64,000 bases of DNA from a virus, in IMG/VR virus record IMGVR_UViG_3300010371_000034, positions 1-64,000 of that record; one strand, given 5' to 3'. The position numbers and the translations under genes are program-made. Positions 1 through 64,000 of this stretch are shown here, piece after piece. The notes beneath the pieces were generated by a model. That model had not been told where the DNA came from and searched no databases. It saw only the letters and a program-made list of their open reading frames with translations. Numbering within the stretch: position 1 is the first letter of the stretch; every line of letters begins with the position of its first letter.

Positions 1-2139
1 CCCGTCCTGTCCTGCCGGGCCGGTAGCTCCCATTGATCCGGTCGATCCGGTGGCACCGACCAACCCCCAGCCGTCCTCACCTTCGTCGCCTGGCATGCCG
101 ATGCCGGCCATGCCCCTTGGACCCGTTGGCCCCGTCGCTCCGTATATGCTTGTCCCATCCTCGCCGGCATCCCCTTCTGTCCCGGCAGGACCGGCGGAGC
201 CTTGCGATCCGGCAGGACCAGTGGCACCGGTGGCTCCCGCGCTGCCCGCCGGTCCGGGCCAGCCGATGCCGTCCTCTCCATCAGTACCCTGCGGTCCGAT
301 GCGGCCGGTGGAGCCGGTCGATCCAGTCGGTCCTGCCGTGCCCGTTCCGGTAGCCCCCGTTGCTCCAGGCCACCCGACAGCATCCTCTCCGTCATCCCCG
401 GCCGGTCCCATGTATCCGGTGGCGCCAGAAGCGCCCGTGGGTCCGACCAACCCGGTTGCACCGGTGGCACCAGGCCAGCCTGTGCCGTCTTCGCCATCCT
501 CGCCATCGTATCCGGCGGCTCCGATGCTGCCGGCTAACCCAGTCTGTCCGGTGGCTCCGGTCGTGCCGATGTACCCGATACCATCCTCGCCGTCGTCGCC
601 GGGCTGTCCCATCGCACCGGCCTGGCCCTGCGGACCTGCCAGGCCGGTCGCCCCTTGGTATCCGATCCCATCTTCACCGTCCTGTCCATCGCCGCCCGGT
701 ATGCCTTGGATTCCGACCTGTCCAGTCGCGCCCGTGGGTCCGGCCCAACCATAGCCATCCTCGCCATCTTCTCCAGCAGTGCCGGACAGGCCGGCAGGAC
801 CCTGTGGGCCAGTAGCACCAGTCTCCCCTGGGAATCCGACGCCGTCTTCGCCGTCCTGCCCATCGTCTCCGGGTATGCCAGCTGCGCCCCTCTGGCCGGT
901 TGCCCCTACAGGTCCGGTAGCGCCCTGCCAACCGACGCCATCCTCACCGTCAAGACCGTCCCGGCCAGGTATGCCCTGCAATCCTTGCAGACCGGTCGCG
1001 CCGGTCGCTCCGGGCCATCCGACGCCATCCTCGCCGTCATCGCCGTTGATGCCGTTCGTGCCGGTCAATCCGGTGGCCCCGGTCGACCCCTGCCATCCTA
1101 TCCCGTCCTCGCCCTGCTCTCCGTCTGTCCCCTGCATGCCGGTCGCTCCGGTGGAGCCGGTCGCGCCAGTGGCACCGGGCCAGCCGACAGCATCCTCACC
1201 GTCATCGCCCGGATATCCGACGCCTTGCACTCCCTGCGGCCCCGCCAAGCCAGTCGCGCCCGTGGCTCCCGGCCACCCGACAGCGTCTTCGCCGTCGTCG
1301 CCTGGGAACCCAGCGCCCGCGATGCCTTGAAGTCCCTGCGCCCCTGTCGGACCCGTGGCTCCTGGCCACCCGGCTCCATCTTCGCCGTCGTCTCCTGGGA
1401 ACCCTACTCCCGGCAATCCCTGCGGTCCGCCGAAGCCCGTGGCTCCAGTCCCTCCGATGTAGCTGATGCCATCTTCACCGTCTTCCCCCGTCTCTCCGAC
1501 TGCGCCCTGTGGTCCGTGCGGCCCGGTGGCCCCCATGCCGCCGGTCGACTCCGAACCCGTGACCACCGCGAACACCCAGTCGTAGAGGTCGCTGAAGAAC
1601 GCCTTGCGCAGCAGCACTATCGAGCCGATGGTCAGCACCGCGTCGTTGGGGTCGAACATCGGGCAGACAGTCATCGTCCCTGACCTGCCGCCCGGCAGCG
1701 GCACGAACGCTGGTCTGGTGGACTGGATGTTTATAGTGTCGCCGGCGCCTGCCCCGGCCAGCGCTGACACGGTCACCGACGTGAGCGTGAAGAAGTCGTT
1801 GAGCGTGGTGTAGGTGCGCGTGCCGGCGCCGCTGACCAGGTTGACATCTTCCGACAGAGGTCCGCCCAGGCTGTCGGTGCCGACGTACGATATCGTGCCC
1901 GCCGTGATGGACATGTCCTCGTCCACCACCGTCGCCGCCATCGTCGAGCCGTTGGTGAACGAGGTGTTGACCAGCGTCAGAGGACCGTCGGCGATCACGA
2001 CCACGTCGACCACCACCAACGATACCACCGTCTGCTCGGTCCAGCCATAGAACTGGTCGCCATCATATGAGTCGACGCTGGCCCAGAACGGTGGGTCGTA
2101 TACGATGTCGTCGCGGCTCTGGATTATCGGGACGGCCAC
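1..2139 (-). CDS. collagen-like tail fibre protein (3' end beyond window)
   Basis: The frame stays open to the left edge, giving 713 codons. The GTG start at 2137-2139 follows GGAGG at 7 bases and overlaps the end of the upstream glycosyltransferase gene by 16 bases. The first ~200 residues are a non-repetitive beta-rich region. After that nearly every third residue is glycine (patterns such as GATGPTG, GEDGEDG, GIPGDDG) for over 500 residues, the hallmark of a collagen triple helix, in imperfect units of about 25-35 residues containing GEDG and GW.GATG. Phage collagen-like proteins form trimeric tail or side fibres. Position at the far end of the tail module supports a fibre role in host contact. 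The C-terminal tip, which would carry any receptor-binding domain, is outside the window. Confidence 0.85.
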   Translation of the reverse strand, partial: MAVPIIQSRDDIVYDPPFWASVDSYDGDQFYGWTEQTVVSLVVVDVVVIADGPLTLVNTSFTNGSTMAATVVDEDMSITAGTISYVGTDSLGGPLSEDVNLVSGAGTRTYTTLNDFFTLTSVTVSALAGAGAGDTINIQSTRPAFVPLPGGRSGTMTVCPMFDPNDAVLTIGSIVLLRKAFFSDLYDWVFAVVTGSESTGGMGATGPHGPQGAVGETGEDGEDGISYIGGTGATGFGGPQGLPGVGFPGDDGEDGAGWPGATGPTGAQGLQGIAGAGFPGDDGEDAVGWPGATGATGLAGPQGVQGVGYPGDDGEDAVGWPGATGATGSTGATGMQGTDGEQGEDGIGWQGSTGATGLTGTNGINGDDGEDGVGWPGATGATGLQGLQGIPGRDGLDGEDGVGWQGATGPVGATGQRGAAGIPGDDGQDGEDGVGFPGETGATGPQGPAGLSGTAGEDGEDGYGWAGPTGATGQVGIQGIPGGDGQDGEDGIGYQGATGLAGPQGQAGAMGQPGDDGEDGIGYIGTTGATGQTGLAGSIGAAGYDGEDGEDGTGWPGATGATGLVGPTGASGATGYMGPAGDDGEDAVGWPGATGATGTGTAGPTGSTGSTGRIGPQGTDGEDGIGWPGPAGSAGATGATGPAGSQGSAGPAGTEGDAGEDGTSIYGATGPTGPRGMAGIGMPGDEGEDGWGLVGATGSTGSMGATGPAGQDG

Positions 2140-3359
2140 AGCGAACCCTCCACGAACGGGTCGGTCAGCCAGTCCAGTTGCTCACGCGGCCTGTCGGCGT
2201 TGAACCCGTCGCCCCATAGGGTAGACAGCATGTCGAAGTATTCCTCGTACATCGCTCCGACTCGCTCCAGCGAGTACAGCCGCCTGGCTCTGGTATTGAT
2301 GATCATCCTATCCAACCTGTCGGCGTTCTTGAGCGCCCAGACGAACTGCTCCATAGTCCTGCATCGGTAGCCGCTGACCCCGTGCTCCACCGTCTCGGTG
2401 AACGCGCCCCAGTCGGTAGATATCACTGGCGTGCCGCACAGCTGGGCCTCGACTCCCACGCCACCGAACGGCTCCAGGTACTGCGTTGGGCAGATGAACG
2501 ACTGCGCGTTGCCCATCAGGTCGGCTCGCTTCTTGGGGTCCGCGTATCCAACGAAGCCGACGTGCTTGGCGTTCAGCCGCATCCCATCAACCTGCAACAC
2601 GCCGTCCTTCAGTATGTGCGCCTCGCCCTGCCCGGCGACGATCAGCTTGATTCCTGCTCTGCGTGTGGCCTCGACCGCCAGCGCCAGGCCCTTGCGCTGA
2701 ATCAGCCTGCCAAGGAACAGGCAGTATGGATCGTTAGTGCGATTCCATGTAGGCATACCTGCTGGTATTCGAACAAATGGGAAGTCGTCTACGTCGAAAT
2801 AGTTGGGTATCACCGCGTCGAACGTCCTGCCGTCGACCGTCGAGCCGTCCCGCCACTGGCAGTAGACCGCGTGCATGTGGGCGTAGCTCTCGTAGACGCA
2901 GTGCGGCGCGAACGTGCCGTAGTAGCCGACGCCGAACTCCACCGCCGTGGTCAACTTGGGACCGTAGTGCCTGCCCTGCCGGAAGTGGTCGGCTATCGGC
3001 TTCTGCGAGCCGGCGATCAGGCACAGGAAGTCCCCCTTCTTAAGCTCGCGCTCCATCACCTCGACCGTCCGCCGCTTCTGCACCTGCCAGTACTCGGCTT
3101 TGGAGTCCCAGTCGATGGGGTAGACGTTCTTGGTCTCGTCGACGTGCCCGAACCATCGTCGCTGCTCCTCGGCGGTGATCACGTCGAAGTGCTTGTTGGC
3201 TATTACCTCGCTGCCCTCGACGCCGTAGTGCAGCACCTCATGCCCGCGCTTGGACATCATCTTGCAGAACTTGAGCACCTTCTGCTGGTACGCGCAGGCA
3301 CTGTGCTTCTTGGCGGTCGGTATGTGCGGCAATGCCACGACGTGCAACCTGTGCTTCAT
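2124..3359 (-). CDS. glycosyltransferase, GT4-like
   Basis: A 411-residue GT-B-fold enzyme that probably transfers a sugar from a nucleotide donor. The C-terminal half has FLGRLIQRKGLALAVEA and VAGQGE, followed by EPFGGVGVEAQLCGTPVI, the E-x7-E donor-binding signature of GT4 (RfaG-like) enzymes. The N-terminal half starts with a short beta strand and SACAYQQKVLKFC, typical of the acceptor domain. The start ATG overlaps the stop of the upstream gene (ATGA). Placement between fibre and small tail proteins suggests it modifies a virion fibre or host surface glycan. The substrate cannot be read from sequence. Confidence 0.85.
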   Translation of the reverse strand: MKHRLHVVALPHIPTAKKHSACAYQQKVLKFCKMMSKRGHEVLHYGVEGSEVIANKHFDVITAEEQRRWFGHVDETKNVYPIDWDSKAEYWQVQKRRTVEVMERELKKGDFLCLIAGSQKPIADHFRQGRHYGPKLTTAVEFGVGYYGTFAPHCVYESYAHMHAVYCQWRDGSTVDGRTFDAVIPNYFDVDDFPFVRIPAGMPTWNRTNDPYCLFLGRLIQRKGLALAVEATRRAGIKLIVAGQGEAHILKDGVLQVDGMRLNAKHVGFVGYADPKKRADLMGNAQSFICPTQYLEPFGGVGVEAQLCGTPVISTDWGAFTETVEHGVSGYRCRTMEQFVWALKNADRLDRMIINTRARRLYSLERVGAMYEEYFDMLSTLWGDGFNADRPREQLDWLTDPFVEGSLWPSR

Positions 3360-3727
3360 GCTACTTCTCCCATCGATATGCTTCCGTGGATCAGATAGTT
3401 GACGGCGGAGTCCACCGTGCTGAGACCTGTAAGGAAATCTCCAGATGGCAACGGTAAGCCTCCGTCATAGTCTATTGCCCACGTAGAGTTCGGTTGCACG
3501 TTCTGCCGCACTAATACTTGGGCGGAGCTGGTCTGGATGATGCAAATTGAAGCGGAGTTTGAGATGTTTATCAATTGTATGCTGTCTATCGTTATGCACT
3601 CTACTTTGTATGCAGCCTGTCCCTGCGCATTTACGCCGCCGAATATGGTACCGGGCGCAAGTATTCGTTGACCGAATGCCCTTAGCATGCCAGGACCAGC
3701 CCTGAAAGGCATCGATTCCATTTTCAA
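3356..3727 (-). CDS. small tail-region protein, paralogue copy 1
   Basis: A 123-residue protein with no domain I can name. It has the same layout as the products at 3733-4110 and 5436-5813: an N-terminal M..(K)FR.GP segment, a central beta-rich part, a (L/Y).GG(L/G)(R/L)L.(S/T).DF(L/I)TG motif, and a C-terminal I.G.(I/V) strand. It is the most diverged of the three. Its gene is less GC-rich than its neighbours. The tandem family next to fibre genes suggests a minor virion or fibre-associated protein (inference). Confidence 0.75.
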   Translation of the reverse strand: MKMESMPFRAGPGMLRAFGQRILAPGTIFGGVNAQGQAAYKVECITIDSIQLINISNSASICIIQTSSAQVLVRQNVQPNSTWAIDYDGGLPLPSGDFLTGLSTVDSAVNYLIHGSISMGEVA

Positions 3728-3732
3728 GACTC

Positions 3733-4110
3733 CTACGTGCCGATGCCTACCTCGCCGTTGATGATTATGTCAAGCGCGTTGTTGACGTTGGCCGATCCAG
3801 TTATGAAATCGGCAGTTGACAGTCGCAGGCCACCTGGGTAGTTGAGCGTTGTCAAGCCGTTTACAGGTACTAAATCAGTTTTGGCCAACTCTGTGCCGGC
3901 CAGGCTGCCGCCAGATGCCCCCAGATACAATGTGAAGGTACCGCCGGAGCCGCCGCGGTCTACTATAGTGATTTGGTTCACCAGTATGTTCGTGTTGCTC
4001 CAAGGAGACGCCGTGGAGTTTGTGCCACCAGTCGTTATACCCGGATTCAGTATGTTGGTAACGATCGTGGTCAGCAGCAGCGGGCCGGATCGAAACTTTA
4101 CGTTTTGCAT
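3733..4110 (-). CDS. small tail-region protein, paralogue copy 2
   Basis: A 125-residue protein clearly homologous to the product of 5436-5813. Shared features include MQN.KFR.GPL at the N-terminus, TNILNPG.TTGG, ASPW.N, GTE(L/I)AK and the LNYPGGLRLSTADF block, ending in INGE(V/I)G(I/V)GT. The composition suggests a beta-sandwich. No enzymatic motif is visible. It is separated from copy 3 by the glycosyltransferase-methyltransferase fusion gene, so the fusion gene sits inside a duplicated array. Function unknown; probably structural. Confidence 0.78.
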   Translation of the reverse strand: MQNVKFRSGPLLLTTIVTNILNPGITTGGTNSTASPWSNTNILVNQITIVDRGGSGGTFTLYLGASGGSLAGTELAKTDLVPVNGLTTLNYPGGLRLSTADFITGSANVNNALDIIINGEVGIGT

Positions 4111-4118
4111 CGCTCACC

Positions 4119-5402
4119 TCACGTCGCGTACAACTTGTCGGTAGGCTTGACCACCGCCATTGAATCGATTACTTCCTTCTTGGTGATCAATTCGGCCGCG
4201 ATCAGCTGGTCGACCACCTTTGTCACCCCCGCATCGATGCCGCTGGCGTAGTCGTGCAGAGCGATCAACCCGCCTGGTGCCAGGTGGCCCAGAGCGAAGT
4301 GGATGTCGCTGTTGACCGCATCGCCGGAGTGATCGCCGTCGACGAAGATGAAGTCGAAAAGCTGATCGGTCTGGTAATCGCAGCTCCTCGCCACGTGGAA
4401 CTTGACCTTGTCGGGGTATCCGTGCTTCTTGATGTTTACCATGAACTTGGCCAACGTCGACTGCGGCGCGGTGGTCGCCTGCCCGTCGAACGGGTCCACA
4501 CAATCGACCGACTCGGCTCTCGATGATATGTAGATGGTCGAGCGGCCGCAGTAGGAGCCGATCTCCAGCACCTTCTTGCCCTCCGCCAGCCTGGCCAGCG
4601 CGTGACCCTCGGCGCTGGTCAGCCACCCCTCCACGTCGGGATATTCTCCGATTGGCACCGTCGCCCCCCAGCTGACGTCCATCTCCTCGGAGCCCCACTT
4701 GCCCAGGTTCGGATACTCGGCCACTCCGTTGTGGTTGAGCTTGACCCTGCGCGTGCAGGCCACCTTGCCGCCCAGCATCTGTATCGCGCGGGAGAAGAAC
4801 CAGTCCTCCGGTATCATCTCGAACGACCACTTGCCGTCCTTCACCACGCCGCGGTTGGCCGTGGTGAAGTGGCAGATCAGCTGCCCGTCGACGGACGCCT
4901 TGGCCCACGGCCGGTCCAGCCGGCAGACGAAGCATCCGGTGTTGAGCAGCAGCCGCCTGTCCGGGTACCCGCAGTCGGCGGCGGTGAACGTGAACGGCAA
5001 GCGCGAGGCTTCCTTCATCGTTATCCGCCGCTCGATCTTGTAGGGATCGTCGACATGGTCGATCGCCGTCGAGGTCCTGCCGTGGTGGCTTTTGATCGGC
5101 GACAGCGCGCTTACCATGTCCGCTCCGCTGCGGTCTAGCTCCTCAAGCAGGATGTCCAGCCACCCGTCCTGCGCCTCGATGTCGTCGTGCAGCATGGCGA
5201 AGTGGGTGGCCTGCGGGTCATTGAGCGCCGCGAAGTACGGCTCGTCGAACGCCTGCGGCAGGAAAGACGACCTCGACAGCACCCGGATGATCACCCCCGG
5301 CGTCCACAGAGGAGAACCGGGTCGGGCGATGCCGTTCCAGAACGATTTGTGGGCGCCGGGGCAGTTGCCTCCGTACGCCGGGAACGCCGCGTAAATCTTC
5401 AT
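4119..5402 (-). CDS. bifunctional glycosyltransferase (N) - methyltransferase (C)
   Basis: A 427-residue two-domain enzyme. Residues ~1-240 resemble a GT-A glycosyltransferase: a MKIYAAFPAYGG start, LHDDIEAQDGW at ~71 in the DxD-like nucleotide-sugar position, and EDWFFSRAIQ further on. Residues ~265-420 are a class I SAM methyltransferase of the Methyltransf_24 type: VLEIGSYCGRST at ~278 (motif I), FIFVDGDHSG at ~350 (motif IV) and GGLIALHDY. The fusion at 20883-22337 carries the same two domains in the opposite order. The gene lies inside the small-paralogue array next to fibre genes, so glycosylation followed by O-methylation of a virion or host surface sugar is a reasonable guess. Confidence 0.82.
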   Translation of the reverse strand: MKIYAAFPAYGGNCPGAHKSFWNGIARPGSPLWTPGVIIRVLSRSSFLPQAFDEPYFAALNDPQATHFAMLHDDIEAQDGWLDILLEELDRSGADMVSALSPIKSHHGRTSTAIDHVDDPYKIERRITMKEASRLPFTFTAADCGYPDRRLLLNTGCFVCRLDRPWAKASVDGQLICHFTTANRGVVKDGKWSFEMIPEDWFFSRAIQMLGGKVACTRRVKLNHNGVAEYPNLGKWGSEEMDVSWGATVPIGEYPDVEGWLTSAEGHALARLAEGKKVLEIGSYCGRSTIYISSRAESVDCVDPFDGQATTAPQSTLAKFMVNIKKHGYPDKVKFHVARSCDYQTDQLFDFIFVDGDHSGDAVNSDIHFALGHLAPGGLIALHDYASGIDAGVTKVVDQLIAAELITKKEVIDSMAVVKPTDKLYAT

Positions 5403-5435
5403 CTGCCATGCTCCTGTTTTTGGGCGACTGGTTGA

Positions 5436-5813
5436 TTACGTGCCGACGCCGATCTCGCCGTTGATCACGATCGTCAGCGTGGTGTTGGCGTTTGCCAGCC
5501 CGGTCAGGAAGTCCGCGGTGCTCAGCCGCAGACCGCCGGGGTAGTTCAGCGTGTAGACGCCATTGGCCGCCACCGATACATTCTTGGCGATCTCGGTGCC
5601 GGCAGCAGAACCTCCCGTGGCGCCGATGAACAATTGGAACGTGCCGCCGCCGCCAGACTTGTCGCAAATCTCGATCTGGTTGATCAGGACGTACAGGTTG
5701 TTCCACGGAGAGGCGGTGCAGTTGACGCCGCCGGTCGTGGTACCTGGGTTCAGGATGTTGGTCGCCGTGTTGACCATCGCCAACGGGCCGGCGCGGAACT
5801 TGGTATTCTGCAT
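5436..5813 (-). CDS. small tail-region protein, paralogue copy 3
   Basis: A 125-residue homologue of the 3733-4110 product, collinear over the full length, with LNYPGGLRLSTADF and INGEIGVGT conserved. It differs mainly in the central strands (LFIGATGGSAAGTEIAK). Ribosome binding site GGAGATGTG lies just before the ATG. No known domain. It is likely translated with the downstream fusion gene. Confidence 0.78.
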   Translation of the reverse strand: MQNTKFRAGPLAMVNTATNILNPGTTTGGVNCTASPWNNLYVLINQIEICDKSGGGGTFQLFIGATGGSAAGTEIAKNVSVAANGVYTLNYPGGLRLSTADFLTGLANANTTLTIVINGEIGVGT

Positions 5814-5814
5814 A

Positions 5815-6039
5815 TCACATCTCCTCCACAGAGATCGACAGGTTGTTGTCTTTCCTGACGACCATCGCCTCTAGGTCAACTTCCAAACCGCTTGGAAAGT
5901 TGTAAGTCGCAATCTGATTCGGCCTAAGGCAGTCCTCGCAGACCATCGGCTCGCCCTCAGGGTCGGAGCCGAAGTTGAGTGCGTACCAACCCCCTCGGTT
6001 GGTCGGATCGCTGATGGTAACTTTTTTGATGGTCGCCAT
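5815..6039 (-). CDS. small hypothetical protein
   Basis: A 74-residue acidic protein (MATIKKVTISDPTNRG start) with one CEDC pair and no recognisable domain. It is two bases from the next gene in the same direction. There is no clear Shine-Dalgarno sequence. Instead TACAAT lies six bases before the ATG, which could be a -10 element for a leaderless mRNA, but no good -35 is visible. Confidence 0.6.
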   Translation of the reverse strand: MATIKKVTISDPTNRGGWYALNFGSDPEGEPMVCEDCLRPNQIATYNFPSGLEVDLEAMVVRKDNNLSISVEEM

Positions 6040-6058
6040 AGGACCATTGTACCAAAAC

Positions 6059-7246
6059 CTAATCGAGAATCTGAAACAAATCGGTCAGATCGGCATAGGG
6101 GTGCGGCGTCAGGAACGGCGGACTGAGCGAGCCGTCCGCGCCCCGCTTCGTCACCACCGGATACCACAGCGCGTTTCCCGACCATGGCATCAAGTTGTGC
6201 CCGCGGAACACCACCGTGTCAGGATCGCGGGGTGGGTCGAACAGGTCGAAGTGCAACACCACGTCGCACTGCTGCTGCGCTATCGCCTCGTTGTTGGAGA
6301 AGCTCGGTATCTGCATGAGGTACGGCGGCAACTGCAAGGGTCGCATCCTGATCTCAGCGAAGTCGTAGCGCAGCGTGCCCATTAAGCAGCCAAACAACCT
6401 GTTGGCCACTATCGAGTCGTTGGTGCCGCCGCCTATCGGCGAGTTCACCGCCATCGACAGTGGATACCCGACCGGGTAGACGTACCCGGTGATCGGGTTG
6501 GTAGCCGCGGTCTGCGAGTACATCAGGTTGAGCGCCTGCCCGTTTGGCGTCGAGTCCTGCGCCACCGCGAACAGGGCAGCCATCGGCACCTCGTACCACG
6601 TCCGCGTGACCTTCTGGTGCGTGATCGCCTGCCCCAGCGCCCCTGGGAATCCGCTGTTTACGCTCGGCGATGGATCATAGACGAACTGCGCGCCCTCCCT
6701 GGTCAGTATCTGCACGTTGGACGCCCACGCTATATCGACGTAGCGCAGCCACTCCTGCTGGTATCCGTTTTCGTCGAGTATATCTTCGTCGGACCGTATG
6801 TAGTACGGCGGGCGCCAGAACTGTATGTTGATCCTCGCCCTGTCGAAGTCCGCCCACGGACCGGTGTTCAGCGGCACCCCCGCGCCCACGCCGCCCTCGG
6901 TGGGAGCGAACGATTCGTTAGGGTCGTACTCGTTCTTCCTTGGCGGTCCCAGTCCTGACACCTCCGTGATGTTCTTCACCCACAGCTGGTTGAAGTACGG
7001 GTGCTGCCAAGGCAGCTTGCGCCGCAGCGTAGACACACCTATCGGCAGCGCCAGAGTCGACTGGTCCTTCCACGAGTAGCCCAGCAGTGACTGCACCGCG
7101 GTCTCCAAGTCCTCCCAGTTTATTTGCATCACTTCTGACCAGGCCACGCCGTCGTGTCCGAGCGACAGGTTGAACTTTCCCTCGAACGCCCAGGGGAACG
7201 ACAACCCGGAGGTAGGCTGCACCTTCAATTCCAGCGGCATCGCCAT
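6059..7246 (-). CDS. distal tail / baseplate-region structural protein
   Basis: A 395-residue protein with no domain I can name. It is rich in aromatic residues and proline (WRPPYYIR, WYEVPMAALF, FDPPRDPDTVVFRG), as is common in tail-tip proteins. Its ATG overlaps the tape-measure stop (TAATG). In siphophage order the gene after the tape measure encodes the distal tail or tip protein, which is the basis for this call. Confidence 0.6.
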   Translation of the reverse strand: MAMPLELKVQPTSGLSFPWAFEGKFNLSLGHDGVAWSEVMQINWEDLETAVQSLLGYSWKDQSTLALPIGVSTLRRKLPWQHPYFNQLWVKNITEVSGLGPPRKNEYDPNESFAPTEGGVGAGVPLNTGPWADFDRARINIQFWRPPYYIRSDEDILDENGYQQEWLRYVDIAWASNVQILTREGAQFVYDPSPSVNSGFPGALGQAITHQKVTRTWYEVPMAALFAVAQDSTPNGQALNLMYSQTAATNPITGYVYPVGYPLSMAVNSPIGGGTNDSIVANRLFGCLMGTLRYDFAEIRMRPLQLPPYLMQIPSFSNNEAIAQQQCDVVLHFDLFDPPRDPDTVVFRGHNLMPWSGNALWYPVVTKRGADGSLSPPFLTPHPYADLTDLFQILD

Positions 7247-10200
7247 TACTGGAGCCTCTCCCTGAGCCAGTTGAGAAGCGCGTTGCCCCCTGCGCCGCTG
7301 GCAATGCCAGCTCCGAACCCGGCCAGGGCCGGCGGCGGGCCGGGTATCGCGTTTCTGAACGCCTGCGTCAGACCGTCCAAGGTGAATTTATCGAGTATTT
7401 TCTGTATGTTTTGAAGTATCTCCAGCTGCTTGTTGGCTATGCTCGGTAACTCGGCATGCGTCGGCTCGCCCGGCGTGGTGGCTGCCGCCAATTGGAGCGA
7501 TTGCTGGTATTGGTCTATGCTCTGGAAGCTGGCCTCGCGGGCGGCTGCCCCAGAGCCGCTCTTCGCTGCCTCTTTGTCTTTTGGTTTTATCAGCCCCAGC
7601 GACTCAAGGAACGACCGCAATTGCCTGGCGACGTAGCTCAGTGCGCCGGCCACGTTCTTGAGCATCGCTCCCACCACCTTCAGCGGGTTGACCATCTCCA
7701 CCAGCGGCCCGACCATATCCTTCATCAGCCTGCCAACCTCGGACAGCAGGCCGCCGGCCGACTCCTTGAGGTCCGCGAAGATCGAGCCGAACTCCCCGAA
7801 CGCCGACCTGATCGCAGCGAACCCCTCCTTGACCGGCGCCACCATGTAGCCGACCGCTCCGGTTATGATGTCCGACACGAAGCCGACCGCGCTGCCGACA
7901 GCGCCGAGGGCGTCCCCGATGTTCTTGAGCGTGCCGGTGAACAGCTCGCCGCTGCTGCTAACGCCCGTCAAACTCCCGACCACCTGCATGATGGTCTTGG
8001 GTATGATCAGCAGCACGCCGACCGCCTTGCTCAAGCCGTCCCAGAACTTCATAGCGCCCGCGATGTACGAGGCGACGTCGGTGATCATCCTGCCCATAGC
8101 TTCGAGCGACTTCGACAGTCCCTCGGTGCCGCCGACCATCCGGGTGACGATTGACACCACGGTGCCGAGCAAGGAGGCTACCGGCTTGAGCAGTTCCGAC
8201 AGAGTCCTCAGGACGACCACCATCCCCTTGGCGGCATCCGGCACGTACTTGGCCAGCGCATCACCAACCAGCTTCACCATCTCCGTGAATTGCCCGCGAA
8301 TCTGAGGCCCGACCGCTCCGAGCGCGTCGCGGATTATCTTGGAGGCATCGTCGAACGCCCCGCGCAGACCGCCCAGCGCCCCTTGCACGTCCCTGGTGCT
8401 GGGGATGATGTTGGCCAGCACGTCGCCGAACAGCCTGATGCCGTCCCGAACCATGTCCAGCACCGGTATGAACGCCTGGCCGATCACCGCCTGCACGTCG
8501 TCCAGCGCGTAGGACAGCAGCTTGATCTGGACCGGCGACGCCTTGCCCGCGAAGTTGGCCAGCGTCTCCAGCATCCCCTTGAGCGCTCCTGGCATCGCGC
8601 CAAGCTCGCGCACCACCGGACCCAGCAGGTCGCTGACGATCGGCATCCCCTCGATCGAGTCTGCCAGCTTGTCGAAGCCCTTGCTCGCCAAGTTCAGCCC
8701 GGCACCCACCGGCCCCAGCGGCCCCTGCAAGTCCGACAATGAGTCGTTGACTAGGTTGAGTCCGCCCGATATAACCTTGAACGGAATCTTGGCCAGCTGA
8801 CCGCCGACCTTAGCGGCGGCTTGGGCGGCAAGCTCCGCGAGACCTATCGGTCCGCCAGCCGCCTCCATCGCCACGCCCGCGCCCGCTCCGATGCCTGCCT
8901 CCGCCCCGCCGGTCATCGCGGCTCCTGCGACCTCGCCGGCAGCCTGCGGGCCGATCTTGCTTGGCATCGCAGGTGGAACCCGCCCAGGAGCCTGGCCCGC
9001 AGGAGCACGGACTTTAGCAGCCTGGGCGGGTCGTGGTTCACCCGCGGTCACGTTCAGTCCGGCACCAGCTATGCCGCCAGCCACGGCACCCAACGCACCC
9101 TTGATCCCCTGTCCCTTGAGCGCTCCTAACGCGCCGGCTACCAGCTGCGGCAAGTCTACTCCTTTGAGCAACCCAGACATCACGGACTTGATGCCCGCGC
9201 CCAGGCCGCCTTTCTTGATCGATGTCAGCACTTCCTTGATGTCCAGCTTCGGGCGCTCGGCTCGCTGCTGCGGTTCGGGCTGCTTGTGCTTTGCCTCAAC
9301 CGCTTCGCGCAGCTTGGCCTCCTGCTCCCTTATCGCCAGCAATTCCCGCTCCCTGCGGACCGTCTCCTCCATCGCGGCGGGGTCCAGCCTGGCCTGCGCC
9401 TCGGCGACCGCCCGCTGGTGGGCGACCTCGGACTCCTCCCGCGAGAACTCCAGCCGCTTCTTGACCACCTCCGGGTCCAGCAGCAACCGCTGGCGTTCCA
9501 ATTCCGACCGCTGTTTGGCCAGCTCCTTGGTCACCTCCCTCATCACCTCGGCGCGAGCGTCCAGAGCTTCGGCAGGCTTGGCTTGAAGCTTGCGCTCGGC
9601 CTCAAGCGCGTCAGCGTACTTCTGGTGGGCCTCGGCCAGCAGGTTCTCCTGACGCACCCGCTCCTTGATCACGGCCGGGTCGCTCTGGTCTTCGGTCTGT
9701 TGGAGGTTGGTCACCGTGGTCCTGGTGATGTGCTCGACCGACTCGTCCCGCCGGCGCTTGATGCCCGCCTCTGACTGCCTGGCCGCGGCCTGCTCGATCC
9801 GCACGTCCCTTATCTGCCGCTCGATGTCCAGGCGCTTGACCTCGTGCCGCGGGTCGTCAAGCGCCCTCATCTCCAGCAGCTTGTCGCGCTCCTGCTGGAG
9901 GGCGTCCAGCATCTTTTCCTCTGCCGCCAGCCTCATGGCCCGCGGAGAGTTCTGCATGGAATGGGCCAGCTGTCCCTCGATCTCCGACTGCTCGCGCATC
10001 GCGTCGGCGATCTTGTCTTCGATCTCAAGACGCTTGCGGGTTGCGGCCTCGGCCATTGCCGGCGTGGCGCTGCCCTGGTTCTTGAGCGATTGGTTCGCCT
10101 TCTCGATGTCCTGCTGAACCTTCAGCTGGCTGAGCAGCTCGTCGGTTATCTTTTCAAGGTCCTGCCGGCGCTCGACCAGGTCCGGCAGTATGCCCAGATC

Positions 10201-10401
10201 GTCGAACGCCCGCTTGAGATCGGCGGTCGGCAGCTTGATCTTGGCCAGCGCATCTGCCATAGCCCGGCCGGTGGCGACGCCGGCCTCCTTGCCGGCGGAG
10301 ACGGCGTCCCCGACGAACCTGGACAGCTTGCGCTCCAGCGCGCCCTGGTCCATGTCCGGCGTGAACACCACCCTCAGGTCGTCGTCGCTAGGTAGCGGCA
10401 C
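7246..10401 (-). CDS. tail tape measure protein
   Basis: A 1051-residue protein. The first ~390 residues are long charged helices (Lys/Glu/Arg/Gln-rich, coiled-coil-like). The centre, ~400-560, is Gly/Ala-rich and hydrophobic (LGAVAGGIAGAGLNV and similar). The rest alternates amphipathic and hydrophobic stretches. Length, composition and position directly after the frameshifted chaperone pair are typical of the tape measure, which sets tail length and is ejected with the DNA. The GTG start at 10399-10401 follows AGGGGGAAG and overlaps the chaperone stop. No peptidase or lysozyme domain is evident. Confidence 0.9.
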   Translation of the reverse strand: MPLPSDDDLRVVFTPDMDQGALERKLSRFVGDAVSAGKEAGVATGRAMADALAKIKLPTADLKRAFDDLGILPDLVERRQDLEKITDELLSQLKVQQDIEKANQSLKNQGSATPAMAEAATRKRLEIEDKIADAMREQSEIEGQLAHSMQNSPRAMRLAAEEKMLDALQQERDKLLEMRALDDPRHEVKRLDIERQIRDVRIEQAAARQSEAGIKRRRDESVEHITRTTVTNLQQTEDQSDPAVIKERVRQENLLAEAHQKYADALEAERKLQAKPAEALDARAEVMREVTKELAKQRSELERQRLLLDPEVVKKRLEFSREESEVAHQRAVAEAQARLDPAAMEETVRRERELLAIREQEAKLREAVEAKHKQPEPQQRAERPKLDIKEVLTSIKKGGLGAGIKSVMSGLLKGVDLPQLVAGALGALKGQGIKGALGAVAGGIAGAGLNVTAGEPRPAQAAKVRAPAGQAPGRVPPAMPSKIGPQAAGEVAGAAMTGGAEAGIGAGAGVAMEAAGGPIGLAELAAQAAAKVGGQLAKIPFKVISGGLNLVNDSLSDLQGPLGPVGAGLNLASKGFDKLADSIEGMPIVSDLLGPVVRELGAMPGALKGMLETLANFAGKASPVQIKLLSYALDDVQAVIGQAFIPVLDMVRDGIRLFGDVLANIIPSTRDVQGALGGLRGAFDDASKIIRDALGAVGPQIRGQFTEMVKLVGDALAKYVPDAAKGMVVVLRTLSELLKPVASLLGTVVSIVTRMVGGTEGLSKSLEAMGRMITDVASYIAGAMKFWDGLSKAVGVLLIIPKTIMQVVGSLTGVSSSGELFTGTLKNIGDALGAVGSAVGFVSDIITGAVGYMVAPVKEGFAAIRSAFGEFGSIFADLKESAGGLLSEVGRLMKDMVGPLVEMVNPLKVVGAMLKNVAGALSYVARQLRSFLESLGLIKPKDKEAAKSGSGAAAREASFQSIDQYQQSLQLAAATTPGEPTHAELPSIANKQLEILQNIQKILDKFTLDGLTQAFRNAIPGPPPALAGFGAGIASGAGGNALLNWLRERLQ

Positions 10402-11514
10402 TCTTCCCCCTCTTCATCCGGCCCCTCAGCCCGCCCTTGCCGTACAGCGGGTTGTCGTCGAGGAACTTCTGCCACAGCTTGTCGATGTCCGCCTCGGCCA
10501 GCCCCAGCTCGCGGTTGGCCCGGTAGGTCGCCTCCTTGAGGCTGATCTTCGGTCCCGTTATCACCCGCATCCCGTTGGCGTCGACCTCGACGCCCTCCGG
10601 CAAGTCGCGGTACCTGCGCTTGAGCCGTCCGTGTTGGTCCCTCGGGTAGAACAGTGCCATCCGGGTCCACGGAGTGTAACCGGCTATCTGCTCCGGCGTC
10701 TTGCCCGCGTACAGAAGCTCCGACACCTGCTCGCAGTAGGTCAGCGGACGGTTCTCGTCCTCTAGTTGAACGTCGCCATCGGCTGCGGACTGGCCGCTTG
10801 CGCCTCGGAGGCGGTTCTTCCAGGTTCTGAGCCGCTCCCGTTCTTCTGCGCCTTCTTTGCCTCCTGGACCAGCCTTGCCTTCTCCGCCTCCAGCTCGGCC
10901 GACCCGTCCTCGTTCGGCTGCTGCTGAGCTGGGGCCTTCGAGTTTCCCACGATGCCCAGCGCCCACAGGTACGCGGCGAGCGAGTCCTTGGAGTTGGCTA
11001 TCCACGCGTCCCGCGCGGTCTCTTCGGTCACCGAGGCGTCGCACCGCCTGAGCAGCAGGTAGACCAGGTACAGGGCGCCCCAGGTCTTGCCGCGGGCCAG
11101 CCTGACGTGGTTGATCACGTTGGCCCCGTCGTCGTCCCAGTTGTACGCGCCCGCCGAGAAATCCGCCATGTACTGCGCCCGCATCGCGGACGCCTCGGCC
11201 GGGTCGGACTGCTCGATCTCAAGGTAGGCCGACCTGGCCTTGCGGCGCACCTCCTTCTCGAACTGAGCGGTGATCCGATCCTCCAGCGCCGACACCTTCC
11301 ACTCGCGAGCCTTCAGCGGGTTGTTGCACCCCTCGCACGGCTCGCCGGCCAGCCCGTAGGATACCGCGCCGCCGTCGGGGTTCTGCTTCCAGCGGATGCG
11401 CTTGCACCGCGGGCACCACGCCGTGCCGATGGTGGTGCCCCCGAACCCCTCGGAGTTGTTCGGTGGGTTCGCGGCGTATTCGCCCAAGATTTCGCTTCTG
11501 CCGGGGTTGTTCAT
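10388..11514 (-). CDS. tail assembly chaperone, long form made by -1 frameshift
   Basis: The gpG-T-like product. Translation starts at ATG 11514, reads 191 codons of the upstream frame, slips -1 at GGGAAAC (10942-10948) and continues for 184 codons to the stop at 10388, giving about 375 residues. The downstream frame has no ATG, GTG or TTG near the upstream stop, so it is hard to translate any other way. Its tail part (EQVSELLYAGKTPEQIAGY...) precedes the tape measure directly, as in lambda and many siphophages. The chaperone loads tape measure into the growing tail tube. Confidence 0.75.
10762..11514 (-). CDS. tail assembly chaperone, short form
   Basis: A 250-residue gpG-like product. I chose ATG 11512-11514 because AGGAG precedes it; the frame extends to a TTG at 11541 without a site. 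It has a zinc-ribbon-like CPRC...CEGC pair near the N-terminus, a helical middle and a low-complexity Ala/Gln/Ser-rich C-terminus (SEAQAASPQP), which is the part replaced in the frameshifted form. No enzymatic motif. Confidence 0.72.
   Translation of the reverse strand: MNNPGRSEILGEYAANPPNNSEGFGGTTIGTAWCPRCKRIRWKQNPDGGAVSYGLAGEPCEGCNNPLKAREWKVSALEDRITAQFEKEVRRKARSAYLEIEQSDPAEASAMRAQYMADFSAGAYNWDDDGANVINHVRLARGKTWGALYLVYLLLRRCDASVTEETARDAWIANSKDSLAAYLWALGIVGNSKAPAQQQPNEDGSAELEAEKARLVQEAKKAQKNGSGSEPGRTASEAQAASPQPMATFN
10942..10948 (-). other. programmed -1 frameshift slippery heptamer GGGAAAC
   Basis: On the minus strand the zero frame reads G GGA AAC, which fits X XXY YYZ exactly. Slipping to GGG AAA joins the 10762-11514 frame to the frame ending at 10388. 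The heptamer is one base from the lambda site GGGAAAG. The second frame is open from 11044 to 10388, so the site lies inside the overlap as required. Confidence 0.75.
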
Positions 11515-11647
11515 TTCAAAACGCTCCTGTAAACTGGTCAATTTCGATCCAGATTGGGGCGAGGCTGCGTCCGAACCGTTCGGGCGAGTAAAATCCCGAA
11601 TCGCTGATGCGGACGCGGCAGAATCGATCCTGGGCGAAACAAACGGG
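11515..11647 (-). other. intergenic leader with two small hairpins
   Basis: There is no gene in this 133-base gap. On the minus strand a perfect hairpin TAGGGA-AAAA-TCCCTA overlaps the stop codon of the upstream zinc-protein gene but has only weak T tracts after it. A second hairpin CCGAA-CGG-TTCGG lies mid-gap. The segment ends with the AGGAG of the chaperone gene. I see no convincing promoter. Confidence 0.4.
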
Positions 11648-12283
11648 CTAGGGATTTTTCCCTATGGTGTCTGGGCACAGGCCGCCCTCCTCGGTCGATA
11701 TCACCTCGCCCCTGGCGTCGACCAGCCGAGGCCCTTGGAAGTGCTTGGAGCAGAAGTACCGCCTGCCGATCACGGCGCGGCGGTCGAACAGGTAGCGGCC
11801 CGACAGCAGCCTGCGGGCGCCCGTCACACTGCCCTCGCTGGGCGTCGCCTCGACCTCGTCGACCACCGACCACGTCGCGTCGGCGGAGCACCGCTCGCAC
11901 CTGCGGAACTCAAATGGCCCGCACTGCTCGGCGGCGATCGGCCTGCCCATCTCCCTGCGCCTGCACGCCGGGCACAGCTCGTCGCCCCGCAGCGTCAGCG
12001 GGCTGGAGCACTTGGCGCACTTGGAGGCGCCCATGTTGATCTGCATCCTGTGGACCGGCTTGCCTGCCGGGACCAGCTTGAACCGCCCCTTGAGCATCAC
12101 TGTCTGGAAGCCAATCTCGCCGCCTGGGCACACCTGCGTCAGCCGCTCGCCCCTGTCGTTGAACCGGTACGCCTCGGCTTGGCCGAGCTCCTCGTCGACC
12201 CACAAGACGCCGCGGATCGGGCGGCCTGTGTCCAGGTCCACCACCCGCGCCTTCACTCGCAGCTGTCCGGCGTAGATTCGCAT
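11648..12283 (-). CDS. zinc-ribbon protein of unknown function
   Basis: A 211-residue protein. It has several cysteine pairs: CAKC near residue 90, CPAC near 106, CERC near 128 and a C-terminal FCSKHF, suggesting two zinc-binding knuckles. The N-terminal ~85 residues are a beta-rich region (MRIYAGQLRVKARVVDLDTG). No known enzyme motif. It sits between tail genes and may be a minor tail or assembly factor. Confidence 0.65.
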   Translation of the reverse strand: MRIYAGQLRVKARVVDLDTGRPIRGVLWVDEELGQAEAYRFNDRGERLTQVCPGGEIGFQTVMLKGRFKLVPAGKPVHRMQINMGASKCAKCSSPLTLRGDELCPACRRREMGRPIAAEQCGPFEFRRCERCSADATWSVVDEVEATPSEGSVTGARRLLSGRYLFDRRAVIGRRYFCSKHFQGPRLVDARGEVISTEEGGLCPDTIGKNP

Positions 12284-12285
12284 TG

Positions 12286-12555
12286 CTATTCCTTATCGCT
12301 TCGCGTCATCTCGACCTTGACGATGATTCCATACCGTTGCTCGCATGGCGTTAGCACCACATCGACGGTTGTTTCGGTCACGGCACTAACGATGTCGGTG
12401 AGGTCCGCTTGCACACCGTTTATCGTCATGATGGCACGGAAATCGACGAGGAATGCTTGAGCTGGATACTTGCCGTCCATTAAGACTTTGATGGTCCAGA
12501 ATTCCGAACCACCAAAGGCAATGTCTGAGACTCGGCCTTTGATCGATGGATGCAT
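12286..12555 (-). CDS. hypothetical protein
   Basis: An 89-residue protein (MHPSIKGRVSDIAFGG start). The frame is open upstream to 12678, but ATG 12553-12555 follows AGGAGATTGAA and starts downstream of the terminator at 12580-12617, so I take that start. The predicted fold is beta-rich with no named domain. Confidence 0.6.
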   Translation of the reverse strand: MHPSIKGRVSDIAFGGSEFWTIKVLMDGKYPAQAFLVDFRAIMTINGVQADLTDIVSAVTETTVDVVLTPCEQRYGIIVKVEMTRSDKE

Positions 12556-12579
12556 TTTCAATCTCCTGTTTGCCCTTTG

Positions 12580-12617
12580 AAAAAAGCCGCACCACCGCGC
12601 CATGTCGGCAGTGCGGC
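12580..12617 (-). terminator. rho-independent terminator
   Basis: On the minus strand a stem of about 12 base pairs (GCCGCACTGCCG against CGGTGGTGCGGC, two G-T pairs) is followed directly by TTTTTT. It lies after the 12688-13101 gene and before the 12286-12555 gene. Confidence 0.75.
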
Positions 12618-12642
12618 CGCGGAAACCTGCTCTCGCAGGAGA

Positions 12643-12659
12643 TTGGATCACCTCCTTTC
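12643..12659 (-). promoter_or_regulatory. extended Shine-Dalgarno sequence without start codon
   Basis: The plus strand reads TTGGATCACCTCCTTTC, identical to the usual 3' tail of bacterial 16S rRNA. The minus-strand transcript therefore carries GAAAGGAGGTGATCC, a near-maximal ribosome binding site. No ATG, GTG or TTG lies 4-15 bases downstream. A 5-bp hairpin with a GAGA loop (12626-12639) and then the terminator at 12580-12617 follow it. Confidence 0.6.
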
Positions 12660-12687
12660 GAGAACCTTCTTCACGCACGCCTGAATG

Positions 12688-13101
12688 TCAGCGGAACCTA
12701 CCGAATATCCTGAACCGGCCGCTGCCGCACGATCCTCCCGCGCATGCGTCGCCCGCCGACTGGTTTAGCATCATCGGCGCGGTTTGCTGCTGCGGGGGCA
12801 GAGTCGCCTGGAACGTCTGCGGGGCGCCCCACGCGGTCGGCGGTTGCGCGACCAGCGTCACCTGCCTGGCGTTGGCCAGCGCGTCGATCTTGGAGGATAT
12901 CTCGGCCAGCTTGTCGTTGACTGACTTGATGTCATCCTTCTGCTGCGCGATGGCAGCGTTGACCGCTGCAAGGCCAGCCTCCAGGGACGCCTGGCTCTTG
13001 GCCAAGTTTTGCAATCGGAACGATATGTTGTCGGCGTCGTCCTGCCCGAAGGCAGACAGCGGCAGGGCGAACAGTGTCAACAATGCGATTACTTTCTTCA
13101 T
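12688..13101 (-). CDS. secreted coiled-coil protein
   Basis: A 137-residue protein. It has an N-terminal signal peptide (MKKVIALLTLFALPLSAFG-Q), a helical coiled-coil stretch (~28-78), a Pro/Gln-rich linker and a C-terminal tail CAGGSCGSGRFRIFGRFR. The signal cleavage site has no lipobox cysteine. Tails of this Gly/Ser/Cys/Arg type are familiar in planctomycete secreted proteins (from memory). Overlap by ATGA with the membrane protein upstream suggests the two act together, possibly in lysis or envelope modification. Confidence 0.7.
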   Translation of the reverse strand: MKKVIALLTLFALPLSAFGQDDADNISFRLQNLAKSQASLEAGLAAVNAAIAQQKDDIKSVNDKLAEISSKIDALANARQVTLVAQPPTAWGAPQTFQATLPPQQQTAPMMLNQSAGDACAGGSCGSGRFRIFGRFR

Positions 13102-13682
13102 GGTACCTCCAGCACGGCCAGCTGCCCACCGTTTACCACCCGCAGCGCGGACGACTTCTTCTGCGGGACGAAGTTGCCTATGATCCGGTTCTGCTGCTCG
13201 ATCCGGTCGAGCATGGTGCCCTGGTCCTTCCTGATGTCGGCGATGGCCTTCTCAAGCGCGTCGACCTGCTTCTTGAGCGGGTCGAACACCGCACCGGCGT
13301 CCTTGAGCTTGGCGTCGGCCTTGGGCGGAGCGATCTTCTCCTGCGCCGGTGCCTGCTCTGGCTTGACCTCGACCTTGACCGGTATCTGCTGAACAGGTGC
13401 CGGCGGGTTGATCGCCTTCTGGATCATTCCGCCGGCCGTGCCGATGATCGAGCAGACCAGTATGATGGTGGGCCAATACTGCTTGAGCGTCGGCCACATC
13501 TTGCCGGCCTGATCGACGAGGAAGTCCACTTGCTCCTGGGTAAGTGCGACCTTGGGAGCGTCGTGGTCGGTCTCAGGCACGCCGGCTGGCAGGCTGACGG
13601 TGTTCTCGACGTGGTGCACCGGGGGCGAGTCGGTGTCTGGTTGATCGTTGGTCGGTTGGTCCGGTACCTGTACCCATCCCAT
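13098..13682 (-). CDS. single-pass membrane protein with coiled coil
   Basis: A 194-residue protein. It has a cytoplasmic-like N-terminal ~70 residues, one hydrophobic segment (IILVCSIIGTAGGMI, ~73-87), a Pro/Glu/Lys-rich linker and a C-terminal coiled coil (~125-175). The architecture resembles inner-membrane spanins, with the overlapping secreted protein as a possible partner, but that protein lacks a lipobox, so the spanin idea is weak. Confidence 0.65.
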   Translation of the reverse strand: MGWVQVPDQPTNDQPDTDSPPVHHVENTVSLPAGVPETDHDAPKVALTQEQVDFLVDQAGKMWPTLKQYWPTIILVCSIIGTAGGMIQKAINPPAPVQQIPVKVEVKPEQAPAQEKIAPPKADAKLKDAGAVFDPLKKQVDALEKAIADIRKDQGTMLDRIEQQNRIIGNFVPQKKSSALRVVNGGQLAVLEVP

Positions 13683-13781
13683 GTGTTGCTCCTGTGAAAG
13701 TGGAAGGTGATGTGCGGGCGGCCTTCGCCGGTCGGTCCGCCAAGACTCCGGCTCCGGACGCCCGCGGTGATAGTGACCGCT
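13683..13781 (-). other. intergenic region with GC-rich inverted repeat
   Basis: A 99-base gap. On the minus strand GCGGGCG pairs with CGCCCGC across about 37 bases, with further internal pairing. No T tract follows, so I do not call a terminator. The AGGAG of the next gene lies at its end. Confidence 0.35.
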
Positions 13782-14885
13782 TCATGGCCCGGTGATGATC
13801 GCCATGATCTGCTGGATCAGGGCAACCAGCTTTGTCGGGTCCGCGCCCGAGGAGAACCAGCCGAACACCAGCATGGCGATCTGGATCAGTTTGAGGAAGT
13901 TGATCTTGCCGACCGGGCTGCCGTGGCTGCTGACATAGTCGGCCACGCCGATCTCGACGTTCTGCCTGACCATCGGCGGCACCGGCATGTTGAGGAACGC
14001 CAGGAAGTCATTGATGAGCTGCGGCAGCTTGCTCATGTCGACGTTCCAGCCCGTCCCGCCGCCAGCGACGAATGTGCCGTCGGTGTTGAAGGTGATGCTC
14101 GCGGGAAGCGCGGTCGGCCACGTGCCGGGCGCCGGAGGAACCGGAGGCGTGGGCGGGGTAGGAGGTGTCGGTGGAACCGGAGGGGTCAGTGGCGGCACTC
14201 CTACCGTAGTGGGGTTGCGTACCCAAGCCTCGACGCAGGTGGACATGATCCACTTGTGGTCGACGAATCCGATGGTGCTCCAGGTGTACAGCAGGTAGCC
14301 CGGCTGAGACGCCGACAGGGCACTGGGCAGCGGGACTCCGAGCTGCTGGTAGAGCCAACCGGCCGGTCCGTATCCGCATAGCGCGACGCAGTGGTCGGTG
14401 TTGGGGAAGTTGCCGTGACCCAGCGAGTACCAGCCCTGGTTGTTGCCGGCGCCCGACGGTAGCGCGTTGGCATCGATGGCAATCTTGACCGGACCTTGGC
14501 TGATGGCGGACTGCAGCACCGTCTCGTTGCTGTAATCGACACCGGAGTACTTGCCATCATTGTATTGTTGTGAGCCAACCACGAACCCGTCGTTCTGCAT
14601 CATGTCCATTACTTGCGATAGGTCCGCGCCGTTCAGGACTCCATGCTTGCTGGCCCACGCCGTGACGGTGGCGGTCGGGATGAAGATTTCAGGCTGGTAG
14701 GTCGCCTTGGCGAACGCTTCCTCGGCCGTCACGCAGTCGCCGTACTGGTCGTTGCCCCACATGTCCAGCTTCTGCGGAATCCAGGCCCACTGTGGGGGCG
14801 GGGCCTTGATCACGGTGTGTGGGTGCGCCGCCAGCAGCTTGTGCCGCGGCGACTTGAGGGCGCCCCTCATGAGTTGGTTTGCCAT
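13782..14885 (-). CDS. papain-like cysteine peptidase candidate with proline-rich linker
   Basis: A 367-residue protein. The N-terminal ~225 residues show a papain-fold pattern: WGNDQYGDCVTAEEA near 43 (candidate catalytic Cys after Gln), NTDHCVALCGYG near 165 (candidate catalytic His) and a late TWSTIGF strand. A proline-rich linker of repeated PPxP follows (~230-255), then a ~110-residue C-terminal helical region. The gene sits with membrane and secreted proteins between tail genes. It could be an endolysin-type peptidase or a virion protease; the sequence does not decide. Confidence 0.65.
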   Translation of the reverse strand: MANQLMRGALKSPRHKLLAAHPHTVIKAPPPQWAWIPQKLDMWGNDQYGDCVTAEEAFAKATYQPEIFIPTATVTAWASKHGVLNGADLSQVMDMMQNDGFVVGSQQYNDGKYSGVDYSNETVLQSAISQGPVKIAIDANALPSGAGNNQGWYSLGHGNFPNTDHCVALCGYGPAGWLYQQLGVPLPSALSASQPGYLLYTWSTIGFVDHKWIMSTCVEAWVRNPTTVGVPPLTPPVPPTPPTPPTPPVPPAPGTWPTALPASITFNTDGTFVAGGGTGWNVDMSKLPQLINDFLAFLNMPVPPMVRQNVEIGVADYVSSHGSPVGKINFLKLIQIAMLVFGWFSSGADPTKLVALIQQIMAIITGP

Positions 14886-14907
14886 TTTGTCGCTCCTGTT
14901 GGTTAGG

Positions 14908-15486
14908 TTAGTGGTTGTTGTCGCTGTCCTTGACCTCTTGATGGTCTGGGTTGTCCTGCTGGTTTACTACCTCCAGCGTCACCTTCGGCGTGTCCCGGTC
15001 TCGTTGCAACCGATCGATCACGCGATCGATGTTCTCGACCTTGAGCCCCATCGCTATGGCCAGCGCCTTGATCTCGTCCAGGTCGCGCTTGAACTTGTTG
15101 CCGGGATCAGAATCCCACGCGTCCAGCTTCTTGAGGCTGAGCGTCTGGTTCTCAAGGTGCTGAGTCTGCTTGACCTGCTCCTCGGTCTGGCGTTTGGACT
15201 CCTCGGTCTGCCGCCTCGATTCCTGAAGCAGTTCCGACACGTCCTCGACCATCTTCTTTGGCAGGGTCTCGCGCAGCATCCGCTCCCGCTCCGAGGCCGC
15301 CAGCAGCTTGGCCTCGCTCATCCGGTTGCGCTGCTGGCACTCCTCCTCGGCCAGCTCGACGCTCAGCAGCCGCTTGGACAGGCTCGCGATGTCCTTGTCG
15401 TTGACCCTCTTGACCAGATAGGTAGCGGCCGCGCTCAGCAATCCCGTTACGGCTGCTCCTATCGCTATCCATGCTCCGGCATCCAT
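14908..15486 (-). CDS. membrane-anchored coiled-coil protein
   Basis: A 192-residue protein. An N-terminal transmembrane segment (AWIAIGAAVTGLLSAAATYLV) is followed by a long Glu/Gln/Lys/Arg-rich coiled coil (~28-120) with QTEE repeats, then a soluble tail. It may belong to a lysis or envelope cluster with 13098-13682, but no family is recognised. Confidence 0.65.
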   Translation of the reverse strand: MDAGAWIAIGAAVTGLLSAAATYLVKRVNDKDIASLSKRLLSVELAEEECQQRNRMSEAKLLAASERERMLRETLPKKMVEDVSELLQESRRQTEESKRQTEEQVKQTQHLENQTLSLKKLDAWDSDPGNKFKRDLDEIKALAIAMGLKVENIDRVIDRLQRDRDTPKVTLEVVNQQDNPDHQEVKDSDNNH

Positions 15487-15540
15487 ATGCGCCTCCGCGT
15501 GTGTCGATACGGGCGACTCGTCGGTATCGCGCGGAGAATC

Positions 15541-15990
15541 TCACACCGAGCCGGACGGGAAGGCGAAGATGCCCTGGTTCATGTACCCGCAGGTGAACGT
15601 CACCGCGTTGGCTCCGGAGCAGTCCGCCCCGGTCGAGCTGGTGCGGATACGCATGAAGGGGAACGACCAGGGCGTGATCGCGTCGATGATCGACGTGTAG
15701 AACTCGACACCCGTCAGGTCGTCGCGCGGGTACAGGCCCGGCGGCGTCGCGCCCGTCAGGTCTTCGGGGTTGAGGTGGGCGTCCCAGTTGCCGCCGAAGT
15801 CTCCCGCGCAGCCGATGAAGCCCAGGATGCCCTCGTTGTACGCCTGCTCGGTCGCCAGGTCGAAGTCCTCGAAGTTGTTGGTGACGATGTCGTCGCCCGT
15901 CACGTTGACCACCCAGCTGGTGTAGGCCAGCGCCGTGCCGCCGATCGAGATGCGGCTGCTCTTGGATGCTCTTTGATACGCGGAATCCAC
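15541..15990 (-). CDS. probable major tail tube protein, 3' exon after group I intron
   Basis: A 149-residue frame. The N-terminal pattern SRISIGGTALAYTSWVVNVTGDD...TNNFED, followed by GILGFIGCAGDFGGNWDA, is typical of short phage tail-tube proteins that form the beta-barrel tube ring. The only in-frame start, GTG at 15988-15990, lies inside the P9 hairpin of the intron and has no ribosome binding site. The true N-terminus therefore probably comes from spliced RNA, and the exon boundary lies somewhat downstream of 15987. Without splicing the protein may not be made efficiently. Confidence 0.65.
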   Translation of the reverse strand: MDSAYQRASKSSRISIGGTALAYTSWVVNVTGDDIVTNNFEDFDLATEQAYNEGILGFIGCAGDFGGNWDAHLNPEDLTGATPPGLYPRDDLTGVEFYTSIIDAITPWSFPFMRIRTSSTGADCSGANAVTFTCGYMNQGIFAFPSGSV

Positions 15991-16508
15991 TGTTACCAGT
16001 GGCGCAGACTATACATTCACCTGACCGTGGCGGGGAGAAGCCGCTTCACTCTTCTAGGTCAGGGCCGGCGTGTTATGGCTTTCGCCATCCAAGGTTCTCA
16101 CCCTTGAGTCGTTACGGGGATCGTCGGGCACTCGATCTTACCCACGGGATTGCCGCTGGTCGTACAGTACGGTTCCCCCGTTTTGAGCCGGTCGTCGTGC
16201 TGAGTCACCCCAACACCGGGCTGTCACTCAACCCGTTGCTAAAATTTCGGCCATGTAGTTACCCTCCACTTTTCTTGGCTGTTCGTTTAGCGGCTCCTGC
16301 CCGTAAGTTAGCGAGGGCTTCCGGTCCACGCCTCATACCACGCAATTTTGCGACCCTCTTGGCAACGGTCTCGGCTGATTGCTTCTTGCCAAGAGCCCTT
16401 TGCCGTAACATCTCTATCTGTTCTGGTGTCTTCTTCAGCTTGTTTTTGTGCTCCTCCGACAATTTCCGGCCCGTTAGTTTCTGCCTTATCGCCTCAATGT
16501 CAACTGGT
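15987..16508 (-). mobile_element. group I intron (T4 td-like core) with ORF in P1 loop
   Basis: On the minus strand the core elements appear in order: P2 hairpin (16201-16230, TGAGT/ACTCA), AACGGGGGAACC (16171-16182), AATCCCGT (16144-16151), TAACGACT (16107-16114), TATAGTCTGC (16004-16013) and a P9 hairpin CCACTG-GTAA-CAGTGG (15987-16002). The same strings, with small changes, occur in the phage T4 td intron as I remember it. CAACGGGT (16231-16238), next to P2, can pair 7 of 8 with ACCAGTTG (16501-16508) at the end of the upstream gene as P1. The splice-site U-G pair is not evident, so exact borders are uncertain; the 3' splice site lies beyond P9. Confidence 0.75.
16259..16462 (-). pseudogene. 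NUMOD3-like remnant of a homing endonuclease
   Basis: A 67-residue frame, open upstream to about 16499, containing NUMOD3-type DNA-binding repeats (IRQKLTGRKLSEEHKNKLKK, then QRALGKKQSAETVAKR). In intact homing endonucleases these modules sit C-terminal to a GIY-YIG or HNH domain. No such domain precedes it, because the upstream structural gene ends right there. It lies in the P1 loop of the group I intron, so it is best read as the truncated end of an intron endonuclease. Confidence 0.65.
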
Positions 16509-17435
16509 CGCGCCGAACACGTCCACCTCGAAGGTGATCGCGTTGGTCCCGTCCAGGTTGATCAGCTTGATGTTCTCGTGAGTCGAGTCGATGGTCACGA
16601 AGCCTGCGGCGATCGGATCGGCGTATCCGGTGAACCCGCCGGTCGCGACCGTCCGCTGACCGACCTCGACGCTGGGTACCGTCGCGCCGGTGTAGCCTGC
16701 ACCGCCCGCGATCAGCGTGACGGTGGTCGGCACTCCGGAGCCGTTGGTGACCACTCCCACCGTGCAGCCGGAGCCGCCGGCCTGCGTCGGGGAGACCAGG
16801 AACGAGCTGCTCTTGGGGTATCCGGTGCCGGCCGCGCCGATCGACACCGCGGACACCGCCCCGGCCGCGGTCAGGTCGAGCGTCAGGCCGGAGCCCGTGC
16901 TGCCGAAGATCGCCGCCGGAGTCGCCGGCCCGATGTTGGTGACCGCCCCTATCGACGTGGCGGTGGGCGGCGGGGATATGGTCGGGTCATCGGTGGCCGA
17001 CAGGAGGCGGAACGCGCAGCCCTTGATCCTGGCCAACGTCACAGCGGTGCGGCCGATGATGTCGGTCATCCCGTTGAGGTTGACCGTCGCCGAGCCGCCC
17101 GCGACCACTCCCTGCTGGAAAGAGAAGAACTCGTCGCATCCTCCGCTCTGGGCGTTGGTCGCTTGAGTGCCCAGCGACTGCCTCTTGTTGATCGTGCCGG
17201 TGTTGGTGGTCGGCGAGTAGGCCACGCCCGTAAGAGCCACCTGCGCGTTCCAGCTGATCGACAGGCCCAGCGAGCCGGTCAGGGCGGACAGCCCGGTGAA
17301 ACGCATCCTGCGAGCCTTGCGGCGGAACTTGCGCCACCGCCTGGGCTCGCGCTTCGGCGGAACCGCCGAGCAGTCCAGTTCGGCATGGTCCAGCAGCAGC
17401 AGTTCTCCCCTGCTATGTTCAACGATGTCGAGCAT
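16500..17435 (-). CDS. tail structural protein with beta-rich repeats; possible 5' exon
   Basis: A 311-residue protein. It has a basic N-terminal segment (REPRRWRKFRRKARRMRF), then a beta-rich body with Gly-rich repeats such as AAGTGYPKSSSFLV and AGGAGYTGATVPSV, often seen in phage tail or baseplate proteins. It ends at TGA exactly where the putative intron P1 begins. It may be a complete protein, or splicing may extend it into the tail tube exon. Start ATG follows GGAG. Confidence 0.65.
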   Translation of the reverse strand: MLDIVEHSRGELLLLDHAELDCSAVPPKREPRRWRKFRRKARRMRFTGLSALTGSLGLSISWNAQVALTGVAYSPTTNTGTINKRQSLGTQATNAQSGGCDEFFSFQQGVVAGGSATVNLNGMTDIIGRTAVTLARIKGCAFRLLSATDDPTISPPPTATSIGAVTNIGPATPAAIFGSTGSGLTLDLTAAGAVSAVSIGAAGTGYPKSSSFLVSPTQAGGSGCTVGVVTNGSGVPTTVTLIAGGAGYTGATVPSVEVGQRTVATGGFTGYADPIAAGFVTIDSTHENIKLINLDGTNAITFEVDVFGATS

Positions 17436-17489
17436 TGATGATTCTCCGCGTTGGTGTGTTGTTGTGTGGTGGTGGTGATGTTGACCGGT

Positions 17490-17945
17490 TCAGCTCTCCG
17501 GGTCGATCGTGGGTTCGTCCGCGTCGGTGGCAGATGTCGGCTGCGCCACTGGTAACTGCTCCTTCTTCTCCTCGCAGCAGTGGCAGCTGTGCATCGCCCT
17601 GGCGGTCGGATCGATCTTGACGCCTGGGTAGTGCAGCGTCGCGCCGGTGGTCGGATCGGAGATGTCCAGGTTGAGCGATCCGTCCTCGTTGACGGCGGTC
17701 ACCACCGCGTCCCAGGGCTTGTGGCAGTGCAGCGGCACCAGCTTGGCCCGCTCGTTGGCGGCGTGGCTCGCCGGCTGCTTCTTGATGTGCTTGAGCTTGA
17801 GCAGCGCCTCGTCCTGGGTCAGTTGCTTGACGTTCTTGCCCTCCTTCCAGCCGAACACGAACGGGAAGCCGTCCTTGTTCATCTGGTGGGCGTGGATCGA
17901 ATGCGGAACGTACTTCACCTTGTCGCCGACTTTCGATGGTGCCAT
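17490..17945 (-). CDS. small virion-region protein with metal-binding C-terminus
   Basis: A 151-residue protein starting at MAPSKVGDKVKYVPH (ATG 17943-17945 after GGGAGAC; the longer frame has no site). The N-terminal VGDKVKYVPHSIHAHQMN resembles a small SH3-like barrel. HCH and CHCCEEKK near the C-terminus could bind metal. Function unknown; it lies between tail-completion and tail structural genes. Confidence 0.6.
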   Translation of the reverse strand: MAPSKVGDKVKYVPHSIHAHQMNKDGFPFVFGWKEGKNVKQLTQDEALLKLKHIKKQPASHAANERAKLVPLHCHKPWDAVVTAVNEDGSLNLDISDPTTGATLHYPGVKIDPTARAMHSCHCCEEKKEQLPVAQPTSATDADEPTIDPES

Positions 17946-17955
17946 GTCAGTCTCC

Positions 17956-18465
17956 CTATGATGATGTCGGCGCGTTGGTGTGCACCGAGCAGGTCCAGTA
18001 AGTGTCTCCGCGGTAGAGGAACTCCGACGTTGCGGTCCTAAGCTCGGCATCCTGCCAGCATCCATATGTGACCAGCGTCATCTGGATGATGTAGTTCGGG
18101 TTGCCGGGCGGCCCGCCTATGTTCACGTTGGTGTAGACCGCCACCTGCTTCTCAAACGCCTCCTCTATCCAGTTCATCACCTTCTCGGCGTCGGCCCTCG
18201 TGGTGGCCCACACCTTTACCATGATCGTCCCGTCGTCCTTGGCCGCGTCGGCGCCCAGCACGTGCTCCCGCGTGAACCCCGGCTCCTGCATCGCCAGCAT
18301 CACCACCGGCCAGCTGCCCACCTGGTTGCTGGGGCCTACGGGGTGGCCGCTCTCGTCGAACCTGGGCACCTCGCCGTCCCACACGCTGAATGCGTCGGTC
18401 TCGGCGTTGGCCGCCAGTATCGGCGACAGGTAGTTGATCAGCCCGGCTATGGTCGGCGGTATCAA
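17956..18465 (-). CDS. tail terminator / completion protein candidate
   Basis: A 169-residue alpha/beta protein. It has TREHVLGADAAKDDGTIMVKVWATTRADAEKVMNWIE and a late beta strand (YRGDTYWTCSVHT), consistent with tail terminator proteins that cap the tube. Position after the HK97 gp10-like gene and before the tail proteins supports this. No decisive motif. Confidence 0.55.
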   Translation of the reverse strand: MIPPTIAGLINYLSPILAANAETDAFSVWDGEVPRFDESGHPVGPSNQVGSWPVVMLAMQEPGFTREHVLGADAAKDDGTIMVKVWATTRADAEKVMNWIEEAFEKQVAVYTNVNIGGPPGNPNYIIQMTLVTYGCWQDAELRTATSEFLYRGDTYWTCSVHTNAPTSS

Positions 18466-18957
18466 TCACACGCTCCTCAGCCTGAAGTTCTTGCCGATGA
18501 TCCGCACCAGGTCCTTGCGGTAGCGCCTAAGCGTCGGGACCACGAACTTGTGGTGGTCGCTCTCCAGCGCCTTGGGGTAGTTGAACCCCCTGGGGCTGCG
18601 GGCCTTTACGCCCACCACTGCGGTAGGCTGCAACTTGCCGAACAGCTTGCGTGGCTTATTGCCAGACCCTTGCACCCCTCCGCCCGGCTGGTGTATCGCG
18701 TAGGTGATGCTCTGCCGCAGCTTGCCGCTCAGCTTCCGGGGAGGTGCCCCGTGGATCGCTCGCACCTTGGCCCGGTAGCTGATGTCGCCCAACCGAGACA
18801 CCGACCGTTTGCGAGGGGCCGGAACGCTTACCACTTCCTTCAGCCGGGCGGCGAAGAATATCGCCGCGGCCTTGGTGCCCTTTCCAGCGCTGCGCATCAC
18901 CTGGTCAGCTATCCGGGCCGCTATCACCCTGATTTGCTGTCTGGGATCAGTCGGCAT
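18466..18957 (-). CDS. HK97 gp10-like neck/tail-completion protein
   Basis: A 163-residue basic protein (many Arg/Lys, RVIAARIADQVMRSAGKG at the N-terminus) with a Gly-rich loop and C-terminal YPKALESDHHKFVVPTLRRY, a pattern seen in the gp10-like family at the head-tail interface. It overlaps the adaptor gene upstream. Confidence 0.6.
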   Translation of the reverse strand: MPTDPRQQIRVIAARIADQVMRSAGKGTKAAAIFFAARLKEVVSVPAPRKRSVSRLGDISYRAKVRAIHGAPPRKLSGKLRQSITYAIHQPGGGVQGSGNKPRKLFGKLQPTAVVGVKARSPRGFNYPKALESDHHKFVVPTLRRYRKDLVRIIGKNFRLRSV

Positions 18958-19330
18958 AGGGCGACTCCATCGGCACGTCCGACGCGTCGATCAGTTCGCA
19001 GTCGACCGACCACAGCTGTCCCCTGGCAACCGGCTGAGCCCTTCCCATCACGTTGTAGTGGTTGGTCAGCTCAAGCGTTTCGTCCGTCGCCACGATTCGG
19101 TCGTTCTTGGTGGTTCCTGGGTCGTCGGCGAAGTACAGCGTGGTTGACAGCGAGGCATTGTTCTGGCCGTACAGAATCTTGCTCATCACGCCCGCCTGCT
19201 GCTGCGAGCAGGGGACCTGGAAGGCGATCCGGGACCAGTTCTGCACGGTCCCCTGCGCGGCGTCCCTGGACACGCTGGTCGGCCGGTATATGTCAGCGAC
19301 CGAGTCCATCATCGTTGTCCAAAGAGACAT
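18947..19330 (-). CDS. head closure / stopper protein candidate
   Basis: A 127-residue beta-rich protein (MSLWTTMMDSVADIYRPTS start) with TKNDRIVATDETLELTNHYNVMG and a C-terminal GQLWSVDCELID strand, as in SPP1 gp16-like head closure proteins, which form small beta barrels. I chose the internal ATG at 19328-19330 because the longer frame runs through the upstream adaptor gene. Confidence 0.55.
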   Translation of the reverse strand: MSLWTTMMDSVADIYRPTSVSRDAAQGTVQNWSRIAFQVPCSQQQAGVMSKILYGQNNASLSTTLYFADDPGTTKNDRIVATDETLELTNHYNVMGRAQPVARGQLWSVDCELIDASDVPMESPYAD

Positions 19331-19335
19331 AGCAA

Positions 19336-20331
19336 TCACCAAGAAATATCGCGATACCGGCTGAGCACGCTGCGGTTGTTGTCCAGGTCCAGGAACTCCG
19401 GGCTGGTCAACACGCTGTAGCTCCATGCTCCTAGATTGGCGCTGGATAGCTCGGAGCCCATCGGCATGTTGCGGACCATAGCCGCCACCAGCTTGGTCGC
19501 CACGTTCTGGACGTCGTAGGGCACCGTCGCGTAGCCTGAGCTGTAGCAGACCTTGATGTTGCGGTAGCCCCTGGGCCAGCACGGCAGCCGGTAGCTCGAC
19601 AGCTTGTCGTTGCCTCCCCAGACCGAGGGGTAGCTGCCGATGAAACCCGCCGCCATGAACCCGCCGATCCTGCGCAGCGTGCCCGCGTAGCTCTTGCGCT
19701 GCTCCCTGTCGGTGTCCACCATGAAGTTGACGCCCTGTATCTGCAAGGTCTGCGGTCCGAACGGTCCCTGCCCGCTGGCGTATGGCGACACCCCAGATGG
19801 AGCCTGCGCGGCGTATGCCGTCGGGTCGAACCACACCGCCGGCTGGCTGACCGAGTTCAGCCCCATCTGCGAGCTCAGCGTGCCTGACCCGCCGACGCAT
19901 CCCGTCAGCGAGGTCGGGGTGGTGCCGCTGTAGGTGAACGTCGTCCAGGTCGCTGCCCCTGTCTGCACCGCAGCGCACGGCTGCTGCCCGTCGCGGTTGG
20001 CCGGATCGAACATCGGGCCGCCGCTGTCGTCCAGCGTGGTCGCCACGTTCAGGTCCCAGCTGCTGCCGTCAGTCGGAATCTCGAAGCCGCTGGAGGCTGC
20101 CGCCACCGTCGTCGTGCCCGACCACACCGGAAACTGCCTGAGCACTATCTGCGGCATGTTGTTGCCGTCGTAGTACTCCGTCCGCGCTTGCAGCTCGATG
20201 TCCTGCCTGCACCAGCTCTTGATCGATAGGTCGGCGGACAGTACCAGCTGCTGTAGCCACTGGTTGGTCACCTTGGCGGATGACTTGACGCTCGGCACCA
20301 GCCGGCACAGTTCTATGGTTGTCAGCGGCAT
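19336..20331 (-). CDS. head-tail connector/adaptor protein
   Basis: A 331-residue protein. The helical N-terminus (MPLTTIELCRLVPSVKSS, then LQQLVLSADLSIKSWCRQD) is typical of SPP1 gp15 / HK97 gp6-type adaptors. A long beta-rich insert (~60-260) and a helical C-terminus (VQNVATKLVAAMVRNM) follow. It is larger than the usual ~100-residue adaptors because of the insert. Confidence 0.6.
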   Translation of the reverse strand: MPLTTIELCRLVPSVKSSAKVTNQWLQQLVLSADLSIKSWCRQDIELQARTEYYDGNNMPQIVLRQFPVWSGTTTVAAASSGFEIPTDGSSWDLNVATTLDDSGGPMFDPANRDGQQPCAAVQTGAATWTTFTYSGTTPTSLTGCVGGSGTLSSQMGLNSVSQPAVWFDPTAYAAQAPSGVSPYASGQGPFGPQTLQIQGVNFMVDTDREQRKSYAGTLRRIGGFMAAGFIGSYPSVWGGNDKLSSYRLPCWPRGYRNIKVCYSSGYATVPYDVQNVATKLVAAMVRNMPMGSELSSANLGAWSYSVLTSPEFLDLDNNRSVLSRYRDISW

Positions 20332-20340
20332 CGCCGGTCC

Positions 20341-20694
20341 TCACGCTGCCGCGGTTGACTTCGCGGCGGCCTGGTCGCGAGCGCGCTGGATCGACACTGC
20401 CTCGTGCATCGGGTGCGTCCAGGAAACCGGGTTGCAGACGACCTGCGTGATCTCCAGCGGGTCCGCTCCGTCCTTCTGCGGCAGCTGCGTCGTCTTCTTG
20501 GCGGTGCCGGTCTTGGGACCCTCGCCGGCCGGGTCCGACCAGAACGAGTTGCCAAGCTCGTCACGCCCCTGCTCGGTCCAGCCGGCCTCGTTGAGGTACT
20601 TGCGGGCTTCGTCGGCCGGCAACGGACGCCCCGCGCCTGGCCGGGTCATCGGCGGCACCTCAACCTGCATCTGGTTCGGTTTGTCTTTCGCCAT
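20341..20694 (-). CDS. small head-region protein with 'EAGW' motif
   Basis: A 117-residue, Pro/Lys/Ala-rich, probably partly disordered protein. The segment RKYLNEAGWTEQGRDELGNSFW resembles the segment LTEAGWDKQPDGKW in the 23664-23909 product, so both carry a related short module. Function unknown. Confidence 0.55.
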   Translation of the reverse strand: MAKDKPNQMQVEVPPMTRPGAGRPLPADEARKYLNEAGWTEQGRDELGNSFWSDPAGEGPKTGTAKKTTQLPQKDGADPLEITQVVCNPVSWTHPMHEAVSIQRARDQAAAKSTAAA

Positions 20695-20698
20695 GTCG

Positions 20699-20881
20699 TC
20701 ACTCCTGATCTTCTGGGTAGTTGGGGCGACCCTGCTTCCACCACTCGCCGTCGGCCACGTCCGAGCGGTCGAGCTCGTTCAACCTGTGCCTGATCCTGCG
20801 CACGTCCGTCGCCAACCCCACCAGCGTCACCAGTATCAGCAGGAAGGACGTGGCGCACATCGCCAGCAGCAACAGCTCCAT
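20699..20881 (-). CDS. small single-pass membrane protein
   Basis: A 60-residue protein. The first ~25 residues are hydrophobic (MELLLLAMCATSFLLILVTLVGLA), followed by a charged cytoplasmic tail. It lies directly after the methyltransferase-glycosyltransferase gene. It is holin-sized, but a single segment and its location give no strong support for that role. Confidence 0.55.
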   Translation of the reverse strand: MELLLLAMCATSFLLILVTLVGLATDVRRIRHRLNELDRSDVADGEWWKQGRPNYPEDQE

Positions 20882-20882
20882 C

Positions 20883-22337
20883 TCATTGCTCCTTCTTGGG
20901 CTCCCACTGCGGGGCCGAGTCTTTGTCGTATTCGTACTCGCCCCACGTGGTGTCGTTGGTGAAGTCCGCTATCCCCTGGTGCCGCAGCCGCACCTTCTTG
21001 GTGATGAACGTCCGGGCGCCCAGCTGGGCGAGCTGCCGGGAAAAGAACCAGTCCTCGCTCTCCCTGCGGTTGACCCACTTGCCGGTGTCCTTGTCGCGGA
21101 CGATGTCCGTGGGGAAGTCGAACCACGCGGTCAGCCGCCCTTGCGCATCGGTCTTGTAGAAGGGGTTGGCGTTGACGTTGTCGACCATCCTCGGCCGCAG
21201 GTCCGCGACGAAGCAGCCCGTGTTGTGCAGCAGCACCGCGTCGGCGTGCACCTTAGGGTCGGCGCCCCGCCAATCGAGCAGGCGCTTCAGGTCCTCGCAG
21301 CCGAACGTCGCGGGCAGCTTCTGTACCAGCTCCCGCACCGTCAGCCGGCGGAAGCTGCCCCAGCGGTTGCTCGGCGTTCCCAGTCCGCAGTTCATCACGC
21401 CCCGCAGGTCCTTCATCGCGCATGCGACCGACACCAGGTCGGCCTTCTTGTCCTCGCACTCGTCGACCAGGATGTCCAGCCAGCCCGCCTGCGGCTTGCA
21501 GTCGCTGTGCAGCATCACCGCGTGGCTGATCTCGCCGGCCTCGGCCCGGTTGAGCGCCCTGGCCCACATCGCGTTGAAGTCGTCCCAGCCGTTGCCGTTG
21601 TTGTCGAGGTCCACTCGGTGCAGCCCGATGCTGGCGTGGGCCACCGCCTCGGTGGTTCCCCAGCTGAAGGTGTGCCCTGGGCACATCAGCTGCACGGTGC
21701 GAGGAATGCTCCTGCGCTTCTGGAACACGATCGCGCTGTCGATCCGGTCGAGCAGCCTGAACTCCTGCGGCCTCGACAGCACGCGGTTGTCGAGCGCCTC
21801 AACCACCCCTGGGTCGGTCGTCGTGCAGTCGTGCATCATCACGAAGCCGCCGTCCGCCACCTTGGGCAGCCACACGTCCAGGTCTCGGCAGACCGCCTGA
21901 AAGCTGTGGTCGCCGTCGATGAACAGCACCGCTATGCCGTCGGGCACGTGCTGCGAGCCGCTAGCGCTGTCGTAGTGGACCATCTTGACCGCCCCGTTGA
22001 CTCCTGCGGCGTCAAGGTTCCTGCGCAGCAGCTCCGGCCCGGTCCTCTCGACCTCGGGCGCCAGGTTGCCCAGGCTGGTCTTGCGGGCGTCGGCTATCTG
22101 GTAGAACGGGTCCACCGCGTATACCGAGTGGCCCTTGCCGGCCATGCTGCCCAAACCAAGCGCTGCCGTCGAGCGACCCTTCCACGAGCCGATCTCGACG
22201 ATGTGCCCGGTCGACCGAACTGCCAGACCGTACAGCGCCTCGGCCTCCGACCTGGTCAACCAACCGTCGATGCCGGTCACCTTGTCCATTGCCTCGTCCC
22301 GCCTGACTTCGGCGGGAGTCTTCGTTGCCTCTGCCAT
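20883..22337 (-). CDS. bifunctional methyltransferase (N) - glycosyltransferase (C)
   Basis: A 484-residue protein starting at MAEATKTPAEV (ATG 22335-22337 after AGGAG). Residues ~30-210 are a Methyltransf_24-type SAM methyltransferase: IVEIGSWKGRST near 45, VLFIDGDHS near 134, GGFVMMHDC. Residues ~230-470 are a GT-A-like glycosyltransferase with AVMLHSDCKPQAGWLDIL near 273, LLHNTGCFV and EDWFFSRQL. These GT motifs match the other fusion (4119-5402: MLHDDIEAQDGWLDILL, LLNTGCFV, EDWFFSRAI). The domain order is reversed. It probably modifies sugars on virion or host surface. Confidence 0.82.
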   Translation of the reverse strand: MAEATKTPAEVRRDEAMDKVTGIDGWLTRSEAEALYGLAVRSTGHIVEIGSWKGRSTAALGLGSMAGKGHSVYAVDPFYQIADARKTSLGNLAPEVERTGPELLRRNLDAAGVNGAVKMVHYDSASGSQHVPDGIAVLFIDGDHSFQAVCRDLDVWLPKVADGGFVMMHDCTTTDPGVVEALDNRVLSRPQEFRLLDRIDSAIVFQKRRSIPRTVQLMCPGHTFSWGTTEAVAHASIGLHRVDLDNNGNGWDDFNAMWARALNRAEAGEISHAVMLHSDCKPQAGWLDILVDECEDKKADLVSVACAMKDLRGVMNCGLGTPSNRWGSFRRLTVRELVQKLPATFGCEDLKRLLDWRGADPKVHADAVLLHNTGCFVADLRPRMVDNVNANPFYKTDAQGRLTAWFDFPTDIVRDKDTGKWVNRRESEDWFFSRQLAQLGARTFITKKVRLRHQGIADFTNDTTWGEYEYDKDSAPQWEPKKEQ

Positions 22338-22399
22338 ATCAACGCTCCTGTGGCTTCCCCACGAGGGTCGCCAGTTGATGTAAAGGGCGATCGGTTGGT

Positions 22400-23110
22400 T
22401 TAGACGATGGTCTCCGGGTCGGTGTACCACTGCGTCGCGGACACCGCCGTGAACACCCGCTGGCCGAGGTTGGGCACGTTGTAGACCGCGTTGGCAGCCG
22501 CGCCGTTGATCTTGGACCCCACCTGCGGGAATATCTGCAAGGTGCTGCCCGACGTGGTGCTCTTGACCGTCACCTTTTCGCCGGCCACCGCAACCGGCAG
22601 CAACGCAGCCGCGGCATTGTTGGCCCCGGAGATGTAGCTAAACTGGCTTGGGTTGCCGGCCGACAGCGCCGTGGCGTTGCCGATCGCGGTGCCACCCGCG
22701 GCCACCGAGTACACCGGCTCGTAGGGAGCAGTGCCGGAGGTCTGGAGAACGCCGCTGCCGTCGAACACCGACACCGAGAAGTTCTGCACCGGCGGGGTGT
22801 TGCCCGGCCCGGCGCCCGTGCCGGTCAGGTCGTAGTCCACCGTGGTCGCGGTGGTGGTGTCGGCGAACAGCGAGTCGTTGGACTCCATCGGGATGCCGCT
22901 GATGACCGCGGACCCGCTCACCGGGATCGTGACTGAGCCCGGCAGCGTGCGGGCGGTGCCGCCGTTGCGCTTGACCTCCAGCGTGACCACCTGGGCCACC
23001 GAGGAGGAGGTGTTGCGAAGCCGCAGCGACCAGTAATCGGACTGCGTCGCGGTGGCGAGCGCCGTGGTCAGCGCGGTGGGCAGCTGCCCGTTGGCAATCA
23101 ATAAGCTCAT
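22400..23110 (-). CDS. beta-rich virion protein (head fibre or decoration)
   Basis: A 236-residue Ala/Thr/Ser/Val-rich protein with alternating hydrophobic strands (VTLEVKRNGG, SVTIPVSGSAVISG) as in immunoglobulin-like or fibre proteins. No named domain. Located between decoration and connector genes, so a surface head protein is plausible. Confidence 0.55.
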   Translation of the reverse strand: MSLLIANGQLPTALTTALATATQSDYWSLRLRNTSSSVAQVVTLEVKRNGGTARTLPGSVTIPVSGSAVISGIPMESNDSLFADTTTATTVDYDLTGTGAGPGNTPPVQNFSVSVFDGSGVLQTSGTAPYEPVYSVAAGGTAIGNATALSAGNPSQFSYISGANNAAAALLPVAVAGEKVTVKSTTSGSTLQIFPQVGSKINGAAANAVYNVPNLGQRVFTAVSATQWYTDPETIV

Positions 23111-23152
23111 GCGTTGTTTCCCCTTATGCTCCTGGCCGTGGTTTGTTATTGG

Positions 23153-23617
23153 TTACTGAGCGACCACTTTGCTGGTCCAGGTCACGTCGTCCTCCTGGTT
23201 GCCCGGAGACTGCGAGGAGCAGTCGGCGATCAGGAACCCGTGGACCGGGGCGTCGTGGCTGGCGGTCTCGGCCACCAGTCCCTTGACCCAGCTCATGCCG
23301 GCTCCCAGCTGGTCGGCCCGCACCTCGATCGACACCGGCGTGTTGGCCGTGTTGACGCCGGTGAGCGCGGGGTTGGTCGTCGGGCAGTTGATCGCCGTGT
23401 AGGTGCCGTTCTGCGTGTTGGACTGGACGATGCTGGCGTTGATCAGCGAGGACGCGTTGATCGCGCCCAGCGAGCAGATCAGCCGGACCCGCCGCATGAT
23501 GCTCATGTTGATCGCGCCGGTCGAGGCGTTGGCAGTGGCGCCGTTGTTGAGCGTCTGCGGCGGAAACTCCGCATACGCCTGACCCTCGGTCAGCTGTTCC
23601 GTGAAATCGCGAGGCAT
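23153..23617 (-). CDS. putative head decoration protein
   Basis: A 154-residue beta-rich protein (MPRDFTEQLTEGQAYAEFP start). It directly follows the capsid genes apart from a small gene, the usual place of decoration or head-stabilising proteins. No specific motif. Confidence 0.5.
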   Translation of the reverse strand: MPRDFTEQLTEGQAYAEFPPQTLNNGATANASTGAINMSIMRRVRLICSLGAINASSLINASIVQSNTQNGTYTAINCPTTNPALTGVNTANTPVSIEVRADQLGAGMSWVKGLVAETASHDAPVHGFLIADCSSQSPGNQEDDVTWTSKVVAQ

Positions 23618-23663
23618 TGCACTGTCTCCTCTGTAGGGTTACGTGTTGTTGTCGGTTGGTTCG

Positions 23664-23909
23664 TTACACCCTGCGCTTCTTGGCCAGGCTGACTGCCGCG
23701 TCGAACGAGCGCACGGTGCCCTCGTCGACGTGGGCCACCTGCGATCCCTCCTTGCAGCGGAAGGACTTGGCACACTTCCACTTGCCGTCGGGCTGCTTGT
23801 CCCAGCCGGCCTCGGTGAGCTCGGCCTCGGTCATCGGTGGCGGGGCGGCCACGGGCTTGGCGGTGTTGGCAGCCTTCGGAGTCTGGGCTTGTGGTTTTTC
23901 GTCGGCCAT
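23664..23909 (-). CDS. small head-region protein with 'EAGW' motif
   Basis: An 81-residue protein. A disordered Pro/Ala/Lys N-terminus is followed by LTEAGWDKQPDGKWKCAKSF and a helical basic C-terminus. The module recurs in 20341-20694. ATG after GGGAGACATGAC. Function unknown. Confidence 0.55.
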   Translation of the reverse strand: MADEKPQAQTPKAANTAKPVAAPPPMTEAELTEAGWDKQPDGKWKCAKSFRCKEGSQVAHVDEGTVRSFDAAVSLAKKRRV

Positions 23910-23920
23910 GTCATGTCTCC

Positions 23921-25027
23921 CTAGTTGAGCACCACGATGCTGCTTACTTGCGAGCCGGCAGCGTCGGGCAAGGTAACGAAGTTGTCAAGAATCGGTTTGC
24001 CGTCCTGCCGCAGCCACACCCGGAACATCGCTTGGTTGCGCTGGAAGGCGCTGGTGTTTGTCGAGTACGGCGCATGCTCGGACACGTCGATCACCACCTG
24101 CATCCGGTCGCCGATCGCGTACAGCGACGGGTCGGTCAGGATCAGGTCGCCCTTGGTGCCGATAGCCGGCAGCTTGTCGGTGACGTACAGCGGCCGGTTG
24201 GCCAGGTATCCCACGCACTCATCGGCGTCGTCCCGCCGGTTGATGTTCGGTATGTAGCCGGTGATCCCTATGATGTCGGCCAGCGCCGTCACCGAGCAGC
24301 ACCATATCGCGTTGGCCCAGCCCATCGGCAGCAGCATGGCCACCATCGCCTTGACGTCGGCCTGAGCGATATGGTTGGAGCCAGCCCTGTTTTGCAGCAG
24401 CGCGCACGGGGCGTTTAGCATGCCCAGCGGCAGGGAGTTGGCCGCGCCCGTGCCGTTGAAGAACGCGTACTCCGCGTACCACGCTCCCGCCTGTCCGAAG
24501 TTCTGTAGCAGCCGGTCATCGGCGCCAGGACCCATGTCCATCAGCAGTTGGTTGGAAGCGATCGCGTAGTACAGGTTGTCCCAGGCGTGCAGCGTCATTG
24601 AACGGAACTGCGGCTCGAACTCGTTGGCGCTGAGCAGCCCCATCTGGGCGCCCCAGGTCGACAGGATGCCGCCGAAGAACGGCACGGTGCCGGCGGCCTG
24701 CGCGGTGGTCGCGTCCAGCATCGGGCAGGTCATCTCCAGCGACGCCATCGGCTGCACGTGAGCCCTGCGATAGATGATCGACCGCTCAGCCAGTGGCTTG
24801 ATGAACCGGGCGGTGTAGTCCATCGGCACCAGCCAACCGCCGGCGGCGCCCGACAGCTCGTCGTTGGCGGCAGACTTCTGTACGGAAGTGTGGACGCCAC
24901 CCTGCCGCTCGATCGCGTCGGGGTTGCCGCGCGCGACCGCCCGCAGGAACCCGCCGAAGGACTTGCGTTCTTCGGTAAGTCCTGAACCGTTGCGGGTCGG
25001 TACCGTTCTGTCGATGACTGCCGCCAT
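23921..25027 (-). CDS. HK97-fold major capsid protein, second copy
   Basis: A 368-residue capsid protein. It aligns end to end with the C-terminal ~320 residues of the 25102-26520 product: GG(W/Y), PMLD.(T/M)TAQ..GT.P..GGIL, SNQLL, PLG(M/I), LTDPSLYAIGDRMQ against LSDFSRYVVGNRMD, and a (VV)LN/LH end. The delta domain seen in the longer copy is short here. Both may be incorporated, or one may serve as a minor capsid or vertex protein. Confidence 0.8.
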   Translation of the reverse strand: MAAVIDRTVPTRNGSGLTEERKSFGGFLRAVARGNPDAIERQGGVHTSVQKSAANDELSGAAGGWLVPMDYTARFIKPLAERSIIYRRAHVQPMASLEMTCPMLDATTAQAAGTVPFFGGILSTWGAQMGLLSANEFEPQFRSMTLHAWDNLYYAIASNQLLMDMGPGADDRLLQNFGQAGAWYAEYAFFNGTGAANSLPLGMLNAPCALLQNRAGSNHIAQADVKAMVAMLLPMGWANAIWCCSVTALADIIGITGYIPNINRRDDADECVGYLANRPLYVTDKLPAIGTKGDLILTDPSLYAIGDRMQVVIDVSEHAPYSTNTSAFQRNQAMFRVWLRQDGKPILDNFVTLPDAAGSQVSSIVVLN

Positions 25028-25101
25028 GTTGGGTGCCCGGTTTGTTGGTTATTTGTGTCGGCCTGCGGTATCGGCTCAGCCCGACTGCCAGCCGTTGGTT
25101 G

Positions 25102-26520
25102 TCAGTGCAGCACGACGAACGGGCTGATTTGCCACCCTTGGGCATCCTGAATCGGTTGCTGGAGCCAGGGCTTGCCGTCGCAGCGCGTGATAACCCTCCA
25201 CATCAGCTGGTTGCTCTGGAACAGCACGTGCGGGCTGACGTCGATCTGCATGTCCATGCGGTTGCCGACCACGTACCGGCTGAAGTCCGACAGCATCACG
25301 TCGCCCGTGGTGCCCAGCGTCGGCAGGCACTCGGTTAAGTACACCGGCAGGCCGTTGAAGAACACCATCGGCAGCTTCATCGCGGCCGGCCCGACCTGCC
25401 CGTTGCCGAACGGGCTGACCCAGATCAGCTGGTTGCGGGTAGAGTTGTCCACCATCTGCGCCAGCTCCGGCAGCACGCTCTGGTGCATGATCCAGCAGGC
25501 GGTGTCCCAGCTCCTGATCTGCGCGTGCGCCATCATCGCGCAGGCGTCGGCGTACTTGAAGTGTCCGGGGGTCGTGCGGCCCTGGAGCAGCGTCGCGGGA
25601 CTGTTGATGATGCCCAGCGGCATCGAGGCGCCGGCACCGAGGCCCTGGAGGAAGGCGTACTGCTTGTAAAAGCCGATGCCCCAGCCGAACAGCTGTGTCA
25701 GCAGCGCGTCCAGGCCGATGCCGTTGTCGGCGAGCAACTGGTTGGAGGAAACCGTCACGCCCACCAAGTCCCACGCGGTCCAAGTTGACTGGCGGAACTG
25801 CGGCTGCGTCTGGTTGTAGGTGACCGCCTCCGGCTGCCACTGGAACAGGATGCCGCCGCCGTAGGGCGTGGTGCCCCGGCTCTGCGCGGTCATGATGTCC
25901 AGCATCGGCAGGTCCATCGTCCTGCTGTTCATCGGAATCTGCTTGCACCGCTGCTCGACGAAGGCGTCCTCGCCCGCGATCGTCTGGAGCTCGGCCATGA
26001 ACTGCGGCGGGATTGTGTAGCCGCCGGCCATGCCGCTGTTCTCGGCCAGCGCGGTCTTGCGGCGCTCGTTGAGCAGCACCTTCTTGGTCCGCGGGTCCCA
26101 GCCGGGGACGCCCTTCTCCTTGGCCTTGACCACCGGCGTGCAGCCGTATTGCGCCTCAAGCTTGTCAGCGTCGTAGTCGCTGGCCCAGTCCGGCAGGTTG
26201 CGGGCGTACGCCATCGCGTCCTTGTCGCCGGCCAGCGCGGCCATCTTGATGAAGCACGGACCCATGCCGCTGAGCCGCTTCTCCTTGCCCGCGGTCAGGT
26301 GGTTGACCGCCGCGGAAGCGTAGGCGCCGCCCAGGTTGGCGTACTTGTATTTGTCCACTTCCCACGGGCCGGGAGCCTCCTGCGCGAATCCGGTGAACAG
26401 GCCGCGGGGATCGACCCCCTTGGCGGGAGTGCGCTCCATCTCGTCCAGGCGCTTGGTCAGAGCCTTGGTCATCTCGACCGAGCCCATGATCAGTTTGGTT
26501 TCTTCGGCGGTCAGAGCCAT
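25102..26520 (-). CDS. HK97-fold major capsid protein
   Basis: A 472-residue protein starting at MALTAEETKLIMGS (ATG 26518-26520 after GGGGAG). The N-terminal ~150 residues are helical and resemble a scaffolding delta domain. Then come GGYTIPPQFMAEL, LPMLDIMTAQSRGTTPYGG, VSSNQLLADNG, SMPLGIINSP, LSDFSRYVVGNRM and a PFVVLH end, the usual order of an HK97-type capsid. It follows the prohead protease in transcription order, with a terminator-like hairpin just before it. Confidence 0.85.
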   Translation of the reverse strand: MALTAEETKLIMGSVEMTKALTKRLDEMERTPAKGVDPRGLFTGFAQEAPGPWEVDKYKYANLGGAYASAAVNHLTAGKEKRLSGMGPCFIKMAALAGDKDAMAYARNLPDWASDYDADKLEAQYGCTPVVKAKEKGVPGWDPRTKKVLLNERRKTALAENSGMAGGYTIPPQFMAELQTIAGEDAFVEQRCKQIPMNSRTMDLPMLDIMTAQSRGTTPYGGGILFQWQPEAVTYNQTQPQFRQSTWTAWDLVGVTVSSNQLLADNGIGLDALLTQLFGWGIGFYKQYAFLQGLGAGASMPLGIINSPATLLQGRTTPGHFKYADACAMMAHAQIRSWDTACWIMHQSVLPELAQMVDNSTRNQLIWVSPFGNGQVGPAAMKLPMVFFNGLPVYLTECLPTLGTTGDVMLSDFSRYVVGNRMDMQIDVSPHVLFQSNQLMWRVITRCDGKPWLQQPIQDAQGWQISPFVVLH

Positions 26521-26540
26521 CTGTCGTCTCCCCTTTGTCA

Positions 26541-26591
26541 AAAGAAAAACCCGCGTTGACCGGCACCGTGCGGTGCAGCCATTCGCGGGTT
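26541..26591 (-). terminator. terminator-like hairpin 20 bases before the capsid gene
   Basis: On the minus strand AACCCGCG pairs with CGCGGGTT (8 bp). An inner perfect hairpin GCACCG-CA-CGGTGC is nested within, and TTTTCTTT follows. It separates the 26649 gene from the capsid ribosome binding site. No promoter fits between hairpin and start, so it may attenuate transcription or protect a processed 5' end. Confidence 0.65.
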
Positions 26592-26648
26592 CTGCGGGAG
26601 TCGCCACCAGGCGGGCCGCCGATAGTCCGTGTTCGGGTGTGTTGTCTT

Positions 26649-26831
26649 CTACTTCGCTTCCACCTTGCTCTCTATCCACGTCCGCCTGACGCAGCCCTCG
26701 TTCATCACGGCCCGCCAGGCTATCTCGCCGGTCACCTTGTCGGCCCGGCGGTTGATCAGGTCGCGCAGCACGGTCTCCGCCAGCTTGCGCTCCTGCTCGG
26801 TCGCCATCTTCAGCAGTTGGTCCATCGCCAT
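26649..26831 (-). CDS. small helical protein
   Basis: A 60-residue protein (MAMDQLLKMATEQERKLAET start, ATG at 26829-26831 overlapping the upstream stop as TAATG). Predicted mostly alpha-helical and charged. No recognised family. It lies between protease and capsid genes. Confidence 0.55.
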   Translation of the reverse strand: MAMDQLLKMATEQERKLAETVLRDLINRRADKVTGEIAWRAVMNEGCVRRTWIESKVEAK

Positions 26832-27163
26832 TACTTGTCGACCCCCGCCATCTGCCGCAGCTGGGCCATCCGGGCCGCCCACTGCCCGTCCTCGGCGAAG
26901 TCCGGCGCGAGGTTGATCTCGACCGTGATCTTGCCGCCCTTGGTCAGCAGTATCTTGTGCAGCAGCTGGTCGTCTCGGCAATCGACTGCGAACACCAGAT
27001 GGCTCTCCAGCGAGGGTCCGTCCAGCTGCCCCGCATCTGCGAGCAGCGCATGCTCGATCGCTTGCAACACCGCCGCCAGCTTGGGCGACGGATCGGCCGC
27101 AGCAGAGACGGTCGGCACCTCACGGTGCTCGCTCCAAATCAGTCTTTTTAGCCACCGCGGCAT
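26831..27163 (-). CDS. hypothetical protein
   Basis: A 110-residue protein (MPRWLKRLIWSEHREVPTV start). Its C-terminal half has alternating strands (HLVFAVDCRDD, KITVEINLAPDF). No known domain. It overlaps both neighbours and is translated with the head cluster. Confidence 0.55.
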   Translation of the reverse strand: MPRWLKRLIWSEHREVPTVSAAADPSPKLAAVLQAIEHALLADAGQLDGPSLESHLVFAVDCRDDQLLHKILLTKGGKITVEINLAPDFAEDGQWAARMAQLRQMAGVDK

Positions 27164-27362
27164 GTTGCCTCGCTATCATCGCCCTGGCCAGCTGCGCCCC
27201 CACCGCTCTCGCAGTGCAGCTGGTCGCGTACCTGGCGGCGAAACCCACTTCTCGTTTTATTCCGACCCCCGTAAGACTGCCGGTCATCACGTCGGCGTAT
27301 ACCCGGCCCCACAGCACCTGCCAGCCTGGCAGCACCGGCACGCCTGGGTATCTGTCCGTCAT
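27120..27362 (-). CDS. hypothetical protein
   Basis: An 80-residue protein. The start overlaps the protease stop (ATGA) and the end overlaps the next gene by 44 bases. A short aromatic N-terminus (YPGVPVLPGWQVLWGRVY) is followed by an Ala/Arg-rich helix. No recognised family. Confidence 0.5.
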   Translation of the reverse strand: MTDRYPGVPVLPGWQVLWGRVYADVMTGSLTGVGIKREVGFAARYATSCTARAVGAQLARAMIARQHAAVAKKTDLERAP

Positions 27363-30300
27363 CGCCGGCTCCCGTTGAGGCCGACACGCTTGACGGTAGT
27401 CTCAAGCTCCATCGCGGAGTCCCGCAGCATGTCGAACAGCGCCTTCTGCTCTTCGTTGGTCGATTCCTCGGCCTTCTGCTCGGTCTCGGCGCCGGCTTCT
27501 TCCTTCTCCTCCTCCGGCTCGTCCTCCTTGGTCTCCTCCGGGTTGCCCATGTCGTTGAGGGCCTTCTTCAACCGCTTGGCGTTGTAGGACAGCGCGTCCT
27601 TGTGGTGTTCGGGAACGTCGGGGGCGCCCTTGAGCGACTGCATGTGGTCCAGCGCCTTGCCCATCGCGGCCTCGTGCGTGCCGTCCTCCAGCCCCTTGGC
27701 CAGCGCGTCGCCGTGCATGTCCAGCGCGGACTTGTGGTGCTCCGGCATGTCGTGCGCCACGGCCATGCCTTTCATCGCCGCGGACACTGACTTGATCGTC
27801 TCGGCGTGCTCCTCCTTCAACTCGGCGGGGTTGCCCTCGTCGTGCAGGTCGCCCATCGCGCCCTTGCCGCTGTCCAGATTGCCGGGGTCGGAGACGGAGG
27901 ACTTGCGGCGGAGTGATTTATATGCGGGGGATTTTCCAATCTTTTTGTCATCATGACCGTCTTCATATCCTGTGTTATAGTCTTGAAATTCCCTTGTACC
28001 ATTTTTGTATGGATTATTATGAATTTTACCACCATATCCAGCAACATAACCTGCCTTGAAAGCAGTGTCCAATGCTTTCTGCGCATGCCTCGGCAGCACC
28101 AGCCACTTGCGGCCGTCGCTGCCCGACTTGACCACGCCGCCCGCCGCCAGCACCTTGGCCACCTTCGCGGCCGACGCCTTGCGCGTGCCCCAGCGGCCCT
28201 TTTCGTTCTGGTAGCGCTCCAGTATCTCTTCAGTCGACGGATCGGATTCCTCCGCCTCGTCGCCCAGCGCTCCCTGGTGCTCTGGCTCGGCTGCTTCCTC
28301 GGCCGCCCACTCCGGCGAACCGATCTCGGACTTGTCCTCCTCGCCCTCCAGATCAGCCTGCAGCGCGTCATCCTCTTCCATATCGACCTCGCCGCCCAGG
28401 TCCATGTCCACTTCGGGAATCTCCCCGCGATCGACCAGGTTGGCCTCGCCCACTTCCTCGTTGGTGGTGTCGCTCAACCCCTTGCCGACCTCCTCGATGT
28501 CCTTCTCGCTGTGCTCGCCGAACATCGCCTTCAGCGACTCGGCCCGCTCGCCCAGCGACGCCAGGTGCTCGGTCAGCGCCTTATGCGCCTTGTTCTCCGC
28601 GCCGGTCTGCGGGTCAAACGGAGTGATGTCCTTGAGCGCCTCGGTCAGGTAGTCGCGGTCGGACTTGGCGGACTGGTACAGGTGAGCCATCGCCACTTCG
28701 TGGGGCGCGACGTCCATCGGGGCCGGGTCGTCGCTTTGCACCTCGGCGCCATCGTCGACCGATTCCTTCTGCACTCTCGTCTTCATGTTCTTTCTCCCGG
28801 CCAGCAGCTCCTTCGCTCCGTCCACCCAGCCAGCGTCCCAGTCCTCGCGGTACTGCGGGCCGCGGCCCTCGTTGTCGTTCTTGTAGGGGTTGGTGCTGCG
28901 GGCGCGGCCATCCCACGCGGCGACGTAGCCTTGGTCGTATTGGGTGTCCATGTCCTTGCGGCGGTTGAACGACTTCTTCAACCACACTTGCAAGGTATCC
29001 TTTGTACCTATCTGCCGTGGGTTAGGCACGCTGGCCAGATACCCGCCTAGTTTGTAATCCTCACTGTCCTCCGGCTTATCATATAACCAGTCGACCAGCT
29101 GGTCGTACTCGCCGTCGGACATCGTCACCCGCTTGCCGGCCTTCAGGTCGAGCCACTTGCTGCCCAGTCCCGACTTCTGCGCGATGTACCCGCCCGACGC
29201 GCCGGAGGTCTCGCCAAGCGATTTTTCAACCTTTCCATCATTCACTTCCGCAATCGTTTCTCCATGCTCATTTTCAATACTCACGCCGAATGATGGTTGC
29301 AATTCTTCTTCCATCTTTATTGCAGCGACAATAGCTTGCTGTTCTGAGCCGTTTACCGTTTTAGTTCCTTTGGAGGAAACTAAACGGTAACGATTTTTTT
29401 GCACCAGTCCTTTTGCCTTCCCGCCGCTGCCGTCGTCCAGGCCGTTCAGCCAGTCCTTGCCCGCCGGAGTGTGCGGATCGTAGGGGCAGTCCCCACTGGA
29501 CTTGCCACGCTTTCCCGCGGCGAACCCCTCGCGGTACTCCTTGCTGCCGTAGTCCTTCCGCAGCGCCTTCTCCCTTCCGGTACCGCCGCAAGCCGTGCAT
29601 TCGATCATTTCGCCGTTGCCGCTCCTGACCCATCCACGACCTTTACAGCGTTTACAGGGGTCTACGCCAGCTTTCAGTACCTTCGTCACCCGCGCCATCG
29701 ACCCCTTCGCCACCGCCCGGCCGTCGGCTCGGTGCGCGACGTGGATCGGTCCCTGCTTGGTGCGGTAGGTGGCGATGTATCCCTTGCCCACCCGTCGCAG
29801 CAGGCTCTTCTTGCCGCACGCCGCGCCGAACATGCCGCGCTGCGCCTCGGTCAGCGGCTGGCCGTTAGCCTCACCGTCGCGGAGGATTTGGCAGGCGTCC
29901 GAGGAGGTGATCTCTTCAGAGGGTTGCGCCTTGGTCATATCGATCTCCCCCTCGCCGCGGCCGTGGTCCATGTCGGCCTGGACGAGGGCCTTGTGCCGCT
30001 TCCACAGCGCTTTCGCCTTGCCGCACGGGCAGGCGTCGCCCTTGGAGCAGGCGGAGCAGCCGCAGGATTTGCGCGTAACTTCACGGCTCTTGATCTGCTG
30101 TTGTTTCGGCATCGGACACCACCCCGTGAAGCAGCCGCCGGATTCGTTGGTCGATTTGATCGCGCACGTGCCGCGGATGCACTTCTCCATCCGGTTGCTG
30201 ATGTGGCCATGCTCCTTGTCCGCGATGTCCCGCCACTCGCACATCTTGTCGTGGCAGTCGCGGCACCAATCCTTCAGCTCGGCCGGCGCGGACTTGTACC

Positions 30301-30931
30301 ACTTGGGTTGCACCGTGGCGAACGGGTTGCTGGGCACGCCGACCCAGCTGCCCTCGGTCTCGTCCCACCGGATGAAGTCGTATCCGCCAATGTCGCCTTG
30401 GTGCTGGTGCGCCTTGACCCGTTCCTTGCGCTGCGCCTCGATCGGCACGAACGCTACGGAGGTGGCGTTGACGAACCCGCGGTCAACCTTGCCCTTGAGG
30501 AAAGCGGCGTCCGGGTCCACCATGTCCCACCAGCACCACTGCTGCATCCGGTTCTCTTCCGGGAAGCAGCACAGCCGGCCGTCCGGCGACATCGCCTTGC
30601 CCACCGGTATCTGCCACTCCTGGTGCCCGAAGAACCACACCGGGTTCCTCTGGTAGTTCCCAAGGTAGGCGCCCATCGGGTGGACCGTGTCGCCGACCCG
30701 GTCCTCTTCAAGGCTGACCAGCGTAGCGACCGTGTACTGCTCCTTGCGGTCTTCGGCGCCCGTCACCCCGCTGCGGCCGTATCCCAGCACCGCCGAACCG
30801 TCTGGAGAGTCTTTGTAGATGTAGCAATAGTTCTCGACCAGCGACTTGGTCGACAGCGAGCCATCGCGCAGCGCCTTCTCGATCGCGCCGCGGCGGGAGG
30901 CCACGTCAGCTACGGATGGGTGTACCAGCAA
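27359..30931 (-). CDS. prohead protease fused to zinc-finger and RMF-like modules
   Basis: A 1190-residue protein with a TTG start (30929-30931) after AGGGGA. The N-terminal ~180 residues fit HK97-type (S78) prohead protease: VWFFGHQEWQIPVGKAM with the catalytic His and FVNATSVAFVPIE with the Ser. Cys-rich segments follow (CGCSACSKGDACPCGK near 290; a DnaJ-like pair CKRCKGRGW / CTACGGTG near 420-450). Three modules resemble ribosome modulation factor, with Gly-Tyr/Phe, (C/N)PY and a late Trp/Tyr-Gly: near 465-505, 665-705 and 950-995. The remainder is acidic and helical, like a scaffold. Two AT-rich stretches (27925-28080, 29219-29402) mark inserted modules. Normal proteases of this family are ~200-600 residues. 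Confidence 0.75.
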   Translation of the reverse strand: MLVHPSVADVASRRGAIEKALRDGSLSTKSLVENYCYIYKDSPDGSAVLGYGRSGVTGAEDRKEQYTVATLVSLEEDRVGDTVHPMGAYLGNYQRNPVWFFGHQEWQIPVGKAMSPDGRLCCFPEENRMQQWCWWDMVDPDAAFLKGKVDRGFVNATSVAFVPIEAQRKERVKAHQHQGDIGGYDFIRWDETEGSWVGVPSNPFATVQPKWYKSAPAELKDWCRDCHDKMCEWRDIADKEHGHISNRMEKCIRGTCAIKSTNESGGCFTGWCPMPKQQQIKSREVTRKSCGCSACSKGDACPCGKAKALWKRHKALVQADMDHGRGEGEIDMTKAQPSEEITSSDACQILRDGEANGQPLTEAQRGMFGAACGKKSLLRRVGKGYIATYRTKQGPIHVAHRADGRAVAKGSMARVTKVLKAGVDPCKRCKGRGWVRSGNGEMIECTACGGTGREKALRKDYGSKEYREGFAAGKRGKSSGDCPYDPHTPAGKDWLNGLDDGSGGKAKGLVQKNRYRLVSSKGTKTVNGSEQQAIVAAIKMEEELQPSFGVSIENEHGETIAEVNDGKVEKSLGETSGASGGYIAQKSGLGSKWLDLKAGKRVTMSDGEYDQLVDWLYDKPEDSEDYKLGGYLASVPNPRQIGTKDTLQVWLKKSFNRRKDMDTQYDQGYVAAWDGRARSTNPYKNDNEGRGPQYREDWDAGWVDGAKELLAGRKNMKTRVQKESVDDGAEVQSDDPAPMDVAPHEVAMAHLYQSAKSDRDYLTEALKDITPFDPQTGAENKAHKALTEHLASLGERAESLKAMFGEHSEKDIEEVGKGLSDTTNEEVGEANLVDRGEIPEVDMDLGGEVDMEEDDALQADLEGEEDKSEIGSPEWAAEEAAEPEHQGALGDEAEESDPSTEEILERYQNEKGRWGTRKASAAKVAKVLAAGGVVKSGSDGRKWLVLPRHAQKALDTAFKAGYVAGYGGKIHNNPYKNGTREFQDYNTGYEDGHDDKKIGKSPAYKSLRRKSSVSDPGNLDSGKGAMGDLHDEGNPAELKEEHAETIKSVSAAMKGMAVAHDMPEHHKSALDMHGDALAKGLEDGTHEAAMGKALDHMQSLKGAPDVPEHHKDALSYNAKRLKKALNDMGNPEETKEDEPEEEKEEAGAETEQKAEESTNEEQKALFDMLRDSAMELETTVKRVGLNGSRR

Positions 30932-30940
30932 AGCGGTCCC

Positions 30941-31318
30941 CTAGTTCTTGCCCCTGGTCAGCAGGTCGTTGACCTCGACCAGTATCTCGTCGCAGATCAC
31001 CTTGTACGCCTGCCACTTGCGGTCCCACGCGGCCAGCTCGTCCTGGTTCTTGTCGTGGGCGCCTTGGTCGTAGCTGGCCGAGAACCCGGTGATGTTGCCC
31101 TTGTCGTCGAACCCGCTGGGCAGCACCGTCACCTGTCCGCGCAGCATGTCAGGCACCTGGGGCTGAGGGCTGCACGCGAACATGTACGCCTTGTGCAGCT
31201 CCAGCGGCTCCAGCGACCACACCGGCAATTGCCCGCCGGCAACCGTGCTGATGAACGCGGTGGGCGGCGCTTCTTGCCAGTTTCCCAGCGGATCAAGCTG
31301 TACGATGACCACGGACAT
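30941..31318 (-). CDS. hypothetical head-operon protein, leaderless start
   Basis: A 125-residue protein (MSVVIVQLDPLGNWQEAPPT start). The longer frame to 31561 overlaps another gene. ATG 31316-31318 has no ribosome binding site but lies 7 bases after a strong -10 element, so its mRNA should be leaderless. A beta-rich N-terminus is followed by a helical C-terminus (WDRKWQAYKVICDEILVEV). No family recognised. First gene of the head transcription unit. Confidence 0.65.
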   Translation of the reverse strand: MSVVIVQLDPLGNWQEAPPTAFISTVAGGQLPVWSLEPLELHKAYMFACSPQPQVPDMLRGQVTVLPSGFDDKGNITGFSASYDQGAHDKNQDELAAWDRKWQAYKVICDEILVEVNDLLTRGKN

Positions 31319-31325
31319 CAGAGGA

Positions 31326-31354
31326 ATTCTAATTTCGGAACACGGGATTTTCAA
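31326..31354 (-). promoter_or_regulatory. sigma70-type promoter of the head operon
   Basis: Minus strand: TTGAAA (31349-31354), 17-base spacer, TAGAAT (31326-31331), then TCCTCTG and ATG at 31318. The predicted transcription start falls on or next to the A of the ATG. It lies in an AT-rich gap directly after a terminator-like hairpin, which fits a transcription unit border. Confidence 0.7.
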
Positions 31355-31377
31355 TGCTGAAATTGAATTAATAATCG

Positions 31378-31404
31378 GGAAAACCACCCGCGAAGCTGTC
31401 CGCG
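31378..31404 (-). terminator. short terminator-like hairpin after the winged-helix gene
   Basis: Minus strand CCGCG-GACAGCTT-CGCGG followed by GTGGTTTTCC. Five to six base pairs with a short T tract. It lies between the stop at 31408 and the promoter at 31326-31354. Confidence 0.5.
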
Positions 31405-31407
31405 GAA

Positions 31408-31659
31408 CTACCCTATCGCGTTGATGTAGCGCACCTTGCGGTAACCGCCGTCCTCGAAGATCACCGTCTCCGGCAGGCCCATCCGCCTGATCTTCACGCG
31501 CACCGAGCTCATGAGGCAGCGCAGCGTGCCGACGCTCATCTGCGAGTCCAGCATCAGGCATAGGTCCTCGACCTCATGCACCTCGCCGTCCGCCATCGCA
31601 TCCCACAGCTTCTGTTCGGCGGTGTTCAGTTTGTCTCGGTCCTCGAACTTGGCCATCAT
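31408..31659 (-). CDS. PhoB/OmpR-like winged-helix regulator
   Basis: An 83-residue protein. LNTAEQKLWDAMADGEVHEVEDLC, then TLRCLMSSVRVKIRRMG and a final DGGYRKVRY match the C-terminal DNA-binding domain of OmpR/PhoB response regulators (T..E..LL..L, recognition helix with V..L..K, GYR wing). No receiver domain is present. It is encoded next to the sigma factor and upstream of the head promoter, so it may control late transcription. Confidence 0.65.
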   Translation of the reverse strand: MMAKFEDRDKLNTAEQKLWDAMADGEVHEVEDLCLMLDSQMSVGTLRCLMSSVRVKIRRMGLPETVIFEDGGYRKVRYINAIG

Positions 31660-31886
31660 TTCGCCTCCGCCATGTAGACTCGCATCCCGCAGCTAACTGG
31701 TTGATTTGCGGCATCTGTGCCGGCAGTCGGGCAGCCGACGCACGGCCGCGGGCCGAAGCCTGGGTCTATCCTCGTCTGGCACTCCGACCTTCTGCACCGG
31801 ACCACTCGACCGCACGACGGGCACCTGCCGACCATGACGTCGTCGGGGTCACCTTGCGGAGCAGAGTTCGTGGTATTCCTCAGCAT
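31656..31886 (-). CDS. small zinc-ribbon protein
   Basis: A 76-residue protein with CPSCGRVVRCRRSEC and C-terminal CVGC, suggesting one zinc ribbon. It overlaps the sigma factor end by 38 bases and the winged-helix gene start (ATGA). Possibly a transcription accessory factor, by location only. Confidence 0.55.
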   Translation of the reverse strand: MLRNTTNSAPQGDPDDVMVGRCPSCGRVVRCRRSECQTRIDPGFGPRPCVGCPTAGTDAANQPVSCGMRVYMAEAK

Positions 31887-32676
31887 GTCGATTCCTCAGT
31901 TTGTCCAGTGCGCAATGCTTGATCTGCCGCACGCGTTCCTTGGTCAGGTGCAGCGCGTCGCCCAGCTGCCGCAGGGTCTTGCCGTTCATGTAGTACCCGA
32001 CCAGTATCCGCCGCTCGACAGAGCTTATCACGCGGGAATGTAGCACCATCTCGGTCGCCTCGTAGTTGACCTTGTGCTCCTCCCCAACCGTCAGCCAGTA
32101 GTCGGCCGGCTCGTTCTTGGCGATGTCGGTGTCGTAGCAGTCCACCATCGGCGCCAGCACCCTCTCAGCGGCCTCCACAGATACCATCAGCTTCTTGCGA
32201 AGCTTTTCGCCCGCCTGCTTCCTCTTGATCAACTTCCACAGGTAGTCCGGCACCCGCACCTGGTTGTCGTGCGACGAACGCTGCCTCCGCGCCTTCAGCA
32301 TCTCCGTCGCGATAGCCTTGCTGGCGTAGGTGATGAATTTGACCGGCCTGCCGTCCTTGATGAAATCGCCCCTGTAGTTGTAGATCGCCGCTATGACAGC
32401 CAGATTGCCCTCGGACACCATGTCCAGCATCTCCTGCTGGCCGCACCTGTTCAGCCTGGTAGCTATCGACACCACCAGCGGTAGGAAGCTGACCATCACT
32501 CGGTTCCTGGCCGCGACGCCCTCGGCGGCCAGCTCGCTCAATTCGACGCACGGCCTGCCGCGCTCGCTCAGCTGCTTTTCTGCCGTCCTGCCAGCCTGCG
32601 CCTGCTCTATCAGCGGCACCAGCTGCTCCTGCGGAATCTGCTCCAGGTTGTTGAGCTCGCTCATGTACTCGCGCAT
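31849..32676 (-). CDS. RNA polymerase sigma factor, sigma70 family
   Basis: A 275-residue protein starting at MREYMSELNNLEQ (ATG 32674-32676 after GGAGAGGG). Region 2 spans ~50-120 with LVVSIATRLNRCGQQEMLDMVSEG and FITYASKAIATEML. Region 4 spans ~215-265 with VERRILVGYYMNGKTLRQLG and LTKERVRQIKHCALDKLR, a clear helix-turn-helix. It would direct host RNA polymerase to phage promoters. The promoters seen in the window are close to sigma70 consensus, so either host or phage sigma may read them. Confidence 0.88.
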   Translation of the reverse strand: MREYMSELNNLEQIPQEQLVPLIEQAQAGRTAEKQLSERGRPCVELSELAAEGVAARNRVMVSFLPLVVSIATRLNRCGQQEMLDMVSEGNLAVIAAIYNYRGDFIKDGRPVKFITYASKAIATEMLKARRQRSSHDNQVRVPDYLWKLIKRKQAGEKLRKKLMVSVEAAERVLAPMVDCYDTDIAKNEPADYWLTVGEEHKVNYEATEMVLHSRVISSVERRILVGYYMNGKTLRQLGDALHLTKERVRQIKHCALDKLRNRHAEEYHELCSAR

Positions 32677-32704
32677 TGGTGTCCCTCTCCGTTGCGTGGA
32701 TTGG

Positions 32705-33397
32705 TTAGGTATACCCAAAATGCGGGCATATCCCACCGTTCTGCCTTTTACCCCAGTTACAGTTAGCGCACAGCACTTGAAACCCTTCAGGAAACTTATG
32801 CCTCTTTAGCCACAGGTATAAAGCACCGCTACCTATCTCCCTACGATGAACTGCGCCATCGTTTTCAACATGGTCTATCTGTAGAAACAAAACCTCCGTC
32901 TCGCCGCAGCAATTGCACCTATACCCACCATACGCGGCAAATACATCGTCCTTTAATTTCCTACCCCGTTTAATGTAATAGTCTTTGCATTGCTGGCAGT
33001 GCTTCGTTCCAGATACTATATCACTCGATCCACATTTCAGGCATTGTTTGTTTTGTAGTCGTTTCTTTCTACGTTCCTTGTGGCAATCCAAGCCTCTCTG
33101 CCGACATACCAGACACCTTTTCTTTCCCTCTGTCAATTCCCTACCACACTGAGGGCAGATTCCAGTACCAACCCTTCTCTTCTTCCTGGTATGGTAATAC
33201 TTCTTTGATTTTTGTAAGCATGATTCGCATATATCCTTGCCGTTGCTACGATCATGCGCCGTACAGCATTTTGGACATTTTCCGGCTGCCACCCGCCTAG
33301 CATATCTACCAGAGTCTCTTTTCTTTTGTTTACCTAGACAAGCCCAGCATAATCCACCTTCCCTATCAACCGACTTTCCACAGTGCAAGCAATTCAT
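32705..33397 (-). CDS. free-standing HNH endonuclease with zinc ribbons
   Basis: A 230-residue protein starting at MNCLHCGKSVDRE (after GGGGGAGA). The N-terminal ~130 residues have repeated CxxC knuckles (CLHC, CWAC, CPKC, CESC, CPQC, CLVC). The C-terminal part is an HNH nuclease of the phage type: CNCCG, FLQIDHVENDGAVHRREIG, FQVLCANCNWGKRQNGG. The gene is clearly poorer in GC than its neighbours, a sign of a recently arrived mobile gene. It sits between the MuF-like and sigma factor genes and interrupts no identified frame. Confidence 0.85.
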   Translation of the reverse strand: MNCLHCGKSVDREGGLCWACLGKQKKRDSGRYARRVAAGKCPKCCTAHDRSNGKDICESCLQKSKKYYHTRKKRRVGTGICPQCGRELTEGKKRCLVCRQRGLDCHKERRKKRLQNKQCLKCGSSDIVSGTKHCQQCKDYYIKRGRKLKDDVFAAYGGYRCNCCGETEVLFLQIDHVENDGAVHRREIGSGALYLWLKRHKFPEGFQVLCANCNWGKRQNGGICPHFGYT

Positions 33398-33493
33398 TAC
33401 CGGCGTCTCCCCCGGTTGTCTCAAGTGTAGCGGTGGAAGGCGGTGAGACTTACCGCTTTGTCGGGTGCCCCCTATCCACCACTATACAGTCAA

Positions 33494-34357
33494 TCAATTT
33501 CCTCTTGAGTCGTGCAAAAGCAGAAAGGGATGAGCCGGAGGGTAAAGAATTACCGCATACGGCCCCCCTTTCTGATCTACGTGAAACGGTTCTCCGATGT
33601 TGACCGTCTTGCCATCCAGCGATAGGCATTGTTCGCACGCGTCCGCGCTGGCCAGCCAGCTGTGCCGCTTGACTCCCGCCTCTACTGCCGCCATCATCTG
33701 CCCTCCATGCACGGCGCGCGAGCCCTCGGTCGCCGCTATACGAAACGCTCGCATGGGGTCCGCGAAGATCATCCGCACCTTCTTGGCCAACAAAGCCACC
33801 GCGTCGCCCTGCGGCAAGCCCTCCCGCATCAGCCTGCGCAGGTCGTCCAGCGCATCGCCTAGCTCGCGTGTAGCCGTCTCGTTGGTCTCCCGGCAGAACG
33901 CATAGGCGGCTGCGTCGACCGCGTCCAGCACCTTAGGGTTGAACAGGTCGAACGAGAAGCCCAGGTCCTCTGTCTTGCGCTGGCCCGACGCCTTGCAGAC
34001 CAGCCGCTTGCGGACCAGCGTGAGCATTGGAGCTGACCGCTGCTCCATCCTGGGGCCAAAAATCGACTCATTGCCCGGCTGGTGCCTGCGCATGCCGTCC
34101 ATGCTCGGCGCGGGAACCCGCGGCATGTCCGCCTCGGCACGCTTGCCCAGCTTCGCCGCGATCCTGGCGGACGCCTGCACCATCCCCTGCTGCCACATCT
34201 CCAGCAGCAGCGGCTTGACGGCGTCGGCGGTCGCGCGCACCCAGCCCGACGTGTCCGGCGGCGGGTCGCCCGGCCGCACCTTTGACAGCACGTCCCGCGC
34301 CTGCTGCTGGTACAGCAGGTTGAGCAGTCGCATCAGCTTGGTCGGGTTGTTGCTCAC
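33494..34357 (-). CDS. MuF-like minor head protein, C-terminal frameshift
   Basis: A 287-residue protein. Phage Mu gpF-like features: a helical N-terminus, SWLASADACEQCLSLDGKTV and a late YPPAHPF. In this family HP is followed by (C/N)-x-C. Here the frame continues as LLLHDSRGN, but dropping one base in CCCTTTCTGC restores HPFCFCTTQEEID with a stop at 33490. A one-base insertion (natural or sequencing error) near the end is therefore likely. The protein normally joins the portal in the procapsid. Confidence 0.7.
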   Translation of the reverse strand: MSNNPTKLMRLLNLLYQQQARDVLSKVRPGDPPPDTSGWVRATADAVKPLLLEMWQQGMVQASARIAAKLGKRAEADMPRVPAPSMDGMRRHQPGNESIFGPRMEQRSAPMLTLVRKRLVCKASGQRKTEDLGFSFDLFNPKVLDAVDAAAYAFCRETNETATRELGDALDDLRRLMREGLPQGDAVALLAKKVRMIFADPMRAFRIAATEGSRAVHGGQMMAAVEAGVKRHSWLASADACEQCLSLDGKTVNIGEPFHVDQKGGPYAVILYPPAHPFLLLHDSRGN

Positions 34358-34587
34358 CTATTGTTCTCATCACAGTAGACGATGTCGGGCTGCTCGGCGA
34401 CTAACTGTGCTAGAGCCACGCCCTGCTCCTCGGTCAATGTGCTCTCATATGACACCGCGATGGTCGGCGTCTCGTTGACTTCAACGTGCAGCGATATCGC
34501 CCTCACCTGCTTGCCTTCCAAGCCGAGAATCTTGGCAATCTTTGCGCCCAAAGCGTTCGCAGTTCCGGTCCTGATTATGCTCGCCAT
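34354..34587 (-). CDS. hypothetical protein
   Basis: A 77-residue alpha/beta protein (MASIIRTGTANALGAKIAKI start) with ISLHVEVNETPTIAVSYES strands. It overlaps the MuF-like start (ATGA). No family recognised; its location suggests a head-region accessory role. Confidence 0.55.
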   Translation of the reverse strand: MASIIRTGTANALGAKIAKILGLEGKQVRAISLHVEVNETPTIAVSYESTLTEEQGVALAQLVAEQPDIVYCDENNR

Positions 34588-34591
34588 AAAA

Positions 34592-34834
34592 TTACTTACT
34601 CAAAAATATGCCGGCTTCCACCTTCTCCAGCGCGTCGTACCATGCATCATCTGGGTCGGGAAACGCCCGGCTCACCTGCACGTCGCGCACCCAGCTGCCC
34701 CTGATCACCGTCGCCTCGATGTACCAGCCATTGGGGCTGTGCACCAGCCGGGCCATACCATATCTGCGCTGCACAGCCATCGCGGCCTTCATCCAGCCCA
34801 TGCTGTGCTTGGCTTGCAGGAACCTGGTTGTCAT
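34592..34834 (-). CDS. hypothetical protein
   Basis: An 80-residue protein. I take ATG 34832-34834 (MTTRFLQAKHSMGW); an in-frame GTG at 34838-34840 overlaps the tRNA-like element. C-terminal DPDDAWYDALEKVEAG suggests a small alpha/beta fold. No strong ribosome binding site. Confidence 0.5.
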   Translation of the reverse strand: MTTRFLQAKHSMGWMKAAMAVQRRYGMARLVHSPNGWYIEATVIRGSWVRDVQVSRAFPDPDDAWYDALEKVEAGIFLSK

Positions 34835-34837
34835 AAG

Positions 34838-34940
34838 CACCCGTCGGAGGAATCGAACCTCCTGTTCGGCCTAACTTGGATGTAGGCTTAACCGCCACGT
34901 TCGCGGATCGCAGCTTTTCGGCTCTGCTGCCAGCACGGGT
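34838..34940 (-). ncRNA. tRNA-like element, degenerate or atypical
   Basis: On the minus strand a textbook T-arm GGAGG-TTCGATT-CCTCC (34846-34862) is followed by GACGGGT, which pairs 6 of 7 with ACCCGTG at 34934-34940, closing a 103-base cloverleaf. A D-arm-like GCAGC/GCTGC stem and a GCCTA/TAGGC hairpin also fit. No canonical seven-base anticodon loop with T33 lies in the expected place. CCGC-GAACGTG-GCGG and an ATCCAAG loop are both imperfect, so no amino acid is assigned. It may be a decayed long-variable-arm tRNA or a tRNA mimic. Confidence 0.45.
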
Positions 34941-34944
34941 AATT

Positions 34945-35002
34945 GCCGACCGCGACCCCAGCTAGAGCATCGCGGTCGGCCCTCGGTGGATCGACGCGAT
35001 CC
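34945..35002 (-). other. two strong hairpins next to the tRNA-like element
   Basis: Minus strand: GGATCG-CGT-CGATCC (34988-35002, 6 bp) and GCCGACCGCGA / TCGCGGTCGGC (34945-34955 with 34970-34980, 11 perfect bp, 14-base loop). No T tract follows. With the tRNA-like element this makes about 165 bases of structured, non-coding sequence between two genes. Confidence 0.5.
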
Positions 35003-35016
35003 GCCGCTCCCAAGCA

Positions 35017-35199
35017 CTATCGACAGCCACCCTGTCCACCGCGATGCGCGAAATGCCCGTTGAACGGGTGCAGCACTCGGTGGACCACCCTGCAGCCGAA
35101 CCCGCCGCGGCTTCCGCCGCGACTGCAACCGGCCTCGATTCCCTGCACGGCCGCCAGCATCATCGCCAGGGCCAGCGCGAACATCACGAGAACCTTCAT
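35017..35199 (-). CDS. small secreted Gly/Arg/Cys/His-rich protein
   Basis: A 60-residue protein. It has a signal peptide (MKVLVMFALALAMMLAAVQGIEA) followed by a short mature part, CSRGGSRGGFGC... ending GGQGGC-R. ATG follows GGAGAAG. Its type recalls planctomycete secreted peptides. Role unknown. Confidence 0.6.
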   Translation of the reverse strand: MKVLVMFALALAMMLAAVQGIEAGCSRGGSRGGFGCRVVHRVLHPFNGHFAHRGGQGGCR

Positions 35200-35459
35200 C
35201 ACGCTTCTCCTTGTTGTTGCTTGGCGGCCATCTCCCTGGCATGTGCTCCGCAGATGCAACCCGCCATGATGTTGCACCGGCATTCCAGCATCGCGCAGCT
35301 AGGGTTTACCATGAACGTGGTGGCGTCGTCCAACGTCACCACCAGCGCTCCATACTCGTTGATCGAGGACACAGTTCCACGGCGACCAGCGAACTCGTTC
35401 ACCCTGAGCTCGCCGTCGTCCTTGAGCACCACCCTGTCCCCGACCTTGAACGAGATCAC
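35199..35459 (-). CDS. KOW/SH3-like small protein
   Basis: An 86-residue protein with a GTG start (35457-35459) overlapping the upstream stop (GTGA). FKVGDRVVLKDDGELRVNEF, then AGRRGTVSSINEYGALVV, is the pattern of a KOW-like small barrel. The C-terminus has CRCNIMAGCICGAH, a possible zinc site. Probably nucleic-acid or protein binding. Confidence 0.6.
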   Translation of the reverse strand: MISFKVGDRVVLKDDGELRVNEFAGRRGTVSSINEYGALVVTLDDATTFMVNPSCAMLECRCNIMAGCICGAHAREMAAKQQQGEA

Positions 35460-35848
35460 GAAACAGCCTCCAGGTTGCCCGCTGCCGTCACCGGCTGCGC
35501 ATTGCCGCCGGAGAACAGGCAGTCGGGGAACGTCACGTTGCCCTGATACGTCAGTCCGTCCGCGTAGCGCAGCGTTGCGAATGCGACTATCGCTTTGGCC
35601 ACCACGCTCGGCAGGCTGACTATGAACACGTTGCCTGCCGCGTCCTGCCCTTGGCCAGTGCACGCGGCAACCGTGGCCACGTCCGGGAACCGCAGGAAGT
35701 GCATCTGTACCGGCGTCGGTGGGATGGTCACGGTGAACGTGGTACCGTCCTCGCAGGTCAGCATCATCGGCTCCTCCGCCGTCATCCGGTGGAGGAACCC
35801 GTCGCGCGATACAGACATCTTCGGGCAGTACAAGCTGACCTTCATCAT
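35456..35848 (-). CDS. hypothetical protein
   Basis: A 130-residue protein (MMKVSLYCPKMSVSRDG start; the second ATG is also possible). Beta-rich, with GTTFTVTIPPTPVQMHFLRF and a central helix. No known domain. It overlaps the stop of the cytochrome-like gene (ATGA). Confidence 0.55.
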   Translation of the reverse strand: MMKVSLYCPKMSVSRDGFLHRMTAEEPMMLTCEDGTTFTVTIPPTPVQMHFLRFPDVATVAACTGQGQDAAGNVFIVSLPSVVAKAIVAFATLRYADGLTYQGNVTFPDCLFSGGNAQPVTAAGNLEAVS

Positions 35849-36849
35849 CGCACCTCGATCGGCCACCTGTGGTCGATGTTGCCGGACTCGTCGAACGGCC
35901 GCCACGAGAACCGACCGTCGTCCCCCCACCGCACCCTGCGGTAGATGCGCCCAGGCACGTCGTGGATGGTCGCGGTGGTCGAGTGGCACGACGCGCACGA
36001 CCGTTCCAATCCATTGTACCCGACCGGGAACTTGGTTTTGTCGCGGAATGGTATCGAAGTTTCCCAGTCGGAGTCGCCCTTGACCTGCTGGCGGACCTCG
36101 AACACCTGGCCATCGTTGTTGAGCAAGATGTCCAAGGCCCTGGTGCCTTCTGGGAAGCTCCACCGGATAAGCGGCGTCGGCGCGAACGCCCGCACGTCCA
36201 CCGATTGCTTCCACACGACGATCTTCTTTCCCTGCGGCACCTCGATCCTCTTCACGCTCTTGAAGGAGTGGCCCAGCATGCCGCCCGACACCGTCATCTC
36301 CGGGTGCTCGTCGTGCAGCGTATCGACCTGCATGTAGGGGATCGAGTTCATGGTGAATAGGTTCTGGTAGCGCGGAGCCAGTTGGTAGAACCACCCTCGG
36401 CCCAGCTTGACCTCCTTGGGCAGCAGCTTGGCCAAACGCTCCTGCTCAGCTTGCGGCAGCCACGGACCCGCGGCGTCGGCGCTACCGTCAGCAGTTGGTC
36501 GGCCGGGTGAGCCATCGAAAGGGGGTTGGACCAACGCCTCCCTCCCTTCCTGTATCGCTATGTGCACGTTTTCAGGCGTCGGTTCCTTGACTTTGAGCGC
36601 GCTGAACCACCCTCGGCCGTCGGGAGTCAGCACGATCACGCGGGCCGGACCCTCAAGCATCACCTCCATCGACAGCGCGCCGGTGACCGGCTTTATCTTC
36701 TGGTTGACGAACACCACCAGCGGCGTGTTGGCCTTCAGCGACTTGAGCACGGTCGGGTTCTTCTGCGGCAGGCTCAACTGCTGCTCCTGGCCGATGGCGA
36801 CTGCCACCAGCGCCAACACCGCTGCGCACGAACATAGCTTCCACATCAT
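35845..36849 (-). CDS. secreted protein with one c-type heme motif
   Basis: A 334-residue protein. It has a signal peptide (MMWKLCSCAAVLALVAVAIGQ), a ~250-residue beta-rich body and, near residue 295, SCASCHST, a CxxCH heme-binding motif, followed by a C-terminal WRPFDESGNIDHRW. The sequence reads like a host-type periplasmic protein, not a phage structural protein. I recognise no phage family for it. It could be an acquired host gene carried as cargo. Only one CxxCH is present, and an axial Met or His cannot be assigned. Confidence 0.65.
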   Translation of the reverse strand: MMWKLCSCAAVLALVAVAIGQEQQLSLPQKNPTVLKSLKANTPLVVFVNQKIKPVTGALSMEVMLEGPARVIVLTPDGRGWFSALKVKEPTPENVHIAIQEGREALVQPPFDGSPGRPTADGSADAAGPWLPQAEQERLAKLLPKEVKLGRGWFYQLAPRYQNLFTMNSIPYMQVDTLHDEHPEMTVSGGMLGHSFKSVKRIEVPQGKKIVVWKQSVDVRAFAPTPLIRWSFPEGTRALDILLNNDGQVFEVRQQVKGDSDWETSIPFRDKTKFPVGYNGLERSCASCHSTTATIHDVPGRIYRRVRWGDDGRFSWRPFDESGNIDHRWPIEVR

Positions 36850-36907
36850 CTCACCAACCCTCCAAATGGTTGCGGGCGAGGTCCATCGAAACACTACTCC
36901 GGTTGTT

Positions 36908-37036
36908 TCACTTCCTGACTTCTTTGGGTATGCTCGGCCCGCCGTGGCAGGCGGCGCACAGCAGCTTGCCGCTGTTGTTGCGGATCAGCACGCCGCGCCT
37001 GCCGCAGTTCTGGCACTTGCCGTAGGTCGAGGCCAT
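36908..37036 (-). CDS. very small zinc-ribbon protein
   Basis: A 42-residue protein (MASTYGKCQNCGRRGVLIR start). CQNC and CAAC form one zinc knuckle, with a basic C-terminus PKEVRK. The ATG at 37034-37036 is preceded by GGAG. The size and motif are those of small phage zinc ribbons. Confidence 0.6.
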   Translation of the reverse strand: MASTYGKCQNCGRRGVLIRNNSGKLLCAACHGGPSIPKEVRK

Positions 37037-37037
37037 A

Positions 37038-37334
37038 TCACAACTCCATCAATTCCATTATAGCGACCAGCAGGGCCGAGGTCCGGTTGCGCCGGGTTAT
37101 GTCCTCGTCCCTGTAAAAAGGGGCGTAGAACCGCTCGCTGCCGGAGCTAGGGCCGTAGAGGACGCGGTTGGCATCGGGGGTCGAAGGCGGCACGATGTAG
37201 CCGCCTGACGCGCCGGAAGACTCCTTCAGGCTGGGCTGGACGATGACCGGCTGGGATGGTGGCGGAATCACGCCGGCGGCATATCCCTGCGTCACCAGCT
37301 CGTCGCTCAGTAGTCCTTGAACAATGACGAACAT
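37038..37334 (-). CDS. small fibre-region protein
   Basis: A 98-residue protein starting at MFVIVQGLLSDELVTQGYA. Its first ~20 residues match the whole N-terminus of the preceding 37-residue gene (MCIVVQGLLSPRLLSQGYA), a tandem duplication. The rest contains KESSGASGGYIVPPS. The fibre location suggests a virion accessory protein. Confidence 0.6.
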   Translation of the reverse strand: MFVIVQGLLSDELVTQGYAAGVIPPPSQPVIVQPSLKESSGASGGYIVPPSTPDANRVLYGPSSGSERFYAPFYRDEDITRRNRTSALLVAIMELMEL

Positions 37335-37447
37335 CAGGAGGCCGCCTTGTATCCCTGGGTGATGACGAAGCTGTAGACGACCGGGCCACCGGCGTACCCC
37401 TGGGAGAGCAATCTGGGCGACAACAGTCCCTGCACCACGATGCACAT
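37334..37447 (-). CDS. 37-residue paralogue of the next gene
   Basis: MCIVVQGLLSPRLLSQGYAG then VVYSFVITQGYKAAS, ending at TGA 37334-37336, which overlaps the next ATG. The repeated unit VxQGLL..(R/E)L(L/V).QGYA appears twice in a row across the two genes. It overlaps nothing else and keeps the operon spacing. Confidence 0.55.
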   Translation of the reverse strand: MCIVVQGLLSPRLLSQGYAGGPVVYSFVITQGYKAAS

Positions 37448-37448
37448 G

Positions 37449-39878
37449 TTAGGTCCTCGAAGTCGGCGCCGTTGCGCTGTCCAGCGTGAACGTCCTGACC
37501 ACCGTCGTGCCGTTGGCGGCGTACAGGGTCAGCGTGGTTCCCACCAACGTCCACTTGCCGAACCCCTGTGCGCGGGCGGCGTTGAGCGCGTCGCCCACCG
37601 TCTGCGCGGTGTTGCTGGTCGGCACCGCCTGGGTCATGTCTTGCTGCATCACGTCGCCCGGCACCGCGAACCCGGTCGCGGTCACCCAGTGGATCGCGCC
37701 GTAGGACTCGATGCTGGTGACGGCGCCCGACACGTCCGATGCCGCCGCAAGCGTGCTGCCCGGATCGTGACCCGCGAGCGTGCCCAGGTTGGTCGCCAGC
37801 GAGTTGGTCCATTGCGCGGTGCTCAGCGCCGTGGCTGCCGGTGCCCGACCGCTGATGGTGTCGTCTATGTCCGTCGCGAGCAGTAGCCCTATGCTCCCCG
37901 CCACGTTGAAGTCTCCGCCGGCCAGTAGGTCCTGCCACACGGCCGCGGCGTTCTCCGCTGCGGTCGGGGCGGTGGCACCTGGGATGGAATCGAACGGCAG
38001 TACCGCGAACGTGGTGGTGTTGTCTGGAACCACGGACCACGCCGCCACCGTGGCCACCTTGGTCGTGCCGTCGTAAGCAGTGCAGAACCGTGCCTGTCCG
38101 GCACCCGTGCCGCCCGTCAGGTAGATGATGTCGTTGGCGTAGTATCCGTCAGCGGAGCTCGCCGAGGCATCCAGCGTGATTGACGTCGCTCCGCCTGCCT
38201 GCGCCGTGTCGCTGCGGACGGTCTGCAACCCCGTGTCTGGGTCGAACGACGCCCGCGTGATGCCGCCGGCCGCTATACTTCCAACGGTGGTGATCGTGCC
38301 AGCCGTGATGTTGGTGGGCGTCGCCAGGCCCGCCTGTATCGCGGCGACGGCCGTGGCGTTGGGTGCGTTGACCAGGTCCATCTGGTCGCCCGGAACCGCG
38401 AAGCCAACAGCAGTGCTCCAAGTCGAATCTCCGTGACTCGCCAGACCGTCCAAAGTTGTTATCGTTCCGGACGCCTGCACCGGGCTTCCGACGGCGGCCA
38501 AAACCAAGGTCTCATCCGCGATGTCGTTGACAGGTAGCTTGTTGTAGATGCTGGTCAAGTGCATTTGGTCCGTCACGGTGAACACAGCCGTGGCGAAGTC
38601 AACCGTCTGTGCATACGCAGACAGGGTATAGGTGACGGTCGTTATGGTCGCCGAACCGTCGAACCTGATCTGCTCCAGCGTCGGCGTCGACCCCGGCGTG
38701 TAGGTCCAGCGATACACGCCCGTGGCCGGGTTGGTCGCGGCAGACAAATTGGCGGACAAGTCGCCGCTGACCATGCCGGTGGCTGTGAGCGTCGGCGTGG
38801 TGTCGGCATTGACCGCGCTGCCGGTCAGCGCATCATATGTACGCATCTCGACCGTGTACGTCTCATCTGGTTCGTATTGTCCGACAGTGGTCAAGAGTAG
38901 GTGCTTGCTGGCAGATTGGTTGATGGCAGCGATGTCGGCGTGAGAGGCAACCGCACCACCGACGTTGAGATTGTCGATGTATCCCGCCCGCGCACTCGTC
39001 CACTGCGCCGTGCTGAGAGCTGTTGCGGCGAGCGCCCAGTCGCCTTTGCCGTTCAGCGCGCTCGCCGCGATGCCGGCGGCCGTCAGCCAGTTGTTGGGAA
39101 TGCTCGGCAGGTTGGTCAGGTTGGTGGTCGTCGTGATGGTTCCGGCTGTGATGTTCGTGGTACTGGCGATGGTGGCGTTGGGGAAAGTTATCGTGCCCGA
39201 TGCTGACACCGTCTGCCCGTTGAGCTGCTCCGCATCACCCTTGACTAGAGCCGACGCCCCGGTGCCGCTGAAGTTGATAGGCTGCGTTGTGCCCATGTTG
39301 GCGCCCACCGTGGTGACGCTGGTGGTGGCCACACCGTTGATCTTCGCCGCGTCAGCCTGCCCCACGCCGCCCGACACGCTCAGCTGCGCCATACCTGTGC
39401 CTGCCGTGATCAATGCACCGGCTGTCGGGTTGGTGGTGCCCTTCAACCCTTGCAGCGCGAAGTTCACGTCGTAGGGGTTGACCGTCCGCAGCGGTATCGT
39501 CACGTCGCAGTTGCTCATGCCAGAGACGCCGCTGATCGATATCAGCAGGCTCTTGGCGCTGGACACCGCGAAGCGCGCGTCGGCGATCTGTATCTCGTAG
39601 ATGCCGGGATGGTTGGTGTTGTCCACCAGCTTGAACCGACACTTGGTCGCAGTCGGCGCGGCGTAGGTGCCCAGCGTCGTGATGGTCTCGATGGTCGAGC
39701 CGGCCTGGGTGTAGGTAGTCGGCGTCGCCTCGTCGTCGGCGATCGTCGAGATGATCAGGCCGGTGCTTGCGCTGGTCAGCGCCGTTATCCCATTACCTGG
39801 GTTGGCTCCGGTGGTGTCCTGCCGCAGCTTGACCCGCAGGATAATTGACGTCTGTCCGAGCGTGTAGTCGATCAGCAT
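37449..39878 (-). CDS. large tail fibre / adhesin-like protein
   Basis: An 809-residue Ala/Thr/Gly/Ser-rich, beta-rich protein (LIDYTLGQTSIILRVKL start). Internal repeats include ATALSTAQWT(S/N), TA.GFAVPGD.M and TNITAGTITT, typical of elongated fibres. The N-terminal ~130 residues may form a separate attachment domain. It is encoded directly after the propeller protein (TAATG overlap), so the two likely belong to one adsorption structure. Confidence 0.65.
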   Translation of the reverse strand: MLIDYTLGQTSIILRVKLRQDTTGANPGNGITALTSASTGLIISTIADDEATPTTYTQAGSTIETITTLGTYAAPTATKCRFKLVDNTNHPGIYEIQIADARFAVSSAKSLLISISGVSGMSNCDVTIPLRTVNPYDVNFALQGLKGTTNPTAGALITAGTGMAQLSVSGGVGQADAAKINGVATTSVTTVGANMGTTQPINFSGTGASALVKGDAEQLNGQTVSASGTITFPNATIASTTNITAGTITTTTNLTNLPSIPNNWLTAAGIAASALNGKGDWALAATALSTAQWTSARAGYIDNLNVGGAVASHADIAAINQSASKHLLLTTVGQYEPDETYTVEMRTYDALTGSAVNADTTPTLTATGMVSGDLSANLSAATNPATGVYRWTYTPGSTPTLEQIRFDGSATITTVTYTLSAYAQTVDFATAVFTVTDQMHLTSIYNKLPVNDIADETLVLAAVGSPVQASGTITTLDGLASHGDSTWSTAVGFAVPGDQMDLVNAPNATAVAAIQAGLATPTNITAGTITTVGSIAAGGITRASFDPDTGLQTVRSDTAQAGGATSITLDASASSADGYYANDIIYLTGGTGAGQARFCTAYDGTTKVATVAAWSVVPDNTTTFAVLPFDSIPGATAPTAAENAAAVWQDLLAGGDFNVAGSIGLLLATDIDDTISGRAPAATALSTAQWTNSLATNLGTLAGHDPGSTLAAASDVSGAVTSIESYGAIHWVTATGFAVPGDVMQQDMTQAVPTSNTAQTVGDALNAARAQGFGKWTLVGTTLTLYAANGTTVVRTFTLDSATAPTSRT

Positions 39879-40933
39879 TATAAGCTCCCCATGCCCATAG
39901 ATGACATTCCGCCAGTTGAATCATTGTCGAGATACGGCCATACCTGTGCAGTGATGGCAGCTGAACCGCCAAAACGTACACTTTTTCCTGTTCCTGTTGG
40001 CAACGTCCCAGGATTTGAGTATTTGCTCCCAAACCCACTGCTCCAGGGATAGGCTGTCACGTAGGGAGAACCCGCATGACCTACTGAAATATCAGTCCCA
40101 GCCATTGAAAACGATACGCCGTAACCTGATCCAGATGGTAACGTGCCTGGGTTAGAATACTTGGTTCCGAATCCACTTGACCACGGATATGCTGTGATAT
40201 TAGGCGAGTTATTGTGAGCCAGAGCGATATCGTTGCCCGATGGTGAAAATGATACATCCTTGCCTGCAAATCCTGATGGCAATGTTCCAGGATTGGTGTA
40301 TTTTGTTCCAAATCCACTGCTCCAGTGATACGCTGTTATGTACGGAGAGTTGGAATGTCCAATCGCCACATCATTGCCCGAAGGAGCAAATGCAATGGCT
40401 CCTCCGGTTCCAGGTAAGCCTGATACCGGATTAGCGTACTTGGAGCCGAAACCGCTGCTCCAGGGATACGCTGTCACGTATGGAGATGAATTATGTGCTA
40501 CCCCTATGGCATTGCTTGACGGGGTAAAACTAACTTTGTTCCCTTGCCCTGCCGGAAGAGTACCTGGATTGGAGTATTTGCTGCCAAAGCCTGCGCTCCA
40601 AGGATACGCCGTGACAAATGGACTGGTACCATGTGATACCGCGATATCCGATCCAGCAGGCGTAAATGATATTCCAAACGCGTTTCCTGCTGGAAGCGTC
40701 CCTGGGTTGGAGTACTTTGTTCCGAAACCACCGCTCCAGGGATACGCCGTGACAAATGGAGTGATTATATGCGCTACAGCTAAACTCGTCGCTGATAGAG
40801 AAAACCCGACACCGCCACCGGCATTGGACGGCAGTGTCCCTGGGTTAGAATATTTGGAGCCGAAACCGCTGCTCCAGGGATACGCTGTCACGTATGGAGA
40901 TGAATTATGCCCCACGACTATGTAACTCGACAT
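39878..40933 (-). CDS. seven-bladed beta-propeller adhesin candidate
   Basis: A 351-residue protein starting at MSSYIVVGHNSSPYVTAY (after AGTAGG). It contains seven near-identical units of ~44 residues, each with SP(Y/F)VTAYPWSSGFG(S/T)KY and SNPGTLP, then (V/I)SF.P.G.DIAV.H. Seven WD40/YVTN-like blades would close a propeller. The short C-terminal tail is Gly/Ser/Met-rich. The gene is lower in GC than its neighbours, suggesting acquisition or recent repeat expansion. Next to the fibre gene, it probably binds a surface ligand. Confidence 0.75.
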   Translation of the reverse strand: MSSYIVVGHNSSPYVTAYPWSSGFGSKYSNPGTLPSNAGGGVGFSLSATSLAVAHIITPFVTAYPWSGGFGTKYSNPGTLPAGNAFGISFTPAGSDIAVSHGTSPFVTAYPWSAGFGSKYSNPGTLPAGQGNKVSFTPSSNAIGVAHNSSPYVTAYPWSSGFGSKYANPVSGLPGTGGAIAFAPSGNDVAIGHSNSPYITAYHWSSGFGTKYTNPGTLPSGFAGKDVSFSPSGNDIALAHNNSPNITAYPWSSGFGTKYSNPGTLPSGSGYGVSFSMAGTDISVGHAGSPYVTAYPWSSGFGSKYSNPGTLPTGTGKSVRFGGSAAITAQVWPYLDNDSTGGMSSMGMGSL

Positions 40934-40941
40934 AAAATCGC

Positions 40942-41343
40942 CTACTTCTGTTGAGAAATACGGGTTACAGCAGCCGCTCGCCTCGGACCTTGCGGCAGCT
41001 GCTTGCACAGCCCGCGGTAAACCATCTCGACCATCATCGCCGCCGTCCTGTTGGTGATCAGGTCATGGGTTATCTTGTCGCGCATCTGGAGCTTGGCAGC
41101 GACCAGGTAGTCCTCCGGCATGTCCTTCAGAGCCGCTGCCAGCTTCTCCCGGTCCAGGCCGCGGCAGTGGCGGATGTTCTCCGGCCACTCCTTGGGCACC
41201 GACGGGTCGGCCTCCAGCTCCGCCAGCAGCGACTCGTAGTTGAGCCGGTTCAGCTCGTAGTGGTGGTGCTCCTTCTCGCGCTCCACGATGGCGCGCGCCA
41301 CCACATCGTCCTGGTAATCCTGCGTAACATGATCGTACTTCAC
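40942..41343 (-). CDS. hypothetical helical protein
   Basis: A 133-residue protein, GTG start after GGGAGGACTG. Charged and mostly helical (EREKEHHHYELNRLNYESL). No known domain. Confidence 0.55.
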   Translation of the reverse strand: MKYDHVTQDYQDDVVARAIVEREKEHHHYELNRLNYESLLAELEADPSVPKEWPENIRHCRGLDREKLAAALKDMPEDYLVAAKLQMRDKITHDLITNRTAAMMVEMVYRGLCKQLPQGPRRAAAVTRISQQK

Positions 41344-41355
41344 TGTCAGTCCTCC

Positions 41356-42195
41356 CTATAAGCGAGGCAGGTACCTGCGCTGCGCCAGTTGTTGGATGAA
41401 CGAAAACTGCCTGTCGAGGTGCTCCGACAAGTCGTCCGGAAGCACGCCGACCCACGACTCGCCTATGTCCGGTTCGACAACTTTGCGGACCTCGTGCAGC
41501 CCCATCCCGTAGACCGTGTCGTCTTCCTTGACCATCTGCACCACGTTGTTTGGGTCGCACGTGAACGATTCGACGCCGCACTCCTCGCACACCCGCTTGA
41601 CCGTCTCGATCGGTCGGTGGGTCAGCTCGTGGTACGGCACGATAACCAGCCTGTCCTGCAGCCCGCGCTCGAAGGCGTCTTGCAGGCAGTTGACCACGTA
41701 CCCTATCGTATGGTCGATGCTGCACAGCCGCTCCGCCCTGCCGCGGACGGTAAGCGTGCGGTAGACGTCGTTGCCCGACAGCGGGTGGTCGGTTACGAAC
41801 GACTTGCGGTATAACTTCTCGAACGACGCCACCACGTCCCTGATGTCCCGAATCGGAACTATCACCTTTATCTTGCGTCCCAGCACCGCCTCCAGCAGCT
41901 CGATCTTGGACAGGTGGCCGCGGCTTTTGTCGAATACATGCTTGCCCAGCGACAGTTCGCGTGCGTAGAACCCCTCAACCATCCCGTGCATCGACGCCAC
42001 CACGCGCGGCTCGATCTGCTTCAAGCCTTGGGCGATGAACGTCGGGCGCTGCATCCACACGTCACGCACCGTGCACAGCAGGTCCAGCAGCCCGTCGTTG
42101 GTCGGCGTGCAGTGGTGTCGCGGGCACTGCGCAAGCAGGTTCTGCAGCAGCGTGCTGCCCGACCTCGGCATGCCGGATGAGAAGAATATCGTCAC
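41356..42195 (-). CDS. sulfotransferase
   Basis: A 279-residue protein, GTG start after AAGGAG. GMPRSGSTLLQNLL at residues 8-21 is the 5'-phosphosulfate-binding loop of PAPS-dependent sulfotransferases. KVIVPIRDIRDVVASF near 110-125 supplies the second (3'-phosphate) site, and the length is normal for the family. It would transfer sulfate from PAPS to a sugar, protein or other acceptor in the cytoplasm. Located between fibre and portal genes, it may modify a virion or surface molecule. This is not a usual phage gene. Confidence 0.82.
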   Translation of the reverse strand: MTIFFSSGMPRSGSTLLQNLLAQCPRHHCTPTNDGLLDLLCTVRDVWMQRPTFIAQGLKQIEPRVVASMHGMVEGFYARELSLGKHVFDKSRGHLSKIELLEAVLGRKIKVIVPIRDIRDVVASFEKLYRKSFVTDHPLSGNDVYRTLTVRGRAERLCSIDHTIGYVVNCLQDAFERGLQDRLVIVPYHELTHRPIETVKRVCEECGVESFTCDPNNVVQMVKEDDTVYGMGLHEVRKVVEPDIGESWVGVLPDDLSEHLDRQFSFIQQLAQRRYLPRL

Positions 42196-42204
42196 GCTAT
42201 CTCC

Positions 42205-42756
42205 TTAAACCCGCTCCACCTCGGACACCTTGCCATCGTCCGAGTGCCTGACCACCAGTCGCGTGGGCCTCTCCATCTTCTCCATCCGCTTGACCAGCCC
42301 CGCCAGCGTCGCGATCATCTCCCTATTGGACCGCTCGATCGCACCCATCGTATCGGCGTTGGCCTTGACGAAGGACTTGACCAGCTGCTCGATCGACTCC
42401 GACAGCGCGATCCCTTGGCTTTCGATCGCGTCGACCACGCCTGAGAAATCCACCACGGCGTCTGCCGGCTTGACCGTCACCTCGTTGACCGGCTGCATCA
42501 CCGCAATCGATGCGCTCAGTTGCTTGATCGCCTCCAGCACCACCCCCTGGTCCACCGCTACGCGCTCGTTGTGGAGCAGTACGTCGGCCAATCCCTTCTC
42601 GATACCGTCGGCTAAGCTCTGCTGGTCCACCACCGGCCGGTCGGCCTGGTATTCAAGTGCGTTCAGGCGCTTGACCAATGGCTGGAGCACCCGCTCCTTG
42701 ATCGAGTCCACCAGCGCCTTGACCTTGACGCCGTCGCTGACGGTAATCGCGCTCAT
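42205..42756 (-). CDS. coiled-coil protein after the portal gene
   Basis: A 183-residue helical protein (MSAITVSDGVKVKALVDS start) whose ATG overlaps the portal stop (ATGA). Repeated amphipathic helices, no named domain. It could be a portal-associated or scaffold-like factor. Confidence 0.55.
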   Translation of the reverse strand: MSAITVSDGVKVKALVDSIKERVLQPLVKRLNALEYQADRPVVDQQSLADGIEKGLADVLLHNERVAVDQGVVLEAIKQLSASIAVMQPVNEVTVKPADAVVDFSGVVDAIESQGIALSESIEQLVKSFVKANADTMGAIERSNREMIATLAGLVKRMEKMERPTRLVVRHSDDGKVSEVERV

Positions 42757-45700
42757 AGCACCCCCTCCAGCATCTTGTCGATCTCCTGGCGACAAGCCGC
42801 GTACTCGTCTTGCTCCTTCAGCCGCGGCCGCAGTCGCTTGCCCGCCAGCGCCCCGTGCACGCCCCTGATCGTCTCGGCGACTGCAACCACGGCCGCGATG
42901 TTGCCCGGTATCGGCATCGTCGCCAGCATGCCCACGGCCATCGCCAGCGCTCCCTTGCGCCCGTAGCGGCTCTCAAGCGACAGCCACTTGTCGGCAAGCC
43001 ACCTGCCGGCCTGCTGGACCGACAGCGCCTTGGCCCGCATCTCTCTGGTGGCCGGGTAGACGCGGTCCCGCTTCTCCGCATCGTACAGCTCGCGCAGGTG
43101 GAACTGCACCTCGACGACCATGCCGCAGGGCGTCCGGTAGTTGCGCAGCATGTCCCGGTAGCCGCCCTGGAGCGGCTGCGCGAACCGGTCCTTCTGCCGC
43201 ACCAGCACCAACCGCCCGTCGATCTCCTCGGCCGCGTCCCGCAGCTCTTGCTCGGTGTCTCTAACCACCGACGCCCGCACCACGTCCAGCAGCCGCGACC
43301 AATCGCCGCCGTAGTCCCGCTCGACCTTCTCCTCGGCCCGCTCAAGCGACTTGATCGGAACCTGCACCGCGCCTTCGACGCCTTGCAGCGCCCGGTCCAG
43401 TTCGCCCTGCGCCTGGACCACCAGCGCGTACAGCTCCTCCGGCTTGTCCACCGGCTGCTTGACCATCTCGCCGCCACGCTGCTCGACCTCGGCCAGGATG
43501 TCCGGCCAGGGGGAGCGGCCGTCTATCGCCCGGTCGTCCACGTACAGGTCCGCCACGACCTTGGCGCTGGCTCCCGCGGGCTGGTCGCTGTTGGTGTTGA
43601 TCGAGTCGTATTCTATCCCGCTGCCGTCCAGCTGGTCCTTGATCGCCTGCACGTCGCCGCGGGTCGTCCACACGATGATCTTCCATCCCCGGTTCCGCAG
43701 CGCCGCCAGCGCCTCCCGTGCCCCGTCGCGGACCTCGCCGAAGTGCCCCTCGCCCCGCCAGCCGTCGTACTCCAGGATCGTGCCGTCCAGGTCCACGGCC
43801 ACGGTCTGCTGGTGCTTGTAGACGGTCCAGCCCTTGCGCACCAGCTGCTTGCTCGGCTTGCCGTTTGGCTTGTCAATCTTGCCGCCGTCGGCCTGCGCCT
43901 CTTCGACTTCTTGCGCTTGCTCGTTCGCGTCGTCGGCCTTGCCGCTGTCGCTGACTTCCTCGCTGGGCAGGTCCTCGTTTGACTCCACCGTGCCCAGCTT
44001 GTCGGAGTCTTTGCCGGCTGCCATCGACTCGGAGTACTGCCGCACAAGGTCGGTCAGGTCGTCCCCCTTCTCCTCGACGTTGACCGGCGCTGGCATCGGA
44101 CCGCCCGGACCCTGGACCCACGGGTTGTCGCCGCCCATCGCGTATGGCTTGCGGCCGCGCAGCACCCGGACCTCGTTGGTGGTGATCGCGGGCGGGCTGG
44201 CCTGCATGTCCACTTGGAGGTCGCTGTTGACCTGCGCGGGGTCTGCCGGCGTCAGGTTGTCGTACCATATCCTTGCCTCGCGGACGCCGCCCGACCCGCC
44301 GTGGCCCGACCCGGTCAGACTGGACCACGCGGGAGTCTCCTCGTCGAACTCCTTGGCAAGGTGCTTGGTCTCGACTTCGCCCTCCTGGGCCAGCAGGGGG
44401 TTCAGGCCGTTCTCGCAGTTTCCAGTAACGTGAACCTTGCCATTTCTGCGCACGAAGAACAGACCTGTCGGCACCGTTACACACCACACCGTGCCGTCGT
44501 ACTCAACGGTGCTGCGCATGTCTGGTGATAGCACAACCTCTTGCCTGGTTGATACGTCAACGCGGTACGCTACCTTCCTGTCGCTGCGTGGGTCTGGTTG
44601 TACACATACAGTTGCAGAGAATCCACACTTGACTGCGATCTCTGCAACGTCATCAGCAAGTTGCTTGCTAACCGTCTTGTAATTGGAGCTAGAGTTGCCG
44701 GTGTTCTCGCAGTCCATCCATGCGTGCCCGTCTCCTTCCATAAGAGCATCAAACAGTACCCTCAAGTCCTCAGCCGACCATGACTTTACCTCTTCAGGAA
44801 CGCGCTTGTTCTGGGAACCAATGCCTAGTGATACTAAGTAGTCATAGATTCCCTTGTCGCTCGCTTTCCAAGTGTGGCAACTGGTGTCTCTAGGGTCAAC
44901 CTTGTCTGTCCACTTTAGTGGCAGCGCAAGGATTCCTGCCTTTACTGACTCAAACGTTCTTGTTGATTTCTCTGATTGCGTAATACATATTCCCCACCCT
45001 CCGTTCGTCCTGTCGCAAAGATGCCCCTCACTCAGGTAGAGGCCAAGAAACCGCAACCACACCTTCCTGTCTACGCACCTGTCGTCCAACTCATGCACTA
45101 TATTCCTGCTACCGCATGGGTTGTATGATGGGAATGACACGTACTTCGGCGGGTCAGTTGCTCCTATTAGCGGTGCCGACCTCTTTATCCTGTACGTCGT
45201 GGCAGGCGTCATGTCGTCTATCTTGATCGTTTCCCAGGGGTAGTTCAGGTGTTTCCTTGACGCAGCCGGGAACCGCTGCAAGTGTACCCGATGCCCTGGA
45301 GTCATGCAGGCGTCAACGCGCTGCCCTTGCCACAGGTGCATCGGCCCCTTATACGGCTCAACGACGATCCTAGACGGTTTGTGGTACACCATGCTCTGGG
45401 ATGCTTGATCGTAGCAAGCGACCACAGTATCGTCAGTCAACTCCCAGCACTTCTTCCAACCACAGTCAGTCAAGCACTCCGTGTCATCATCCAAGCACCA
45501 GCCGGCCAGCGTCGCCAGCACCGAGCCGAACGTCATGTCTTGCACCATGCCAAGTGCAGCTTGAGGCGTGCCAAAGCCGGCGCAGATCGCCTTGGCCATC
45601 TGGTCGAACCCCTCCATGTAGGCCATGTCGGTCGGGGAGAACGACAGCGGGGTGACCACCGTGCCGCTGGGGGTGAACAGCGGCTTGCCCACGTTGAACT

Positions 45701-46769
45701 CGCCCTGGTGCTTCTGGGCGATCTTGGCCTCCCAGCGCGATATCATGTAGTCGTCGGGATCGGTGTAGCCTGGCGGCATCGACACCCAGAACTCAGGCCG
45801 GGCCATGTTGATGAACTGCGACCAGCGGGACCGTGCTATCGACTCCTCCGTGTCGATCCACCTTGACAGCGACCACAGCTTGCTGTATCCGTCCAGCTTG
45901 TTGACGGGAGACTTGAACAGATGGATGATCACATCGTCGATGGGAATCTTGAGCATGCCGGCCGAGCCCATGCCGCCCCACGGCCGTACCTCCAGGTACT
46001 CGATAAGCCGGTCAGCGTCGGGATGCTCCGGGTCGACGTGCTTGTGGCCGCCGGTCCTTGGCCACACCCAGTGCGACGGGATCACCCACCGCTCGCACGG
46101 CCTGCCGAACCTGTTGCGCACCTTCCACTCGTAGGCCACACCGCACAGGAACTTGAACATCCGCAGCTCGTACATGTAGTCGAAGTGCGTATCAACGGGA
46201 TTGGGGTTCTGGATCAGTGAAGGGAGGAGGTGCCTGCGCTCTATCGGCTCAAGCTCCTCGTGCGGCTTGAGCACGCTGAGCGCCTTGGAACGGTACTCGC
46301 CGATGGTGAGGAACGAGCTGTTGCTGCCGGACAGCTTCCGAGCCGCGTCGTAGTTGGAGTAATCCACCCAGTCGCCGCCGGCCGGCGCCTGCGGTTTGGC
46401 CCCCCACTTGCCCGGCTGGCCTTTGTGGATGTCTGATCCCACGTGGCCAGTACCACCGAAACCCCTACCGGTGGCGTTGAGCAGCGACCGCTCGCACGCC
46501 TTGACCGTCCTGCCCGGCACGCCGGAGTCATGCACCCAGGCGACGTTGGGGTAGACGCTGGACAGCTTCATGCAGTTGGCGTGGATGACGACGTAGGTCC
46601 AGTCCAGGTAGTGCTGCACCTGGGAGATGCGGTCCTGCGACCAGCCGCCGGGATATCCGGTGCCATGCGCGGCCGGGAACAGGCGGCCCAGTATCCGCTC
46701 GCCCGGCGTGGCGCTCTTGCTCACCGCGCCAGCCGATGCCCTGGTCAAGTGCCTGGCCGATTTAATCAC
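42753..46769 (-). CDS. portal protein with intein, fused to HAD and RelA/SpoT-like domains
   Basis: A 1338-residue precursor, GTG start after AGGGGATG. Residues 1-424 are a phage portal protein: helical, with WDIDTE-like WIDTEESIARSRWSQF and a late LGMVQDMTFGSVLATLAGW. Residues 425-784 are an intein; removal leaves 978 residues. After a portal tail and an acidic linker, ~985-1085 is a HAD-fold domain (AVDLDGTI, IIVWTTRG, LYVDDRAI). Residues ~1095-1240 resemble a RelA/SpoT-type nucleotidyltransferase (VVRASVV, KDRFAQPLQGGYRDMLRNYR, VVEVQFHL with the key Glu). A hydrophobic segment near 1275-1300 follows. Ordinary portals are 400-550 residues, so the C-terminal ~350 residues are extra and effector-like. 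Confidence 0.75.
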   Translation of the reverse strand: MIKSARHLTRASAGAVSKSATPGERILGRLFPAAHGTGYPGGWSQDRISQVQHYLDWTYVVIHANCMKLSSVYPNVAWVHDSGVPGRTVKACERSLLNATGRGFGGTGHVGSDIHKGQPGKWGAKPQAPAGGDWVDYSNYDAARKLSGSNSSFLTIGEYRSKALSVLKPHEELEPIERRHLLPSLIQNPNPVDTHFDYMYELRMFKFLCGVAYEWKVRNRFGRPCERWVIPSHWVWPRTGGHKHVDPEHPDADRLIEYLEVRPWGGMGSAGMLKIPIDDVIIHLFKSPVNKLDGYSKLWSLSRWIDTEESIARSRWSQFINMARPEFWVSMPPGYTDPDDYMISRWEAKIAQKHQGEFNVGKPLFTPSGTVVTPLSFSPTDMAYMEGFDQMAKAICAGFGTPQAALGMVQDMTFGSVLATLAGWCLDDDTECLTDCGWKKCWELTDDTVVACYDQASQSMVYHKPSRIVVEPYKGPMHLWQGQRVDACMTPGHRVHLQRFPAASRKHLNYPWETIKIDDMTPATTYRIKRSAPLIGATDPPKYVSFPSYNPCGSRNIVHELDDRCVDRKVWLRFLGLYLSEGHLCDRTNGGWGICITQSEKSTRTFESVKAGILALPLKWTDKVDPRDTSCHTWKASDKGIYDYLVSLGIGSQNKRVPEEVKSWSAEDLRVLFDALMEGDGHAWMDCENTGNSSSNYKTVSKQLADDVAEIAVKCGFSATVCVQPDPRSDRKVAYRVDVSTRQEVVLSPDMRSTVEYDGTVWCVTVPTGLFFVRRNGKVHVTGNCENGLNPLLAQEGEVETKHLAKEFDEETPAWSSLTGSGHGGSGGVREARIWYDNLTPADPAQVNSDLQVDMQASPPAITTNEVRVLRGRKPYAMGGDNPWVQGPGGPMPAPVNVEEKGDDLTDLVRQYSESMAAGKDSDKLGTVESNEDLPSEEVSDSGKADDANEQAQEVEEAQADGGKIDKPNGKPSKQLVRKGWTVYKHQQTVAVDLDGTILEYDGWRGEGHFGEVRDGAREALAALRNRGWKIIVWTTRGDVQAIKDQLDGSGIEYDSINTNSDQPAGASAKVVADLYVDDRAIDGRSPWPDILAEVEQRGGEMVKQPVDKPEELYALVVQAQGELDRALQGVEGAVQVPIKSLERAEEKVERDYGGDWSRLLDVVRASVVRDTEQELRDAAEEIDGRLVLVRQKDRFAQPLQGGYRDMLRNYRTPCGMVVEVQFHLRELYDAEKRDRVYPATREMRAKALSVQQAGRWLADKWLSLESRYGRKGALAMAVGMLATMPIPGNIAAVVAVAETIRGVHGALAGKRLRPRLKEQDEYAACRQEIDKMLEGVL
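44418..45497 (-). mobile_element. intein in the portal protein (360 residues)
   Basis: Starts at Cys1 (CLDDDTECLTDCGWKKC), with TPGHRVHL as block B, LGLYLSEGHL and LFDALMEGDGH as LAGLIDADG endonuclease blocks, then TVWCVTVPTGLFFVRRNGK and VTGN before the +1 Cys. The penultimate residue is Gly in place of His, a known variant. The DNA is less GC-rich than the flanking portal sequence. Splicing joins ...LATLAGW to CENGLN.... Confidence 0.85.
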
Positions 46770-46826
46770 GCCGCATCCCCTGCGCTCCTGTTGACTCCAG
46801 TCAGCGGCCCCACGCGGCCGCGCAGA

Positions 46827-47057
46827 TCACTGCACCTGCTTCGCGCCCACCACCGCCCTGTCCACCACCTCGTCAAGCGCCCGCACATCACGCTCCAGCT
46901 CTCGCAGTCGCTCGTCGTTCCTGTCCTCGCGGTCCGCCCGCCGCACGTGCAGCCACCACAGCGCGGGCAGGCTGGCCGACAGTAGCGCCGCCACCAGGCT
47001 GAGCAACCCGCAGCAGACGGCGAGCACCAGTATCGTGAGGGCCGGCTGATCGTTCAC
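46827..47057 (-). CDS. small membrane protein with charged helix
   Basis: A 76-residue protein, GTG start overlapping the upstream stop (GTGA). One long hydrophobic segment (ALTILVLAVCCGLLSLVAALL, then more to ~37) and a charged coiled-coil tail (RREDRNDERLRELERD-like). Size and layout would allow a holin or a spanin-like role, unproven. Confidence 0.55.
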   Translation of the reverse strand: MNDQPALTILVLAVCCGLLSLVAALLSASLPALWWLHVRRADREDRNDERLRELERDVRALDEVVDRAVVGAKQVQ

Positions 47058-47347
47058 TTCTTATCCGCCTCCACCAGCCGCTTGATCTCGTCCAGCATCC
47101 ACTGCCGCCCGGTGTCCGCCTCGGCCGCGCCGGTCTGGCATACCAGGGCGTTGACATCGTTCACGAACATCCGTTCCAACTCAAGCGCCGCCTCCAGGTG
47201 CCGCAATCTGTCCGCCATCTCGCCGCGGTCCCTCAGCAGCGCCTTCACGTCCTTGTAGTACCGCTGCGACAGCTGCCCGGTGTCGTAGCCGAACTGCACT
47301 CGACCCAGGAAGTCCTCGATCTTGGCGATGTCCTTCTCGTCGATCAT
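47054..47347 (-). CDS. hypothetical helical protein
   Basis: A 97-residue helical, charged protein (MIDEKDIAKIEDFLGRVQFG start). No named domain. Overlaps on both sides indicate translational coupling in the small-gene cluster between terminase and portal. Confidence 0.55.
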   Translation of the reverse strand: MIDEKDIAKIEDFLGRVQFGYDTGQLSQRYYKDVKALLRDRGEMADRLRHLEAALELERMFVNDVNALVCQTGAAEADTGRQWMLDEIKRLVEADKK

Positions 47348-47348
47348 G

Positions 47349-47537
47349 TCACTTCTCCCTGTCCGGCGTCCTCGCGCTGCTGCGCAGGTCGGTCAGCTCC
47401 GGCCCGTCGATATCCACGTCCGCCGCGGTCTTGGCCCGCGCGTCGGAGCAACCCGCGCACACCTCGGTGTCGGGAATCGCCTCAATCCTGCCCCGCAGAA
47501 TCTTCTTACCGCACCTGCTGCATGTTCGATCCATCAT
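47349..47537 (-). CDS. small zinc-ribbon protein
   Basis: A 62-residue protein from ATG 47535-47537 (GGAG before it). CSRCGKKILRGRIE followed by CAGC is a zinc knuckle. The acidic C-terminus is disordered. Role unknown; one of several such proteins in the window. Confidence 0.6.
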   Translation of the reverse strand: MMDRTCSRCGKKILRGRIEAIPDTEVCAGCSDARAKTAADVDIDGPELTDLRSSARTPDREK

Positions 47538-47679
47538 CAGTCTCCATACAACGCATTGCATATGCCGCTACGATGTCGCTGTCGCCCGATTTCTCCAACT
47601 CCGCGACAGCGACCACCAGGTTCTGCAATTCCTGCCTCACTATGGCGCAGACGGCGGCGAGGTCTTCGGCGGTAAGCAT
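47506..47679 (-). CDS. 57-residue helical protein
   Basis: ATG 47677-47679 after GAGGTG, stop TAA 47506-47508; overlaps the next gene by 32 bases. The product begins MLTAEDLAAVCAIVRQELQN and continues as an amphipathic helix with VAVAELEKSGD. The ribosome binding site and position support it as real, but nothing is known of its function. Confidence 0.55.
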   Translation of the reverse strand: MLTAEDLAAVCAIVRQELQNLVVAVAELEKSGDSDIVAAYAMRCMETDDGSNMQQVR

Positions 47680-47772
47680 CGCATCACCTCAAGAAAGCGC
47701 GGCTGGCAGGGATTTTCCCGGCGTTTCGGGCGCCCCGTAACTTGGTCTTCGCTGCATGCCGAATCCAAGTTT

Positions 47773-47790
47773 AGCTGGGTTCACCTAGCT
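47773..47790. promoter_or_regulatory. palindromic operator-like site
   Basis: AGCTGGGT-TC-ACCTAGCT is an 18-base dyad with one mismatched pair (7 of 8 pairs), lying in the 137-base gap (47680-47816) between the terminase nuclease gene and the 57-residue gene. It could be a repressor or host-factor site or a small RNA hairpin. No clear promoter is next to it. Confidence 0.35.
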
Positions 47791-47816
47791 TGAACCGGGC
47801 CAGTTCCGCGCGTTCA

Positions 47817-48578
47817 TCATCTCACCCAGAAGTCCCTGCTCTTCTGCTCGCCGCACCACAGGCCGATGGCGCATGCCAAGACCTGATCGTCATGGTCCTT
47901 CTCTCTCCAGGCCTCGAAACTCTCGTGCCCCGTCTCAGCGTTCTGCTTCACCTTGAAGTTCAGCAGCTCGTCCACCAGCCCGCCGCAGTTCTTCATGTCC
48001 TGCTCGATCGTCAGCCGCTTGGTCCCCAGCAGCACCTGCACGATCGACACCAGCTCCGACTTGGGTACGTTCCAGCCGCCCGCGGCGTTCTCCACCACTG
48101 TCTTGCCTGATTGTATCCATATCGGCCTGATCGTGCAGCGGGTGGACTTCGCCAGCGACATCTCCTTGCGCAGCCACTCGACAACCGGCACACCCACGCC
48201 CGTGTAGTCCACCGCCAGCACCGTGCCGCCCAACCCGCCCCGGTCCGCGCCCCGCGAGTACGCCTTGACCAGCCAGCTGAGTATCCTGTCGTAGTCCGTA
48301 CCGACGTCCCAGCGCTCCATGCGCACCAGGTGATACCGCCACTGCCGCGCCCTGCGCTCCTCTGCCGTCAGAGCGCCGGACATCGGCCTGCGGGCCAGCA
48401 GGTCGGGCTTCGGCAGAACCGCCACCGTCTGCTGCCCGTACAGCTCGTCCAGGTCGTTGACCACCTCTGGGCCGCTGGGGGCCAGCATTGGACGCGACCT
48501 CTCGAACAGCGCGAAAGCACTAAAATCGACAAGTTTTCCAATGTCGAGCCCCGCTATGTATTCACGCTCGACGCTCAT
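47817..48578 (-). CDS. large terminase nuclease domain, separate gene
   Basis: A 253-residue protein from MSVEREYIAGLDIGK (ATG overlapping the upstream stop, ATGA). It carries the RNase H-like nuclease pattern: AGLDIGKLVDFSAFALFE (first Asp), GGTVLAVDYTGVGVPVVEWL (second Asp) and EKDHDDQVLACAIGLW (final Asp). In most phages this domain is fused C-terminal to the ATPase. Here the ATPase gene (49822-52260) ends just where it should begin, and five small genes lie between. It would cut concatemeric DNA during packaging. Confidence 0.78.
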   Translation of the reverse strand: MSVEREYIAGLDIGKLVDFSAFALFERSRPMLAPSGPEVVNDLDELYGQQTVAVLPKPDLLARRPMSGALTAEERRARQWRYHLVRMERWDVGTDYDRILSWLVKAYSRGADRGGLGGTVLAVDYTGVGVPVVEWLRKEMSLAKSTRCTIRPIWIQSGKTVVENAAGGWNVPKSELVSIVQVLLGTKRLTIEQDMKNCGGLVDELLNFKVKQNAETGHESFEAWREKDHDDQVLACAIGLWCGEQKSRDFWVR

Positions 48579-48769
48579 CCACCCACTCCCAGCTCCACCC
48601 ATTCACCCCATGTCGGGTCGTCGTGCCGCAGCTCCTGCGCCATGATCACCGGCTCGCCGATCTCCTCGAACGCCTCCAAAGTGCACGCCTCGCAGCAGCC
48701 GTGGGTCACTTGGAGTGGGTCGCCGTCTCGTATGACTGCGCCGCACCAGGAACACACTCGTCTGAGCAT
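48575..48769 (-). CDS. small zinc-ribbon protein
   Basis: A 64-residue protein with MLRRVCS.WCGAVI, HGCCEAC, a CxWCG...HGxCxxC knuckle common in small bacterial proteins. One of the genes separating the terminase halves. Confidence 0.6.
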   Translation of the reverse strand: MLRRVCSWCGAVIRDGDPLQVTHGCCEACTLEAFEEIGEPVIMAQELRHDDPTWGEWVELGVGG

Positions 48770-48948
48770 ATCTCTCCCACCTTCCTTGAGTAGATGCTGT
48801 CAACATGCTCCGCGAACGCTCTGCGAGCCTCCGTCTCGACCACCACGATGAACCGCGCCTGTGCGGACTTGGGCAACGATGGAAAGCTGGAGTCTTCAGC
48901 CTTCAGCCGCTCCAGCGCGGCCTCAGCCACCTTCATCGGGTCGAACAT
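48706..48948 (-). CDS. hypothetical protein
   Basis: An 80-residue helical protein (MFDPMKVAEAALERLKAED start, GAGGTG before ATG). Its last 64 bases overlap the next gene in another frame. No family recognised. Confidence 0.5.
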   Translation of the reverse strand: MFDPMKVAEAALERLKAEDSSFPSLPKSAQARFIVVVETEARRAFAEHVDSIYSRKVGEICSDECVPGAAQSYETATHSK

Positions 48949-48971
48949 CGCTCTGCACCTCTGAAGTTAGT

Positions 48972-49017
48972 CCGGCGGCTTCAGACAATTCCACGCCGCT
49001 CTGCCCTACGCCGCCGG
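48972..49017. repeat. 8-bp perfect inverted repeat in a small intergenic gap
   Basis: CCGGCGGC (48972-48979) and GCCGCCGG (49010-49017), 30-base spacer, in the gap between two small genes. On the minus strand the spacer TAGGGCAGAGCGGC looks faintly like a tRNA D-arm, but no T-arm is present. No T tract follows. Confidence 0.4.
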
Positions 49018-49032
49018 GCTGATTCCATCATA

Positions 49033-49428
49033 TCACGGAGCCGGGCTGGGCGCCAGTGTCGGGGGCGGGGTTGGCGTGTTCGCGGCCACCGCGTCCGACA
49101 ACGCCTTGGACTTCGCCGCCACGTCGTCCTTCAGCGTCACCAGGGCTTTCAGCTGGTCCGCCGTCGCTCCGCCCGCAAGCGCTGCTGCGATAGCGCCGGT
49201 AAGCCGCTGCTGGAACCCGTTGATCAGCGCCACCGCGCTGTCGATCACCGCATCCTCGGCGGCCACCGCGGCCACCAGGTCGTCAATCGTCTGAGGCATT
49301 TCCGTCTCCTGAGCGGGCGCGTTAAGGAACTTGGATACAGCGTCGCGCAGCTTCGCCGTGTGAGCCCGCACATCGCGGCAAAGCATGCGCAACTTGTTCA
49401 AGTGATGTTGCTGCTCCTGCACATCCAT
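49033..49428 (-). CDS. hypothetical helical protein
   Basis: A 131-residue Ala-rich helical protein with a short Pro-rich C-terminus (PTPPPTLAPSPAP). A central helix GATADQLKALVTLKDDVAAK suggests a coiled coil. AGGTGAT precedes ATG. Encoded between the terminase halves; function unknown. Confidence 0.55.
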   Translation of the reverse strand: MDVQEQQHHLNKLRMLCRDVRAHTAKLRDAVSKFLNAPAQETEMPQTIDDLVAAVAAEDAVIDSAVALINGFQQRLTGAIAAALAGGATADQLKALVTLKDDVAAKSKALSDAVAANTPTPPPTLAPSPAP

Positions 49429-49432
49429 TATA

Positions 49433-49618
49433 TCACCTAATCGGCGGGCCGAAGACGCCCCAGCCCAGCAACCCGAACAGGATCAGCTCGACCACCACCC
49501 AGCCCAGCGGCCGCCAGGGCGGCTGACCGCCCGACTGCGTCGACCAAGGCCAGTTGAAGAACACTCCCAGCAGGGCGCACAGCACGTAGATAAGCCAGAA
49601 CCAGGTTCCTGCGGTCAT
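49433..49618 (-). CDS. small two-segment membrane protein, holin candidate
   Basis: A 61-residue protein. Hydrophobic segments WFWLIYVLCALLGVFF and GWVVVELILFGLLGWGVF are linked by a short polar loop (WSTQSGGQPPWR). Two helices with a hairpin loop fit small class II holins, but many phage membrane peptides look alike and no lysin is adjacent. Confidence 0.5.
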   Translation of the reverse strand: MTAGTWFWLIYVLCALLGVFFNWPWSTQSGGQPPWRPLGWVVVELILFGLLGWGVFGPPIR

Positions 49619-49818
49619 GTCTCAGACCTCCGCGCTCCTGAAGCCGGGCGAAGTTGTTCGGTCGCAGGTGGCAACGTGACTATCGCATATCCTGTCGGCG
49701 TAGAACCAAACGGCGTTGACTTCACGCAACTGCAAACCACGCACAGCTCGGTTGTATGGCTGGCTGCCAACTCCTCGAATGTTGTGACGTCAAGCCACTT
49801 GTGTGAGCATTCAGTCAT
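49615..49818 (-). CDS. small hypothetical protein
   Basis: A 67-residue protein (MTECSHKWLDVTTFEELAA start) with CSHKW...CVVCSCVK, a possible metal-binding Cys/His set. Overlaps the holin-like gene start (ATGA). No family. Confidence 0.5.
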   Translation of the reverse strand: MTECSHKWLDVTTFEELAASHTTELCVVCSCVKSTPFGSTPTGYAIVTLPPATEQLRPASGARRSET

Positions 49819-49821
49819 AGT

Positions 49822-52260
49822 TCACTCGAACCACAATCGCTTCTCTCCGTCGCCCTTGACCACCGCGGCCTGCACCGCGTCGCGGCTGAAAACGCTGTCT
49901 ATCGCGTCGACGAACTCGCAGAAGTATTCCTGCCTGTACCACCTGTTGCCTATCATGGCCCGTTCCTCTTCGAGGAACGACGCCTCGATCCGCGGGCACT
50001 GGTCGGCGGTCACCCGGTACGTCTCGAACGGCGGCCGCGCTTCTTTGCCTTCGGCGCCGAGCTGGTAGTGTCGGTTGAGCCAGGACTCGGTGCCGGTATA
50101 CGGGCCTTGCGAACGCGGAGCAACTTCACTTGCCCTGGGTACCACGACCGAAACGACTCTTTCTCCGTCCCGAACATATCCCGAAATTGGAATACCTCCG
50201 GCGGTTCCATTCCCGGCTGCACCTCGAACTCGTATATCCACGTCGTCGGTTGCTCGGCGACCGCGCTCATATGCTTGTTCTGCTTTTTCACAGTTCTGCC
50301 ACGCCTCCCAGAACCAGCCCCGCTTGCCATACGGCGTGCTGGCCACCACAAGCCTCGGCGCCCTTCCGTGGACTGCCTTCGTAGCTGCCTGGAACGGCCG
50401 CACCAGGTTGTACAGCTGGTCCGGTATCCTGCTGGCCTCGTCGAGCACCAGAAGCGTCACCGAGCTGAAGCCCACGATGGTGTCGGGGCTGCCGGGCAGG
50501 CTGATGATGCGCGAGCCGTTGGGCAGCTCCATCGACAGCGCCTTGTCCTTGGTCGCCTCGGACACCTCGATACCCACCAGCGCCGCCCCGTCCCAGCCCT
50601 TGGCCTTTATCATCCCCTGCTCGTGCGCCGCGTCTTCCGCCAGGCTCTTGGGGTTCCACGGCCGCCTGTGCACCTTGCCGCCGATCAGCCCGCGCCACAG
50701 CATCTTCACCTTGAGCAGCAATTCCGCCGACTGCCGCAGCGTCTTGGATATCAGCAGCACCTCGCTGTGCGGGTGAAGCAGCGCTTCAAGCAGCGCCATC
50801 GCGGCCAGCGTGAAGCTGTTGTGGGTTGGGATCATCGATTCCCCGGCTAGATACAGGCAATTCGGAGAGTCAACAGTTATGCACTTTACAATCCTTTTAC
50901 CGACGGGTTTTATTCCAACTATGTATCTCAACCTACGTTGTCCTTGCCTGCCACCATCCAGATTGACTGTCGCTTTCTTCCTCGTCAGACGGAATGGCAT
51001 AATTGTAGGGGTAAATCCGATCCTCCATTTTGGACCGCAATCCTTACCATTCATCTTTGCTCGACCCTCAGACATCGTTGCAATTATACCCAGACTCCTG
51101 GATAGTTCGAGAAACCCAGCAGCGAGCATCGGGTTAGTGCTAGTGAATTCACACCTACTGTTGTTCGGATTACTGCTACCACAACCATCAGTGTCCATCA
51201 ATCCTTGAAACAGCGCTAATCTTTGCTGAAACGATGCACGAAGGTATTTGTCTGGTATGTGCTTATTGTTGAGCAGGTTTTCCCTTCTCAATACAGCAAT
51301 TAACTCTATGTTGGTCCAAGCATCAGATTTACCTGATCGCCTTCGCAGTCTCTCACACTTTCTGCAATGACCCTTATGCCAATGTTCAGCCTTTGGATGA
51401 CCTCGGCGGCATACTTTAGAACCATCTATACCACCTATAGTGAATATGTACGCTTGGCTTCCTGGCTTCATTCTGGGCTGCGATACGTTGTAGCCAGCCT
51501 TGGCAATCTCCATCGTTATCTCATCATCCATTGTAGTAAACTGCGCACTGCAAGAGGTGCCGTCGCCCAGCCATGCACCAAGTACATACGGGTCTATCGG
51601 TAAATCAGCTTCAGGCAAATCTAACGGCCGGCAAGCCGGAATAGCATGGTTATTCTCTTGGCATTTTCCCTTTTTCAATGTGTCTGCTATGCCGTTAGTC
51701 GTAAGAGTATTTACCTTCAACTGACTGCCGTTCTTCCATACCGACTTCCAACCGGCCCAGTTTTCAACTATAGTTCCGTGTGCACGTAGCATAGCATTTT
51801 TAGTTGCTAAGTCTATCGTGTTCCACTGGTGGTCTCCGTCAGCTATGATTACAGAGCCATCAGAGAATGATACCTCATACGCCTCCCTGTATTCAAGTTC
51901 TGAACATCCAATGACCTTTGTTGGATTTCCCATCTCATCAATTACTGAATCACCTATCTCCAACGCGCCCATGCTGGTCCATCCGGTTGGAGTCGGTATA
52001 GGCGTATCTATGTCTAAAGCCTTGCCGCTCTGCCGCGAGCAAAGCAGCAGCAGCTTCTCCGCGCTGCTGGTCAGCACCGATCTCTGCCAGGGGTCCGCCT
52101 CCGCGTTCAGCGGTGCGAACACCAGGCACGGGTCGTCCCTCAGCGCGGCCATCGGGTCGACTAGCACGTCCGCGAACAGCTCGCTCGCCGCCCGCCACAG
52201 CGCGTCCTCGCTCCGGCGCGGCTTAGCAGATACCAGAGGGTTGTTCATCAACAACGTCAC
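49822..52260 (-). CDS. terL: large terminase ATPase with intein; nuclease lacking
   Basis: An 812-residue precursor. I take GTG 52258-52260, which overlaps the upstream stop (GTGA) and follows GAGGTGG; ATG 52246-52248 is the alternative. The extein is a terminase ATPase: CSRQSGK-S (Walker A, split by the intein), LLVLDEASR (Walker B) and VVASTPYGKRGWFWEAW (coupling motif). It ends at YRQEYFCEFVDAIDSVFSRD, where the nuclease domain normally begins; that domain is encoded at 47817-48578. After intein removal it has 411 residues. It powers DNA translocation into the head through the portal. Confidence 0.85.
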   Translation of the reverse strand: MTLLMNNPLVSAKPRRSEDALWRAASELFADVLVDPMAALRDDPCLVFAPLNAEADPWQRSVLTSSAEKLLLLCSRQSGKALDIDTPIPTPTGWTSMGALEIGDSVIDEMGNPTKVIGCSELEYREAYEVSFSDGSVIIADGDHQWNTIDLATKNAMLRAHGTIVENWAGWKSVWKNGSQLKVNTLTTNGIADTLKKGKCQENNHAIPACRPLDLPEADLPIDPYVLGAWLGDGTSCSAQFTTMDDEITMEIAKAGYNVSQPRMKPGSQAYIFTIGGIDGSKVCRRGHPKAEHWHKGHCRKCERLRRRSGKSDAWTNIELIAVLRRENLLNNKHIPDKYLRASFQQRLALFQGLMDTDGCGSSNPNNSRCEFTSTNPMLAAGFLELSRSLGIIATMSEGRAKMNGKDCGPKWRIGFTPTIMPFRLTRKKATVNLDGGRQGQRRLRYIVGIKPVGKRIVKCITVDSPNCLYLAGESMIPTHNSFTLAAMALLEALLHPHSEVLLISKTLRQSAELLLKVKMLWRGLIGGKVHRRPWNPKSLAEDAAHEQGMIKAKGWDGAALVGIEVSEATKDKALSMELPNGSRIISLPGSPDTIVGFSSVTLLVLDEASRIPDQLYNLVRPFQAATKAVHGRAPRLVVASTPYGKRGWFWEAWQNCEKAEQAYERGRRATDDVDIRVRGAAGNGTAGGIPISGYVRDGERVVSVVVPRASEVAPRSQGPYTGTESWLNRHYQLGAEGKEARPPFETYRVTADQCPRIEASFLEEERAMIGNRWYRQEYFCEFVDAIDSVFSRDAVQAAVVKGDGEKRLWFE
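50818..52020 (-). mobile_element. class-3-like intein in the terminase Walker A (401 residues)
   Basis: Starts with Ala (ALDIDTPIPTPTGW), lacking the usual Cys/Ser1, directly after CSRQSGK, and ends IPTHN before Ser+1. DGDHQWNT (Trp in block B), VKCITVDSP (Cys in block F) and THN (Thr before His) give the Trp-Cys-Thr set of class 3 inteins. VLGAWLGDGT and LFQGLMDTDGC are LAGLIDADG blocks. CRRGH...CRKC is an extra zinc-like insert. The DNA is much more AT-rich than the exteins. Confidence 0.82.
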
Positions 52261-52913
52261 GCCACCACCTCGTGCCTGTCGACCACGCTCAGAGGGGCCA
52301 GCGCGGCGGTCCTTTGCGCCACCGCCCGCCACAGGTCCGGATGGTCCTCAAGTACTTCCCGCACCGCATCTTTTATCGCCGCTATCACCGCCAGCGCCTG
52401 CTCCAGCGTCACCAGCCCCGGTTTGCACTCGTCCAGACCCAGCAGTTCGCGCTCCGCCTCCAGCGTCCGCATGATCGTCGTCAAGTAGGAGTTGTCCGGC
52501 AGCCGCCCTTCCTTGGTCACTATCTTCTTCAGCAGCACCTCGCTGGTGATGTAGTCCTCGACCCCCACCGCCTCGCTGTCCGTGCCGTACTCCTCGACCA
52601 GCTTGTGCGAGTCCTCCATGCTGCGGTCGTATGCCAACCACGCCTCGCGTCTGATCTCCCGGTACTGTTCGATCTTCGTGTTGACCTCGTCCTGCCGCTC
52701 CTTCAGCCGCGCAGCCTTGTACTCCGCCCGCAGCTGCTTCAGGTACACGCTCACCTGGACGTTGGTGATGTTGATCCCGTTCGACCGCTCCAGCTCGTCC
52801 CGCACCTGCCACAGCGAGTAGCCGCGGCGGTCCAGCTTGGCCACCAGCGCCTTGACCTCCTCACGCTGCGTGTTGGAGAACTTCGGTCCACGCTTCTGTT
52901 GTTCGCCGGCCAT
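52257..52913 (-). CDS. terS: terminase small subunit candidate
   Basis: A 218-residue protein from MAGEQQKRGPKFS (ATG 52911-52913 after AGGA). The N-terminal ~60 residues form a helix-turn-helix-like segment (QREEVKALVAKLDRRGYSLWQVRDEL), followed by long helices (LKERQDEVNTKIEQYREIRR) and a C-terminal helical part. A DNA-binding domain plus oligomerising coiled coil, placed immediately before the ATPase gene, fits the small terminase that recognises phage DNA. Confidence 0.7.
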   Translation of the reverse strand: MAGEQQKRGPKFSNTQREEVKALVAKLDRRGYSLWQVRDELERSNGINITNVQVSVYLKQLRAEYKAARLKERQDEVNTKIEQYREIRREAWLAYDRSMEDSHKLVEEYGTDSEAVGVEDYITSEVLLKKIVTKEGRLPDNSYLTTIMRTLEAERELLGLDECKPGLVTLEQALAVIAAIKDAVREVLEDHPDLWRAVAQRTAALAPLSVVDRHEVVA

Positions 52914-52942
52914 TAAAAATCCTGATATCAAAAACTGAGCGA

Positions 52943-53161
52943 CTATTTCTCCGGTGATATGATCACCTGCACCATCTCCATGCTCTTGATGCGCCTGGGA
53001 ACGTCTTTCAGCGTCAAGGGATTACTGTTGGTAAACAAACCTCTCACGCCGTCCTCGGCTTGCTTGGCAATTTGGTCGAAGGTGCATTCGCCGCCCCACA
53101 CGCTGTCTGCTTCAACGTCCAACGTGATGCGGACTATGGCTCTTACTCGCTTGTTGGACAT
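52943..53161 (-). CDS. small hypothetical protein
   Basis: A 72-residue alpha/beta protein (MSNKRVRAIVRITLDVEADS start, GGAG before ATG). No domain recognised. Confidence 0.5.
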   Translation of the reverse strand: MSNKRVRAIVRITLDVEADSVWGGECTFDQIAKQAEDGVRGLFTNSNPLTLKDVPRRIKSMEMVQVIISPEK

Positions 53162-53162
53162 T

Positions 53163-53372
53163 TCAATACTCCGGCCGCTGCCGACTGACGTACTTCAGTG
53201 CGTCCTGCCATGCTCCGGCCTCTGTCGGGCACGTCTCGCTCAGCGCGACGAACGTCACCTTGTCCCGGTAGACCTTGAACCCGCCCCGGTCGCTGTTGTA
53301 GACCGCCCACGCCGACGGATGCTTCTCAAGAACCTGCCGCTGCGCGTCGGTCACCAGTTTCTCGTTGTCCAT
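53163..53372 (-). CDS. small hypothetical protein
   Basis: A 69-residue protein from MDNEKLVTDAQRQVLEKHP; the longer upstream frame overlaps another gene. Mixed helix and strand (GGFKVYRDKVTFVALSE). No family. Confidence 0.5.
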   Translation of the reverse strand: MDNEKLVTDAQRQVLEKHPSAWAVYNSDRGGFKVYRDKVTFVALSETCPTEAGAWQDALKYVSRQRPEY

Positions 53373-53377
53373 CGCGG

Positions 53378-53773
53378 TCACGGCACCCACTCCATGAACT
53401 TGCACGACCCGTCCTCGGCGAACAGTAGCACGTTCTTGCCGTCGATCGACGCCCGCAGCATCGCCGCGAACTCGGCGCCCACCTGCGTCTGCGTGGTCAC
53501 CACTTCGCACTCGATTTCGTGCAGCATTACCTTGGTAATCGCGTCAGGCCGAGCCATCAGCAGCATCAGCGGTATGTCCCCTGTCAGCGAAGGTCGAGTT
53601 CGGCAATCTCTGGGCACCTCATCGATCAACGCCTTCGGCCACACAACCACTTTGATCTGCGCCCGTTCGGTGCGGCTGAACCTCGCGTTGTGCGCGACCT
53701 CTTTTCCGAAAGCCGCCATCACCGCGTCGTACGGCGAGGTGGTGGTCTTCGGCATGATGGTGGGCTCTGTCAT
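53378..53773 (-). CDS. hypothetical protein
   Basis: A 131-residue alpha/beta protein (MTEPTIMPKTTTSPYDAVM start) with QIKVVVWPKALIDEV and a C-terminal KNVLLFAEDGSCKF. No named domain. Part of the small early genes ahead of the terminase. Confidence 0.52.
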   Translation of the reverse strand: MTEPTIMPKTTTSPYDAVMAAFGKEVAHNARFSRTERAQIKVVVWPKALIDEVPRDCRTRPSLTGDIPLMLLMARPDAITKVMLHEIECEVVTTQTQVGAEFAAMLRASIDGKNVLLFAEDGSCKFMEWVP

Positions 53774-53776
53774 GTA

Positions 53777-54094
53777 TCATCCCTCCGCGTCCAGCGGCGT
53801 CACCTTCCAGCCGGCGCCCAGCACCCGCTGCGCCCGGCCCGCCAGCAGCTCCGCGGCCATTCTGACCGCCTCCGCGGCCGTGCCGTCTGCGCCGTGCCCC
53901 AGCAGGTGCTCCGATACCACCCTGGCGATCTTGGTCGCGTTGTCCCGCTCAAGCCGGAGCAGGTGCCCAGCCACCGTGACGGTCAGTCCGGTCCACACCA
54001 CGTTGATGGCGCTCCTCTGCGCCTGGCGATGCCACGCCACGTCCGGCCTCGGAGGTGCCCTACGCCGTCCAGTCCCCACGTTGAATGATACCAT
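53777..54094 (-). CDS. hypothetical protein, first gene of the packaging operon
   Basis: A 105-residue basic Ala-rich protein (MVSFNVGTGRRRAPPRPDV start; CAGGAGCGACC before ATG). No family. It directly follows the strong promoter at 54139-54167, so it heads the transcript that runs into the terminase genes. Confidence 0.55.
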   Translation of the reverse strand: MVSFNVGTGRRRAPPRPDVAWHRQAQRSAINVVWTGLTVTVAGHLLRLERDNATKIARVVSEHLLGHGADGTAAEAVRMAAELLAGRAQRVLGAGWKVTPLDAEG

Positions 54095-54138
54095 CGGTCG
54101 CTCCTGTTGTAAATTTCAAGGCAAGTTGCCCCGCAGGA

Positions 54139-54167
54139 ATTATAAGCGACCGATGCGCAATTTTCAA
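54139..54167 (-). promoter_or_regulatory. strong sigma70-type promoter of the packaging operon
   Basis: Minus strand TTGAAA (54162-54167), 17-base spacer, TATAAT (54139-54144): one mismatch from consensus. The start should fall near 54132, leaving a ~38-base leader with ribosome binding site before the 54094 ATG. Confidence 0.78.
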
Positions 54168-54199
54168 GAGCAAAATCTGAGTAGTGATTTTTCCCCGCG

Positions 54200-54496
54200 T
54201 TAATCACATTGTTCCACTGCCCGCAGGCAGAACTCCACCCGCTGCGCCCCGCCCAGCCGGTCGGTGGGGAACTTGAACGTGGTGTCTCGCCAGTCGGGCA
54301 GCGCGATCAGCCTGTTGAACATTGACTGCATCACCGCATCGCTTACCGTGCCCCGCCGGTGCAGCTCAGTTATCATCGGACACAGACCGTACAGCGTGGC
54401 GAACCCCAGCGCACTCCTGACGCCCCATACGTCCGGCTGGACTTCCTCCGGCTTCCACGTCTCCGCCAGGAACAGCCATGCGGTCATCTCGTCCAC
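54200..54496 (-). CDS. small hypothetical protein, probably leaderless
   Basis: A 98-residue alpha/beta protein (MDEMTAWLFLAETWKPEEV start from GTG 54494-54496). No ribosome binding site, but an extended -10 (TGATAGAAT) ends six bases before the GTG. No family recognised. It is divergent from the plus-strand gene at 54611. Confidence 0.55.
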   Translation of the reverse strand: MDEMTAWLFLAETWKPEEVQPDVWGVRSALGFATLYGLCPMITELHRRGTVSDAVMQSMFNRLIALPDWRDTTFKFPTDRLGGAQRVEFCLRAVEQCD

Positions 54497-54502
54497 ATAT
54501 CC

Positions 54503-54511
54503 ATTCTATCA
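54503..54511 (-). promoter_or_regulatory. extended -10 element
   Basis: Minus strand TGA-TAGAAT with no good -35. Six bases separate it from GTG 54496, so transcription would begin at the start codon. Confidence 0.5.
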
Positions 54512-54575
54512 CGTTGTTGATTAGCGCCTGCGCCGGACGGACGGAAATATTTTCAAGATTTTCGCGGAACCGACC

Positions 54576-54604
54576 TTGACGTGAACCGCCGCAGGCATTA
54601 TTAT
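54576..54604 (+). promoter_or_regulatory. sigma70-type promoter, leaderless
   Basis: TTGACG (54576-54581), 17-base spacer, TATTAT (54599-54604). Six bases later comes ATG 54611, so the predicted transcript starts at the start codon. The same hexamers and spacing recur at 60424-60452. Confidence 0.72.
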
Positions 54605-54610
54605 AAGGAT

Positions 54611-55027
54611 ATGCCGACAATCCCTAAATCCCTCGCGAATACCATCACAACCCTCATCCGCGTCCCGGAGGCGCGCGTGCTGTCCGTGCTCGTGCCATCT
54701 GACCGCAAGGGGTACTGGCCGGTGCTGCCGCGTCAGGTGCTCGCCGCCGAGGCGGGCTTCGTGCCGACCACCGGCACCATCAACCGCGTGCTCAACGGCG
54801 TACCCGCCGGCTCCTCGTCCGGCCCTGCGTCGCCCGGCCTGCTGAAGCTCGGCCTGGTCTCCAAGGTTGTGATTGACCTCGACGGCGAGACGCAGGACTG
54901 CTACAAGGCCACCCCCAGGGGCGCCGCGGCGCTCGACGCGTTCCTCGCGGCCCGCGGCGGCGCCATGCCCCCCGTCCGCGACAGGTCGTCGAGCACCAAC
55001 AAGCGGTACGACAAAGCTCACGATTAA
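54611..55027 (+). CDS. winged-helix DNA-binding protein
   Basis: A 138-residue protein, one of only two plus-strand genes. A helical N-terminal half leads to SPGLLKLGLVSKVVIDLDG, then CYKATPRGAAALDAFL, the recognition-helix and wing pattern of MarR/PadR-like winged helices (LGLV...TP.G...L). Promoter spacing suggests a leaderless mRNA. It is divergent from a minus-strand gene and its stop overlaps the stop of the ATPase gene (4 bases). It may regulate the adjacent promoters. Confidence 0.65.
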   Translation: MPTIPKSLANTITTLIRVPEARVLSVLVPSDRKGYWPVLPRQVLAAEAGFVPTTGTINRVLNGVPAGSSSGPASPGLLKLGLVSKVVIDLDGETQDCYKATPRGAAALDAFLAARGGAMPPVRDRSSSTNKRYDKAHD

Positions 55028-56388
55028 ACTCCGAATATATTCCGGTACATCCTGTCCACCCGCCCGCAGACTTTCCAATGGCCGCTGCTGTGTGACGATC
55101 CCACGTGCTCGATCACCCCGATCTTCTGCAAGAACTGCATGTATTCGATCAACTTGGGCTCGCTTGCGTATCCGGCCCACCGGCTCAACGTTGAGGACAT
55201 GATCCCGCCCGCCTGCTGGTACTGCCTGCCGCTGCGGCTGTCGACCATGTAGAACCAGCGCAGCGTGTCCAGAGTCTTGCCCTTGCTGGTGTCAATAGCC
55301 CGGTCCGCCACCATCCTCATCACCTCGGCGTCCACGGCCCACTTGTTGAGCACGAACGCGTAGCAACGCGCCAGGCGTACCAGCTGCCGGCCGATACGGG
55401 TGGGCAGCTCCTTGGTATCGTGGCTGTCGGTCCTGCGAGGGTCGTTGTTGGGCTTGGCCCGCATGTCGGCCGCGAACTCGGCGAAGTCAGCGATCAGGTG
55501 CCGGTAGTACTCGCTCATTGTCACCTTGTTGATCTTCGCCACGTTGTCCCGCAGCCACTCGATGTATCCGCCGGTCATCGCGTAGGCGTTGCGCAGCTTG
55601 TGCTCGATCCCACCTGAGCTGCCGTTGCTGTGCTCGGTCACCGCGTGCCACTCGCTGTCCATCGCCGCCAGCACGATCTTGCGCCGCTCGTCGTCGGTCG
55701 GCTCGTCCAGCCAGAACCGCAGGAACCTGTCCCCCAGCCCCGACTGCTCCCAGTAGTCGATGATCATCGGGGTGCCAGCGATTACCCAGGGTGTACGCAG
55801 CCCGAAGAAGTTGAGGTCCTCGTCGGTGGTCTTGTACACCTGGCTGTAGCTGCCGTCGAATATCCTGCGGGCCTGCGCCATGATCTCCGCGAACAGCGGG
55901 GACTTGACCATCACGTCCCCCTCTGGCGTCACCCAGGTCAGGTGGTTGGCCCGCGCCAGGAACGACAGGTCCCTGCCGTCCTCGGACTTGGCGCCGCTTA
56001 CGAACCCGGTGATGCCCTCCACTATTATGCACTTCTTGGTCACCAGCATCGCGTCGCATATCACCGTCTTCATCGACCCTGCCGGCGCTATCAGCAGCAG
56101 GTGCAGCTGGTTGCCGGTCTGCGAGGTCGAGGCGGCCACCGCCAGAGCCGTCGCCAGCATGTCCGACAGCGACCGCCTCCACCGCTGCGCCGACGACCAC
56201 GCCGCGACCAGGTCGTCCCAGCTGCGGCACGGGGCGGGGTTGATCCGGTCCTTCTCTTCCCTGCCCCCGCCGGCTGCCGCCTCCTGCTTCCACTCGTCAG
56301 GCACCTCGGACACCTTCTCCAGCAGCGACTCAAGCCTGGCTATCCTCTGGCGCAGCTCGGCATTAAACCCACCAAGCAACTGCGGCAT
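55024..56388 (-). CDS. P-loop ATPase, replication-associated
   Basis: A 454-residue protein from ATG 56386-56388, after AGGAGG. LLLIAPAGSMKT near 100 is a Walker A (G-x-x-G-S-x-K-T). LNFFGLRTPWVIAGTPM resembles a sensor region, and GLGDRFLRFWLDEP suggests an arginine finger. A C-terminal winged-helix-like end (VIEHVGSSHSSGHWKV) is likely. The general pattern fits phage replicative or MCM/DUF3987-like helicases, but a definite family is not assigned. It lies downstream of the methyltransferases and primase. Confidence 0.6.
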   Translation of the reverse strand: MPQLLGGFNAELRQRIARLESLLEKVSEVPDEWKQEAAAGGGREEKDRINPAPCRSWDDLVAAWSSAQRWRRSLSDMLATALAVAASTSQTGNQLHLLLIAPAGSMKTVICDAMLVTKKCIIVEGITGFVSGAKSEDGRDLSFLARANHLTWVTPEGDVMVKSPLFAEIMAQARRIFDGSYSQVYKTTDEDLNFFGLRTPWVIAGTPMIIDYWEQSGLGDRFLRFWLDEPTDDERRKIVLAAMDSEWHAVTEHSNGSSGGIEHKLRNAYAMTGGYIEWLRDNVAKINKVTMSEYYRHLIADFAEFAADMRAKPNNDPRRTDSHDTKELPTRIGRQLVRLARCYAFVLNKWAVDAEVMRMVADRAIDTSKGKTLDTLRWFYMVDSRSGRQYQQAGGIMSSTLSRWAGYASEPKLIEYMQFLQKIGVIEHVGSSHSSGHWKVCGRVDRMYRNIFGV

Positions 56389-57404
56389 CACTTCCTCCTC
56401 TGGTTCAGGGGCACCAGTGCGAACCCCTCGCCCATGCGCGGCTTCCTTATGTACTCGTCATCCGTTGGAACCATACCTACCGCCTCCATGAATGACCTGA
56501 TAAACATGGCAGCGACCTGCGGCACTATCGCGTTTCCGTAGGCGCTAATCTGCTCCACCGTTCCGGGAACCCTTGGAGCCAGCGGCAAAATTCCTTGTTC
56601 AGAACAGGGTACCCTCCTGAACTTACCGTCTGTGCACTCAATCCAGACAGATCGACCCCAAGGTGCAACAGCACTCTCTCGTGTAGGTTCTGCGGCTCGC
56701 CCCCTGATGCGATATTGCGCGTTGTCTCGCCGTCTTTCAGGTTCTCCAGACGATCTGCCGACGGCATCATGAAGTTGGTCTTCACCACTGTCGGCCACCC
56801 TGATACACATAGATGAACCACCTCTTCCAAGTTTGACTTGTGGCCCTTCTCGCAATCCTCTCTTAACCCGCCCATCCTGGTTGCTTGCTTCTGCACAGTA
56901 GGCCGCCCAAAATAGTCGTTGCCTCTTGTGCGGCGCAGTGACGCACGCAGCTGGTAGATCGGCGGCCCCGACTGCATATCCAACAGATTCGAGGTCATCT
57001 CGTACTCCGGCGAGCCAACCAAGTCCAGATTGACCCGCAACCTGCTCTCCAAACACGACTGGAGGTCTGCACTCCCTGATAAGCCTGAAGAACTCTGGCC
57101 ATAGATGTCGCTCATCCTCTTCTCCTAGTTGCTTGCCCGCCACGCTGAACGGTTGGCACGGGCAGCTGCCAGTCCACACTGGATTACTTGCAGACCACCC
57201 TGCGATCTCAAGCGCGTACTCCCACCCTCCGATACCCGCGAAGAAGTGGCAGCGATTGTACGCCATCAACTCGGCTGGCATAACGTCAACTATGCTGCGA
57301 CTGTCTACTACAGAGTTAGGGAACAGGTTACGTAACCACCTGGCAGCGTAGTCTTCCCACTCGTTCATGTAGACGCTGCGTAATCTTGCAGGTATTGATG
57401 GCAT
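56388..57404 (-). CDS. DNA cytosine-C5 methyltransferase
   Basis: A 338-residue protein with the C5 order: HFFAGIGGWEYAL (SAM motif I), GSCPCQPFSVAG (catalytic Cys), FGEQVAG (in the ENV position), LFWAAYCAEASN, a target-recognition stretch and YGNAIVPQVAAMFI (motif X). It methylates cytosine in DNA, probably shielding phage DNA from host restriction. A second frame over 56525-57115 also reads like a known phage protein family. The C-terminal tail PRMGEGFA...RRK resembles that of the next methyltransferase. The start ATG overlaps a 12-codon minicistron (TAATG). Confidence 0.85.
   Translation of the reverse strand: MPSIPARLRSVYMNEWEDYAARWLRNLFPNSVVDSRSIVDVMPAELMAYNRCHFFAGIGGWEYALEIAGWSASNPVWTGSCPCQPFSVAGKQLGEEDERHLWPEFFRLIRECRPPVVFGEQVAGQSGLGWLAGVRDDLESVGYAVGAADLPAACVTAPHKRQRLFWAAYCAEASNQDGRVKRGLREGPQVKLGRGGSSMCIRVADSGEDQLHDAVGRSSGEPERRRDNAQYRIRGRAAEPTRESAVAPWGRSVWIECTDGKFRRVPCSEQGILPLAPRVPGTVEQISAYGNAIVPQVAAMFIRSFMEAVGMVPTDDEYIRKPRMGEGFALVPLNQRRK
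56525..57115 (-). CDS. nested frame inside the C5 methyltransferase gene
   Basis: A 196-residue frame lying wholly inside the 56388-57404 gene, same strand, shifted one base. Its product has SGSADLQSCLESRLRVNLD, GSPEYEMTS, MQSGPPIYQLRASLRRT and a C-terminal LNKEFCRWLQGFPERW. I recognise these strings from many annotated phage proteins, and the same DNA in the other frame gives standard C5 methyltransferase motifs. Either both frames are translated, or one has been annotated widely by mistake. The ATG has no clear ribosome binding site. Confidence 0.4.
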   Translation of the reverse strand: MSDIYGQSSSGLSGSADLQSCLESRLRVNLDLVGSPEYEMTSNLLDMQSGPPIYQLRASLRRTRGNDYFGRPTVQKQATRMGGLREDCEKGHKSNLEEVVHLCVSGWPTVVKTNFMMPSADRLENLKDGETTRNIASGGEPQNLHERVLLHLGVDLSGLSAQTVSSGGYPVLNKEFCRWLQGFPERWSRLAPTETR

Positions 57405-57442
57405 TAGTACGCATCCCTCAGCTTATCCGGTATCTTCGGCAT
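57404..57442 (-). CDS. 12-codon minicistron between methyltransferase genes
   Basis: ATG 57440-57442 overlaps the stop of the upstream gene; the frame reads MPKIPDKLRDAY then TAA, which overlaps the next ATG (TAATG). Its first 8 residues equal the start of the upstream methyltransferase (MPKIPDKL). It looks like a remnant of a duplicated gene start kept as a coupling cistron. Confidence 0.5.
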   Translation of the reverse strand: MPKIPDKLRDAY

Positions 57443-58890
57443 CACTTCCTCCCTATCTTTAGCTGCGTCGGTGCAAACCCCTCGCCCATCTTCGGCTTCG
57501 CCATCTTACCGGCGTCCATCAGAGCGCGCTGAACCCTACCCACCGCCGTCTCCCAATACTCCGGGTTCTTCTCGATGCCGATAAACCGCATCCCCTCCCT
57601 CACGCACGCCACCCCGGTGGTCCCGCTACCCATGAACGGGTCGGTCACCAGCCCGCCCTTGCGCGTCACCAAGCGCACCAGCCAGCACATGAGGTCTACG
57701 GGCTTGACGGTCGGGTGCGTACCGTTGTATCCGCGGTCGTCGCTGCTCGCTTTAGAGCAGTAGAAGAACCTCGCAGCGCTGCCGGAGTCCGCATACACCT
57801 CAGAGTTCGGTATGCTGTCCCCCTTATCCGCTCCAATGTTTGCAAACCCTCCGTTACGCTTGCCGTCACACTTTCCCCGGTTGTCTCCACCCCCAGCTTC
57901 AGGAAACAACCTCACCACCTCGTCGCTACCATCGTGAGCCAGATTAGCCGGCCAGCGCCCCGTCTTAGTTCCGCAGTCTATCCTCCCTGTATTCGGGGCG
58001 GCCATCGCCCGGTTCTCGGATATAACCTGCCCGTCACGAGGAGTGACGGGCATGTCCTCAACCCCCACCCTGCACCCATCCACATTGATTCCACCCGTCC
58101 CGTACCTCATCACGTTCTGCGCCACCGTCCCGACCAGCGGCTTGCGCGCGATGATTACTGGCTCATAGCTCGGCTTGAGCGCTGTGCCCCAGCCGTTCCA
58201 CTCTGCTGCTGCTGCTGTGGCGGGTTTGGAGTGTGTTACATTAGATACAACGCCTTTTGAGCTAAGTGAAGTTACACCTATAACAGTGGTTGTTTGCGAT
58301 ATTATTTCTCTGTTGTGTAGCTCTCCCAACTCCCTGTCAATCGCCTTACTAATATCGTGTGATTTAGGAAATCCTGATCCGTACACCCATGCAGCAGTAT
58401 CTCTCACATCCCACCCAGCGTCCTCCACACCGCAGGCCAACCTGTGCCACATCCTTGTCCCACCGAACGCAGCACAGTGAGCGCCAGGCTTGCTTATACG
58501 CAGCAACTCTGCCGCCCACTCCTGGCACCACACCTGGAACAGCGGAGACCTGCCGTATGTAATTCGCTTCGTCCCATCCCGAAAGGGATGGGACGCATGA
58601 GTACCCTCGTCACACACCTCTATTCCACCGAGATGATCCGAAGTTACCTGGTTCTTCCACGGTGCATCCCAGTCCTTACCCATGAACTCCAATCCGTAAG
58701 GTGGATCGCTCACCACGCTGTCTATCGTGTCTGCAACTACCCCACGCATCACGTCCATATTGTCGGCGCATATCAGCGTGTACCCGCCGCACGGAGACGT
58801 CCACGTAGGGTACTCCTTCTGCTGCGTCGCGGCGGCCGGAGGCGCAGGTGGTGCTTGGTGCTGCTTCAGCTTGTCCGGTATCTTCGGCAT
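57442..58890 (-). CDS. DNA adenine/cytosine-N4 methyltransferase, beta class
   Basis: A 482-residue protein from ATG 58888-58890. CADNMDVMRG and VSDPPYGLEFMG near 64 (DPPY catalytic motif), then a long variable target-recognition region and DPFMGSGTTGVACVREGMRFIG near 415 (SAM motif). DPPY before FxGxGT is the beta-class order of N6-adenine or N4-cytosine methyltransferases. It is longer than average because of a ~250-residue middle. Part of the protective modification set with the C5 enzyme. Confidence 0.85.
   Translation of the reverse strand: MPKIPDKLKQHQAPPAPPAAATQQKEYPTWTSPCGGYTLICADNMDVMRGVVADTIDSVVSDPPYGLEFMGKDWDAPWKNQVTSDHLGGIEVCDEGTHASHPFRDGTKRITYGRSPLFQVWCQEWAAELLRISKPGAHCAAFGGTRMWHRLACGVEDAGWDVRDTAAWVYGSGFPKSHDISKAIDRELGELHNREIISQTTTVIGVTSLSSKGVVSNVTHSKPATAAAAEWNGWGTALKPSYEPVIIARKPLVGTVAQNVMRYGTGGINVDGCRVGVEDMPVTPRDGQVISENRAMAAPNTGRIDCGTKTGRWPANLAHDGSDEVVRLFPEAGGGDNRGKCDGKRNGGFANIGADKGDSIPNSEVYADSGSAARFFYCSKASSDDRGYNGTHPTVKPVDLMCWLVRLVTRKGGLVTDPFMGSGTTGVACVREGMRFIGIEKNPEYWETAVGRVQRALMDAGKMAKPKMGEGFAPTQLKIGRK
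58570..58595. repeat. 11-bp perfect hairpin inside the methyltransferase gene
   Basis: CGTCCCATCCC-GAAA-GGGATGGGACG on the plus strand, with a GNRA-type loop; on the minus strand the loop is TTTC. It lies within codons for SHPFRDGTKR. A perfect 11-bp stem in coding DNA is unusual. Confidence 0.4.
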
Positions 58891-59402
58891 CACTTCCCCC
58901 TTGCCTTCATGAATCCCTTGAGATAGTAACTCGCCAGCTCCCGCAGGTTGATTCCCGACGTTGACTCCTGTACCAGATCATGCTTGGGCGGCTCCCACCC
59001 CTCCGGCTCCTGGAACTTGCCGTCGGCATCGAACACCGCCACGCCGTCCGGGAACTTGTCCTCGTTGGCCGAGCACACCTCCTGGAAGTGTGGTTCGTCC
59101 GGCACGCCACAGGCTACCAGCGTCCCCACCAGCACGTAGTTTAGGTCGGCGCAGCCGTCGATGATTTCGTGGATGTCCAGGTCTGCTGGTACGGGCCGCG
59201 GTTCGCCGTTGATGCTGACCACGAACCCCAACGCCTTGATCGTCTCCAGCGCCTCCTCCAGGATCAGCTGCGCCCGCAGCCGCCTGGTCACTTCGTCAGG
59301 TACAGAGTACGGACCGCCGACCGATTGTCGCTTGTCGTGCCTAGCGCAGATCGACATGGTGATTAGGTTCGACACCATCACCGGACTTATCACTCCCTGC
59401 AT
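58890..59402 (-). CDS. MazG-like nucleotide pyrophosphohydrolase candidate
   Basis: A 170-residue helical protein, ATG after GGGAGGTGGATC. RLRAQLILEEALETIKALGF and LDIHEIIDGCADLNYVLVGTLVACG match the EE...E...D metal-binding helix pattern of MazG / all-alpha NTP pyrophosphohydrolases. Such enzymes adjust nucleotide or alarmone pools during infection. The C-terminus ends RGK at the repeated stop/start junction. Confidence 0.68.
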   Translation of the reverse strand: MQGVISPVMVSNLITMSICARHDKRQSVGGPYSVPDEVTRRLRAQLILEEALETIKALGFVVSINGEPRPVPADLDIHEIIDGCADLNYVLVGTLVACGVPDEPHFQEVCSANEDKFPDGVAVFDADGKFQEPEGWEPPKHDLVQESTSGINLRELASYYLKGFMKARGK

Positions 59403-59427
59403 GATCCACCTCCCTGGTTTCGATTCG

Positions 59428-60381
59428 TTACTTGCCCCTCAAGTGGTCCCGCACGTCGTGCCCGCTTGGCAGGCTTAGGTCGTAGCCACCCCCGCCCCAC
59501 TGCAGCCACCTGACCCGCGCGGCCACCTGTGCTATGATACCGTGAACCCTTCTGACCCCGTCGGCACCGGCCACCGATTGCTTGCCCCCCGGCATGGTAC
59601 GCGGGTGGTCGTTGTCATAGTACAGCGTCACGTCCTTGCCCCGACACAGCTCGGTCCATTCGGTACGCCATACGTTGCAACCAGGTACGGCCACCACGTT
59701 GGTGTCCGCAATGATCGACGCCGCCGGATTGCCGGTGTACTCATAACCGTCCGCTGTCCGCTTGGTGTGCCGGGCGACCTCCCACAGCGCCATCCCGTCC
59801 CACGGCCCCTCGCAGACCTCCACCCTTGGCCTCGCCGGGTCGAAGTCCAGCGCCGGCATATGCAACCTGTGCGCCTCCCCCTTCGGCCACAGACCGGGTG
59901 TCGGCATCAGCGTCCACTTCCATAGCCCGCCGCTCATCTGCTGCACCCGCTTGTACAGCTGGTCTAGTCGTCCTGCCTTGGACTCCGCAGTGTCGACGGC
60001 CGAGTATCCGGGCACCATCCACGAGCCGTCGATCACGCTGCGGCACACCCCCCAGGCGGTCAACGTCGCCCGGTCCAGGTACCCCCGCTCCTTGGCAAGC
60101 TCTTCTCCGTGCCCGTTGGTGGCGGCGTCGGACGCCTCCCACAGCTGCCGCAGGAAGGTCAGCGGGTTGCCAGACAGCCCGCAGACCCAGCAGCGCCACA
60201 GCCCGGTCTGGCTTTCCACCGAAAACTTGCCGTCCCGCCGGCAGAACGGGCAGTCTCCGACCGCCTGGCCGCCGTGGTCGTGCAGCTCGACCCCGTGGAA
60301 GCGGAATGGGCGGATAGGGTCGGCGGCAGCGTCATCGTGCCTACCGTTTCCGTTCTCAATACTAGCCGGTATAGTAGGCAA
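59428..60381 (-). CDS. DNA primase with zinc finger and TOPRIM
   Basis: A 317-residue protein with TTG start (60379-60381) after AGGAGG at 5 bases. Zinc finger: CPFC (44, 47) and CWVC (64, 67). TOPRIM-like catalytic domain: RVEVCEGPWDGMALWEV near 185 and DVTLYYDNDHP near 254. It lays RNA primers at the replication fork. No helicase domain is attached; the ATPase at 55024-56388 may fill that role. Confidence 0.8.
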   Translation of the reverse strand: MPTIPASIENGNGRHDDAAADPIRPFRFHGVELHDHGGQAVGDCPFCRRDGKFSVESQTGLWRCWVCGLSGNPLTFLRQLWEASDAATNGHGEELAKERGYLDRATLTAWGVCRSVIDGSWMVPGYSAVDTAESKAGRLDQLYKRVQQMSGGLWKWTLMPTPGLWPKGEAHRLHMPALDFDPARPRVEVCEGPWDGMALWEVARHTKRTADGYEYTGNPAASIIADTNVVAVPGCNVWRTEWTELCRGKDVTLYYDNDHPRTMPGGKQSVAGADGVRRVHGIIAQVAARVRWLQWGGGGYDLSLPSGHDVRDHLRGK

Positions 60382-60423
60382 CCACGCCTCCTACAATTTA
60401 TCCAAGATTCTGCAAAATTGCTG

Positions 60424-60452
60424 TTGACGCAATTGGCTCACCAGTGTATTAT
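60424..60452 (+). promoter_or_regulatory. sigma70-type promoter
   Basis: TTGACG (60424-60429), 17-base spacer, TATTAT (60447-60452), giving a start near 60459 and a ~64-base leader to the 60523 ATG. The hexamers are identical to those at 54576-54604. Confidence 0.75.
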
Positions 60453-60522
60453 ACCATTGTCAGGTTGGTGATAGGTTAGCACTTCGCTTACCAGCCGAAC
60501 CCTGGCAATCAGGAGTTTTATC

Positions 60523-60900
60523 ATGGCCAAGGTCATCAAAAAGTTCGAGCACCCGGTTTCTGGCGGCAGCACCGCGAAGCACGACTGGGACAAGATGTTC
60601 TCCGTCGAGTCCCCCGGCGCCTACGTGATCGTCCACGGCGAGGACTTCACCGGCGATCCGCAGAACTTCGCAGTGGCGATCAAACGCAAGGCCGCGGAGC
60701 GGCACATTCACGTCAAGGTCTCGATCGGCAAGGACGAACCCAAGACGATCGCCATCACCAAGACCGGCGCGATGACTGACGAGGAAGCCGCCACGGTGGA
60801 CGCTCGCCTCGAAGCCGAGAAGCAGCGCCTCAAGGAAAAGCGGAAAGTCTCCAAGACCGATGAAGCCTCGCAGACCACCGATCAGTCTGCCGCAGCCTGA
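60523..60900 (+). CDS. small plus-strand protein of unknown function
   Basis: A 125-residue basic protein (MAKVIKKFEHPVSGGSTAKH start) with AGGAG seven bases before the ATG. Alternating strands and helices in ~20-85 (GAYVIVHGEDF, HIHVKVSIGKDE), then a charged coil and acidic tail. It is isolated between primase and polymerase on the opposite strand, with its own promoter and terminator, and is probably expressed early. A nucleic-acid-binding or host-takeover role is a guess. Confidence 0.65.
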   Translation: MAKVIKKFEHPVSGGSTAKHDWDKMFSVESPGAYVIVHGEDFTGDPQNFAVAIKRKAAERHIHVKVSIGKDEPKTIAITKTGAMTDEEAATVDARLEAEKQRLKEKRKVSKTDEASQTTDQSAAA

Positions 60901-60925
60901 ACCGTCACTTTCACCTGTTTCACTC

Positions 60926-60950
60926 ACACCCGCCATAACTAGGCGGGTGT
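60926..60950. terminator. bidirectional terminator between convergent genes
   Basis: ACACCCGCC-ATAACTA-GGCGGGTGT (9 perfect bp) followed on the plus strand by CATATTTTA. It separates the 60523 gene from the DNA polymerase gene that converges on it. Confidence 0.75.
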
Positions 60951-60956
60951 CATATT

Positions 60957-63290
60957 TTACAGCGACATCCCGGTCGCCCAGGTCTCGCTGTGGTACTCGA
61001 CGCTGACCGGCGTCGGCACCCCGATCCCCTCGCCACCCATCTCCATCAGCCGCTGGAGCGCCCGCATCCTGGGCAGGTTGGTCAGCCACGGCTCTGGCCC
61101 AGTGCCAGCCGGACAGTCGAACAGAATCTCGTCATGTATCTCAAGCGAGATGTACCCGTCCCAGCCCTCGGCGTTCCACTCTGCTATCTGCTCGCCGCAC
61201 CTGACCAGCGCTTGGTTCTTGACCCAGCAGGCCGTGCCCGACACGTGGTAGTTGAACGGCGTCGTGCTCAGCACGTACCCGTCCTCGGTGCGCGACGCCA
61301 GGATCGGGTACCCCCTGTCGGGGTCCACGAACTTGTCCGGCATGGTCTCGACGTACCCCAGCTTCTCGGCCATGTTGAGGTAGTGCCGTTGTAGCGCGCT
61401 AAGCAGAGGAAACTCGTTGTCCACCAGATCAAACGAGTTCCTGATCCCTGACAATGCGTCTCCCTTCTTGCGTCCGCAGCCGTACTGCTTGGCCAGGTCG
61501 AAGAACTTCGACCTCTTGTACAGGTTGGGCCGCTCCTTCTTGAACGCATCCTTCCTGTCAGCCAGTGGCCAGTATTCGTCGGGATAGAGCACCGACGCCG
61601 TCAGACAGTACAGGCTGCCAAAGAACGGCGGTTCGTCGGGCCGCTCGAACACCTCTACCATCTTGGGCTCGCCAGACTCGAACGCCGGTATCCTGCGCTC
61701 GATGTTGTGGTAGTCCATAGTCCACCACTCCCGGCCGGGCATCGGGCCGAAGCAGTTCCTGAGAGATTTAAGCGCCCGACCTGTTCCGCCGCACGCCCCG
61801 CAGCCCTCCCCGTCGCAGTACCCGCACTCAGCCTCCTTCTTGCTCACGTTCTGGAGGTTGGGGGAGTTAGACGCCCACCGCAGGTGGTTGGTGGCGCACG
61901 GGTTCAGGCTGGAGTGTATCCGATAGTACCCTGGGTGCTGCGTCGGCAACTGGTGCCGCTTGTACGCCAGCATGTACGTCAGCGCCGTCTCCCTAAGTCG
62001 CTTCTCCTGGAACGTCCGCATGAAGTCCAGCGCTGGGCCATCGTCCGCGGTTGCTATGTACTCGGCCAGCGCGTCCTTGTCCAGCGAGGCGTTGCCGGTC
62101 TTGCTGCTCTTGATCGGCCTCAATCCAAGGCACGGGTTCTGGCTGGTCACCAGCTCGACCGTCTTTGGATTGCGCTTGCGTCCGGCGCACTTGGGGCAGT
62201 GCTTGTCCACCGCCTCGCCGCCGTTCCAGTGCTTTACGTGCTTGACGTACTTGCACCGCGGGCATCCCTGCACCACCGCCCCGTAGAAGAACTCCCGCGT
62301 GCTGTCCGTCATCGACGTGCCAGCGGCCAGCTTGATGTCGTGCCCGAACTCTGCGGCGATCTCCACCAGCCTCTCGTCAGCCGCCGTCGTGGACTGGTCG
62401 TACTCCGCTATCATCTCGTCTGTGCTGCTGCCTATGATGGTGACGCCCCTGGACTCCATCTCATAGGCCACCCGCGGCAGCTCGCTCCTGTGCGCGAATA
62501 TCTTGCACAGCTTCCTCTCTGTCACCAGCTGCTCCATCCGCAGGTACAGGGGAAGCTCCACCGCGCTGTCGGCGTTGGCGTAGTCCAGCGCCGCGGTCCA
62601 CCACTCAAGCGGATAGCCGGACCCCTGCAACCTGGCCTTGTGGAGGTCCGTCAGCTTCGTCAGGTTCGGCTCGCGCAGTATCGCCCGTGCCAACGCCCGC
62701 AGCAGCCACATGTCGTTCTTCCACGGCTTGTCCTGCTCACGGTCGCTGCTGCCCTTCACCGACGGCATGTCCTCCAGACCCTCCCTGGCTATCCGCCAGC
62801 AGCGGGTGTCGATGCCGACGTGGGAGAACGAGTTGTCCTCAACCACCTTGCGGCACTGCTGCGTAGCCACCATCACCCGCTGCTCGAACTTGAGTATGTT
62901 GGCCTTCGGTCCAAGGTACTCGATGGCGGTGTCCGTCAGGTTGTGCGGGTGGTTGGACGCCAGCAGGTGTGCCATCACGAACGTGTCCCGAACCTTGGGC
63001 CACGGCACACTTACTCCCACCGCCTCAAGCATCCCCACGTCGAACTTCGAGTTGTGCAGGCAGACGATGTCGGCGTGGTCGATCTCCGCCTGGATTGCGG
63101 CCACGTCGTCCATGTCGACGTCCGGCTGCCGGGTGACCGGGTCCACCGGCCACTCCCACCAGGTCTGCATCCCCTGCTGGTTGCAGGTGGTCACCAGGAA
63201 CGGCCGGGAGCCGTGTTGCAAATCGACTCCCGTCGACTCGGTGTCCAGTGATATAACTACCGGTAACCGTTTCGATGGCATGATCGGCAT
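60957..63290 (-). CDS. family A DNA polymerase with 3'-5' exonuclease and zinc-like inserts
   Basis: A 777-residue replicative polymerase. Exonuclease: LDTESTG near 15 (DxE) and LHNSKFD near 79. Polymerase: motif A DYHNIERR near 525, O-helix KRSKFFDLAKQYG near 590, motif C EIHDEIL near 715. The O-helix residue matching E. coli Phe762 is Leu. Two Cys-rich segments are unusual: CPRCKYV...CPKC near 345-365 and CGYCDGEGCGACGGTG near 487-500. No obvious ribosome binding site before ATG 63290. Confidence 0.88.
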   Translation of the reverse strand: MPIMPSKRLPVVISLDTESTGVDLQHGSRPFLVTTCNQQGMQTWWEWPVDPVTRQPDVDMDDVAAIQAEIDHADIVCLHNSKFDVGMLEAVGVSVPWPKVRDTFVMAHLLASNHPHNLTDTAIEYLGPKANILKFEQRVMVATQQCRKVVEDNSFSHVGIDTRCWRIAREGLEDMPSVKGSSDREQDKPWKNDMWLLRALARAILREPNLTKLTDLHKARLQGSGYPLEWWTAALDYANADSAVELPLYLRMEQLVTERKLCKIFAHRSELPRVAYEMESRGVTIIGSSTDEMIAEYDQSTTAADERLVEIAAEFGHDIKLAAGTSMTDSTREFFYGAVVQGCPRCKYVKHVKHWNGGEAVDKHCPKCAGRKRNPKTVELVTSQNPCLGLRPIKSSKTGNASLDKDALAEYIATADDGPALDFMRTFQEKRLRETALTYMLAYKRHQLPTQHPGYYRIHSSLNPCATNHLRWASNSPNLQNVSKKEAECGYCDGEGCGACGGTGRALKSLRNCFGPMPGREWWTMDYHNIERRIPAFESGEPKMVEVFERPDEPPFFGSLYCLTASVLYPDEYWPLADRKDAFKKERPNLYKRSKFFDLAKQYGCGRKKGDALSGIRNSFDLVDNEFPLLSALQRHYLNMAEKLGYVETMPDKFVDPDRGYPILASRTEDGYVLSTTPFNYHVSGTACWVKNQALVRCGEQIAEWNAEGWDGYISLEIHDEILFDCPAGTGPEPWLTNLPRMRALQRLMEMGGEGIGVPTPVSVEYHSETWATGMSL

Positions 63291-63317
63291 GGTGATGTGT
63301 CAGCAGGTAGGTTTGCA

Positions 63318-63390
63318 AGAAAAGGAGCGCCAGACACTTACAGGTCCCCCGACCCCCCAACCCTCGCGGTGCTTGGGAATCTGGCGCTCC
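63318..63390 (-). terminator. terminator-like hairpin before the polymerase gene
   Basis: Minus strand GGAGCGCCAGA (63380-63390) pairs with TCTGGCGCTCC (63324-63334), 11 perfect bp across 45 bases, followed by TTTTCTT. It lies after the stop at 63404. The long loop makes it weaker than usual. Confidence 0.6.
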
Positions 63391-63403
63391 GTCCGTCCAT
63401 CGT

Positions 63404-64000
63404 CTACGACAGCTGGTCGAACGGCACCTTCAGCAGCTCCTTCTTGCCCCCCGGACCCGGCGGGCCGAACATCGCCTTCTTGTCCGGCCCCTTCAGCGTC
63501 ACCGTCCGCAGCTGCTCGTTGACGCTGGTCACTTCGCACTGGCCCCCGTTGTAGGTAACGGCGGCGCCCTTGACCGGCGCCGGCTTGGCAGCTGCCGGCG
63601 CACCTGCGGGCGAGCCGTTGCCCGACCACCACGGCTGCGCGATCACCTCGCCCCAGCTGCCCACAGACCCCAGCTGCTCGTCGGTGATCCCCCGCTGCCT
63701 GGCGATCTCCACCAGCTGCGCGATGGCGGCGTTGCCGTCGTCGGTCTCCCCCTGCGGGTCCGCGTCGGCCATCTCGGCCAGCGCTACAATATCCGGCAAC
63801 CCATCGTCCGGCTGGTGCTGCGGCTGCTGTCCCGTGACCGGTGGAGAGGCTGCCCCGCGGCTTGTGGCGGGTTGGGGCGTTGGGGTGTCCTCGAACGGCC
63901 GCGGGCCAAGGTTGGTGTTGGCGGTTTGGTGCTGTCCGTTGGGAGGAAGCTGCTGGCCAGCTGACTGGTCGTTGAACCCCGCAGCCGGGTTGGCGGCCGC
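63404..64000 (-). CDS. unidentified protein, 5' end beyond window
   Basis: The frame is open to the right edge (198 residues visible). The first ~70 visible residues are Pro/Gln/Ala/Asn-rich and disordered. Then comes a helical part (NAAIAQLVEIARQRGITDEQ), another Ala/Pro linker and a C-terminal ~55-residue barrel-like domain (AAVTYNGGQCEVTSVNEQLR). Lying just ahead of the polymerase, it may be a replication or DNA-binding protein. The missing N-terminus prevents a call. Confidence 0.55.
   Translation of the reverse strand, partial: AAANPAAGFNDQSAGQQLPPNGQHQTANTNLGPRPFEDTPTPQPATSRGAASPPVTGQQPQHQPDDGLPDIVALAEMADADPQGETDDGNAAIAQLVEIARQRGITDEQLGSVGSWGEVIAQPWWSGNGSPAGAPAAAKPAPVKGAAVTYNGGQCEVTSVNEQLRTVTLKGPDKKAMFGPPGPGGKKELLKVPFDQLS

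Follow-up and report, generated by a model that had tools for sequence, protein, structure and literature searches.

The locus considered here raises the question of where a phage gene begins when the only start codon of its unspliced open reading frame lies within an RNA hairpin. The window, meaning the whole stretch of 64,000 nucleotides that was analysed, is part of a 78,777-base IMG/VR virus record. The genes that frame the problem are the following.

19336-20331, minus strand: head-tail adaptor (phrog_442)
between the head-tail adaptor and the 311-residue gene, minus strand: several small genes
16500-17435, minus strand: 311-residue gene
16259-16500, minus strand: NUMOD3 open frame DIEAIRQKLTGRKLSEEHKNKL..., 80 residues, between the 311-residue gene and the intron-bearing gene
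15541-15990, minus strand: 149-residue open reading frame, the unspliced tube frame
7246-10401, minus strand: tape measure protein, further on from the 149-residue frame

The product of the 149-residue frame is likely a tail tube protein. This assignment is based on the look of the sequence and on gene order, with the head-tail adaptor upstream and the tape measure gene downstream. Comparison with Pfam, PHROG, and NCBIfam gave no family match, and the AlphaFold model of exon 2 alone, with a pLDDT of 33, is too poor to use. Searches of phages, viral contigs, and genomes returned no homologue of the tube protein, intronless or other, and searches via the major head protein and via the portal returned no relatives. 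The search via the head-tail adaptor yielded one distant contig (L005), in which a different protein occupies the tube position.

It is very probable, judging from the sequence, that this tail-tube-like gene of a GC-rich phage is interrupted after codon 8 by an ORF-less group IA intron of 252 nt. The elements of the proposed intron and its exons are listed below in the order of transcription.

16262-16267, minus strand: Shine-Dalgarno (SD) sequence GGAGGG of the interrupted gene
16231-16254, minus strand: exon 1, ATG GCC GAA ATT TTA GCA ACG GGT (MAEILATG), from the sequence, in frame with exon 2
15979-16230, minus strand: putative group I intron, IA type with P7.1/P7.2, ORF-less
16217-16235, minus strand: P1, exon CGGGU plus intron UG (16235-16229) with CAGCCCG (16223-16217), from the MFE fold
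16197-16216, minus strand: P2 hairpin GUGUUGGG-GUGA-CUCAGCAC, from the MFE and centroid folds
16187-16191, minus strand: P3 5' strand CCGGC, partner GCCGG at 16069-16065, from the fold and at the same place in relatives
16144-16181, minus strand: P4 (ACGGGG / UCCCGU) and P5 (CCG, CUG / CAG, CGG), from the pattern and alignments
16116-16143, minus strand: P6 (GGG 16143-16141 / CCC 16118-16116) and P6a (GAUCG / CGAUC), by analogy with relatives
16007-16110, minus strand: P7, GACU 16110-16107 / AGUC 16010-16007, enclosing P7.1, P7.2, the P3 3' strand, and P8
16020-16063, minus strand: P8, CCUGACC / GGUCAGG, from the fold and relatives
15987-16002, minus strand: P9, CCACUG-GUAA-CAGUGG, from the fold, containing GTG 15990
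15979-16005, minus strand: P9.0, GCG 16005-16003 / CGC 15982-15980, abutting terminal G 15979, with the putative 3' splice site at GCG|TAT
15541-15978, minus strand: exon 2 of the tail-tube-like protein, 145 codons and stop, from the open reading frame

The anatomy of the element follows the group I plan. The P1, P2, P3, P7.1, P7.2, P8, and P9 helices are all present in the MFE fold, at positions matching those in T4 and IMG/VR introns, and the core helices P3 to P8 follow one another as in group I introns, the guanosine site of P7 included. Between P7 and the P3 3' strand lie the two hairpins characteristic of subgroup IA, P7.1 and P7.2 (CAAGG/CCUUG and AUGGC/GCCAU). P1 folds as a local hairpin of 7 bp upstream of P2 (CGGGUUG-AGUGA-CAGCCCG), and with the 5' exon ending at the first U (16231/16230) this hairpin has a U.G pair at the 5' splice site (CGGGU|UG with CAGCCCG). 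The string AUUC-CGC-G after P9 permits P9.0 to form immediately before the last G, and in P10 (UAUCA with UGACA) only four of five positions pair. In the P6 stretch, the MFE fold prefers a pairing different from the analogy-based one. The P3 helix by itself is not significant in the window (444 of 1000 shuffles were equally good), and the MFE z-score is modest, at -1.41.

The exons provide an answer to the question of the start codon. The ATG at 16254 opens exon 1, eight codons before the 5' splice site, and is preceded by GGAGGG, whose anti-SD duplex of -9.8 kcal/mol is one of the strongest for genes of this phage. The first codon of the intron in the exon 1 frame is TGA, and reading of the unspliced RNA stops there. 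The only start of the unspliced tube frame is GTG 15990, located, as originally predicted, in P9: it falls in the 3' arm of the hairpin (15992-15987), is without an SD, and has an anti-SD duplex of only -2.8 kcal/mol. Excision of the intron joins GGT|TAT in frame and gives a fused open reading frame of 153 codons, the product of which, MAEILATG-YQRASKSSRISIGG..., begins MAEILATGYQRASKSSRISIGG.... The earlier suggestion that splicing supplies the start of the tube protein thus gains support from an ATG with a strong Shine-Dalgarno sequence upstream of the 5' splice site. As the searches returned no tube homologue, the proposed exon join is based on RNA anatomy and reading frame; P9.0 next to terminal G 15979, together with the frame, suggests a 3' splice site at GCG|TAT. 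If splicing follows the established group I mechanism, an exogenous guanosine would attack after GGT, the freed U would then attack after the terminal G, and the exons would join as MAEILATG-YQRASKSSRISIGG.

Statistical support for the intron comes from several sources. The core strings of the T4 td type were correctly predicted to occur in order, and they lie on the minus strand (ACGGGGGAACC...GGCAATCCCGTG at 16181-16143). A single copy of the motif ACGGGGNAACC-N(8-34)-GRCAATCCCGTG is present in the window, and 100 shuffles yielded none. Scanning of IMG/VR with two variants of the motif gave 50 loci (31 + 19) with group I hallmarks downstream. On some IMG/VR contigs (L019, L026, and L042) group I cores are clustered, with several in a span of a few kilobases. 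The motif had been chosen without regard to the J6/7-P7 and J8/7-P7' segments, for which weight matrices were built from 20 introns excluding that of the window. The P7/P7' segments downstream of the motif score 23.9 bits; the best of 2000 shuffles of this stretch reached 21.7, and the best of 848 other positions in the window 18.0.

The original prediction had proposed an Infernal search with group I models, and the outcome depended on the model. Rfam RF00028 gave no match in the window, either at the gathering score (50 bits) or at E 10. In a control at the gathering score, the same model missed the known introns of T4 td and nrdB and found those of nrdD and Twort. Model R1, built on a MAFFT alignment with poor P3/P8 columns and later superseded by R2, detected group I matches in all 36 motif loci searched outside its training set; its match in the window (9.3 bits, E 0.3) covers the P4-P5 motif alone. 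Model R2 was constructed from Twort I2 and I3, T4 td with its ORF removed, T4 nrdD, and four IMG/VR introns, with the window excluded and with P3, P4, P5, P6, and P9 written in. Its alignment shows strong covariation, including in P3. R2 matches the window at 15987-16195 over model positions 1-194 of 194 with an E-value of 4.8e-4, which is rough owing to a short calibration and comes from a model half of whose training set was picked via the motif that the window shares. This is the sole match in the 64 kb up to E 10. Together with the core motif and the P7/P7' scores, it supports the earlier recognition of a group I intron.

The boundaries and consequences of splicing can be read in other ways. 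The intron was initially placed at 15987-16508, with P1 reaching into the upstream 311-residue gene; on that reading CAACGGGT is a guide for the end of this gene, which serves as the 5' exon, and the two structural genes become fused by splicing. At the level of letters, 7 of 8 positions of CAACGGGT are indeed Watson-Crick complementary to ACCAGTTG at the end of this gene. Such pairing is at chance level, however: when random 31-base targets are compared with the same region, 33% of them show one such match or more. It also provides no U.G pair at a splice site. A local P1 of 7 bp is present, and the supposed guide CAACGGGT is itself the end of exon 1, behind the SD and ATG. The fusion is therefore scarcely credible, and the span of the element contracts to 15979-16230, with 16259-16500 belonging to the separate NUMOD3 frame. 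It is quite improbable that the same intron uses another 3' splice site, such as AAG|AGC with the product MAEILATGSSRISIGG. This site is also in frame and follows a G, and intronless homologues with which the protein N-terminus could be compared are missing, but it is farther from P9 and, unlike GCG|TAT, has no P9.0 GCG/CGC next to the terminal G.

A degenerate, non-splicing intron, with the tube protein made from GTG 15990 or the gene dead, would be consistent with the poor Rfam and R1 scores and with the absence of known tube homologues. It is nevertheless very unlikely, as all helices, the U.G pair of P1, P9.0, and the reading frame are intact, and GTG 15990 is without an SD and inside the P9 stem. 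In a further reading, which appears improbable, tube synthesis depends wholly on splicing, since the intron is preceded by an exon of 24 nt that contains the sole start codon. The intron would then act as a tail-assembly switch, and the NUMOD3-only protein might be its DNA- or RNA-binding partner.

The NUMOD3 open frame (bases 16500-16259, sequence IEAIRQKLTGRKLSEEHKNKLKK...) adjoins the interrupted gene. Its NUMOD3 match is below the Pfam cut-off, and it matches phrog_24910 with E 1e-7 and the homing endonuclease family phrog_314 with 0.004. Two relatives in IMG/VR, one of them (L057) beside a terminase gene and the other on L060, are full-length GIY-YIG endonucleases, their GIY-YIG domain being recognised by eye, and carry such repeats towards the C-terminus. 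In the 80-residue frame the GIY-YIG nuclease domain is absent and NUMOD3-type repeats alone remain. Since the nuclease half is absent, the frame is read as a remnant, presumably the DNA-binding end of a free-standing GIY-YIG homing endonuclease. The arrangement resembles collaborative homing, in which an ORF-less intron stands beside a free-standing endonuclease gene (PMC3984707, PMC10448857), in that the intron is ORF-less and endonuclease-derived sequence adjoins the interrupted gene. It differs in that the endonuclease here is without a nuclease domain, and consequently homing is not expected now. By analogy, collaborative homing may once have operated at this locus, and the ancestral GIY-YIG endonuclease may have aided the spread of the intron.

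One of the closest known systems is Twort, whose tail tube gene (orf142) contains three small ORF-less group I introns (PMC11878797). Both phages would thus have a small ORF-less group I intron in a tail tube gene, the identity of the tube being presumed here. In the myovirus Twort the three introns lie in the last third of the gene, whereas the present phage has one, GC-rich and after codon 8. With the group IA2 introns of T4 td and nrdD, the window intron has in common the P4-P5 core strings, P7 GACU/AGUC, P7.1, and P7.2, and with td also a stop codon right after the 5' splice site. In contrast to it, the td and nrdD introns carry endonuclease genes and reside within nucleotide-metabolism genes. 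Introns in phage DNA polymerase A genes (six loci, L006, L014, L015, L022, L028, and L029, in which polA was recognised by its motifs) have J3/4 UCAAA followed by ACGGGG, as here, and similar bases before P3'. Their insertion point in polA is the IGFG motif, and their P7.1/P7.2 exceed those of the window intron in length. The J3/4 UCAAA shared with the polA introns is at most a hint of descent.

Because the Twort tail tube introns are already known, the window intron represents a further example of a known arrangement. A 2025 survey found that phage introns otherwise favour genes of DNA and nucleotide metabolism (PMC11878797). The present case adds a structural gene where genes of DNA metabolism predominate, and it bears on the question raised in that survey of why such genes are favoured. 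An intron after the eighth codon implies that the true start of the gene lies upstream of the intron, and an intron after so short an exon leads to misplacement of the tail gene start. The Rfam group I model misses some phage introns, among them the GC-rich intron of the window and T4 introns split by an ORF.

Several other features of the minus strand may be recorded. Two adjacent genes, at 23921-25027 and 25102-26679, each match the major head protein family phrog_10. Beside the head genes, at 27359-30931, an ORF of 1190 residues includes the Pfam domain of ribosome modulation factor (RMF), with E 9.9e-12. The portal ORF and another large ORF, at 42753-46769 and 49822-52332, contain LAGLIDADG / intein-like segments.
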